This document shows, in pieces, positions 1-39,242 of a stretch of 39,242 nucleotides of DNA. The DNA is from Mariprofundus sp. Its GTDB lineage: Bacteria; Pseudomonadota; Zetaproteobacteria; Mariprofundales; Mariprofundaceae. Position 1 is the first letter of the stretch; each line of letters opens with the position of its first letter. The notes beneath the pieces were generated by a model. The model had not been told where the DNA came from, did not search any database, and saw only the letters and a list, made by a program, of their open reading frames with translations. A program made the translations under genes and the position numbers. Location: positions 1-39,242 of the forward strand of contig JAJFLE010000083.1 of assembly GCA_021772835.1 (NCBI GenBank), in the 5' to 3' direction.

Positions 1-105
1 GCGTTGAAAAACATCAGCAAAAAGTGGACGATGCCTATCAGAGATTGGAAAGCAGCACTAAACCGCTTTAGCATTCAATTCGACGACAGGATGCCAAGGC
101 AGTAA
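1..105 (+). CDS. IS256-family (mutator) transposase, C-terminal fragment
   Basis: Reading frame 1 is open from base 1 to a TAA at 103-105. It encodes 34 residues including [17 protein letters not shown], a close match to the conserved C-terminal tail of IS256/mutator DDE transposases (family knowledge: a [21 protein letters not shown] end). The catalytic residues lie upstream, outside the window. The frame is cut by the window edge, so whether the full transposase is intact is unknown. The IS terminal repeat directly after the stop supports the call. Confidence 0.8.
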
Positions 106-111
106 ACCAAA

Positions 112-140
112 GCCGTTTACACAAAATTTCTTACACCCTC
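112..140 (+). repeat. IS256-type terminal inverted repeat (right end)
   Basis: The AT-rich stretch after the transposase stop, with GTTTACACAAAATTTCTTAC at 115-134, has the form of the right terminal repeat of an IS256-family element. The left partner is outside the window, so the repeat length is inferred. Confidence 0.65.
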
Positions 141-424
141 GCTGAACTGCAGATTGGTAGTCGAAATGGCCATTATTTGGTCCCTATTCATGTGTTCTAT
201 AAAATGGAACAATAGGTGACAGTATACTAATTAAATATACTGACCGCTGAAGTTGGCCGCTCACAGGTATTTATTTATTCTGTGACGTGAAGCAGGCATC
301 GTCTTTCCGGGCTGCTTTCCACGACAGTGTTTCCGGAATTCGTGGTGAGTTTTTTTATCTTTTGCTGACCGGATTGTGATGATCGACAGGTGCAAAAACC
401 GGACTCTGACGTTATGCTCGCCGG
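141..424 (+). other. Gap between IS end and dnaE
   Basis: I see no convincing gene in these 284 bases. The stretch is AT-rich and should hold the dnaE promoter, but no clear -35/-10 pair stands out. The one structured element is an inverted repeat at 220-242, CAGTATA and TATACTG arms around a 9-base AT-rich spacer. It could be an operator but does not match the LexA consensus. No good Shine-Dalgarno sequence precedes the dnaE ATG. Confidence 0.4.
220..242. promoter_or_regulatory. Inverted repeat upstream of dnaE, possible operator
   Basis: Perfect 7-bp arms, CAGTATA (220-226) and TATACTG (236-242), are separated by nine AT-rich bases. Position about 180 bases before dnaE and dyad symmetry suggest a protein-binding site, but no regulator can be named. 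The arms are CAGTATA, not the CTGTATA of LexA boxes. It could also be chance in AT-rich DNA. Confidence 0.25.
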
Positions 425-3400
425 ATGCGTTTTGCTCCATTTGCCCACCTGCATAACCACTCCGATTTCTCTCTGTTAGGGTCTACCCTGCGTGTGAGTG
501 AGATGCTGAAAAAAGCAGCTGAACTCAAACAACCTGCGATTGCACTGACCGATTACGGCAACCTGTTTGGCGCGATTGAGTTCTATTCCAAAGCCATGCA
601 GATGGGCATCAAACCCATCCTCGGTTGCGAAGTGTACCTCTGCGATGACCACAACGTGCGCATTTCCGAAGGACCTCGCGGACCAAAATTTCCGCACCTG
701 GTACTGCTGGCCCGCAATAACCACGGCTGGAAAAACCTGTTAAAACTTGTTTCGGTCTCCTACATGGAGGGTTTTTACTACAAACCCCGTGTTGGCAAAG
801 CCTTTCTGGCTGAGCATGCCGACGGCATCATCGCACTCTCTTCCGGCCTGAATGGAGAAGTGGAGCAGTTGCTGCAAAAGGGTGATCGGCAAGGTGCAAA
901 AGCTGCAGCTCTGGCATACAAAAACATGTTTCATAAACACTGCTTTTTCCTTGAGTTGCAACGTCACGGCTCTAGCGGTCAGGAAGAGTTAAACCGTCAG
1001 GTGATTGAACTCGCCCATGAGCTGGATATTCCGCTGGTGGCCAGTAATAACGCGCATTTTCTCGAGCGCGATGATTTCAACTCCTTTGAAGCCATGCTGG
1101 CCCTGCAGCAGAACCGTACGCTCAATGATGAGGTCTCCGGGCATTTCACACCGGAGTATTATCTCAAGTCCTACGAGGAGATGGAGGAGCTGTTCTCCGA
1201 TATCCCAGAAGCGCTGGAAAACACCATGCACATTGCCAACCGTTGCAATGTCGATCTGCGCTTTGGCAACTATCAGCTGCCGGACTTCCAGCCTCCGGAT
1301 GATATGGAACTCAATACCTACATGCGCGCACAGGCGCGCGATGGACTCGACCTGCGCTGGCCAACCATACTGGCAGGCAAACCTGATGCCGACCGTGAGA
1401 TCTATAATAAACGCCTTGAATTCGAGCTCGATATTATCGAAGGCATGGGATTTCCCGGTTACTTTCTCATCGTTTCGGAATTCATTCTGTGGGCAAAAAA
1501 CCATGGTATCCCGGTCGGCCCGGGTCGAGGCTCCGGTGCCGGTTCGCTGGTCGCCTACTGTCAGAAAATCACCGATCTCGATCCCATCAAATATGGCCTG
1601 CTGTTCGAACGTTTCCTGAATCCTGAACGTGTATCCATGCCCGACTTCGATATCGACTTCTGCATGTCCCGCCGGGAAGAGGTGATACGCTACGTCACCG
1701 AGAAATATGGTGAAGAGAAGGTTGCCCAGATCATCACCTTCGGAAAAATGAAAGCCAAAGCCGTGGTGCGCGATGTGGGTCGTGTGCTGGGCATGGAGTT
1801 ATCCAAGGTCAATCTGATTGCCAAATTGATCCCCAATGATCTGAAAATGACGTTGGCAAAAGCTCTGGTAGAAGAGCCGAAACTGGCTAAAATGATTGAT
1901 GATGACCCTGAAGTGGCGCGTCTGTTTGAGCTGGCTGATCGGCTCGAAGGCTGCCACCGCAATGCAGGCAAACATGCAGCCGGTGTGATCATCGGGCGTC
2001 AGGATCTGGATGAAACAGCGCCGCTGTTCAAGGTCGCCGGTGAAGAGGGCAAAGTTGTCCAGTGGGACATGGGCAACAGCGAAAAAATGGGCCTGATCAA
2101 GTTTGACTTCCTTGGCCTGAAAACACTGACTGTGATCGATATCGCCTGCAAACTGATCAAAAAATATGATAGCAGACCTGCAGCCCAGAACCTTGATATC
2201 GATCTCATCCCCATGGATGACAAAGCCACATTCAAGCTGATGCAGCGCGGCCAAACCGGTGCAGTATTCCAGGTGGAATCATCCGGCATGCGTGATCTGC
2301 TAACACGCCTGCGCCCCGACTGTTTTGAAGATATTATCGCACTCGTCGCCCTCTATCGCCCCGGACCGCTGGAATCAGGCATGGTGGATACCTATATCGA
2401 GTGTAAACACGGCCGTCAGGAGATCGTTTACCTGCTGCCGCAACTTAAACCGATCCTGCAGGAGACCAACGGTGTCATCCTGTATCAGGAACAGGTGATG
2501 CAGATCGCCCAGGTACTCGGCGGCTACTCACTCGGCGAAGCTGATTTGCTGCGTCGCGCCATGGGTAAAAAGAAAGCCGAAGAGATGGCAGAACAACGTA
2601 ATTTCTTCATGGCAGGTGCCGAGAAGCAGAAAGTGAATCTCGACAAGGCCGAACAGATTTTCGATCTGATGGAGAAATTTGCAGGCTACGGCTTCAACAA
2701 ATCACATTCCGCCGCTTATGCCCTGATCTCCTATCAAACTGCATACCTGAAAACGCATTTTCCGCAGGCCTTCATGGCTGCCACCCTCACCTGCGATGCG
2801 GGCAATACCGACAAGGTGGCAGCGCTCGTGACCGACTGTCGCAACATGGACATTGAAGTGCTCTCCCCTCACGTCAACGAATCGGACTGGGAATTCAAGC
2901 CGGAAAAAGATGCAATCCGCTATGGGCTCGGTGCAATCAAAGGTGTGGGCGAAGCCGGGATCCAGGAGATGGTCAACGAGCGTCGGAAACATGGCACCTT
3001 TGAAAATTTTGAAGCACTGATCATGCGCTCACAAGGGCGAACACTGAACAAACGTATTCTGGAGGCTCTGATCAAGGCCGGTGCGCTGCATGGATTGATC
3101 CCGCACCAACACGCTGCTATCGAAGGTCTCACTGAAGTAGTCGAGATGCTTGGCCGTAAACGTAAGGAGTATGCATCCAATCAGTCGGCACTGTTTGAAG
3201 TCGCTGAACCTGAAGCAGGCGAAGGTGGTTTCCCCAATCTAAGCCCATGGAATCCGGGTGAAATCCTGCAGGCTGAAAAAGAGGTGCTGGGTTTCTATCT
3301 CACGGGGCATCCGCTGGAGGCATTTCTTGAACGCACACAAGGCTTGGGCGACTGCAACCTGTCCGAGCTGGGTGACCGCGAGCAGGACAGTCAGATCGTT

Positions 3401-3916
3401 ATTCCGGTCGGTGTGTCGAGCATTCGCCCTTATAATGGTCGCAGCGGAACCATGGCCTTTGTGCAGGTGGAAGATCTGCATGCTCAGGCCGAGATGATCG
3501 TCTTTGCCAAACTATACGCCGAAGTTTCAGAATTCCTGCTCGGTGACGAACCGATTCTGGTCGCAGCAAGAGTAGACAGATCAAAAGATGAGCCGGTATT
3601 GATTGCCGAGGCAATCACATCGCTGCATGCCATCCTGCCGGAGCTGGTGCATGAAATTCAGATTTCAGCCGCCAGTATTGCATGGGATGAAATCACGCTG
3701 GCGCGATTGAAATCCATGACCACAGGCGGCGATGCAAGGCTCTCATTCCATGTACGCCTTCCTGACGCTAGTCTTGCGCAACTAATCACCGGTCCGTGCA
3801 TCAGCTGGAACGATGCGGTAAAAGCACAATTGGAAGCCAGGTTTGGAACAGATGCAGTTCGTCTGCGTTGCAAACCCTGGCAACCACCACGGAAACAGCA
3901 GGCACGTCGCGGATAA
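425..3916 (+). CDS. dnaE: DNA polymerase III alpha subunit
   Basis: This is the replicative polymerase catalytic subunit, 1163 residues, close to the 1160 of E. coli DnaE. An N-terminal PHP domain begins [13 protein letters not shown] (residues 8-20). The palm has MPDFDIDFC (about 405-413) with two of the three catalytic aspartates, and the third lies in KFDFLGLK near residue 561. RPGPLESGM near 645 and a helix-hairpin-helix region follow. An OB-fold segment around residues 1000-1035 precedes a variable C-terminus. The PHP metal-binding histidines look better kept than in E. coli DnaE, so residual PHP proofreading or pyrophosphatase activity is possible. The ATG at 425 fits the family N-terminus although no clear ribosome site precedes it. 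accA starts 23 bases after the stop, as in many proteobacteria where the two are neighbours. Confidence 0.98.
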
Positions 3917-3939
3917 ATGCGGCACACGAGGAGATGAGA

Positions 3940-4896
3940 GTGGCTTATAGTTATCTTGAGTTTGAACGTCCGATTGCAGAACTTACCTCAAAGATTGATG
4001 AGTTGTCCGGCATGGGCAAAGACTCCGGCATGAATATTGCCGAAGAGGTTGAAAACCTGAGTCAGAAGCGTGATAAGCTGATCAAGCAGGTTTACAGCAA
4101 AGCAACGCGGGCTCAGATCTGCCAGCTTTCACGTCACCCTGACCGCCCTTTCATCCTCGATTATGTGCCCTACATGTTTGACGACTTCCAGGAGTTACAT
4201 GGCGACCGCGCTTTCGCTGACGACGGCGCCATTGTCGGTGGTCTTGCCAACTTCCGCGGTAAAACCGTTATGATTATCGGTCACCAGAAAGGCCGTGACA
4301 CCAAGGAAAAACTAAAGCGCAATTTCGGCATGCCAAGGCCTGAGGGATACCGTAAAGCGCTGCGCCTGATCAGACTTGCGGAACGCTTTGAAATCCCTGT
4401 GTTAACCTTTATCGATACAGCTGGCGCATGGCCAGGCATTGACGCAGAAGAGCGTGGACAGAGTGAAGCGATTGCCCGCAACCTGCAGGAGCTGGCGGCA
4501 CTGAAGGTGCCTGTCATCTGCACTGTCATCGGTGAAGGTGGTTCTGGTGGAGCGCTGGCTATTGGTGTGGGCGACCGCATGTATATGCAGCAGTTCTCTA
4601 CCTACTCAGTAATCTCACCTGAAGGCTGCGCAGCGATTCTCTGGCGCGATCGCTCTCATGCCGATGAAGCTGCTGAAGCGCTGAAGCCTACAGCCAAGGA
4701 TCTGCAGGAACTCGGGCTGATTGATGGCATCATTGCCGAACCCAATGAAGGCGCGCACCGCAACATCAAAGAGGCCGCAGAATTATTGTCCGATACGCTG
4801 GAAAAGACGATGAATGAACTGCTGGCTCTGCCGGTGGATACACTGCTCGCCCAACGTGCTGATCGTTTGCGCAATTTGGGGCAATACGGTAGTTAA
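3940..4896 (+). CDS. accA: Acetyl-CoA carboxylase carboxyltransferase subunit alpha
   Basis: AccA forms the carboxyltransferase with AccD and moves the carboxyl group from carboxybiotin to acetyl-CoA, the first step of fatty acid synthesis. The protein (318 residues; E. coli 319) has the usual N-terminal helix ([16 protein letters not shown]), then the crotonase-like domain with [47 protein letters not shown] and [13 protein letters not shown] place the start at GTG 3940 because GAGGAG (3928-3933) sits 6 bases before it. The nearby ATG at 3934 directly abuts that site. It follows dnaE by 23 bases and is probably cotranscribed. Confidence 0.97.
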
Positions 4897-5001
4897 TTAT
4901 TTCTGTAGGCTGTTGTAATAAGCGTTTACGGCACGTTTATGCAACAGCTATAACATCGCCTACGCCCTTTCTAGTCTATAGCAAATCACAGTAAGCAACA
5001 C
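4897..5001. other. Convergent gap with nested inverted repeats
   Basis: The 105 bases between the convergent accA and TPR genes contain two nested inverted repeats: GTAGGC (4905-4910) with GCCTAC (4958-4963), and GCTGTTG (4909-4915) with CAACAGC (4942-4948). They may help bidirectional termination, but there is no T-tract on either strand, so I do not call a terminator. Confidence 0.35.
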
Positions 5002-6432
5002 TCAGCCCTTATTTTCTGAAAACAGATCACTTTTCAGAAAAACAGTTGCCCAAACGTGCTCCCGATACCCGTAGACCTTGAATTTCACCGCTTCATTTAA
5101 ATGTCTTATTGAGCCTTCGGGGTCTCCATTCAGCCACAAATTTAAAGCAGTATAAAAATGAGCATCCACCTGCTGGAAGATGCCACTGGAAGCTTTAACA
5201 AGAGTCATTTCATCGCTATTCGTATCAGTCAGATATGCATTAATTTTTTTTATCCAATCACTTACAGATTTCTCGCTTATCGGCTCAAAGGCCTCTTCCA
5301 TTTTCATCATCTTAACAAAACGAGGGGACTTATTGCCATAAACATGATGCACCCATTGCCCAATCCATTTTAGCCTAGGTGAATCGGATTTCTTCACAAT
5401 TTTTACATATTCTGTATATGCTCTTTTCCAGTTGCCTTTCAGTATATTGGCAGCTGCGAAACGACTTCGACTCTGCGGTGTTTTCGCTGCATTTATCATA
5501 AGCGGTTGAGAGAAAAACTCGACATCCACCTCTTGACTCTTTGACATCAGCTCCACCGCATCGTCTCCTTTACCAAGATAGATAAGGGCATCTGTTAACG
5601 CAACGGGATGCAGCAGTACACCATCATATACCATCCAGCGTTTGGCTTTTTTGGACACTTCTAAAGCAAGTGGAAAAAGCCCTAGCCTGATGTATGTCTG
5701 GCCTAACAGGTTCAGAGAATAAGTGTTTCTCCGGTGATTTGGAGCTTTGACCACAGCCTTTGCCAAGTGTTTGGCAGCCTTACCTAAGATCTCGGTTTCC
5801 TCATAGACACTGCCATTTCGTTCTGCAATGACAGTATATAATTCCCCTGCCTGATAAAGCGCACTGACGTTCTCTTCTTCAAGTTCCAAAGCCATCAAAG
5901 CAGCATCAAGAGCAAGAAGATCGTGTTTTTCTTTTTGCTGATGCACAGAAAGAAGATACCATGCAAGAGTCGACTTGGGTTGCTGTTTGATTGCCAGCTT
6001 TAATAGCCTCAGTTTTTCTTCAGGTGTTGCTGGTTCTGTGAACAGGCTGGGCCCGTCCCGTTGAAATGCATCTAGAACATCAAGCATTGCTGGGGAATGG
6101 ATCACCTCTTTTGCCTTTGGGTGAAGAAGAGAGAATTCCTTCTCCAGAGCTGCTCTATTAAATATTTTTTCTCCAACAAGGTGATAAAGAAGCCGATAAT
6201 ATTCAACCTGAAGGTTAACATTATCAGGCATCTGAGAACGGGCAGCTTTCAATAATCTTTCCGCCTTTTCCAGAGTGCTTTTATTTCCGCTTTCTGCACC
6301 GCGCTGAACCTGGATGCGGCCTTTTTCCCATAGCTCAAGCGCAGAGAGGTTACTTGTTTCTGCACATGCAGACACAGGCCATGAACTGATGGTGAGAAAC
6401 AATATCGCCAAAGGTAAAGAATGAAATTTCAT
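5002..6432 (-). CDS. Secreted TPR-repeat protein
   Basis: The 476-residue product starts with a Sec signal peptide (MKFHSLPLAILFLTISSW, cleavage probably after SACA). Helical repeats of TPR type follow, for example near LALDAALMALELEEENVSAL and HRRNTYSLNLLGQTYIRLG. It should act in the periplasm, probably as a scaffold; no enzymatic motif is visible. The frame extends upstream into the preceding gene. I choose the ATG at 6432 because it gives a clean signal peptide and has an AGGTG about 8-9 bases upstream. It lies 16 bases after the DUF3857/transglutaminase gene on the same strand, so the two are likely one operon and may act together. I do not recognise a named family. Confidence 0.75.
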   Translation of the reverse strand: MKFHSLPLAILFLTISSWPVSACAETSNLSALELWEKGRIQVQRGAESGNKSTLEKAERLLKAARSQMPDNVNLQVEYYRLLYHLVGEKIFNRAALEKEFSLLHPKAKEVIHSPAMLDVLDAFQRDGPSLFTEPATPEEKLRLLKLAIKQQPKSTLAWYLLSVHQQKEKHDLLALDAALMALELEEENVSALYQAGELYTVIAERNGSVYEETEILGKAAKHLAKAVVKAPNHRRNTYSLNLLGQTYIRLGLFPLALEVSKKAKRWMVYDGVLLHPVALTDALIYLGKGDDAVELMSKSQEVDVEFFSQPLMINAAKTPQSRSRFAAANILKGNWKRAYTEYVKIVKKSDSPRLKWIGQWVHHVYGNKSPRFVKMMKMEEAFEPISEKSVSDWIKKINAYLTDTNSDEMTLVKASSGIFQQVDAHFYTALNLWLNGDPEGSIRHLNEAVKFKVYGYREHVWATVFLKSDLFSENKG

Positions 6433-6448
6433 TGGACGCAACACCTGT

Positions 6449-8680
6449 TTACGGAGTGTACCCAAGCTTAATTGCTTGAGTGAATGACTTGTTAGACTCA
6501 TCAATCATTGCATTATAACCCTGAGCAACACCCAGAATGTACCAAGCCTGTCCGTTCTCTTTATCAGATTCGACAATACTTGACGCTACTTTCAGAGCCT
6601 CCTCGAATTGTCCCTGCTTAACATAGTGGCGGGCAAGCTCAAGCCTTGATTCTCCTCCGCCTTCGCTCTCACTTTTCGTTTTCAATTCGGCCAATGAAGT
6701 GTTTTGCTCATTTTCGGCGTAAGCGATAAGCCAGCTCCCGCTTTTTTTATGCAACGCTTCAATTGAATGATAGTACTTTCTGTAATCTTTTGGAGATAGA
6801 AGAAGTGGTTGCTGCTTAAACTCCATAAACACGTAATAGCTTCTATCCTTTTTTTCGCCCTTCTGATTAACAATATAATAATCGTTTCCCACGTTTCCAC
6901 CTGAATGTACGACCATAGGAAAACGCCATTTCTTATCATGAAAATTTGCCTTGATCTGAAGAACTCTGGGTTGTTTCTCAAGCCAATCATTCTTCCTTGT
7001 TTCTGGAATTGGAAGCGGTCCTTGAGAATTAAACATGCGGTATGCCTGAGAAATAGCTACGGATGGGAAGATTTCTTGTTTGCCATTATTTGACTTGAGA
7101 TCAAACGTTGCCTTTAGGGTAATGGGATGCCACAAATCGTTATGGTGAAGCACTTCGGTATCCACTTTCACTTCCCCTTTTTCAAGGGTAATGAGCGAGG
7201 AAACCATACTTTTTAAGTTCGTTTCACGGTTATGGTCTCTTAACCACCAGTCACGAAATGCCTGTTCATATTCTCCGGAGAGATGAGTGCTCATAACCAC
7301 ATTCAGGCTACCATTCTTATTGGTGGTAAAATCAAATTCGAGTCTTGCCAGATTTTCAGACAAATCCTCCTGCTTAATCCTTGTCAATCTTCCACCATGA
7401 CCATTAAGAATAAATGCAGGCTGATCAAGCAAACTGTTGTAAATACCGGGGAAAAGTCCTCGATCTGAAGTTGTATCCATCCACATCGCAGCCTGTCCTT
7501 TTTCAGTCTGGGGGATATGTACAACCATATGATCGAAGCTTAAATGAACCAGATCCATATCTGGCCGACCTACGCGTCGGGTGGCAATCAGTGCTGGGTA
7601 AGCATCAATACCAAGCTCCCTTAACAGGGCAACAGTCAGAATCGTCTGATCTTTACAGTCGCCATATTGCTTCCGGATTATTTCATCCGCTTGATGGGGC
7701 TCATACCCCCCTCGACCCAGATGGGCGTAGACATATCGAATGTTCTGCTGCAAATACGCATACACGGCTCTGATCTTCTCATCCCGTCTATCACCGGAGC
7801 GAGCTATTTTTTTGGCAAGTGCTGAAACCGCCGGAGAGGATTGGAATTTATCCCGAGCTAGATTCCATGACCATGAATCAACATCGGCCCATTTTTTACT
7901 GGTTGATACTCGGATTCTTTTTCTCACAGTATCGAGGTCAGGCATATGTCTTTCAATGGAGATTGCAGGCAAACGATCCCAACTCCACGTGTGCACCTGT
8001 CTATTGGTTTTATTTTCAACATCATAATCAGTTTTACCCGGGCCAAACTCTTTGGTATGGATTTCCATATTCTCCGGAAGGTCTAACTCATATGAAGCCT
8101 CACGCACCTGATCCACCCTTAACCCGTTGCCTCCAGCTGTGGGTTGGAACCAGTAGTTATTGGATCGGTTATAAAAGAACCCAGGCATTGCCAGTTTTTC
8201 ACTTCGAATACGCAACTGAAATTCAATGATTGAACCTGGATTTATATCAGGCAGGGAAAATGCCAATTCAGAATCTTCAGAATAAAAATCCTGCCCACTT
8301 TTATCACGTCGTTGTATCGCATCAACAGCTACTGGCTTCAGCACCCCCTTACCACTGAGAACATTGGCAAACTCTAGTTCGATAGTGCTGTAATAATGAT
8401 TATATGGAATCACGATACGGCCATAATCCCGTGCTGCATCAAGATCATTGATCTGTATGGAGTAGTACCGCACCTCTTCCCAGTGCTTATCTTCACGGAC
8501 TGTTACTTGTTTAATTGAATAGAGGACTTCAGCACCCGCTCCCCGACTCCATATACTGGACTGCTGCTTCAAACTGGGTGCCATACTTTCTGCATAAGCT
8601 GACGAGGAACACACAAGCAACAGAATTATCATTGCCGATCGTAAATATCTGCTTGTAAAATAACCTACAGACAAAATCAT
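6449..8680 (-). CDS. Secreted DUF3857/transglutaminase-like protein with C-terminal TPR
   Basis: The 743-residue protein has a signal peptide (AMIILLLVCSSSAYA), a DUF3857 region (roughly 55-220) and a transglutaminase-like domain. Its triad can be seen: Cys342 in YGDCKDQT, His384 in FDHMVVHI and Asp402 in MDTTSD. Two TPR units lie near the C-terminus (LELARHYVKQGQFEEALKVA and the stretch after it). Proteins of this build are periplasmic with papain-like folds and are thought to act as proteases or cross-linking enzymes; the substrate is unknown. ATG 8680 is preceded by a G-rich ribosome site about 6 bases upstream, while a TTG at 8707 would be an alternative. It shares an operon with the downstream TPR gene. 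Confidence 0.85.
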   Translation of the reverse strand: MILSVGYFTSRYLRSAMIILLLVCSSSAYAESMAPSLKQQSSIWSRGAGAEVLYSIKQVTVREDKHWEEVRYYSIQINDLDAARDYGRIVIPYNHYYSTIELEFANVLSGKGVLKPVAVDAIQRRDKSGQDFYSEDSELAFSLPDINPGSIIEFQLRIRSEKLAMPGFFYNRSNNYWFQPTAGGNGLRVDQVREASYELDLPENMEIHTKEFGPGKTDYDVENKTNRQVHTWSWDRLPAISIERHMPDLDTVRKRIRVSTSKKWADVDSWSWNLARDKFQSSPAVSALAKKIARSGDRRDEKIRAVYAYLQQNIRYVYAHLGRGGYEPHQADEIIRKQYGDCKDQTILTVALLRELGIDAYPALIATRRVGRPDMDLVHLSFDHMVVHIPQTEKGQAAMWMDTTSDRGLFPGIYNSLLDQPAFILNGHGGRLTRIKQEDLSENLARLEFDFTTNKNGSLNVVMSTHLSGEYEQAFRDWWLRDHNRETNLKSMVSSLITLEKGEVKVDTEVLHHNDLWHPITLKATFDLKSNNGKQEIFPSVAISQAYRMFNSQGPLPIPETRKNDWLEKQPRVLQIKANFHDKKWRFPMVVHSGGNVGNDYYIVNQKGEKKDRSYYVFMEFKQQPLLLSPKDYRKYYHSIEALHKKSGSWLIAYAENEQNTSLAELKTKSESEGGGESRLELARHYVKQGQFEEALKVASSIVESDKENGQAWYILGVAQGYNAMIDESNKSFTQAIKLGYTP

Positions 8681-8732
8681 AACCGCCCCCCCAATATGGT
8701 TGGGCAAGCTTACTCCATTCCAAATTAAAGTC

Positions 8733-8752
8733 TGTCCCCCAAAAGAGGGACA
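8733..8752. repeat. TGTCCC/GGGACA inverted repeat with GACAGACTTT tail
   Basis: TGTCCC (8733-8738) and GGGACA (8747-8752) form a short dyad. Read on the - strand it continues as GGGGGACAGACTTTAATTTG. Sequences of this kind are often seen flanking IS200-like/REP-associated tyrosine transposase genes in proteobacteria (from memory). No transposase is present here, so it may be an orphan repeat. Confidence 0.35.
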
Positions 8753-8780
8753 AAAAAAAACACCCCGCCGAAGCGAGGTG
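8752..8780 (-). terminator. Rho-independent terminator of the cold-shock gene
   Basis: On the - strand the sequence reads an 8-bp stem (CACCTCGC with GCGGGGTG, one G-T pair) closed by a TTCG tetraloop (8761-8780) and followed by nine T residues (8760-8752). It begins 23 bases after the cold-shock stop codon and is a textbook intrinsic terminator. Confidence 0.93.
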
Positions 8781-8803
8781 CTTTTAAATCTTGCTTGGGT
8801 TGT

Positions 8804-9007
8804 TTACTGTGGGTAAACGTTACGAGCCTGTGGGCCCTTCTGTCCGTCTTCTACTTCAAACTCAACTTTCTGACCTTCAACAAGTGATTTGAAACCGTCA
8901 CCCTGAATAGCTGAAAAATGTACGAAAACGTCGTCGCCGCCGTCGTCCTGAGCAATAAAGCCGAAGCCTTTAGTATCGTTAAACCACTTAACTGTTCCTG
9001 TAGCCAT
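8804..9007 (-). CDS. cspA: Cold-shock protein, CspA family
   Basis: This 67-residue single cold-shock domain binds single-stranded nucleic acid and acts as an RNA chaperone in the cytoplasm. It carries [18 protein letters not shown] with RNP1 (KGFGFI) and RNP2 (VFVHF), and ends in [10 protein letters not shown], full length for the family. The ATG at 9007 has AGAGGT about 10 bases upstream. A strong terminator follows and the preceding gene has its own terminator, so it is monocistronic. The roughly 250-base leader between them could hold a long 5' UTR, common for cold-shock genes, but the promoter is not clear enough to mark. Which of several csp paralogues this is cannot be told. Confidence 0.95.
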
Positions 9008-9257
9008 TTTGAAATGTACCTCTATCTAAATATAATTATCTGCATTCATGCTTCAGACGAGAAATTTAGTGGCGTAATCCAAGGAACGAGCCCTACAATT
9101 GTCCATAAAAACCATCAATAATCATGTTCTGCGCTGCGCACTGTATGCCAGCGAGAAACATTAATCCAGTAAATTATTAAATAAATACTGGCCGTGCCTT
9201 CAACCTGTCACACAATCCACCTGCCAAACACCCCCTTGAGAGTCATCTCCACAAAGC
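9008..9257 (-). other. Leader and promoter region of the cold-shock gene
   Basis: No gene is visible. An AT-rich palindrome has outer arms CCAGTA (9166-9171) and TACTGG (9186-9191). On the - strand TGGACA near 9105-9110 could be a -35 box, but its -10 partner is weak. The region probably holds the promoter and untranslated leader of the cold-shock gene. Confidence 0.35.
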
Positions 9258-9284
9258 AAAAGAGCCCGGCATAAACCGGGCCCT
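9258..9284 (-). terminator. Rho-independent terminator of the OmpA-like lipoprotein gene
   Basis: On the - strand GGGCCCGG pairs with CCGGGCTC around a TTTATG loop (about 9262-9283; one G-T pair), followed by TTTT (9261-9258). It starts 31 bases after the stop codon. The T-run is short, so it may be moderate in strength. Confidence 0.8.
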
Positions 9285-9313
9285 TTCCTAGTATATCTAC
9301 TCGTTCAGACTAT

Positions 9314-9991
9314 TTACTGAATGTCCCGATCCGGAATAATCAGCATTTCAACACGGCGGTTCAACTGGCGACCGGCTTCCGTATCATTGGTAGACCTTGG
9401 CTCCATCTCTCCACGCCCTTCAGCAACTATCCTTCTCGAATCAACACCGCGATCAGAGAGGTAGTAAGCAACAGCCTGTGCACGCTGTACAGATAACTGC
9501 TGGTTATATTCTGCAGAACCACGACTGTCAGTGTGACCGGTAATCTTGACCGAACTGCGCGGGTAACGTGTCAGGATGTCCGCCACCTTATCCAGGCTGC
9601 TCTGGAAAGAGTGCGTCAACTTGGCAGAGTTATAATCGAATGAAATTTCCGAGTTCATGGTGATCTTCAGATTTTCATTCTGCAGCCGTTCAACTTCCAT
9701 CTGGTTGGAACGACGCTCTTCTGCCAGCACACGGTTAAATTCAGCCTGCTGTTTATCCATATAATAACCAACACCGGCGCCTAGCGCACCGCCTGCCGCA
9801 CCACCAATCAATGCACCGCGCAGCGCGCCGCCAGATCGATCTTTCTGATGGCCAATCACAGCACCCGCAATTGCACCGATGGCTGCACCTGCGGCTGCAC
9901 CCTGTTTGGTATTTTTATTCGGATCATCTGCGGTTATACAACCAGTCAGAACAAACCCCAGTGCGGTTGCAATTATCATCATACGTTTCAT
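9314..9991 (-). CDS. OmpA-like outer-membrane lipoprotein with glycine zipper
   Basis: The 225-residue product has a lipoprotein signal with lipobox LTGC (acylated Cys18). A glycine-zipper segment follows (GAAAGAAIGAIAGAVIGH and GALIGGAAGGALGAGVGYYM). The C-terminal OmpA-like peptidoglycan-binding domain (about 105-222) shows ITGHTDSRGSAEYNQQLSVQ and NRRVEMLI. It should anchor the outer membrane to peptidoglycan, like YiaD or Pal-type proteins. The ATG at 9991 follows GGAGGAAGTGAA, a good ribosome site; an upstream frame extension is less likely. It stands alone with its own terminator. Confidence 0.93.
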   Translation of the reverse strand: MKRMMIIATALGFVLTGCITADDPNKNTKQGAAAGAAIGAIAGAVIGHQKDRSGGALRGALIGGAAGGALGAGVGYYMDKQQAEFNRVLAEERRSNQMEVERLQNENLKITMNSEISFDYNSAKLTHSFQSSLDKVADILTRYPRSSVKITGHTDSRGSAEYNQQLSVQRAQAVAYYLSDRGVDSRRIVAEGRGEMEPRSTNDTEAGRQLNRRVEMLIIPDRDIQ

Positions 9992-10511
9992 TTCACTTCC
10001 TCCATCAAACAATCACTTACTCATATGTTCTAGCGATAAGTCGCATTATTTTACTCGTACTCGCAAGTATAGCAAAAAAATGATGCCGCGGCTCTGAGTC
10101 AACCGCGCCATGCTAAGTCGGTTCAGGCTACTAACTATGACAAACATCACCAAGTGTAATTTGCACGCTATTAGGGAAGTGCTGATGTGTCAGCCCGTCC
10201 GCACAGGCCATGGACGGCCTGCCACAATCCGGCAGAAGAGCCGGATTGCACGGCAAAGCCGCCGACAGGTGAACGGCAGGAACCGTGAATCAAATCAGGC
10301 ATGTAAGCGTCTGATTTGCAATCAATGGTAAAGTGACGCCTGCCTCAGGCACTTGCCCTGCGGGCGGCTTACAGCCGTCCAAAACGGCATCCTGCCTTTT
10401 TTATCACGTTTTTTTCCTTTGCGAGCTAGTTATTGCCAGGGTGGCACACATCAGCATCGCCTTAGCGCAACAGTCGTTTTCCTCATCATGTTTTTCATTC
10501 AGCATGGCGAC
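9992..10511. other. Intergenic region rich in short hairpins
   Basis: Between the divergent lipoprotein and hydroxylase genes there are about 520 bases without a convincing gene. Open frames here look random. The middle part (10181-10377) is a chain of short palindromes, described separately. The hydroxylase start is uncertain, so some of the right part may be coding. Confidence 0.5.
10181..10377. repeat. Palindromic repeat element, copy A (chain of at least seven hairpins)
   Basis: Perfect hairpins follow one another: GCTGA/TCAGC (10181-10194), AGGCC/GGCCT (10205-10220), CAATCCGGC/GCCGGATTG with loop AGAAGA (10225-10248), CAAATCAG/CTGATTTG (10291-10318), GCCTG/CAGGC (10338-10350), GCCC/GGGC (10355-10365) and CGGCT/AGCCG (10365-10377). 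The third hairpin and its CACGGC flank recur near 13050 with a different but fully paired stem, and GCCCTGCGGGC recurs there too. This is the pattern of a REP/BIME-like dispersed element. Confidence 0.7.
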
Positions 10512-11351
10512 ATGGACGAATCCAGCATCAGGCTCAGTTTTTTTCTCGGCATCCTTATCATCATGGCGCTAGCCGAGATACTGGCCCCGCGCAGGGTCCT
10601 GACCCAGGGGCGCAAGCGCTGGCCTGCCAATCTCGCAATCGTAGTCATGGATGTCATCGTGGTGCGTCTGCTTATGCCAGCGGGCGCAACCGGTGCAGCC
10701 ATCTGGGCAACGGATCATCATTTTGGCCTGCTTAACTGGCTGGCTATATCTGCGCCCATTGCCATTGTTGCTGCAATTATCCTGCTCGATCTGATTATTT
10801 ATGCACAACACCTGTTGTTCCATGCCCTGCCCATACTATGGCGGCTGCATATGGTTCACCACGCTGACCGCGATATTGATGTCACCACGGGTTTACGTTT
10901 CCATCCTATCGAAATCGTAATTTCGTTGTTGATTAAAATAAGTTGTGTTGTTCTGCTCGGTGCGCCGGTGATGGCAGTGGTTATCTTTGAAGTCGTGCTC
11001 AACGGCATGGCCATGTTCAACCACTCCAATGTAAAATTACCGTTGCGCCTGGATGCAGCGCTGCGACTACTAGTGATCACACCGGATGTGCACCGGGTAC
11101 ATCATTCCATCATCAAACAGGAGACCAACAGTAATTACGGCTTCAATTTGTCGATTTGGGATCGTCTGTTCGGCACTTACAGGCCTCAGCCTGAAGAGGG
11201 GCACCTGGGAATGACTATCGGACTTGAACATCTGCAGCAGGCGCCAACCCATAAGCTCAGCTTTATACTGCGCTTGCCGTTTCGCAAGCATTTGGGCCAG
11301 TATTCGATTCTATCAAGCAAACAAAATGATCAGGAGCCCCCTCATGTGTGA
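10512..11351 (+). CDS. Membrane fatty acid hydroxylase / sterol desaturase family protein
   Basis: This integral-membrane di-iron oxygenase (279 residues from the chosen start) has the family's histidine clusters: H100-LLF-H104, H113-MV-H116-H117, H171 and H194-RV-H197-H198. Hydrophobic segments lie near residues 7-24, 42-56 and 76-99. Members hydroxylate or desaturate lipids, carotenoids or sterols; the substrate cannot be read from sequence. The ATG at 10512 is chosen because it starts just before the first membrane segment, but its ribosome site is weak and ATG 10488 is possible. The next gene, a small [2Fe-2S] protein, overlaps its end by 8 bases, suggesting coupled translation and perhaps electron supply. 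Confidence 0.85.
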   Translation: MDESSIRLSFFLGILIIMALAEILAPRRVLTQGRKRWPANLAIVVMDVIVVRLLMPAGATGAAIWATDHHFGLLNWLAISAPIAIVAAIILLDLIIYAQHLLFHALPILWRLHMVHHADRDIDVTTGLRFHPIEIVISLLIKISCVVLLGAPVMAVVIFEVVLNGMAMFNHSNVKLPLRLDAALRLLVITPDVHRVHHSIIKQETNSNYGFNLSIWDRLFGTYRPQPEEGHLGMTIGLEHLQQAPTHKLSFILRLPFRKHLGQYSILSSKQNDQEPPHV

Positions 11352-11547
11352 TGAAACGGTCAACCGCTGTGAGTGTATCAACAAAACCTTTGAGCAACTG
11401 AAAGCCTTCCCGGACTTTGAAACCGCACAAGCCAAAACCAGCTGCGGCCTGGAATGCGAAGGTTGTGTACCTTATTTGAAACTGATGTTTGCCACAGGTG
11501 AAACTGCATTTGAAATTGATGATGCCCGGCTTTCCGGCTTTCAGTAA
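11344..11547 (+). CDS. Small BFD-like [2Fe-2S] protein
   Basis: The 67-residue protein has cysteines at 9 and 11 (CEC) and at 34, 38 and 41 (CGLECEGC). This is the CxC ... CxxC pattern of bacterioferritin-associated-ferredoxin-like [2Fe-2S] domains. The start ATG overlaps the end of the hydroxylase gene by 8 bases and is preceded by AGGAG, 7 bases upstream. Translational coupling to a di-iron oxygenase suggests it may carry electrons to it, although release of iron from bacterioferritin is the classic role of the family. The AI-2E-type permease starts 3 bases after it, so the three genes form an operon. Confidence 0.75.
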   Translation: MCDETVNRCECINKTFEQLKAFPDFETAQAKTSCGLECEGCVPYLKLMFATGETAFEIDDARLSGFQ

Positions 11548-11550
11548 GCC

Positions 11551-12579
11551 ATGGAAACGCAACCCGGCCATAATATTCTGATTTCTGCCGCCGCATTTGT
11601 TGTAGTCGTGGCTGGCATGCAGGCGGCAACATCCATGCTCGTACCATTTCTGCTCTCTGCATTTATCGCCATCATCTGCCTGCCACCGCTGAAGTGGCTG
11701 ACTGACAAAAGCATATCAGCCGCAGTATCGGTATTGATTATCACGCTGGTGCTGGTGCTGGTTGGCAGCCTGATTGGTGCCTTTGTCGGCGCATCCGTTG
11801 CCGATTTTTCTAACAACCTGCCAACATACCAGACACGCCTGCACCAACAGACTTCTGATTTGATCACATGGCTTTCAGGACTCGGCATCAACCTCAATAC
11901 ACAATTGCTGCGTGAAAATCTCGACCCTTCTGTCGCCATGGGCATGGCTGGCAATCTGTTATCAGGCCTGGGTAATGCGCTCACCAATACTTTTTTAATC
12001 GTGCTGACCGTCATTTTCCTGCTCATTGAAGCCACTGCTCTGCCGCACAAATGGGCTGCCATGGGTGATTCCGCGCCTTCAACCGGAACCTTTGAGAAAT
12101 TTGCCAGCACCGTCAGCTCTTATTTCGCCATTAAAACATGGATCAGTCTTGCCACAGGCCTGTGCATTACACTGTGGTTATCGCTGCTCGGCGTGGATCA
12201 CGCACTACTGTGGGGACTGGTGGCCTTTCTGTTTAATTTCGTGCCTAACATCGGCTCCATCATTGCAGCAGTTCCGGCAGTGCTGCTGGCGCTGGTTCAA
12301 CTTGGATTAGGTGACGCCGTGCTTACCGGGCTGGGTTTTGTTGCAGTGAACCTTGTCATGGGCAATGTGATCGAACCACGTTTCATGGGTAAAGGCGTTG
12401 GCCTCTCCACCCTGGTGGTATTCCTCTCGCTGGTATTCTGGGGCTGGATACTCGGGCCGGTTGGCATGTTATTGTCTGTGCCTCTGACCATGGTTGTGAA
12501 ACTGGCTCTGGAAGAGCGTGAAGGAACAAAGTGGATTGCCATCTTGCTTGGCCCTGACATCGAACCGGAAAAACATTAA
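11551..12579 (+). CDS. AI-2E family transporter (PerM-like permease)
   Basis: The 342-residue polytopic membrane protein has a hydrophobic pair at the N-terminus, a soluble loop (about 85-130), and a C-terminal membrane bundle. That bundle includes the family signature GNVIEPRFMGKGVGLSTLVV and GWILGPVGMLLSVPLTM. Members of this family export small molecules, or in some cases act as sodium/proton antiporters or autoinducer exporters, so the substrate is open. It begins 3 bases after the [2Fe-2S] gene and is probably in the same operon. The predicted start immediately after the stop of its neighbour has no independent ribosome site. Confidence 0.92.
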   Translation: METQPGHNILISAAAFVVVVAGMQAATSMLVPFLLSAFIAIICLPPLKWLTDKSISAAVSVLIITLVLVLVGSLIGAFVGASVADFSNNLPTYQTRLHQQTSDLITWLSGLGINLNTQLLRENLDPSVAMGMAGNLLSGLGNALTNTFLIVLTVIFLLIEATALPHKWAAMGDSAPSTGTFEKFASTVSSYFAIKTWISLATGLCITLWLSLLGVDHALLWGLVAFLFNFVPNIGSIIAAVPAVLLALVQLGLGDAVLTGLGFVAVNLVMGNVIEPRFMGKGVGLSTLVVFLSLVFWGWILGPVGMLLSVPLTMVVKLALEEREGTKWIAILLGPDIEPEKH

Positions 12580-12647
12580 AAGCGAACTGTATTCACCGCG
12601 GTTAATTCCTACAGCTAAGGGAAAAGCTATATCTTTAAAGTGAATGA

Positions 12648-12956
12648 TTATCCCCCCCCTTTTAGCAGCTTATCCAAACCAGCAAAACCTTTGAAGGTCG
12701 AACCCTTTACCTCGTCTCGCTTAATATCTCCATGTGCGTCGGCCTCAAGATAGCGCTGATGTTCATTGTCGTGGCAGTAGATGCAGAGCAGTTCCCAGTT
12801 GCTGCCATCGGGAGGGTTGTTGCTGTGGTTATGATCTTTGTGGTGCACCGTCAGCTCGCGCAACTGCTTGCCAGCAAAATCACGCCCACAGCGGCCGCAC
12901 ACCCAGGGGAACAACTTTAGCGCCTGCTCTCTGTAACTCTCGTTCGACCCATTCAT
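12648..12956 (-). CDS. yajD: YajD-like HNH nuclease family protein
   Basis: This 102-residue protein closely resembles E. coli YajD as remembered: PWVCGRCGRDF, LRELTVHHKDHNHSNNP, DGSNWELLCIYCHDNEH. The two CxxC pairs bind a structural zinc, and the VHH and CHDNEH histidines form the HNH nuclease site. Its cellular role is not known; the domain occurs in homing, restriction and phage nucleases. It is a single gene convergent with the permease gene. A GGGGGG stretch encodes the glycine-rich C-terminus. Confidence 0.9.
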   Translation of the reverse strand: MNGSNESYREQALKLFPWVCGRCGRDFAGKQLRELTVHHKDHNHSNNPPDGSNWELLCIYCHDNEHQRYLEADAHGDIKRDEVKGSTFKGFAGLDKLLKGGG

Positions 12957-13178
12957 ATCAGCTCCGTATAACCGCTGTGATTATGCGCTTTGTACTCCGT
13001 GCGTCCATGCCCTTCGCCCTGCGGGCCGCCGACTAGCGGCGTTCACAATTGTACAGGACAGTACAATTGCACGGCTTCCGCCCTGAATGGGTGGTCCTCA
13101 CGGATGTGTGCCATGAAACTGACTCCTGTTCTTTTGTACTCCGGGTATCCATGCTGTTCGCGACATGAAGCACAACTA
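12957..13178. other. Intergenic region occupied by palindromic element B
   Basis: No gene is visible in this 222-base gap between yajD and the SpoIIAA-like gene, both on the - strand. It is largely filled by the repeat element described next. Confidence 0.5.
12989..13161. repeat. Palindromic repeat element, copy B, bounded by a 29-bp direct repeat
   Basis: A 29-base unit beginning TTTGTACTCCG and containing TCCATGC occurs at 12989-13017 and again at 13133-13161 with about 6 differences. Between the copies lie GCCC/GGGC (13016-13026), GCCGC/GCGGC (13025-13040) and the 9-bp perfect hairpin CAATTGTAC/GTACAATTG with loop AGGACA (13046-13069), followed by CACGGC. The last hairpin matches copy A in form, flanks and loop length while four of nine stem pairs differ. 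Confidence 0.7.
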
Positions 13179-13559
13179 TCACTCATCTGCAGGTTGCTTA
13201 TCTTCGATCCAGCTCACGGCCGTATCGTAGTCCTCGTAATGGAAATGTTTTAGCTCCGCACTGATGAAATGGGCGGCAATGTGGGGGAATATAGATAATA
13301 CCGCAGCGTCCGATACGACGGCCACCTTCCCAATAAACCGGTGATGATCGCGCACAAAACGAAGATGACTGAGCAAGCCCGCAAAGCTATCCCAGCCGGG
13401 AAATGACTCAGCGTAAATAATCAGTCCGGGCAGCACCCCTTCCCTTTCGATCACCGCATCCACCCGTTTGGCAACTTTCAGGAAATCGCTTTCAGATAAT
13501 GGTCCACTGGGGCGAACAGTCAAAATAAGATTCTGCATATTCAGGTCAAAATCAATCAT
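13179..13559 (-). CDS. SpoIIAA-like / STAS-type protein
   Basis: This 126-residue soluble protein resembles the SpoIIAA-like family (PF11964; one alpha/beta STAS or SEC14-like domain). Family-like segments are LILTVRPSGPLSESDFLKVA, a central FVRDHHRFIGKVAVVSD, and a C-terminal FHYEDYDTAVSWIED. The function of these proteins is poorly known; membrane or lipid association has been suggested. The ATG at 13559 follows AGAGAGGTG, a strong ribosome site. It is probably a single gene. Confidence 0.8.
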   Translation of the reverse strand: MIDFDLNMQNLILTVRPSGPLSESDFLKVAKRVDAVIEREGVLPGLIIYAESFPGWDSFAGLLSHLRFVRDHHRFIGKVAVVSDAAVLSIFPHIAAHFISAELKHFHYEDYDTAVSWIEDKQPADE

Positions 13560-13657
13560 CGCACACCTCTCTAACAGTTCAGAAGTACCAGCACGACATA
13601 AGTATAGACCTGCATTATTACAATTGCAGGTTTGAACCCGTCACCTAGTCCGGACTA

Positions 13658-13846
13658 CTAGTACTGCGTTGGGCCGAAATACGTTTCAATCGAACCGAAC
13701 GTAGCTCCCATCAGCGCAAAGGTAATCGAGCCAATAATGGAGAGAATAATAAATGCCGGAATCGATGCGATTGCGGCTTTCACCATAAACACCACCATCG
13801 ACATAAATGGCATTTTGATATCTACAATGGTTACCTGATCACTCAT
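13658..13846 (-). CDS. Small two-helix membrane protein coupled to prlC
   Basis: The 62-residue peptide has two hydrophobic stretches (about 13-28 and 30-48), separated only by a short link: AAIASIPAFIILSIIGSITF is the core. Its ATG (13846-13844) overlaps the prlC stop codon in an ATGA arrangement, so translation should be coupled. I do not recognise a family. Position suggests it is made together with oligopeptidase A, perhaps with a role at the inner membrane, but this is inference. Confidence 0.65.
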   Translation of the reverse strand: MSDQVTIVDIKMPFMSMVVFMVKAAIASIPAFIILSIIGSITFALMGATFGSIETYFGPTQY

Positions 13847-15975
13847 GCTCGTACTCCTTCATTCGCGGTCAACCCTGAATGGCGCAGCAGGGCATCCACG
13901 CTGGGCTTACGGCCACGAAATGCCACAAAGGCATCCATAATCTCTTTGCTGCCACCAATGGACAACAACTCTTCACGCAGGCGGGCGGCAGTCTCAGCAT
14001 TGAGCACACCCTCTTCCTCAAAGGTGGCGTACACATCTGCCGATAGTACTTCAGCCCATTTGTAGGAGTAATAACCCGCCGCATAACCACCAGCAAAAAT
14101 ATGCGAGAAACTGTTCTGAAAACGATTGAACGATGGCGGAGTAATCACCGCCACCTCAGCTCTCACCTGATCCAGCAATTGCTGAACCGATCCATCACCC
14201 GACGGATCGTACTCGCTATGCAGCATCAGATCGAACAGGGAGAACTCAATCTGGCGCAACATGATCATCGCCGACTGGAAGTTTTTTGCTGCCAGCATCT
14301 TGTCGAACAGGCTATCAGGCAATGTTTCACCCGTTTCAAAGTGACGCGCAAACAGATCTACCACCTGCCGCTCCCAGCAGAAATTCTCCATAAACTGACT
14401 TGGCAGCTCGACCGCATCCCAGGGCACGCCTCGGATGCCGGACACACCAAGTTCTGAAACCGTGCTCAGCATATGGTGCAAACCATGGCCAAATTCGTGA
14501 AACAGCGTGGTCACTTCATCATGCGTCCACAGAGCAGGACGATCCCCTACAGGCGCATCGAAATTGCATACCAGGTAGGCAACCGGCAACTGCAGCGATC
14601 CATCACTCTTGCGCCAGCGCACAATACACTCATCCATCCAGGCACCGCCACGTTTGTGCGCGCGGGCATAAGGGTCGAGATAAAAAGCAGCTATCTGCTC
14701 TCCGCTTTGATCAAACACTTCAAAGAAACGTACACTTTTATGCCACACGGGTGCATTTACACGCTCTTTAATGATTAGTCCGTACAGCTTCTCAACCAGC
14801 CCGAACATGCCTTTCACAACGCTCTTTTCAGGAAAGTAGGGCTTGAGCTCTTCCTGTGAAATAGCATAAGTTTTCAGTCTGAGCTTCTCGGCGGCATATG
14901 CCACGTCCCACGCCTGAAGCTCATGGATAGCTAGTGCTTCCGAAGCAAAAGCTTCCAGCTCTGCAAACTCAGCTTTTGCAGGGTTTTTACTCTTTGCTGC
15001 CAACTCGCGCAGGAAACCCGTCGCTTCATCCACATCTTTTGCCATTTTACTGGCCAGTGAGGATGCTGCGTAATGCTCGAACCCGAGCAGATTAGCCGCT
15101 TCAGCGCGCAGACTTAGAATTTCATCAATCACCGGCCCGTTATCCAGCTCGCCCGAAGAAGCACGTGTGACATATTCGCGATACATCACCTCACGCAAAT
15201 TACGATTCTCGGCAAACTGCATGAATGGCACATAGGAGGGGGCATCGAGCGTAATCAACCAGCCATGTTTTCTTTCACCCTTTTTAGCTTTAACTGACTG
15301 GCTGGCGCGCTGTGCTGCAGATGCGAGTACCGATTCCGGCAGACCTGCAACATCAGTTTCATCTGTCAGATGCAGCTCAAAGGCCTGCGTCGCATCAAGC
15401 ACATGCTGCCCGAAAGCAGTAGTCAGCTCGGAGAGTCGCATCTGGATTTCCTTGAACCTGTCCTTTGCCTCACCTCTGAGCTCGGCTCCCGAGAGTTTGA
15501 AATCACGCAGCGTGTGTTCAATCACCTGCTTGCGCTCAACAGACAGGTTTGCGAAATCTTCGCGCTCGCTCACCTTCCTGATCGCAGCGTAGAGCGCTTC
15601 ATTCTGGCCAATCTCGCTCGACCACTCGGTCATCTTCGCCACACCCTGCTGGTAAACAGGCCGCAGCTCATCGGAGTCACAGACCGAATTAAGATGGCTC
15701 ACCGGCCCCCACACTCGACCCAGTCGCTCGTCGATCTCTTCCAGCGGCATCATCAATGAATCCCAATCGGGATCGGCGATCTCAGTCAACTCAGCCACAA
15801 TCTTGCGGGCACGAGCCACCTCAGATTCAAGCGCCGGAAGCACATGTTCGGGTTTGATCTGGTCAAATCGCGGCAAAGCAGCCGTGATACTGTCGAGAAC
15901 AGGGTTGTCGGTAAGCGAAAAGGTTTCAGTCATACCAGCAAAGCTAGGTTCGCCCACCGCCAAAGCAAGTGGCAT
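13843..15975 (-). CDS. prlC: Oligopeptidase A (M3 metallopeptidase)
   Basis: This cytosolic zinc oligopeptidase degrades signal peptides and other short peptides. The zinc motif HEFGH is at 493-497, within TTLFHEFGHGLHHML. The downstream WDAVELPSQFMENFCWE carries the third ligand region. The C-terminal FSHIFAGGYAAGYYSYKWAE is typical of M3 peptidases. The 710 residues are somewhat longer than E. coli PrlC (680); a start at the ATG at 15933 (MTETFSLTDNP) would give 696 residues and may be the true one. The 15975 start has GGTGA close upstream. Its stop overlaps the start of a 62-residue membrane peptide gene. Confidence 0.95.
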   Translation of the reverse strand: MPLALAVGEPSFAGMTETFSLTDNPVLDSITAALPRFDQIKPEHVLPALESEVARARKIVAELTEIADPDWDSLMMPLEEIDERLGRVWGPVSHLNSVCDSDELRPVYQQGVAKMTEWSSEIGQNEALYAAIRKVSEREDFANLSVERKQVIEHTLRDFKLSGAELRGEAKDRFKEIQMRLSELTTAFGQHVLDATQAFELHLTDETDVAGLPESVLASAAQRASQSVKAKKGERKHGWLITLDAPSYVPFMQFAENRNLREVMYREYVTRASSGELDNGPVIDEILSLRAEAANLLGFEHYAASSLASKMAKDVDEATGFLRELAAKSKNPAKAEFAELEAFASEALAIHELQAWDVAYAAEKLRLKTYAISQEELKPYFPEKSVVKGMFGLVEKLYGLIIKERVNAPVWHKSVRFFEVFDQSGEQIAAFYLDPYARAHKRGGAWMDECIVRWRKSDGSLQLPVAYLVCNFDAPVGDRPALWTHDEVTTLFHEFGHGLHHMLSTVSELGVSGIRGVPWDAVELPSQFMENFCWERQVVDLFARHFETGETLPDSLFDKMLAAKNFQSAMIMLRQIEFSLFDLMLHSEYDPSGDGSVQQLLDQVRAEVAVITPPSFNRFQNSFSHIFAGGYAAGYYSYKWAEVLSADVYATFEEEGVLNAETAARLREELLSIGGSKEIMDAFVAFRGRKPSVDALLRHSGLTANEGVRA

Positions 15976-16066
15976 GGGTCACCATCGCATTTTTTCAGCC
16001 ATGCGCATGCGAACGTAAGCGTATTTTCTCCACGGACACTATCGACTCCTGATCCGGCGGCGGCCT

Positions 16067-18379
16067 CTATCCTTTGTTCCCGGGCGGGATGAGCTGTAAA
16101 ACGGAACGACTCAGCATCTCGATGCTAAAAGGTTTGTTGAGCATGCTCGTATTTGGCATCTCTTGTACCTCTGCAAGAATATCCTCTTCATAGCCGGTAA
16201 TAAAAACAATCGGCATATCAGGCCGGAGTAATCGCAGCTGTTGTGCGGTTTTCAATCCATTGATATTGGGCATCGCCATATCCAGTACCACCACATCAAT
16301 GAGCTTCGACGAAGCTTCAAAGGTGCGAATCGCCTGCAAACCATCACCAGCCTGTAGTACATGACAACCAAGCTGTGTCATTGCTTCGCTGATTGCCTCA
16401 CGCAAGCTGGCCTCATCATCTGCAAGCAAGAGGGTTATGCCGGTCAAATCCGGCACCTCATCATCAGTACGGGCACTGTTTTCCAAAGGCTCACTACTCA
16501 AAGGGATATAGACATGAAATGTGCAACCGGATCCATTTTCGCTTTCCACTTCAATCATACCGCCAAAACGGGTAACACAACTGTATGCCATGGACAGGCC
16601 CAACCCGGTTCCTTCACCCACTTCCTTTGTTGTGAAAAAAGGTTCGAATATTTTTTCGAGATAGTCGCGATCAATACCATGTCCATTATCATGCACGCTG
16701 ATCCGGGCAAATTTCGATGCCTCAACATCCTGATGTGCAAGGCGGAAATGATCGTCTGCCTCAAAGGCGTTCACCTTTATTTCAATGTGGGGTTCATCCA
16801 CCGATTTAACAGCATCGCGGGCATTGTTCAACAGGTTCAGCACAACCTGCTGTAGCTGTGTAGCATCACAACAAATTGCCAATTCCTCCTGCTCAACCGT
16901 ACAATCCACACGCACATGTTCGGGCATGGCAACCAGTGCCAATTTTAATGTATCATGTATGAATTCAGTTAGCGTAAACACTGATGCAGTTACCTTATCT
17001 TTTCGCGCAAAGGCCAGCAGCTGTCTGATCAGATCGGCAGCCCTTTGGCTTAGTCCGCTGGTATCTTCGATGTACTTTAACGTACCCTCATCAGTCACCC
17101 GTTCCTTCAACAGGTAGGTGTTGGCCATGATGCCTGCCAGAATGTTATTGAAATCATGGGCAAGTCCGCCAACGAGCGTGCCCATAGCCTCCATCTTCTG
17201 TGCCTGAACAAATTGCTGCTCAACACGTTGCCGTTCGGTAATTTCGTTATTGAGTTCGCGAACTTTCTCTTCGAGTGAGCTGTTCGCCTCTTTCAGCCTC
17301 CCTGTCATGCGATTAAATGCCTGTGACAGCGTGCCAAGCTCATCCTGACTGTAGATCTCCACCGCTTTGGGAAACCCGTTCTCTTTTTCAGATTCACTGG
17401 CTGCACTGGTCAGCGCAGAAATGGGTCGGGTAATCATCCGAGATAAAAAAACCGAAACCAGAATAATAAATAAAGAGGTAGATAAAAGGATAACAGTCAA
17501 AAATATTTTAAGATCTTTAATCGGCTCAAATGCCTCGCTCTTGTCAATTTCCGCCACCAAGCCCCAGCCTGTATGCTCAATATGCTTTGTCACGATCAGG
17601 GCCACCTGGCCGCGATAGTCTATCGTATCTGTGATCAAGACCTCCTTGCCGGCCAAAGCCAGCATCACCGGCGAAGTGGGCTTCGGCGTCAACATCACGC
17701 GCTTGAAGGCAGCATCAGGATCAAACCTGAGCGGGGTTAGAAACAGTATCCCTCCGTCGCCATCATCGGCCACAAGATATGATTCGCCTGTTTTACCCAT
17801 GCCGGAATAATCTCCGAGCAGGGCAACGATATTTGACAGATCTGATACAATCACCACCACGCCAATGAATTTGTTTTGCAGATAAAGCGGACCGGACCAG
17901 GTCATTTGCAACTGTCCTTGTGCATCATGGAAAAAGCGGGGGACAGCGATTTCGAGCGGATTGAGCAAATACTGAGCTTGTTTGGCATAGAAAGTTCCAA
18001 TCATCGAAGTGTCGGTGGAAGCCACCACCATACCATCGGGCGATAAAACAGAGATACTTTTAAAGCTGCCAACCGAGCCTTGGGCATCGGCAAGAATTCG
18101 GTTCATTTTCAACTGATGCGTATGCGCCCTGTTTTGCAGAAACTTATCCAGACTCAGCCGCAACTCTGTTCGACTGCTTATAAGGGAGAGCTGCTCACGG
18201 GTCTGGGTAAGCATATCTTCAATCCGGTTCTTCTGAATCGAGGCTACCGATATGAGCTGATTAAATACCTGCTTGCTTAGGGCCTGCTCAGCCGATGTGA
18301 ACAGCAAGTACCCGCTTACAGCAATGGCAAAGAGAGATGCAGGAAGAAACGCCAGCAACAGCTTGGGGTAAATTTTCAT
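16067..18379 (-). CDS. Cache-HAMP hybrid histidine kinase with C-terminal receiver
   Basis: The 770-residue sensor has a transmembrane helix (about 8-28) and a large periplasmic dCache-like domain (35-275, with ISVLSPDGMVVASTD). A second helix (about 288-310), HAMP and a coiled coil follow. The kinase core has phosphoacceptor His408 in GGLAHDFNNILAG and ATP-binding motifs (DNGHGI, GEGTGLGLSMAYS). A receiver domain carries Asp700 in VVLDMAMPNINGL. It lacks an Hpt domain, so onward phosphotransfer would need a separate Hpt protein. The ligand is unknown. It is divergent from a second hybrid kinase that has an Hpt domain, which could supply the missing relay step. Confidence 0.93.
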   Translation of the reverse strand: MKIYPKLLLAFLPASLFAIAVSGYLLFTSAEQALSKQVFNQLISVASIQKNRIEDMLTQTREQLSLISSRTELRLSLDKFLQNRAHTHQLKMNRILADAQGSVGSFKSISVLSPDGMVVASTDTSMIGTFYAKQAQYLLNPLEIAVPRFFHDAQGQLQMTWSGPLYLQNKFIGVVVIVSDLSNIVALLGDYSGMGKTGESYLVADDGDGGILFLTPLRFDPDAAFKRVMLTPKPTSPVMLALAGKEVLITDTIDYRGQVALIVTKHIEHTGWGLVAEIDKSEAFEPIKDLKIFLTVILLSTSLFIILVSVFLSRMITRPISALTSAASESEKENGFPKAVEIYSQDELGTLSQAFNRMTGRLKEANSSLEEKVRELNNEITERQRVEQQFVQAQKMEAMGTLVGGLAHDFNNILAGIMANTYLLKERVTDEGTLKYIEDTSGLSQRAADLIRQLLAFARKDKVTASVFTLTEFIHDTLKLALVAMPEHVRVDCTVEQEELAICCDATQLQQVVLNLLNNARDAVKSVDEPHIEIKVNAFEADDHFRLAHQDVEASKFARISVHDNGHGIDRDYLEKIFEPFFTTKEVGEGTGLGLSMAYSCVTRFGGMIEVESENGSGCTFHVYIPLSSEPLENSARTDDEVPDLTGITLLLADDEASLREAISEAMTQLGCHVLQAGDGLQAIRTFEASSKLIDVVVLDMAMPNINGLKTAQQLRLLRPDMPIVFITGYEEDILAEVQEMPNTSMLNKPFSIEMLSRSVLQLIPPGNKG

Positions 18380-18864
18380 GTATTCCTGAGATCACGGCAA
18401 AAGAGAGGCAAACATATAGGATAAAGCATAACTGAAATAAGCAAACATCAGGCCAATAGCGTATCGCATCAGACGGTAATTGTGGAGGTGCCTTTGACTG
18501 ACTCCTGCTGCATGCGCTCAGGCTGCGGGCCGCTTCTGCGATACGGTAGTCATGTGATAGATGTTAGACGTTAGAAATCATCGCATTGTTTACACGGCCA
18601 TTCAAATTCACCTGCGCCAGAGAGCTGTGAAGATCGGTGGGGTCAACCTCGATTGCGATTGATCTTTACTCTCCATCAACTGCCGCATCGCAGATATTTA
18701 CACCCTTCCATTCTGGCTGCATGCCCACGAAATAGAGGCGCATGTTCCTCATAACTACGCGGCCAGGATGCTCGCGTGATGCACGCCTTGCAGCTTCAAT
18801 AATGAAAAAATAGTCTATACTGAAAGTTAGCAACCACGCATGGAGGCGTATGTAAGGAGCATTC
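18380..18864. other. Divergent promoter region between two hybrid kinases
   Basis: About 485 bases without a gene I can support. They must hold the promoters of both kinases. A TATACT at 18816-18821 on the + strand could be a -10 box, but no good -35 lies at the right distance. A fragment of the palindromic element (18497-18533) is present. A 68-codon open frame on the - strand (18666-18872) overlaps the + strand kinase start and is not recognisable. Confidence 0.4.
18497..18533. repeat. Palindromic repeat element, copy C (partial)
   Basis: ACTGACTCCTG (18497-18507) is identical to 13118-13128 in copy B. The following CATGC...TGCGGGCCGC (to 18533) aligns with 13006-13029 in copy B, including an identical 10-base TGCGGGCCGC. 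The paired CAAT/ATTG hairpin is missing, so this looks like a truncated or rearranged copy. Confidence 0.45.
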
Positions 18865-21800
18865 ATGTTCACTTCTCTTCAGCGCAAGCTCTTATCCATG
18901 ATCCTCTCTGCAGCCATAATCTGTACGGGAGTTATGGGCTGGTCCTGGTATCAATCTCATAGCTCCATACTTGATGAATCGGTTCAGGAGCGCATGCAGG
19001 TCGAAGCCACATTGATCGGACAGATGGCACGCAATGCACTGATACAAGAAAATAGCGATGAGGCATCGAAGCTGCTGGGCACTGCTTTGGCTGCTGATGG
19101 GCATTTTCATGCCATCCACCTGCTGCTTCCGGACTACCGCATATTGGCTACTGCCGGCGATCAGATTGCACCCAAACTATGGTTGCACGGCGACGTGGAT
19201 CATACGCTGGAGCATGCTCCGACAGAGTACTATATTTTGCACCCGGTGATGAATGGAGATCAGATTATCGGCCATGTATTGATCGAACTGGAACAGGTTT
19301 CTCTACTGCAGGATAAGGAATCAGTTGTGTACGTCATGCTGCTGACTATATTTATCAGCCTCGCATTTGCAGTCGGCATTTTTATCATTTATCGCAATCA
19401 GGTCAGTCAACCGTTGTCCTTACTGGCCAAACGTATGACTCAAATGCTCGAAACTGACCCGCTTAGCCACTGGATCGAGGCAGGAGAAAATTCTAGCCAT
19501 CCCGGCTTTGAACGCATCCCGGTTGAATTCAAAGATGAAGTGGGCGAACTGGTCGAGGCTTTCAACGAACTATTGGGAGATCTCGAGGTCAGTTTTGAAC
19601 AGGTATACAGCCAGTATCAGGATCTGAAAATAAACCTTCAGCAGTTCAAGGAGATGACGCTTGCCACGCCACTGCCGATTATCATCTCGCGTATTGATGA
19701 TGGTTTGATGCTGTTTCATAACCCGGCTGCATTGGCATTGCTCGAAGATGATCGCCCGGAGATGAGCGACAAACACATCACTGAATATTATGTGGATCCC
19801 GTCTCCAGAAAGAAATTAAGAGCGATACTGCGCAAAACAGGCGCCGTCACCGGCTATGAGTTTGAAGCACATAAAATGACTGGCGACAAGCTGTGGATCT
19901 CGGCTTCGGTACGGACCATTACTTATAACGGTGAACAGGCCTACCTTGCAGTACTGGCCGATCTGACCGAACGTAAGAAGCACGAGGATCATTTGCGCCA
20001 GTTCAATGAGAAGCTGGAAGAGATGATCAGAGAGCGTACACGTGACCTGAAAAAAGCCAAGAATCAGGCCGAGTCATCCAGCCGTGCAAAAGGTGCGTTC
20101 CTGGCCAATATGAGCCATGAGATTCGCACACCGATGAATGCTGTAATCGGTCTGTCCCACCTGGTACTTGATACCGAATTAAACCCGACACAACGGGACT
20201 ATCTGGTGAAAATTCTCGGTGCATCCGAAGACCTGCTGGTGATCCTCAATGAGATCCTCGATCTCTCCAAGGTCGAAGCTGGCAAATTGACAATGGAAAA
20301 AATTGATTTTGATCTGGCTGAAACGTTGGAAAAACTGACCAGTATTGCCGGACTGAAAGCCGATGAAAAGGCTTTAAAGTTTGTCGTCGAATACCCTGCG
20401 GACCTGCCCATGCATTTGCTTGGTGACCCGCTGCGTCTGCGCCAGGTACTGATCAATCTGGTAAATAATGCCGTTAAATTTACTCAAGCCGGAGAAATTC
20501 GTCTGGTCATTGAGGTAGAGCGACAGCAGGCCGACTCGGTACTGCTGCATTTCTCGGTTACTGATACAGGCATAGGGATGTCCCATGATGACCTGGATCA
20601 TCTGTTCAAGTCATTTTCACAAGCCGACAGTTCTACAACTCGTAGGTTTGGAGGCACCGGATTAGGACTCGCGATCAGTAAACACCTGGTAAAACTGATG
20701 GCCGGGCGAATGAGCGTGGACAGCGTCCCGGGCAAAGGAAGTACCTTTCATTTCACGGCCAGCTTTGGGCTGAGTAAAACAATGCAGCCAAAGAAGTCGT
20801 TGTTGCCGGAGGCGATTCAGAACCTGAGGGTGCTTGTTGTTGATGACGATCCAACAATCAATCTGGTGCTGGAGCGGTATATGAAGGCACTGAACCTGAA
20901 CCCTGTCTGCGCAGATTCGGCAGAGGCTGCACTGCTGCAAATCGAAAATAACGCCGAGTATCCTTTCGATCTGGTGCTGATGGACTGGAAAATGCCCGGG
21001 TTAGACGGCATAGAGGCAAGTCGGCGCATCAGAGAGAATAAAAACCTGCCCATGCAACCAAAAATTATACTAGTCACTGCATACGGCGGTAATGGACACC
21101 TCAGTGAGCAGGATCATTCAGTGATTGACGCCAGCATGATTAAACCGGTGAGCATGAACTCATTGGCAAACAATATAATGACTGTATTTGATTGTAAGCC
21201 TGAAAGCATCAAGCGGGCCTACGGTCATAAGCCGCTGGCCTTTCAGGCACCGGCCCATTTGCGTGGCGCACACCTGTTGCTGGCCGAGGACAATGAAATC
21301 AATCTGCAAGTGGCGGTGGGACTGCTGGACAAGGCAGGCATTCGCGTACGTGTTGCCTACAGCGGCGTTGAGGTATTGAAAGCACTGGATGAAGGGCAGT
21401 TTGACGGTGTGCTGATGGACATGCAGATGCCAAAGATGGGAGGTCTGGAGGCGACCCGGAAAATCAGACAAGATGGGCGATTTAATAATCTACCCGTAAT
21501 TGCCATGACCGCTAACACCATGACCGAGGATATCAGAAAGTGTAAAGAAGCTGGCATGAATGCACACATAAGCAAGCCAATCAATCCCGAGCAGATGTAT
21601 GAAACGCTTGGCGAGTTTATTCATGTTGCTGAGGGAAAATCATTGCCTGTTGCATGGAAACAACGTGGATTCACGTTGCCCGAGGCCACTGAGAATCAAC
21701 CTGCGCTGACCGGCATCAATTTTGAAGCCGGTCTACAGCGTCTTGCCGGAGATAAAACCGCTTATTGCAACGTGCTCAGGAAATTCAAACGCAATCATAT

Positions 21801-22275
21801 TTTATTCAGTGATCAATTAAAGCAGCTCATCTCTGCAGGTCAGCATGATCATGTTTTGCACATGTTGCATGAACTCAAAGGTGTATCCGGCAACATCGGG
21901 GCTGACGCATTACATCGGGCCACGAAAAATCTGGAGTTTTCTTTAAAAAAAGAAGATTCAAATGTCAGCGAGTCTCTTGCCGAAGTCACCTGTCAGCTCG
22001 ACATCGTTATGCAGAGTCTGAATACCTGGTGTGATGCGGAGAAAGAATCATTGGCGCATCCTATTGATGTGATTCAGGCCATGCCCTTGCTGGAAAAAAT
22101 GCGCGACTTGCTCATGGCAAGTGATGGTGATGCGTCCGATTATATGAACGAGATCAATGAAGTTTTTCGAGGTAGTGGAATAGAGGCTGAGGTGAAACAG
22201 CTGCATACCTGTATTGACCAGTATGATTACCAGGCTGCATTGAGAGTGATTAAAAAGATTGTAACCACAGTATAA
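18865..22275 (+). CDS. Hybrid histidine kinase with PAS, two receivers and Hpt
   Basis: The 1136-residue multistep phosphorelay kinase has TM helices at about 9-29 and 155-175 around a periplasmic sensor, then HAMP and a PAS domain (about 265-375). HisKA follows with His418 in MSHEIRTPMNAVIGL, and HATPase with DTGIGM and GGTGLGLAISK. Receiver 1 has Asp707 in LVLMDWKMPGLDG, receiver 2 has Asp852 in VLMDMQMPKMGG, and a C-terminal Hpt has His1002 in HELKGVSGNIGA. It resembles BarA-type sensors in build. The ATG at 18865 has AAGGAG 6 bases upstream. No DNA-binding response regulator lies beside it, so the output partner is elsewhere or is the nearby c-di-GMP enzyme. Confidence 0.95.
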   Translation: MFTSLQRKLLSMILSAAIICTGVMGWSWYQSHSSILDESVQERMQVEATLIGQMARNALIQENSDEASKLLGTALAADGHFHAIHLLLPDYRILATAGDQIAPKLWLHGDVDHTLEHAPTEYYILHPVMNGDQIIGHVLIELEQVSLLQDKESVVYVMLLTIFISLAFAVGIFIIYRNQVSQPLSLLAKRMTQMLETDPLSHWIEAGENSSHPGFERIPVEFKDEVGELVEAFNELLGDLEVSFEQVYSQYQDLKINLQQFKEMTLATPLPIIISRIDDGLMLFHNPAALALLEDDRPEMSDKHITEYYVDPVSRKKLRAILRKTGAVTGYEFEAHKMTGDKLWISASVRTITYNGEQAYLAVLADLTERKKHEDHLRQFNEKLEEMIRERTRDLKKAKNQAESSSRAKGAFLANMSHEIRTPMNAVIGLSHLVLDTELNPTQRDYLVKILGASEDLLVILNEILDLSKVEAGKLTMEKIDFDLAETLEKLTSIAGLKADEKALKFVVEYPADLPMHLLGDPLRLRQVLINLVNNAVKFTQAGEIRLVIEVERQQADSVLLHFSVTDTGIGMSHDDLDHLFKSFSQADSSTTRRFGGTGLGLAISKHLVKLMAGRMSVDSVPGKGSTFHFTASFGLSKTMQPKKSLLPEAIQNLRVLVVDDDPTINLVLERYMKALNLNPVCADSAEAALLQIENNAEYPFDLVLMDWKMPGLDGIEASRRIRENKNLPMQPKIILVTAYGGNGHLSEQDHSVIDASMIKPVSMNSLANNIMTVFDCKPESIKRAYGHKPLAFQAPAHLRGAHLLLAEDNEINLQVAVGLLDKAGIRVRVAYSGVEVLKALDEGQFDGVLMDMQMPKMGGLEATRKIRQDGRFNNLPVIAMTANTMTEDIRKCKEAGMNAHISKPINPEQMYETLGEFIHVAEGKSLPVAWKQRGFTLPEATENQPALTGINFEAGLQRLAGDKTAYCNVLRKFKRNHILFSDQLKQLISAGQHDHVLHMLHELKGVSGNIGADALHRATKNLEFSLKKEDSNVSESLAEVTCQLDIVMQSLNTWCDAEKESLAHPIDVIQAMPLLEKMRDLLMASDGDASDYMNEINEVFRGSGIEAEVKQLHTCIDQYDYQAALRVIKKIVTTV

Positions 22276-22284
22276 TCTGCTGAT

Positions 22285-22620
22285 TTATTTCAGAGAAGCG
22301 CCACACTTTTCACAACTCTCAACGGTTACCAGAATTTTCTTGTTGGCCAGCATTTTTCCGCATGATTCACAGAAATAGAAACCTTTCAGATTGGTGTAGA
22401 TGATGGCGGCTACAGCCACTCCGAGCACAACATAACCCTTGGTCGGAAAATCCAGCAAATAAGCAATCACCAGCAGCATGCCCGAAAGGCTGAATATAAT
22501 GATAGGCCACAGACGTTTTTTCAGTTTGATGTCAATATTGATGGCGAACACAGCAAGTCTGGCTGTGATAAACACAACCCAGAAGAAAACAACAAAAAAA
22601 ATCAGATCGCCCGTACTCAA
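22285..22620 (-). CDS. Small membrane protein with C-terminal zinc ribbon
   Basis: The 111-residue protein has three hydrophobic segments (about 6-26, 37-57, 63-79) followed by a cysteine knuckle pair, CESCGKM and CEKCG, that should bind one zinc ion on the cytoplasmic side. I do not recognise the family. The start is TTG at 22620, supported by GGAG nine bases upstream; the next Met is too far in. It is convergent with the hybrid kinase gene, nine bases apart, with no terminator visible between them. Confidence 0.7.
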   Translation of the reverse strand: MSTGDLIFFVVFFWVVFITARLAVFAINIDIKLKKRLWPIIIFSLSGMLLVIAYLLDFPTKGYVVLGVAVAAIIYTNLKGFYFCESCGKMLANKKILVTVESCEKCGASLK

Positions 22621-22732
22621 TGTTTAAGACTCCGTATTATAGCTGGCGCAACACTAGTCTAAATATGATTGGGGTAAACTGCTCATGCATCAAGCTTGTG
22701 AAATAGCCGGATGTACACTATAACTGCCAGCT

Positions 22733-23467
22733 ATGGATGATCATAAAGAGCAACACAGTGATGAAGCGGATTTGGGGGGCAAAAAACACCTTCATGCATT
22801 CCATGCAAAAGTACAATCTGATGCTGAGCAGGAACACGAAGCTGTAAACAGAATCAGGGCGCAGCACAGACTTAAGAGCAAAAAAGCTAAGAAAAAGCCT
22901 AAACGTAGCCTGGTTTTCTGGGCAAAAACCCTGATCGTATCGTTGCTCTGTTTAACGCTCGGAGCAGCCATCTGGGCCATAGTAAAAACCACCAACAAAA
23001 GTGGCGCGGCAGCATGGACGGAAGAGATAAAACGCGGCAATTTCAACCTTGCTGCCGAGAAATTTTCAATCACGGCATCAGCCGCTGCCTCTCAAATGTT
23101 CGATTCCGACCTCTCTACCGAGTCACTCATGAAGGACTTTAATGCCGCTCTTCCTCATCTGAGAAAAGCCGGTTATATCCTCACTGAAATGGAGGTGGAG
23201 TTGGGCATTCCTCCCAAACTGATCCCTCATTTTTATCATAACCCGGATGTTAAACTTGATTTGCAGAAGACTCTCAAGGCGATTGGGGATAATAATATCG
23301 GTGCAGCGCTGATCATTGCCCTTGCCGAAGCGGGTTCGCTTCAAAAACAGCTTGAAGTGGCTGACATGCAGTTCAATCATATTGAGGTTGAACTGGGGCT
23401 GATCCCTGCACTCAAATTGCAGTACAAAAACGGCATTGGCATTAAGGATTATATTCACAGGGAATAA
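22733..23467 (+). CDS. Single-span membrane protein of unknown function
   Basis: The 244-residue product has a very hydrophilic N-terminal half-domain rich in His, Glu and Lys, ending in RLKSKKAKKKPKRS. One transmembrane helix (about 64-86) follows, then a C-terminal domain of about 155 residues with helical character (KDFNAALPHLRKAGYILTEM). The basic patch before the helix puts the N-terminus in the cytoplasm and the C-domain in the periplasm. No known motif is seen. The ATG at 22733 lacks an obvious ribosome site. It lies before the diguanylate cyclase gene with a 154-base gap. Confidence 0.7.
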   Translation: MDDHKEQHSDEADLGGKKHLHAFHAKVQSDAEQEHEAVNRIRAQHRLKSKKAKKKPKRSLVFWAKTLIVSLLCLTLGAAIWAIVKTTNKSGAAAWTEEIKRGNFNLAAEKFSITASAAASQMFDSDLSTESLMKDFNAALPHLRKAGYILTEMEVELGIPPKLIPHFYHNPDVKLDLQKTLKAIGDNNIGAALIIALAEAGSLQKQLEVADMQFNHIEVELGLIPALKLQYKNGIGIKDYIHRE

Positions 23468-23621
23468 CTACTACGAACTTCCTGTTCGAAAGGTTTAAAG
23501 CAGCAAATTCTGGGTTCAGGCACGTTTATTGCTTTGGCTAAATAGCTAAATCATGGATGGCTGGATTCGCAGCGCATGAACGCGTACGGTAGCCAGAAAG
23601 CAACATGAACAGGAGGGGTGT

Positions 23622-25052
23622 ATGTCAGTTGCTCAAAAAATGAGCCAAACAGAGCTGTTATCACTGTTTGCCCATGCCAGCAACAGCATGCATGAAGCAC
23701 TCGATATCCCTTCCGTGTTACGTATTGCTGTAACCTCAGCCATTCAACTGGTTGATGCCAGAGCCTGCGCAGCTGGCCTGCTTGTTGATGGCAAGCTGGC
23801 GTTTAGCGAATACGGTGATGGCCTGAACTGGATGCCCATGAAATGCAGGTTTGGTGCCGGAGATGGATGGGTGGGCGATCTGATTCAATACAGAAAACCC
23901 TTTATTGTTATCGAAGCAGATGCCATTACGGGCTTTGACCCTGAAGTTGCACCTGACCTGGCCGAGATCGGTCAATTGATTGCCATACCAATTATCGGCA
24001 AGCAGGATGATATGCTGGCCTGCCTGCTCGTGTTTGATAAAAAAGAAGGAATGTTTGATGCACAGGATGGCGTGCTGCTGGAGCAACTGGCATCCATGGT
24101 TTCTGTCGCACTTGAAAATGCCATTCAACTGCTGGAAAGCCGCAGAGTCGAAGCGGATCTGGAGAAGTCAGTGGCGACCTACCGTACTCTGGTAGAGCAA
24201 ATCCCCGCTATCACTTACATCGCCACACTTGACCGCAGCCGCATCCTGTTTGTCAGCCCGCAGGTCGAAGATATTCTTGGCTACGACCAGGAGGAGTTTC
24301 TTGCCAATCAGACGATGTGGTCACAACAGATCCATCCCGATGATCATGACCGCGTCATCGCTGAGGTGAAACAAAGCCTGCAAGATCAGGTCTCTTTTCA
24401 CTCCGAATACCGCATCTGTGCCAAGAACGGCAGGGATGTTTGGGTAAAAGATGCTGCTGCAACCGTACGCGATCACGATGAGGATCTATATCTGCAGGGC
24501 GTGGTCTATGACATTACTGAGCGCAAGCTGTCTGAGGAGAAGTTGATGCAGATGGCCCACTTCGATCAGTTAACGGGGCTTGCCAATCGCTCGCTGTTTC
24601 ATGATCGGCTCGATCAGACAGTAGCGCAGGCAAAACGTCATAAACATAAACTTGCGATACTGTATCTGGATCTTGATGGGTTTAAGGCCGTAAACGACAC
24701 ATTGGGCCACGAGGTCGGAGACACACTGCTGACAGAAACGGCGAAGCGACTACGGGATAATGTACGTGAAGTTGATACGGTAGCACGCATGGGTGGTGAT
24801 GAGTTCACCATTATTCTCAATGATGTGAAATCGCTGGATGGCATAAAACTCGTAGCAAATAAGTTGATTGCGGCAGTTTCAGCTCCCTACGAACATGTTG
24901 GTGCAGAACATAATGTCACGGTCAGTATTGGAGTGGCGATTTATCCTGATGACAGCATGGATCACGATGCTCTGATTACAGATGCAGACAATGCCATGTA
25001 TGTTGCAAAAAATAGTGGAAAAAACCGCTACTGCTTTTATAAGTCCAAATGA
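23622..25052 (+). CDS. GAF-PAS-GGDEF diguanylate cyclase
   Basis: The 476-residue soluble enzyme should make cyclic di-GMP from two GTP. It has an N-terminal GAF domain (about 10-165), a PAS domain with PAC motif (about 180-305, VVYDITERKLSEEKLMQ) and a GGDEF domain (310-475). The active-site motif GGDEF is intact at 391-395. An inhibitory I-site RxxD (REVD, 382-385) lies exactly five residues before it, so product inhibition is expected. No EAL or HD-GYP domain is present. The ATG at 23622 follows AGGAGGGG. Signals could be small ligands or redox state through GAF/PAS. It sits in a signalling neighbourhood with two hybrid kinases. Confidence 0.95.
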   Translation: MSVAQKMSQTELLSLFAHASNSMHEALDIPSVLRIAVTSAIQLVDARACAAGLLVDGKLAFSEYGDGLNWMPMKCRFGAGDGWVGDLIQYRKPFIVIEADAITGFDPEVAPDLAEIGQLIAIPIIGKQDDMLACLLVFDKKEGMFDAQDGVLLEQLASMVSVALENAIQLLESRRVEADLEKSVATYRTLVEQIPAITYIATLDRSRILFVSPQVEDILGYDQEEFLANQTMWSQQIHPDDHDRVIAEVKQSLQDQVSFHSEYRICAKNGRDVWVKDAAATVRDHDEDLYLQGVVYDITERKLSEEKLMQMAHFDQLTGLANRSLFHDRLDQTVAQAKRHKHKLAILYLDLDGFKAVNDTLGHEVGDTLLTETAKRLRDNVREVDTVARMGGDEFTIILNDVKSLDGIKLVANKLIAAVSAPYEHVGAEHNVTVSIGVAIYPDDSMDHDALITDADNAMYVAKNSGKNRYCFYKSK

Positions 25053-25061
25053 ATCAGAAGT

Positions 25062-25283
25062 TTAAACGCCGCCTTTCTGGTTATACATTTCCATCAGCTT
25101 GGATTCCAGTCTGTTGCTGCTGGTTGTTGGCTGTGATGCCTGGCGCGCCTCGTCTGAGATAGACATCTGGTCTGGCTTTGGCGTGGACTGATTGTTTTGA
25201 GGCGCAACGCTCGGCGCAGGACGATGGGCCTGCTGAAGCAGGCGACTAATGAAACCATCAGAGGGCATTACTGTAAGCGCCAC
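25062..25283 (-). CDS. Small putative flagellum-associated protein
   Basis: The 73-residue, Gln- and Ser-rich protein has no membrane segment. Its middle, DQMSISDEARQ, recalls the ISDEAR stretch seen in several small flagellar and FlgM-like proteins, and it ends ESKLMEMYNQKGGV with an amphipathic look. The start is GTG 25283, with AAGGAG five bases upstream. A site matching the sigma-28 (FliA) consensus lies about 65-90 bases upstream, which supports a link to flagella or motility. It is convergent with the diguanylate cyclase gene, nine bases away. The exact function is not known; resemblance to FlgM is too weak for a call. Confidence 0.7.
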   Translation of the reverse strand: MALTVMPSDGFISRLLQQAHRPAPSVAPQNNQSTPKPDQMSISDEARQASQPTTSSNRLESKLMEMYNQKGGV

Positions 25284-25346
25284 GACTACTCCTTATTTGA
25301 CTTGTTTTACTAAGAACCCTTTCTTATCGAGTCCTTGCCTCATTAA

Positions 25347-25373
25347 TCATCGGTTAAGAATTGCCCGACTTTA
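25347..25373 (-). promoter_or_regulatory. Sigma-28 (FliA) type promoter
   Basis: On the - strand TAAAGTCG (25373-25366), an 11-base spacer and ACCGATGA (25354-25347) match the FliA consensus TAAAGTTT-N11-GCCGATAA at 6 of 8 positions in each box with exact spacing. It drives towards the 73-residue gene at 25283, leaving a leader of about 55-60 bases. Confidence 0.6.
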
Positions 25374-25501
25374 GGATTAATCTGCATTAATTTTCGATCT
25401 ATCCATATTAACCCGGTTTTTGCCTGTGTTCTGGCATGCAACAGCAAGCGAAGCTAGGCTTGCCCCGTCCATTTTTCAGGGACATCAACAGGGAGCTCGT
25501 C

Positions 25502-26362
25502 GTGTTAACTTTTCAGGATTTGATTCTCACATTGCAACAGTTTTGGGCCAGACAGGGCTGCGTGGTTCAACAGCCATATGATTCATCCATGGGGGCGGGC
25601 ACATTCCATCCGGCGACATTTCTGCGCGTGCTCGACGATAAAGAATGGTGCACAGCCTATGTGCAGCCGTGTCGACGCCCTACCGATGGCCGCTATGGAG
25701 AAAACCCCAACAGGCTACAGCATTATTACCAATTTCAGGTTATCCTCAAGCCTGCTCCGGAAAACATTCTCGATCTCTATCTGCAATCCCTGAATGAAAT
25801 CGGCATTGACACCGAGGTGCACGACATCCGTTTTGTCGAAGATGACTGGGAGTCCCCCACACTTGGCGCATGGGGTCTTGGCTGGGAAGTCTGGCTCAAC
25901 GGTATGGAAGTGACCCAGTTCACCTACTTCCAACAGGTGGGCGGTGTGGAGCTCACACGCACACCAGGTGAAATCACCTACGGCCTTGAACGCCTGGCCA
26001 TGTATCTACAGGGCGTGGACAGTATCTACGATCTGATCTGGGTGGAAACGCCAGATGGCAAAAAAGTCACCTATGGCGAAGTATTCATGCGCAACGAAGT
26101 TGAGTTCTCGGCCTACAATTTCGATGAGGCTGATATCGATCAATTGCACAAACAGTTCGACCATGCCGAAGGTGAATGCAAACGCCTGACTGAAAAAAAA
26201 CTGGTTCTACCTGCTTATGAAGAAGTCATGAAAGCATCACACTCTTTCAATCTGCTTGATGCCCGCGGCGCTATCTCCGTAGCCGAGCGTCAGCGCTTTA
26301 TCGGTCGCGTGCGGGGGCTGGCCAGAACCGTGGCACGCGCTTATGCCGGGGAGCAAGCATGA
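25502..26362 (+). CDS. glyQ: Glycine--tRNA ligase alpha subunit
   Basis: The catalytic class II subunit of the heterotetrameric glycyl-tRNA synthetase charges tRNA-Gly with GlyS. The protein (286 residues) starts [20 protein letters not shown] and has the active-site segments [51 protein letters not shown] and [15 protein letters not shown] choose GTG 25502 because it matches the family N-terminus and has GGGAG six bases upstream. The frame continues to an ATG at 25436 that would add 22 atypical residues. The stop codon lies inside the left arm of a perfect hairpin; glyS follows after 139 bases. Confidence 0.97.
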
Positions 26363-26453
26363 ATGAAGTAATGGGTATTACTTCATTCATGCGCGATAGG
26401 CCTGCATGCAATAGAGCTGAAGTAACAGGTAGTGCCTCATTCATGCGCGATAG
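26357..26453. repeat. Duplicated palindromic unit between glyQ and glyS
   Basis: A perfect 16-bp hairpin, GCATGAATGAAGTAAT (26357-26372) with its complement at 26377-26392 and loop GGGT, overlaps the glyQ stop. A 36-base stretch beginning TGAAGTAA and ending GCGCGATAG (26364-26399) recurs at 26418-26453 with five differences, a period of 54 bases. In the second copy the stem is degraded. No T-tract follows, so this is not a standard terminator; it may set glyQ/glyS expression or be a small repeat insertion. Confidence 0.75.
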
Positions 26454-26501
26454 TGCTGTTTTATATGCAGCCATAAATCAGTTTCCCAAGGTGAATTTAT
26501 C

Positions 26502-28610
26502 ATGACTACACAACCTCTCCTTATTGAAATCGGCATTGAAGAGATTCCGGCAGGTCTGGCTGAAAAACTACAGCGTAATATGGCAGTTGCCATTGATAAG
26601 CTGCTGAAGTCCAATGGTGTGGAACTGGATGCCGGTGACTGGACACACGCCTGCACACCGCGCCGAATCCTGATTCATGTGAATGACTGCCTGACCAAAC
26701 AACCGGATCGTGATGAAACCATCTGGGGGCCACCTGAAAAAGTAGCATTTGATGGTGAAGGCAATGCGAGCAAAGCCGCTGAGGGTTTTGCAAAAAAATC
26801 CGGTCTGTCCGTGGATGATTTCTCTCTGGAAGATAAAGGTGATGGCAAAGCCCGTTACATGAAGGCTGTGGTGCACAAAGCCGGTCGCAATGTGGCCGAT
26901 ATTCTGGCCGAAGCCATGCCAGACATTTTACGCAAACTACCAAGCCCTAAACAGATGAAGTGGAATGACGGCGCCACCCGTGATGATGCCTTTATTCGCC
27001 CTATACGCTGGATTGTTGCAAGGCTTGGTAAGGACGTGATTCCATTTTCCTATGCAGGTGTAAACAGCGGTAAACAGAGTCGTGGTCATCGCATTGCCGG
27101 TTCTGTCGGTGAACTGGACATCCATGACCCGATAGCCTGGCTGGCTGAGCAAAACGTGATGGCAAAACGTGAAGATCGCATCACACACATCAATAAAACC
27201 ATGCAGGCACTTTGTCAGGCTGAAGGATTGAAAGTGATTGCCGATGATGAATTGGTAGAGGAAGTAGCTGACCTGACCGAATGGCCAGTGCCTTTGCTGG
27301 CCGAGTTTGGCGAAGCGTATTTGCGCCTGCCGGAAGAGGCGAGTCGCATTACCCTGAAGGCACACCAGCGCTGTTTTGTAACCCACGATAAAGCTGGCAA
27401 TATCTCCAATAAATTTATTGCTGTTGCCAACATTGAATCGAAAGACGTTGCAAAAGTTGCCGAAGGCAATGCCCGCGTGGTGAATGCCAGGCTTGCTGAT
27501 GCAGCGTTCTATTTTGACCGCGATCCATCTGAAACGCTGGATGCTCGTGTTGAGAAACTCAATGGCGTCACTTTCCAGGAAGGTCTTGGCATGGTTGGCG
27601 ATCAGGTACGCCGCATGCGCTCTTTCGTACAGGATAATGCTAAAGCCATAGGAGCCGATACCGATGCAGCACAGCGAGCTGCTTATCTGTGCAAGTCGGA
27701 CCTTACCACAGGGCTGGTGTATGAGTTCCCTGAATTGCAGGGTTATATGGGCGGTGTTTATGCACGGATGAACGGTGAATCGGATGCAGTAGCTCAAGCC
27801 ATTGCTGGACATTACCAGCCTGCGGGTGCCGAGGATGCTCTGCCGGAATCAGCAGACGCAAGAGCTATCGCCATCGCCGAGCGCATCGACAAATTGCTGG
27901 GATATTTCCATCTGGGCCGCATCCCTACTGCCAGTGCCGATCCGTTTGCTTTGCGCCGTGCAGCTATTGGCCTGATCCGCCTGCTGGCTGACACCACACA
28001 GCCGGTTGAAATGACGCTGAATCAGGTCATCAATGAAGCGGCCAAACAGTGGAATCAGCAGCGTGTTACCATTGCGATTGCAGATGAGACCAAACATCAG
28101 GTGCATGATTTCATTATTGAACGCCTGTTGGGTTTGAGCACATCTATGGGCTTCTCGAAAACATCGATGGATGCGGCGGTGAACTCATCAGAGACTCGCC
28201 CGCTTTACCAGGAAGCCCTGATTGCCCGCCATCTGATGGGTTTTGAGAGTTCAGAAGAGGGGCAGGCGATTGCCGCAGCCAACAAACGTACTGCCAACAT
28301 CCTCAAGAAAGCGGCATCTATACCGTCAGAAGTGGATGCATCACTGTTCTCGGAGGATGCGGAAAAGGCTCTGTTTGAAGCGCTGGTAGCCGCTGAATCC
28401 GGCTTTAATCAGGCTGTATCTGCAGGTCCGTTTGAGGAGAGTATCTCTCCTGCACTGGCTGAATTGGCTAAGCTGCGCACTCCGGTTGATGCCTTCTTCG
28501 ATGATGTCATGGTGATGGCCGAGGACGAGAAGGTGCGCGCGAATCGTTTGGCACTGCTCTCCCGCTTGAGGGCACTGTTTCTCAATCTGGCTGACATCTC
28601 ACGCCTGTAA
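26502..28610 (+). CDS. glyS: Glycine--tRNA ligase beta subunit
   Basis: The 702-residue beta subunit (E. coli 689) binds tRNA and completes the alpha2beta2 synthetase. It begins PLLIEIGIEEIPAGLAEKLQ, the family signature. Further typical parts are THACTPRRILIH, RPIRWIVARLG, ITLKAHQRCFVT, NARVVNARLADAAFYFDRD, an HD-like middle (KSDLTTGLVYEFPELQGYMG) and a C-terminal anticodon-binding region ending RLRALFLNLADISRL. The ATG at 26502 has AAGGTGA nine bases before it. It follows glyQ after a palindromic spacer and is followed by a MEKHLA-type gene 11 bases on. Confidence 0.97.
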   Translation: MTTQPLLIEIGIEEIPAGLAEKLQRNMAVAIDKLLKSNGVELDAGDWTHACTPRRILIHVNDCLTKQPDRDETIWGPPEKVAFDGEGNASKAAEGFAKKSGLSVDDFSLEDKGDGKARYMKAVVHKAGRNVADILAEAMPDILRKLPSPKQMKWNDGATRDDAFIRPIRWIVARLGKDVIPFSYAGVNSGKQSRGHRIAGSVGELDIHDPIAWLAEQNVMAKREDRITHINKTMQALCQAEGLKVIADDELVEEVADLTEWPVPLLAEFGEAYLRLPEEASRITLKAHQRCFVTHDKAGNISNKFIAVANIESKDVAKVAEGNARVVNARLADAAFYFDRDPSETLDARVEKLNGVTFQEGLGMVGDQVRRMRSFVQDNAKAIGADTDAAQRAAYLCKSDLTTGLVYEFPELQGYMGGVYARMNGESDAVAQAIAGHYQPAGAEDALPESADARAIAIAERIDKLLGYFHLGRIPTASADPFALRRAAIGLIRLLADTTQPVEMTLNQVINEAAKQWNQQRVTIAIADETKHQVHDFIIERLLGLSTSMGFSKTSMDAAVNSSETRPLYQEALIARHLMGFESSEEGQAIAAANKRTANILKKAASIPSEVDASLFSEDAEKALFEALVAAESGFNQAVSAGPFEESISPALAELAKLRTPVDAFFDDVMVMAEDEKVRANRLALLSRLRALFLNLADISRL

Positions 28611-28621
28611 GGATTCATACT

Positions 28622-29092
28622 GTGTCTATGCAAGAGCCGTGCGAAGCGAATAACTGGCTGACAGAACATGTCGAACTGCTGCGCTACAATCTGAAGCATT
28701 GGACGGGCTGCGGGCTGATGGATGAGTGCAATGCTCTTACTGCTGCCCGCCAGCTCTATTTTGCACCGTTTGCCCTGCTCTCGCATGGTGTGGAAAATGA
28801 TCCTGTGATGAATTATGCCAACAGGACCGCACAGCAACTGTTCGAAATGGAGTGGCATGAGTTTGTAAAGCTGCCATCCCGCCTGTCTGCCGAAGCTGTT
28901 CTTCAGCAAGAACGCGACATCCTGCTCAAGCGTGTCGGTCAAAATGGTTATATTGATGATTATTCCGGCGTGCGCATTTCCAAAACAGGCAATCGATTTC
29001 TGATTGATCATGCAACCGTGTGGAACCTGCTTGATGCTCAGGGTACACCGCGTGGTCAGGCTGCCATGTTCAGCATCTGGCAACATTTGTAA
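28622..29092 (+). CDS. MEKHLA-domain (PAS-like) protein
   Basis: The 156-residue soluble protein matches the MEKHLA domain (PF08670), a PAS-related fold. Typical parts are HVELLRYNLKHWTG, LYFAPFALLSHGVENDPVMN, YANRTAQQLFEMEWHEFVKL and a terminal F-SIW. Proteins of this kind are small and often of unknown function; the plant relatives sit at the end of HD-ZIP III factors. The start is GTG 28622 with AAGGA eight bases upstream; ATG 28628 is also possible. It follows glyS by 11 bases, so it is likely cotranscribed with glyQS. Confidence 0.85.
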   Translation: MSMQEPCEANNWLTEHVELLRYNLKHWTGCGLMDECNALTAARQLYFAPFALLSHGVENDPVMNYANRTAQQLFEMEWHEFVKLPSRLSAEAVLQQERDILLKRVGQNGYIDDYSGVRISKTGNRFLIDHATVWNLLDAQGTPRGQAAMFSIWQHL

Positions 29093-29247
29093 GAAACCCG
29101 CGCGCTTAATACAGTCATCGATGTTTCATTTTATTGGCCCCACCATTAGACTTGGCCACGAAGCAGAAAACATCTGTCCGCAAACACAGGTACTGCATTT
29201 TAATGCTTTCACTTGAAACACAGTATTACCACTAAAGTGGACGATAC
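29093..29247. other. Gap between MEKHLA gene and tRNA-Arg
   Basis: No gene is seen. Just before the tRNA lies a small perfect hairpin CCACT-AA-AGTGG (29229-29240). TTGAAA at 29213-29218 could be a -35 box for the tRNA, but no matching -10 is convincing. Confidence 0.35.
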
Positions 29248-29324
29248 GCACCCTTAGCTCAGCTGGATAGAGCATCGGCCTCCGAAGCCGAAGGCCAGTG
29301 GTTCGAATCCACTAGGGTGCACCA
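29248..29324 (+). tRNA. tRNA-Arg (anticodon CCG)
   Basis: The 77-base gene folds as a full cloverleaf: acceptor GCACCCT/AGGGTGC, D-arm GCTC/GAGC, anticodon stem TCGGC/GCCGA around loop CTCCGAA (anticodon CCG, reads CGG), variable AGGCC, and T-arm AGTGG-TTCGAAT-CCACT. CCA is encoded. It stands about 260 bases upstream of the polyene-like operon, a typical place for island insertion. Confidence 0.96.
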
Positions 29325-29583
29325 GTTTCATCTATCGATGCTCATTCACTTTCCAAATGCAAAAACATCGATTCCGTTGCAATGGCTTTCCTTTATGATG
29401 TTAGTGGACTATAAGAATCAGTCAGCGCCTCCGCATGTAAATTGAAACGATGCTGTCCCAGATCTGTGCCGCCACATGCCTTTTCCATATTTAGTGGTCG
29501 TTGCAAAATAGTGACGGGCGAGTTTCTTTTATGATGTCGTAAGCTATGATTCGCAATGAAGGCGCGACCCAGGGAGAGGAACC
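29325..29583. other. Leader region of the polyene-like operon
   Basis: These 259 bases contain no gene. They should hold the operon promoter. TTTATGATGT occurs twice (about 29392-29401 and 29529-29538), each preceded by TTGCAA at differing distance (29377 and 29501). Spacing does not fit a standard promoter, so no box is called. The ribosome site AGGGAGAGGAACC precedes the ACP start. Confidence 0.35.
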
Positions 29584-29835
29584 ATGCTAGACGAGCTCAG
29601 AAGCTTGCTGATAAATGAACTCAATCTTGAAGATGTGAGAGCTGAGGACATCAAGGATGATGAACCGTTATTCGGTGGTGGCCTGGGGCTGGACTCTATC
29701 GATGCACTTGAATTAGCCATTGTTATCGAACGAACCTACGGCGTAAAAATCAAATCAGGTGATGATAACAACGAGAGAATTTTCTCATCTCTTTCGGAGT
29801 TGGCAAAACATATCAAAGCAAACCGCAGCAAATAG
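29584..29835 (+). CDS. Acyl carrier protein of the aryl-polyene-like pathway
   Basis: This 83-residue ACP carries the growing chain on a 4'-phosphopantetheine arm attached to Ser38 in GLGLDSIDALELA. It is acidic, with the usual four-helix pattern. It opens the operon (AGGGAG ribosome site) and is followed without a gap by the COG4648 membrane protein. APE clusters usually begin with two ACP genes in tandem; only one is present here. That means one was lost, or the second function is served from elsewhere. Call from position and motif together is secure for ACP, while the pathway name is inference from the neighbours. Confidence 0.93.
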   Translation: MLDELRSLLINELNLEDVRAEDIKDDEPLFGGGLGLDSIDALELAIVIERTYGVKIKSGDDNNERIFSSLSELAKHIKANRSK

Positions 29836-30444
29836 TTGAGCAAACTGATCAGATCCATTGCCGTTACCCTGCTGGTGCTGGGTTACCCGCTGCTGGTTTA
29901 TATGGCAATCACGAACGGGGTCTCCTGGATATTTCCACTGGTCGTCGGAGCGATTTTTTTCAAGCGCTTTCGCGCAGGCGGAGATTCGTCTCTATTTTAT
30001 GGCCTGATCGCGTTAGCCCTCTTCTGCGGCGCCATATTCTTCCAGACCATAAGCGCCAAGATGATTCCAGTCTTGATCCATACCAGTATGTTTCTGGTTT
30101 TCTACGGCAGCCTGCGTACTGACTCTTCACTTATCGAACGCTTCGCCCGTCTCGATTTTCCTGAGCTACCACCGGGTATTGCCGAGTACTGTCGCAAGGT
30201 GACCTGGCTCTGGTCAGGCTTTTTTGCCCTGAATATTCTGTTCTGCTCGGCCCTTGCCATCTGGGCGGATGATGCTTTCTGGGCGCTCTATAACGGTGCC
30301 ATCATCTACCTGTTGTTGGGTACCATGATGGTCTCTGAATATGTCTGGCGGCGCATGAGTTACCCGTGGCTGGAAGTTCCACCGCTGAAGCAAAGTATGA
30401 TGAACATCATCAAGAACGGCCATACTGTCTGGAACAGTAAATAA
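29836..30444 (+). CDS. COG4648-type membrane protein of APE clusters
   Basis: The 202-residue protein has about five or six transmembrane helices (near 8-25, 28-45, 55-72, 76-92, 127-147, 152-168). It resembles the conserved membrane protein found between ACP and ligase genes in APE clusters (COG4648), whose task is not established. The start is TTG 29836, immediately after the ACP stop, with no ribosome site of its own, so it probably depends on reinitiation. It could help with polyene-lipid assembly at the inner membrane, which is inferred from cluster context only. Confidence 0.75.
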   Translation: MSKLIRSIAVTLLVLGYPLLVYMAITNGVSWIFPLVVGAIFFKRFRAGGDSSLFYGLIALALFCGAIFFQTISAKMIPVLIHTSMFLVFYGSLRTDSSLIERFARLDFPELPPGIAEYCRKVTWLWSGFFALNILFCSALAIWADDAFWALYNGAIIYLLLGTMMVSEYVWRRMSYPWLEVPPLKQSMMNIIKNGHTVWNSK

Positions 30445-30447
30445 GCG

Positions 30448-31791
30448 ATGTTTAGCAGCTGCAAGATGAACAACAAAGAAATCATTCTTCGTTTTTCAGC
30501 AGACAGAGCGTTTGCTTACCGTGCCGGGCAGCCGATTTACCCCACTCAACTCTTTGCAGATCTGGCACGAACAGCGCAACTTGTGGGTTCAACCGATGGT
30601 GATATTCTGGTCACCTGTAAGGGCCGTTATGAGTTCTCCGTAGCCCTGCTGTGCATCTGGAGCTGCGGAAAAAATGTTATCCTGCCACCCAACTTACACA
30701 GGACGACACTCGATCATGTTCGCAAGCAACACTGTATCACCAGCGAGCTGAAAGACGGATTCAGCGACGCTGCAAACGTTACGGCTAACTGCGCTGACAA
30801 AAAAATATTTGAACTGCGTTTCAGCAACGATCAACCAGCACTGACAATCTACACCTCCGGATCTACCGGCGCTCCCAAGCCTGTTGTGAAATCGATTGGC
30901 AATATGTTTGCTGAGGCACTTGCTCTCAAAGCATCTTTTGCGTGGCCGGACAAAGCACTTGTCGCCAGCGTGCCCCCTCATCATCTCTACGGCCTGACTT
31001 TCTCGGTCCTGCTGCCGTGGGTGCTGGGTACCCCGCTGGTAAATGAATGCCCGCTGCATGCAGAAGAAGTTGTCGACGCCATCAAGCAGGTCAATGCCGG
31101 AACACTGATTTCTGTGCCGGTTCACCTGCGCGCTCTGCTTGATCAACAATTCAACTCCAGGCCGGACATGGTGATCTCTTCCGCTGGATCGCTCGACAGC
31201 GTTATTGCAGAGCGGTGGCAGCAGAGGTTTGGCCAGCAGATCGTGGAGGTTTTCGGCTCCAGTGAAACCGGTGTCATTGCCTGTCGCAGGCAGTTGTCAG
31301 ATACCTGCTGGGCTGCATTTCCGGAAGTCAGCATAGCCAGCAGTGACGATGGGCTATTGCAGGTCACATCCCCTTTCATCAACGCCAGCGAAGGCGAATC
31401 ATTCCAGACACAGGATTTGGTCTCGATACAGCAGCAGTCCGCTTTCCTGCTGCATGGCAGAGCTGATTCCATCGTGAAAATAGCAGGCAAACGGGTTTCA
31501 TTGCTGAGCATTGAGAATACCATCAAAAGCTGCAAAGGCGTACTCGATGCCGCAGTGACAGCCGTACCTGTTCAAGGTTATATCCGTGATATGGCGATCT
31601 GGGCTGCCGTTTCAACGGGTGAAAAAAGTGGCATCAATGCCCGCAGTATTCGCGCACAGCTGCTGTCTTTGCTTGACGGCATTGAGGTGCCGCGCCGGAT
31701 TGTAGTTCTGAAACAACTACCGCGCGCAGAGAGTGGGAAACTGCACAAGGAACAACTGATGGCGTTGTTTGAGAAGGATATTCAATCATGA
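30448..31791 (+). CDS. AMP-forming acyl-ACP/CoA ligase
   Basis: The 447-residue ANL-superfamily enzyme has the ATP-binding loop YTSGSTGAPKP (135-145), an EVFGSSETG adenine-binding motif and HGRADSIVKIAGKRVS near the C-domain hinge. The C-terminal PRAESGKLHKEQL carries the catalytic lysine. It should activate an aromatic or acyl starter with ATP and load it on the ACP (ApeH-like role in APE pathways). It is shorter than most ANL enzymes (500 or more) but usual for this cluster type. ATG 30448 lacks a clear ribosome site; Met7 (30466) is an alternative. Its end overlaps the dehydratase start by four bases. Confidence 0.87.
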   Translation: MFSSCKMNNKEIILRFSADRAFAYRAGQPIYPTQLFADLARTAQLVGSTDGDILVTCKGRYEFSVALLCIWSCGKNVILPPNLHRTTLDHVRKQHCITSELKDGFSDAANVTANCADKKIFELRFSNDQPALTIYTSGSTGAPKPVVKSIGNMFAEALALKASFAWPDKALVASVPPHHLYGLTFSVLLPWVLGTPLVNECPLHAEEVVDAIKQVNAGTLISVPVHLRALLDQQFNSRPDMVISSAGSLDSVIAERWQQRFGQQIVEVFGSSETGVIACRRQLSDTCWAAFPEVSIASSDDGLLQVTSPFINASEGESFQTQDLVSIQQQSAFLLHGRADSIVKIAGKRVSLLSIENTIKSCKGVLDAAVTAVPVQGYIRDMAIWAAVSTGEKSGINARSIRAQLLSLLDGIEVPRRIVVLKQLPRAESGKLHKEQLMALFEKDIQS

Positions 31792-32102
31792 GTGATTTAT
31801 TCACACACAGTATTGATATTCCGGTGAATCATCCCTGCTTCGAAGGACACTTTCCAGACTTCCCTGTCTTTCCAGCAGTCGGGCAGCTGACCTTGCTTAC
31901 AGAAGCGATTTCCATGTTTCATGGCGGGCCGTGCGTGATCACATCTATTCCCGTCGCCAAATTCCTTAGCCCACTTGGACCCGGAGTAAGCGTTACTATT
32001 GAGTTGCAACACAGGGGTGAAAACAACGCCGACTTCGTAATCATTTCCACCAGAGCCATGGTTGCAAAAGGGATGCTGACATACAGGATAGTGAAACCAT
32101 GA
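31788..32102 (+). CDS. Hot-dog 3-hydroxyacyl-ACP dehydratase, ApeI/FabZ-like
   Basis: This 104-residue hot-dog protein has the FabZ-like motif HPCFEGHFPDFPVFPAV with the catalytic-type His at 21. The Glu found 14 residues after that His in FabZ (in the GVLIVE stretch) is replaced by Thr35, and the usual Gly after MP is Ala. It should remove water from 3-hydroxyacyl-ACP during chain growth. The missing Glu fits a two-protein dehydratase, as reported for ApeI/ApeP, with the partner beyond the window. Start and stop overlap both neighbours in ATGA fashion. Confidence 0.82.
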   Translation: MSDLFTHSIDIPVNHPCFEGHFPDFPVFPAVGQLTLLTEAISMFHGGPCVITSIPVAKFLSPLGPGVSVTIELQHRGENNADFVIISTRAMVAKGMLTYRIVKP

Positions 32103-32830
32103 GCGGAAAGATTTGCGGCCTGATTCCCGTATACAATAATCACATGACGGTTGCCAGGGTCGTAAAGGCACTGCTGGAGCAACTCGATTTTGTCATCGTC
32201 GTTGATGACGGCAGCAATGACGGTACCGAAAAGATAGTTGAAAGCCTGAAACAGGAATATCCAGAGCGCATTGAAATACTGCACCATCCGCAAAATCGTG
32301 GCAAAGGGGCTGCTGTACAAAGCGGGCTGCATCGTGCGAATGCCATGGGTTTCTCCAGTGCGATTCAGGTAGATGCCGATGGCCAGCATAACCTGCTGGA
32401 CCTGCCGAAGTTTTTACAGGGCATAGAGCAGGACCCGAGCGCACTGCTGCTAGGAGCCCCCATATTTGATGATGATATACCCGCCATCCGCAAACATGGC
32501 CGTAAACTGACCCAGATCATGATAGCTCTGGAGATGGGATTCTGGGATGTACCCGATGCCATGTGTGGTTTCAGAGCATACCCTGTCGTGGCGATTTGTC
32601 GGTTGGGGAAAATGGATCCTCGCATGAGCTTCGACCCCGAAGTGATGATTCGCGCCCACTGGGCTGGCATACCACTACAACGCATTCCAACCCGCGTGTG
32701 TTACCTTGCGCCTGAAGAAGGTGGCATCTCCCATTTCAAAATGATCAACGATAATGTACGCCACACCTGGGCGCATATCCGCCTGCTGCTTCAGGCTCCT
32801 TTCCGACAGCTTTACAGGGCGGTGAAATAA
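32099..32830 (+). CDS. Family 2 glycosyltransferase
   Basis: The 243-residue GT-A enzyme resembles dolichol-phosphate-mannose synthases without membrane helices: CGLIPVYNN, VIVVDDGSNDGT, NRGKGAAVQSGL and the metal-binding QVDADGQHN (DxD). It probably glycosylates the polyene or its lipid anchor. In many APE clusters this domain is fused to an acyltransferase; here the two are separate, the acyltransferase starting 4 bases after the stop. The ATG overlaps the dehydratase stop (ATGA). Confidence 0.9.
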   Translation: MSGKICGLIPVYNNHMTVARVVKALLEQLDFVIVVDDGSNDGTEKIVESLKQEYPERIEILHHPQNRGKGAAVQSGLHRANAMGFSSAIQVDADGQHNLLDLPKFLQGIEQDPSALLLGAPIFDDDIPAIRKHGRKLTQIMIALEMGFWDVPDAMCGFRAYPVVAICRLGKMDPRMSFDPEVMIRAHWAGIPLQRIPTRVCYLAPEEGGISHFKMINDNVRHTWAHIRLLLQAPFRQLYRAVK

Positions 32831-32834
32831 GCGA

Positions 32835-33725
32835 ATGAGTGAGTGGATTGAAAAAGAGGAGCGCGGCTCACTGTGGATGATGCGACTGATGTTCTTTCTT
32901 TGCAGGCATACCGGGCAACTGCTCGTGCGTCCTCTGTTGTATCCGATCGTCACCTATTTTTTCCTGACCTCGCCTGAGACCAGAGCCTCATCCCTGCGTT
33001 TCTATAGCCGGGTAAAAGGGCGTGCCGACTGGAAGGACTGTTTTCGTCAGCTCCTTTGTTTTTCCCGCACACTGCTGGATCGAATCTTTATCCTCTCGGG
33101 TAATACAAAGCGCTACACAGTCACCTCACAAGGCCGCGAGATGCTCATTGAAGAGCAAAAGCGGGGTAACGGTATGATTTTGCTTGGCTCCCACCTGGGC
33201 AGCTTTGAAGCGTGCAGGGTGCTGGTTCGGGAGAGGGCGGGTCTGGATGTATATATGGTGGCCTATTTTGCTGGATCGAAAAAAATCCGTGCCATTCTCG
33301 ATGAGCTGAACCCTGAGCTGGCGAGCCGTATCATTGATCCAACCGAGTCTGATGCCATTTTCAAGATGCGCGATGTCATCGAAAAGGGTGGCGTTTTGGC
33401 TATTCTGGCCGACAGGGTGGGAATCGGTGAAAAGAAAACCGTGGCCCGTTTTTTTGGTGAAGAGGTTGATCTGCCCGCTGGCCCCTACCTGCTGGCTCAC
33501 ATTCTCGGCTGCCCGGTCTATAGCTTCTTCGGACTACTCTCCGGCAAATACCATTACGACAGTTATGTAGAGCGTGTTGCACAACGAATTGTCCTTCCCC
33601 GCAAAGAGAGACAGCAGGCTTTGGATCAATATGTTCAGGCTTACGCCGATCGGCTTGAACACTATTGCCGGAAATATCCCTACAACTGGTTCAATTTTTA
33701 CGCTTTCTGGAAGTCGAAACCATGA
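32835..33725 (+). CDS. LpxL/HtrB-like acyltransferase
   Basis: The 296-residue lysophospholipid/lipid A acyltransferase-like protein has an N-terminal membrane-seeking segment and the catalytic HX4E motif (SHLGSFEACR). Later parts are LAILADRVG and FFGEEVDLPAGPYLLAH, typical of LpxL/HtrB proteins. In APE pathways the related domain is thought to join the polyene acyl chain to a lipid or sugar. It starts 4 bases after the glycosyltransferase stop, as if a fused GT-AT gene were split. Its stop overlaps the methyltransferase start. Confidence 0.88.
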   Translation: MSEWIEKEERGSLWMMRLMFFLCRHTGQLLVRPLLYPIVTYFFLTSPETRASSLRFYSRVKGRADWKDCFRQLLCFSRTLLDRIFILSGNTKRYTVTSQGREMLIEEQKRGNGMILLGSHLGSFEACRVLVRERAGLDVYMVAYFAGSKKIRAILDELNPELASRIIDPTESDAIFKMRDVIEKGGVLAILADRVGIGEKKTVARFFGEEVDLPAGPYLLAHILGCPVYSFFGLLSGKYHYDSYVERVAQRIVLPRKERQQALDQYVQAYADRLEHYCRKYPYNWFNFYAFWKSKP

Positions 33726-34231
33726 AGCAGGTGGAGCGAATTCAAGCTGTCGCCGATAGCATGATCTACCTGTTTATAGGGCCATTCACTGTGATCGGTA
33801 CAGTACCGCTGCTGCTCATCGAACTCGACCTCAGCATGGAGCTGCCCCGCTTTGCTTCGGATTTCACAAGCAGCGCGGGCTATCTGCTGATGAATCTCGG
33901 CGCCCTGCTGGCCATCTGGTGCAGCTGGCTGATGCATCGTGGTGGAGGCAGTCCAATTCCTTCTGCACCCGCGGCACAGCTTGTCCGCGCCGGGCCATAT
34001 ACATTTGTGCGTCATCCAATGATGCATTCGCTGCTCATTGTCGGTATTGGTGAACTGCTGGTTAGCGGTTCTCTGCTTATGTTGATCTGGATTCCTGTTG
34101 CCATGCGTGCTGGTGTTCTGTTTGTCTCAACCTACGAGGAGCCGGTACTTGTGGCGCGATACGGCAATGATTACCTGAGCTATTGCCAAGAGGTGCCCCG
34201 CTGGCTACCGAAATGGACACGTCATTCATGA
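33722..34231 (+). CDS. ICMT/PEMT-like membrane methyltransferase
   Basis: The 169-residue polytopic protein carries the signature of the isoprenylcysteine carboxyl methyltransferase/phospholipid methyltransferase family: RAGPYTFVRHPMMHSLLIVG and, near the C-terminus, EEPVLVARYGNDYLSYCQEV. Three or four membrane helices are visible. It should transfer a methyl group from SAM to a membrane-bound substrate. ATG 33722 overlaps the acyltransferase stop (ATGA) and the next gene starts in the same way, so it belongs to the operon. In APE clusters as I remember them, an ammonia lyase gene sits at this position; this gene takes its place. Confidence 0.8.
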   Translation: MKQVERIQAVADSMIYLFIGPFTVIGTVPLLLIELDLSMELPRFASDFTSSAGYLLMNLGALLAIWCSWLMHRGGGSPIPSAPAAQLVRAGPYTFVRHPMMHSLLIVGIGELLVSGSLLMLIWIPVAMRAGVLFVSTYEEPVLVARYGNDYLSYCQEVPRWLPKWTRHS

Positions 34232-34629
34232 GCCAGGACGCGAACATCAGGATAGAAGTGCCATTCCATGATGTCGATATTCTCGGCATAGTCTGGCACG
34301 GTCACTACTACAAATATTTTGAGCTGGCCAGAACGGCTCTCTACAGAAGCTGTGATTTCGATATCAGGAAAATGCAGGCGATGGGATATATCTTTCCGGT
34401 AATCGAAAGCCATTGCCGATATGTTCAGCCGCTGAAATATGGCCAGCAGGTAAGCGTTCGCGCTGCATTCGAAGGACACATCAGTTATATCAAAATATCC
34501 TATACTGTGACGGATGATACGACCGGCCAGCGCGTGGCATACGGGTATAGCAAACAGGCCGTGTGCAACGCAGACAACACCATGTTGATGGCTGTTCCGG
34601 ATGAGGTGATTCATGCAATTTCACGTTAA
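34228..34629 (+). CDS. 4HBT-type thioesterase
   Basis: The 133-residue hot-dog thioesterase has the YbgC-like active site region FHDVDILGIVWHGHYYKYFE with Asp17 as the likely catalytic residue. It could release or proofread acyl groups from the ACP, or release the finished chain. The ATG at 34228 overlaps the methyltransferase stop (ATGA), consistent with tight coupling; ATG 34213 is an alternative. Its end overlaps the LolA-like gene by 17 bases. A thioesterase is regularly found next to the LolA-like gene in APE clusters. Confidence 0.88.
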   Translation: MSQDANIRIEVPFHDVDILGIVWHGHYYKYFELARTALYRSCDFDIRKMQAMGYIFPVIESHCRYVQPLKYGQQVSVRAAFEGHISYIKISYTVTDDTTGQRVAYGYSKQAVCNADNTMLMAVPDEVIHAISR

Positions 34630-35239
34630 GCTGTCGCTGCTTCTGGCATTTCTCCTGCTTGCAGGCAGTGCAACCGCCAACGAGACACTGGAATCGATTC
34701 TCGCGATTGCCGCAAAACAGCAGAATACATCCATCGACTATCGCGAAGTCAGGCATCTGCAGCTGCTTAACGGGCCGTGGCAGGCACAGGGCCGGATGTT
34801 TGTGACTGCCAGTGTCTTCGTCATGGAGCAGCTTGCTCCACAACGTCAACTACTCACCGCCAACAAACATCGTTTCTGGCTTTATGTGCCGGATAAAAAC
34901 ATCCGCCGCACAGGCATGGTTACCACACCCATGGCGCAAAGAAACTTTGCCCTGTTCAAACCGATCATGCACGGTGATAAAAAAGCGTTGGAAAAAGAGT
35001 TTGATATCCATTTCACATCAACCGATGCTCAGTGGTTACTTGAGCTTGAGCCGAAAAGGGCGAATAACACACTCTATTCACGCATCAGCGTCAAAGGAAA
35101 AAATGGTCATGCAGCCGAATATATGAAGGCTGAGATGCCTGATGGCGATTTTACCGAATGGTTTTTTCAGCAACAGCACTTCAGCTCAACAACTGAAAAA
35201 CAGGTTATAAAACTGATGCATGAGGCGAAGGGCAAATAA
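34613..35239 (+). CDS. LolA-like periplasmic lipid carrier
   Basis: The 208-residue protein has a Sec signal peptide (VKLSLLLAFLLLAGSATA) without a lipobox cysteine. A LolA-like beta-rich domain follows (for example HRFWLYVPDKNIRR and ISVKGKNGHAAEYMKAEMPD). It should move the polyene lipid through the periplasm from the MMPL exporter to the outer membrane, by analogy with LolA; this is inferred. Translation starts inside the thioesterase gene (17-base overlap), and the exporter begins 3 bases after the stop. Confidence 0.82.
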   Translation: MQFHVKLSLLLAFLLLAGSATANETLESILAIAAKQQNTSIDYREVRHLQLLNGPWQAQGRMFVTASVFVMEQLAPQRQLLTANKHRFWLYVPDKNIRRTGMVTTPMAQRNFALFKPIMHGDKKALEKEFDIHFTSTDAQWLLELEPKRANNTLYSRISVKGKNGHAAEYMKAEMPDGDFTEWFFQQQHFSSTTEKQVIKLMHEAKGK

Positions 35240-35242
35240 GCC

Positions 35243-37549
35243 GTGCATCGCCGCGTATTTACTTTTCTATTTGCACTGCCGCTACTGCTTTGTGCAGCCA
35301 TATGGCAGGTCGACATTAAAACTGATATTTCAGCGTTCTTTATGGCTGGCGACTCCCCGCAGGCTACATTGCTTGCCAGTAACATGCAGACCGGGGAGCT
35401 CTCCCGTCGCTACCTGCTCAGCATTGGCCAATCTGAACCCGCTGAAAAGCCACTTGAATTTGCCGAAGCGTTACGCAGCAAACTGGCGGAAATCGAGGGG
35501 GTTGGCCGGGTGTGGGGGGAAGGGCTAAACGAAGATGAGATCCGTGAACTGATCAGCTTTTATTTACCCTATCGTCATCATTTTTACGCCCTGAATCCAG
35601 CCAGTGAAGTGCCAGAAGCTTTCTCGGAGAGTGCACTCGCTGCAAGAGCGGAAGCGGTAAAGCAGGGCTTGCTGGGTCCTGAGACGCAGTGGATGAAAAG
35701 CATACTCGCCGAAGATCCGATGTTTTTTATCTCAAGCTGGCTGCGTCGTTTCTCCGGCAGTGCTCAGCATGAGGGGACCTATGCTTCCCTGGTCATCGAA
35801 ACCGTGGCCACGGGCCTGGACACGGCCAGCCAGAAGCCGATCAAAAATAAAATCGAAGAGGCCTTCAGGTTAATCAATCAGGAACATGGCAATCGTTATA
35901 CTCTGGCGATGACCGGTGTGCCTCTGTTTGCCATGGCTGTACAGGAACAGGTGGCTCAGGATGTTATGCTGGTCAGCACCATTTCCATGCTGGCGATGGT
36001 GCTGCTTTTCCTTTTGCTGTTCCGCTCATTTGCAGCACTCACTTCAGTTTTGCTGACGCTGCTTGCATCAGCAACCGTGGCAACCCTCCTGACCTCCATC
36101 GTGTTTGGACAGATTCATGCCCTGACACTGGCGCTGGGCTCCACGCTAATCGGCATCTGTGTCGACTATCCGATTCATACCATGGTGCATGCCGCAGGCG
36201 GCAATGAGCCCGCACCCGAGTCGGCAAAGCGTATCTGGCCCAGCCTGCTGCTGGGAGCCATCACCACCGTTGTTGGTTATGCCGCTTTAAGCTTCACCGG
36301 CTATCCGGGCATGCAGCAGATCGCCCTTTATGCGGCATCAGGCATACTCACTTCGTTGCTTATCGCCCGTTTTATCCTGCCCTATGCCATCGAACGACAT
36401 ATCAGTTCGATGAGACTCGCATTCAGTTGCAGTAGCTGGCTGCATTTCGCAGGTAAGTCTAAGCTGAAGGTGCCGGTCATGATTATTTGTGCACTCCTGC
36501 TGCTGTTCGGCTTATCCGGCATCAATTGGCAGAATGATCTGAGCCGACTGTCTCCATCGCTGGAAGAGCTCAAGGAGAATGACCGGCAGGTGCGCAGCCG
36601 CATGCAAAGTATCGAACCCGCTCGCTTTGTCTTGCTGCATGCCGACACTGTTGAGGAGGCACTTCAGGTCAATGAGGCGGCCGCCATTGCTCTGGAGAAG
36701 GTAAAAGCTGATGGAAAGCTCGATGCATATTATTCTGTTTACCCGTGGGCGGCTTCGCAATCACTCCAGCAACAGAACCTTCGTGCCTTTTCTGAACAGT
36801 TAAACAGTGAGACCATAGCGCGCTGGTCTGCTGCCGTGGACAAAACAGGCATTCGCAGCTCCTCTCTGGCCAGGCCAGTGATTCCGGATATCGCCACACT
36901 GAGCTTCCTGGATGTCACAAAATCTCCAGCCCGGCGCTATATTGCAGGTCAGCATGTCACCACAGATCACGAGGCAATCCTGACCATCTGGCTGGGCAGC
37001 CATGATGCAGAAGCTGTTCGTGGAGCTCTTGCCAACATCAGTCAGGCCCAATATGTCAGCCAGAAGGATATGATCAACGCGATGAATGCGACTTACAGCA
37101 GCAAAGCCATTGAGGCACTTGCATACGGTGCCCTCATTATATTGCTGCTGCTTAGTCTGAGATACCGCAGTGCTACTGCTGCTCTGCAGACACTTTCTCC
37201 GGCCATTGCTTCGGTTGCAATCGTGCTCGGCTGCTGGGGAATATCCGGTCAGCCGTTAGGCATGCTGAATCTGGTCGGCATGCTGCTTGCCGTTGCAATA
37301 TGTGTAGATTACGGCATCTTCTTTTTCGAAAATCGAGCACACAATATGGGACTGACGTATCAGGCTATTGTTGTCTCAGCCCTGACAACCATGGTGGCCT
37401 TCTCATGCCTGGGATTGGCAGAAAACCCGGCCTTGCAGACGCTGGCATGGACTATTGCGCCCGGTGTTTTTCTTGGCTTCTTTCTCTGTCCGCTGCTGAT
37501 TCGTGCGAAAGAGGAAACCTTGCCAGATCAGTCCGGGAGTGAATCATGA
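35243..37549 (+). CDS. MMPL-family RND exporter
   Basis: The 768-residue inner-membrane exporter has the MMPL/RND layout: TM1 near 5-22, a periplasmic domain, a helix bundle at about 230-390, a second periplasmic domain (410-625) and another bundle (630-755). Typical stretches are GSTLIGICVDYPIHTMVH and VGMLLAVAICVDYGIFFFEN, the aspartate-bearing helices of this family. It likely flips or exports the polyene lipid using the proton motive force. Start is GTG 35243, 3 bases after the LolA-like gene. The stop codon overlaps the start of a 13-codon frame that bridges to the ketosynthase gene. Confidence 0.92.
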   Translation: MHRRVFTFLFALPLLLCAAIWQVDIKTDISAFFMAGDSPQATLLASNMQTGELSRRYLLSIGQSEPAEKPLEFAEALRSKLAEIEGVGRVWGEGLNEDEIRELISFYLPYRHHFYALNPASEVPEAFSESALAARAEAVKQGLLGPETQWMKSILAEDPMFFISSWLRRFSGSAQHEGTYASLVIETVATGLDTASQKPIKNKIEEAFRLINQEHGNRYTLAMTGVPLFAMAVQEQVAQDVMLVSTISMLAMVLLFLLLFRSFAALTSVLLTLLASATVATLLTSIVFGQIHALTLALGSTLIGICVDYPIHTMVHAAGGNEPAPESAKRIWPSLLLGAITTVVGYAALSFTGYPGMQQIALYAASGILTSLLIARFILPYAIERHISSMRLAFSCSSWLHFAGKSKLKVPVMIICALLLLFGLSGINWQNDLSRLSPSLEELKENDRQVRSRMQSIEPARFVLLHADTVEEALQVNEAAAIALEKVKADGKLDAYYSVYPWAASQSLQQQNLRAFSEQLNSETIARWSAAVDKTGIRSSSLARPVIPDIATLSFLDVTKSPARRYIAGQHVTTDHEAILTIWLGSHDAEAVRGALANISQAQYVSQKDMINAMNATYSSKAIEALAYGALIILLLLSLRYRSATAALQTLSPAIASVAIVLGCWGISGQPLGMLNLVGMLLAVAICVDYGIFFFENRAHNMGLTYQAIVVSALTTMVAFSCLGLAENPALQTLAWTIAPGVFLGFFLCPLLIRAKEETLPDQSGSES

Positions 37550-37587
37550 TTCGTTTGAATCCCCCCTGTTTCAAGGGAGAGAGATGA
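37546..37587 (+). CDS. 13-codon bridging frame between exporter and ketosynthase
   Basis: The frame MIRLNPPCFKGER starts with an ATG that overlaps the exporter stop (ATGA). It stops in a TGA that overlaps the ketosynthase ATG, again as ATGA. It also contains the ketosynthase ribosome site (GGGAGAG). It may only serve to hand ribosomes from one gene to the next, or may be the remnant of the DUF3261-type lipoprotein gene usually found here. Whether it is translated is unknown. Confidence 0.4.
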   Translation: MIRLNPPCFKGER

Positions 37588-38783
37588 AACCTGTCTTCGT
37601 AACTGCATATACGGCGGTGACAGCTTGCGGTCCGGGGCAAAAAATGCTGCTGGATGCGCTGCTGATGCAGCATAGTTTTTTAAAACAGACCCGCCTGATC
37701 AGTACGAATTTCATCACCTTCACCGGAGAGATCGAGTCACCATTGCCTGTGATCGCAGGCGCATTAAGCTCCTATGGTTCCAGAAATGCACGCATCGCAC
37801 TTGCAGCGCTTGATTGCGAAAATAGTGCATTCAGGCATGCAGTTGCCGCAGCCAATGCCCGCTATGGCGCAGAACGAGTGGGCATTATCATAGGCACAAG
37901 CACCTCCGGCATCTATGAAACTGAACTCGCCTATCAAGCTCGTTTGGCAACAGGAGCACTACCTGAAGACTTTGATTTCAAACACCAGCATGCCTGGGTA
38001 GCTACAGCGGAATTTCTAAAAAAAGAGCTGTCACTTGGCGGTCCATGCTACGCCATTTCGACCGCCTGCTCATCGAGCGGTAAAGCCGTGGCTGCCGGTC
38101 AGCGATGGATTGAAGCGGGGATTTGTGATGCCGTGCTTGTCGGTGGCGTGGATTCGATATGCCATTTGACACTGCATGGCTTCAACAGTCTGGAGCTTAC
38201 TTCTGAGACACCATGTACACCGCTGGATCGGGACCGAAACGGCATAAGTCTTGGTGAAGGCGCAGGGCTAATCTTGCTTGAGCGCGACCGAATCAGCGAC
38301 AAACATGCCGTGTTTGTCGGTTATGGTGAATCATCCGATGCCTACCACATGACTGCACCACATCCCGATGGTGCGGGCTCAGCTCAGGCCATGCGCAGCG
38401 CATTGACGGAGGCTGGTCTGCAACCTGATGCCATCGATTATATCAACCTGCACGCCACCGGCACCCGCCTGAATGACCAGTCTGAGATGCGGGCTATGGC
38501 TTCGGTATTCGAGTCAAAAACAGCATGCAGTGGCACCAAAGGCATGACCGGCCATACGCTCGGTGCTGCAGGTGCAATCGAGGCGGTAATCACGCTGCTT
38601 GCACTGGAACACGGTTTTGCACCTGGTACCTGCGGCATTCGCCATGTCGATGATGAATTCAGCAGTCACCTGCTCACAGAAACCGTTCAGTTGCCCGGCA
38701 TCCGTTATGTCATGAACAACAATTTCGGTTTCGGTGGCAATAATGTCAGCCTGATCTTTGCCAGGGGGACAGCTTATGCGTAA
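37584..38783 (+). CDS. Beta-ketoacyl-ACP synthase (FabF/ApeO-type)
   Basis: The 399-residue condensing enzyme extends the polyene chain by decarboxylative Claisen condensation with malonyl-ACP. The catalytic triad is intact: Cys162 in STACSSSGKA, His290 in NLHATGT and His324 in GMTGHTLGAAG. The C-terminal NNNFGFGGNNVSLIF is typical. ATG 37584 follows GGGAGAG. The next gene overlaps its end by 8 bases and encodes a partner without the active cysteine, the arrangement of a KS/chain-length-factor pair (ApeO/ApeC in APE systems, from memory). Confidence 0.92.
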   Translation: MKPVFVTAYTAVTACGPGQKMLLDALLMQHSFLKQTRLISTNFITFTGEIESPLPVIAGALSSYGSRNARIALAALDCENSAFRHAVAAANARYGAERVGIIIGTSTSGIYETELAYQARLATGALPEDFDFKHQHAWVATAEFLKKELSLGGPCYAISTACSSSGKAVAAGQRWIEAGICDAVLVGGVDSICHLTLHGFNSLELTSETPCTPLDRDRNGISLGEGAGLILLERDRISDKHAVFVGYGESSDAYHMTAPHPDGAGSAQAMRSALTEAGLQPDAIDYINLHATGTRLNDQSEMRAMASVFESKTACSGTKGMTGHTLGAAGAIEAVITLLALEHGFAPGTCGIRHVDDEFSSHLLTETVQLPGIRYVMNNNFGFGGNNVSLIFARGTAYA

Positions 38784-39242
38784 TGACGCATTGGCACTGC
38801 TTGGAACCGGCATCAGCTTTCAGTATCCGGAGCAAGCCCTGGAATTCGGCTATGAAGACTGCGACATGCAAGCCGAACTATTGCCGGCCAGACTCAGACG
38901 CAGGACCAGCACCGCCACAAAAATGGCCTTTGCAGCCGCTGAACGTGCTTGCCGCAGTGCAGGGGTCTCGCCTTCCGAGTTGCCTGTGATTTTCACTTCC
39001 TCGCTTGGAGAGAGCATCGTCACGGACAAGCTTTGCAATGATATTGCACACCAGCGCTTCCCGGTTTCACCAACCCAGTTTCACAACTCGGTGCATAATA
39101 CAGCATCGGGTTACTGGAGCATCGCTGTCGGCAACAGACATCCGGCTATGGCAATGGCCGCTGATCAGGATGGTTTTGCGCTTGCTCTTCTCGAAGCATG
39201 GAGTCAGCTGCATACCCGTGAGGATAAGCTCCTGCTGGTATG
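38776..39242 (+). CDS. Ketosynthase-like partner (chain-length-factor type), partial
   Basis: The first 155 codons are present; the gene runs off the window. It resembles the N-terminal ketoacyl-synthase-like domain (Ketoacyl-synt_2 type) of ApeC-like proteins, with KMAFAAAERACRSAG and PTQFHNSVHNTASGYWSIA. Aligned to the preceding ketosynthase, the active-site Cys is replaced by Ala110 (NTASG), so it should not form an acyl-enzyme. It probably pairs with the upstream KS and helps set chain length. ATG 38776 lies inside the KS gene (8-base overlap) with a GGGGG ribosome site. Confidence 0.82.
   Translation, partial: MRNDALALLGTGISFQYPEQALEFGYEDCDMQAELLPARLRRRTSTATKMAFAAAERACRSAGVSPSELPVIFTSSLGESIVTDKLCNDIAHQRFPVSPTQFHNSVHNTASGYWSIAVGNRHPAMAMAADQDGFALALLEAWSQLHTREDKLLLV

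What the first reader, a model, noticed from the sequence alone, without database searches (positions are those of the whole stretch)
29584..39242. Variant aryl-polyene-like biosynthetic operon
Twelve genes on one strand, mostly with overlaps or gaps of a few bases (ACP, COG4648, ligase, dehydratase, GT2, acyltransferase, methyltransferase, thioesterase, LolA-like, MMPL, KS, KS partner), match the order of APE clusters as I know them. They differ in four visible ways: one ACP instead of two, separate GT and acyltransferase, a membrane methyltransferase where an ammonia lyase is usual, and no DUF3261-type lipoprotein gene between exporter and KS. The product may thus be a polyene lipid with a different head group.
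Basis: partly seen in the sequence, partly recalled or inferred. Interest (0 to 1): 0.75.

Follow-up and report, generated by a model that had tools for sequence, protein, structure and literature searches.

The report
Polyene pigment operon with halopyrrole neighbour
A relative of the iron bacterium Mariprofundus carries a xanthomonadin-like pigment operon beside genes that should turn proline into a halogenated pyrrole, which points to a possible hybrid pigment.

Summary
The twelve genes are real. The window is a whole contig ending inside the KS-partner gene. The operon resumes at base 1 of contig C78: rest of the partner, ApeP-like dehydratase, ketoreductase, flavin halogenase HAL1. No ammonia lyase, ApeF, ApeN or ApeR counterpart follows. 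The four "differences" are mostly the published xanthomonadin/arcuflavin pattern, and the methyltransferase is optional.

The unusual part lies just outside the window: a convergent operon for a carrier protein, a condensation-fold protein (X425), a proline-type ligase, a prolyl-carrier-type dehydrogenase and a Bmp2-like halogenase. X425 was found in 8 genomes, all with the polyene operon: six of the window's class, two gammaproteobacteria. Two other operon genomes show no X425; both are incomplete. One, G104, has dialkylresorcinol genes beside its operon.

Best reading, about 0.5: a xanthomonadin-type polyene lipid joined to a halopyrrole. Bolder reading, 0.22: pyrrole is the polyene's starter. 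Functions are inferred from sequence and fold; no product is known.

The parts
29584..29835 (+). acyl carrier protein (ApeE-like, 83 aa)
   Evidence: PF00550; 43% to E. coli ApeE; GLDSID phosphopantetheine site
29836..30444 (+). COG4648-like membrane protein (ApeG-like, 202 aa)
   Evidence: 37.5% over 96 aa to ApeG; no Pfam hit
30448..31791 (+). starter acyl-ACP ligase (ApeH-like, 447 aa)
   Evidence: PF00501/PF13193; 30% to ApeH; TSGSTGAPK motif
31788..32102 (+). dehydratase 1 (ApeI-like, 104 aa)
   Evidence: FabZ match below cut-off; 36% over 56 aa to ApeI
32099..32830 (+). GT2 glycosyltransferase (matches ApeJ N-terminal half, 243 aa)
   Evidence: PF00535; 44% to ApeJ
32835..33725 (+). Lip_A-type acyltransferase (matches ApeJ C-terminal half, 296 aa)
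   Evidence: PF03279; 31% to ApeJ
33722..34231 (+). PEMT/ICMT-type membrane methyltransferase (169 aa), optional in relatives
   Evidence: PF04191 above, PF04140 below cut-off; no hit in G100, G104, G399
34228..34629 (+). thioesterase (ApeK-like, 133 aa)
   Evidence: PF13279; 35% to ApeK
34613..35239 (+). LolA-like periplasmic carrier (208 aa)
   Evidence: PF19574/PF03548; weak flexirubin LolA2 match
35243..37549 (+). MMPL exporter (ApeM-like, 768 aa)
   Evidence: PF03176; 25% to ApeM
37584..38783 (+). ketosynthase (ApeO-like, 399 aa)
   Evidence: PF00109/PF02801; NCBIfam PRK09185 above cut-off; 42% to ApeO; TACS motif
38776..39242 (+). KS partner / chain-length factor (ApeC-like), cut at the contig end; continues at C78:1
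   Evidence: PF13723; C-terminal part at L045:2-292 matches G017's partner; in-frame junction gives 251 aa, as in G017

Best explanation
A xanthomonadin/arcuflavin-type polyene-lipid operon of a Mariprofundus relative, coupled to a convergent halopyrrole operon. Polyene arm: the ligase loads an aromatic acid, most simply 4-hydroxybenzoate from UbiC, on the ACP; KS plus partner, KR and two dehydratases build the polyene; HAL1 may halogenate and MT may methylate the head; acyltransferase and GT2 build the lipid; MMPL, LolA and MipA place it in the outer membrane. Pyrrole arm: proline is adenylated, loaded on the carrier protein, oxidised to pyrrole-2-carbonyl, halogenated by HAL2, and transferred by the free-standing condensation-type protein X425 to a hydroxyl or amine of the polyene lipid, giving a hybrid pigment, as a dialkylresorcinol is joined to a polyene in arcuflavin. 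Shown here by computation: gene content, adjacency, co-occurrence, homology, predicted fold of X425. Inferred: every reaction, the starter, the acceptor and the product.
For: Continuation of the operon on C78. Layout like arcuflavin, which is in two unlinked loci: KS-partner-DH-KR in a row, halogenase, MipA, one ACP, separate GT and acyltransferase, methyltransferase. Cassette: ligase's best stand-alone PDB hits are proline-carrier ligases 7thn and 6o6e (longer NRPS chains score higher); dehydrogenase best hit L-prolyl-carrier dehydrogenase; HAL2 best PDB hit 5bva, E 6e-66, taken to be Bmp2 because the next hit is its triple mutant as described in PMC5577590. X425: WFHPxxDAKG (HxxxD) in 7 of 7 homologues and condensation fold. 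Co-occurrence: X425 in 5 of 6 operon genomes against 0 of 59 others of the class, p = 7e-7; 6 of 398 phylum genomes, all with the operon; both gammaproteobacterial X425 genomes hold the operon KS at 59 and 55%. UbiC in 9 of 10 genomes. G104 carries DarB-, DarH- and DarG-type genes beside the same operon.
Against: No product is known. The acceptor of X425 is a guess, and its fold matches include epimerisation, heterocyclisation and dehydrating domains, so the fold does not fix the reaction. The two operons are on one contig in 3 genomes and contiguous by inference in G000; in G005, G026, G398 and G399 they are on different contigs. Two operon genomes, G050 and G104, show no X425 or strong prolyl-dehydrogenase hit; G050 is 88% and G104 56% complete. 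The pyrrole operon of G026 has no HAL2, so halogenation is not universal. Dehydrogenase score (271.7 bits) is far below the curated cut-off of 650. Class members are related, so the p-value overstates independence. MipA is not at the junction in G017 (80 bases between HAL1 and HAL2).
Confidence: 0.5

Rival explanations
1. The halopyrrole is the starter unit of the polyene: a pyrrolyl-carrier protein replaces the hydroxybenzoyl starter, giving a (halo)pyrrolyl polyene made by a type II PKS.
For: No XanB2-type chorismatase hit in 10 of 10 genomes and no ammonia lyase in the own genome. In arcuflavin the XanB2 gene sits between halogenase and MipA genes, about where the pyrrole operon sits here. 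No ApeR counterpart, the KS said to start the chain in Xenorhabdus: PF00109 finds in the own genome only one FabF-type KS (so named by inference), the operon KS and one weak hit.
Against: The free-acid ligase is kept in 9 of 9 operons whose ligase region is held (the window copy taken as one), with its ATP-binding motif in the window copy; a carrier-bound pyrrole would not need it. UbiC could offer 4-hydroxybenzoate in 9 of 10 genomes. X425 has the fold of condensation enzymes. G104 has the polyene operon with no pyrrole operon on its 22-kb contig.
Confidence: 0.22
2. Two separate products: an ordinary xanthomonadin-like pigment and a free halopyrrole metabolite, neighbours through co-regulation or shared history.
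For: Bmp1-4 make free bromopyrrole in Pseudoalteromonas. The operons lie on different contigs in 4 of the 8 genomes that hold both.
Against: X425 was not seen without the polyene operon, in two classes. MipA lies between the two operons in G000, G024 and G100, though not in G017. None of the cassette genes scanned is a thioesterase that would release a free pyrrole.
Confidence: 0.2
3. Ordinary xanthomonadin-type cluster; the pyrrole-like enzymes act on something else, such as another amino acid or a lipid.
For: The dehydrogenase is below the curated cut-off and HAL2 is missing from the operon of G026.
Against: Ligase, dehydrogenase and halogenase each point separately to prolyl/pyrrolyl-carrier enzymes.
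Confidence: 0.08

Closest known systems
Arcuflavin clusters of Azoarcus sp. BH72 (PMC3949708; passages and section 18 read) and xanthomonadin clusters (as described there, in PMC8253772 and in PMC3691225; passages read)
   Same: One ACP, AMP ligase, two dehydratases, KS-partner-DH-KR order, separate GT and acyltransferase, methyltransferase, LolA, exporter, halogenase, MipA; arcuflavin is itself a hybrid with a second unit (dialkylresorcinol).
   Different: No XanB2-type chorismatase hit; polyene genes in one run rather than two loci; the second unit is predicted to be a halopyrrole made by a convergent operon.
E. coli CFT073 aryl polyene cluster (L093; PMC8253772, passages read)
   Same: Same core enzymes and largely the same order of the E-to-Q part.
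   Different: E. coli has two ACPs, fused ApeJ, a DUF3261 gene, ApeR and ApeB; its chain-length factor gene lies near the other end; no halogenase is annotated.
bmp1-4 bromopyrrole pathway of Pseudoalteromonas (PMC5577590, passages read) and pyoluteorin plt genes (pltE and pltA named in that passage, the rest recalled)
   Same: Proline ligase, carrier protein, prolyl-carrier dehydrogenase, flavin halogenase.
   Different: Carrier is a separate 77-aa protein without thioesterase; a condensation-fold protein is added; tied to a polyene operon.
Celluxanthenes (PMC12144888; start of abstract in a listing, and one passage)
   Same: A bacterial polyene pigment with a nitrogen heterocycle in the chromophore.
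   Different: Indole, from cellulose-degrading anaerobes; their biosynthesis was not read here.

Membership tests
aryl polyene (APE) type II PKS clusters | KS with a chain-length-factor partner, KR, two dehydratases, ACP, starter ligase | tested here: met
   (dehydratases by weak matches only)
aryl polyene (APE) type II PKS clusters | COG4648-, LolA- and MMPL-type transport genes | tested here: met
E. coli-type APE | second ACP, KS ApeR, fused ApeJ, DUF3261 gene | tested here: not met
   none in the operon or the first 20 kb of C78; PF00109 in the own genome gives one FabF-type KS, the operon KS and one weak hit
xanthomonadin/arcuflavin-type | single ACP; KS-partner-DH-KR order; halogenase; MipA; separate GT and acyltransferase | tested here: met
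   against the table
xanthomonadin/arcuflavin-type | XanB2-type chorismatase supplying 3-hydroxybenzoate | tested here: not met
   TIGR04444: 0 of 10 genomes; the call held no known XanB2 as positive control
xanthomonadin/arcuflavin-type | KS groups with xanthomonadin KS | tested here: inconclusive
   five E. coli-type rows form a group (92/94, not starred) without the window; the row of L028, xanthomonadin-like by its gene set only, is a long, unresolved branch
pyrrolyl-carrier cassette (Plt/Bmp type) | proline ligase, carrier protein, flavin halogenase | tested here: met
   by homology only
pyrrolyl-carrier cassette (Plt/Bmp type) | prolyl-carrier dehydrogenase at equivalog level | tested here: inconclusive
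   best hit NF045652, E 8.5e-81, but 271.7 bits of 650 needed
pyrrolyl-carrier cassette (Plt/Bmp type) | makes a halogenated pyrrole | not testable with these tools
   needs enzyme assay or metabolite

The most novel reading that the evidence does not exclude
The polyene starter itself is a halogenated pyrrole: a type II PKS that builds a heteroaryl polyene lipid for the outer membrane, with X425 handing the pyrrolyl group from its carrier protein to the polyene machinery. More broadly, polyene operons in this class act as a fixed core with an exchangeable second module (halopyrrole in six genomes, dialkylresorcinol genes in G104).
Probability: 0.22. Interest if true: 0.8.

Novelty: new variant of a known kind. 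Interest (0 to 1): 0.58.

Why it matters
If right, it adds a halogenated heterocycle to the aryl polyene lipids, ties a bromopyrrole-type pathway to outer-membrane pigments, and shows that the polyene core can be paired with different second units. It also gives X425, a condensation-fold family without a significant Pfam, NCBIfam or PDB sequence match in the searches made here, and a clear chemical prediction: a yellow lipid with a halogen isotope pattern and a proline-derived pyrrole.

Tried and rejected
XanB2 as starter source: no hit in 10 genomes. Methyltransferase as a defining novelty: rejected, because relatives with the same operon lack it. X425 in viral contigs and plasmids: nothing. 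X425 profile against PDB sequences: nothing significant; only the fold search placed it. KS tree: too long-branched to place the xanthomonadin-like row. DarA in G104: an ORF at L070:3957-5042 had no family hit. One search also gave a second, distant MMPL on C83; its stretch was fetched (L033) but not analysed, nor were L013-L021. The library lacks most subscription journals.
Full report
What is there. The window is a complete contig (G000:C82) that ends inside the twelfth gene. Searches confirm twelve genes on the + strand at 29584-39242 with overlaps or short gaps. Upstream lie a 702-aa ORF (26502-28610; glycyl-tRNA synthetase beta subunit by recall, not searched), a 156-aa ORF and a tRNA-Arg (29248-29324).

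What follows. A ketoreductase of the relative G017 found its 86% match at the start of contig C78 of the same genome. C78 begins with the missing C-terminal part of the KS partner, then an ApeP-like dehydratase, the ketoreductase and a flavin halogenase-like gene, HAL1. The two contig ends share three bases, and reading across them in frame gives a 251-aa partner, the length of G017's. The junction is inferred, not sequenced. The full operon thus has 15 genes. E. coli ApeA, B, F, N and R have no counterpart in the first 20 kb of C78; an ApeD-like acyltransferase lies 11 kb on (29%, L045:12805-13587).

How it compares with polyene clusters. Against E. coli CFT073 (table in PMC8253772) the E-to-Q part is largely collinear, but the window has one ACP, ApeJ split in two, no DUF3261 gene, no ApeR, and its KS partner next to the KS. 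These fit the xanthomonadin type: PMC8253772 says xanthomonadin clusters lack the second ACP, and the arcuflavin table lists KS, KS partner, dehydratase and reductase in a row, with separate glycosyltransferase and acyltransferase, halogenase, MipA and methyltransferase, in two unlinked loci. PMC3691225 says that beside the KS pair only a dolichyl-phosphate mannose synthase-like gene and a halogenase gene are kept, each absent in some genomes. The methyltransferase is in 6 of the 8 operon genomes of the class; G100 and G104 lack it, as does G399. One tested feature of the xanthomonadin type is missing: no XanB2-type chorismatase in 10 of 10 genomes, though that call had no known XanB2 as positive control. 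UbiC is in 9 of 10 (seven of the nine hits are weak, 31-43 bits, but over the cut-off), so 4-hydroxybenzoate is probably available, as in E. coli.

The neighbour. Convergent to the operon, C78 holds MipA, a second flavin halogenase HAL2, an acyl-CoA-dehydrogenase-type protein, an AMP ligase, a 425-aa protein (X425) and a 77-aa carrier protein (L045:2666-8738, minus strand). The ligase's best stand-alone PDB matches are L-proline carrier-protein ligases (longer NRPS chains score higher). The dehydrogenase's best NCBIfam match is L-prolyl-carrier dehydrogenase, E 8.5e-81, though below its curated cut-off. HAL2's best PDB match is 5bva, E 6e-66, which I take to be Bmp2, because the next entry is the triple mutant described in PMC5577590. 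HAL1's best PDB match is 8zop, a halogenase (E 5e-42). Both have a W.W.IP motif (its meaning as a halogenase signature is recalled). HAL2 has F, F and I where Bmp2 has Y302, F306 and A345 (my reading), which hints at, but does not show, multiple halogenation.

X425. No significant Pfam, NCBIfam or PDB sequence hit (one weak WS/DGAT match at E 0.01 in one of seven members). Seven of seven homologues have WFHPxxDAKG, an HxxxD motif. The AlphaFold2 model (mean pLDDT 70.9, pTM 0.77) matches NRPS condensation domains and free-standing relatives such as SgcC5 (TM 0.66-0.68) and the AzeD dehydratase (0.72), but also epimerisation and heterocyclisation domains. An acyltransferase using the pyrrolyl-carrier protein as donor is the most likely role; that SgcC5 forms esters is recalled.

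Are the two operons linked? In the 65 genomes of the class seen by both (own included), the operon (MMPL at 42% or more over most of its length) is in 6 and X425 in 5, all among the 6 (one-sided Fisher p = 7e-7; relatives are not independent). In 398 phylum genomes X425 is in 6, including G100, which also has the operon. Both of these hold the operon KS at 59 and 55%, and their operons carry HAL1. So the 8 X425-bearing genomes found here all have the polyene operon. The two operons lie on one contig in G017, G024 and G100 and are contiguous by inference in G000; in G005, G026, G398 and G399 they are on different contigs. MipA lies between them in G000, G024 and G100; in G017 only 80 bases separate HAL1 and HAL2 and there is no MipA. 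Two operon genomes show no pyrrole operon: G050 (88% complete, contig ends) and G104 (56% complete).

A possible swap. G104, of the same family, has the polyene operon without HAL1 and methyltransferase, and upstream of it genes scoring as DarB (521.5 bits, just under its 550 cut-off; above the cut-off of the StlD/DarB subfamily), DarH (above cut-off) and DarG (above the subfamily cut-off, below the flexirubin one), plus an ABC transporter: a dialkylresorcinol set as in arcuflavin. No DarA hit was obtained. One genome, 56% complete, is thin evidence, but it makes it more likely that the pyrrole operon too supplies a second unit joined to the polyene.

How it most likely works, and rivals, are given in the fields above. 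I put about 0.5 on a polyene-halopyrrole hybrid lipid, 0.22 on pyrrole as the starter, 0.2 on two separate products, 0.08 on another substrate. Variation against a simple story: in G026 the polyene operon has no GT2 and only a fragment of TE, and the pyrrole operon has no HAL2; G050 has no TE; G005 has about 4 kb of other genes between KR and HAL1.

Novelty. The polyene operon alone would be a new member of a known kind. Its tie to a halopyrrole operon with X425 is a new variant; none of the papers listed by the ten searches showed it, reading titles and abstract starts of capped lists in an open-access library.

Noticed in passing
L070 (G104:C52:1-20000), 640-6599: Dialkylresorcinol-type genes (DarB, DarH, DarG, ABC transporter) beside the polyene operon of a relative that shows no pyrrole operon.
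   Followed up: partly
L045:8858-9406 and homologues in L023, L027, L068, L070: A conserved protein of about 182 aa without Pfam hit near the pyrrole carrier protein, also present among the Dar genes of G104 (42% identity).
   Followed up: partly
L045:12805-13587 and homologues in L067, L068, L070/L089, L071, L088: An acyltransferase (PF01553 in L068 and L088) repeatedly near either operon; the own copy is 29% to E. coli ApeD.
   Followed up: partly
G100:C59:33836-34942: A second prolyl-carrier-dehydrogenase-like gene (E 3.3e-76), perhaps a separate pyrrole pathway.
   Followed up: no
L024 and L067 (G026): The polyene operon has no GT2 and only a fragment of TE, and the pyrrole operon has no HAL2: a natural set of losses for testing roles.
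   Followed up: partly
L029:10484-11803, L031:10349-11731, L032:11133-12380: Polyene clusters with E. coli-type genes and a halogenase-like flavoprotein (PF04820) between exporter and KS region, where E. coli has DUF3261.
   Followed up: partly
window 8754-9157, minus strand: Match to the cspA thermoregulator RNA family above its gathering score.
   Followed up: no
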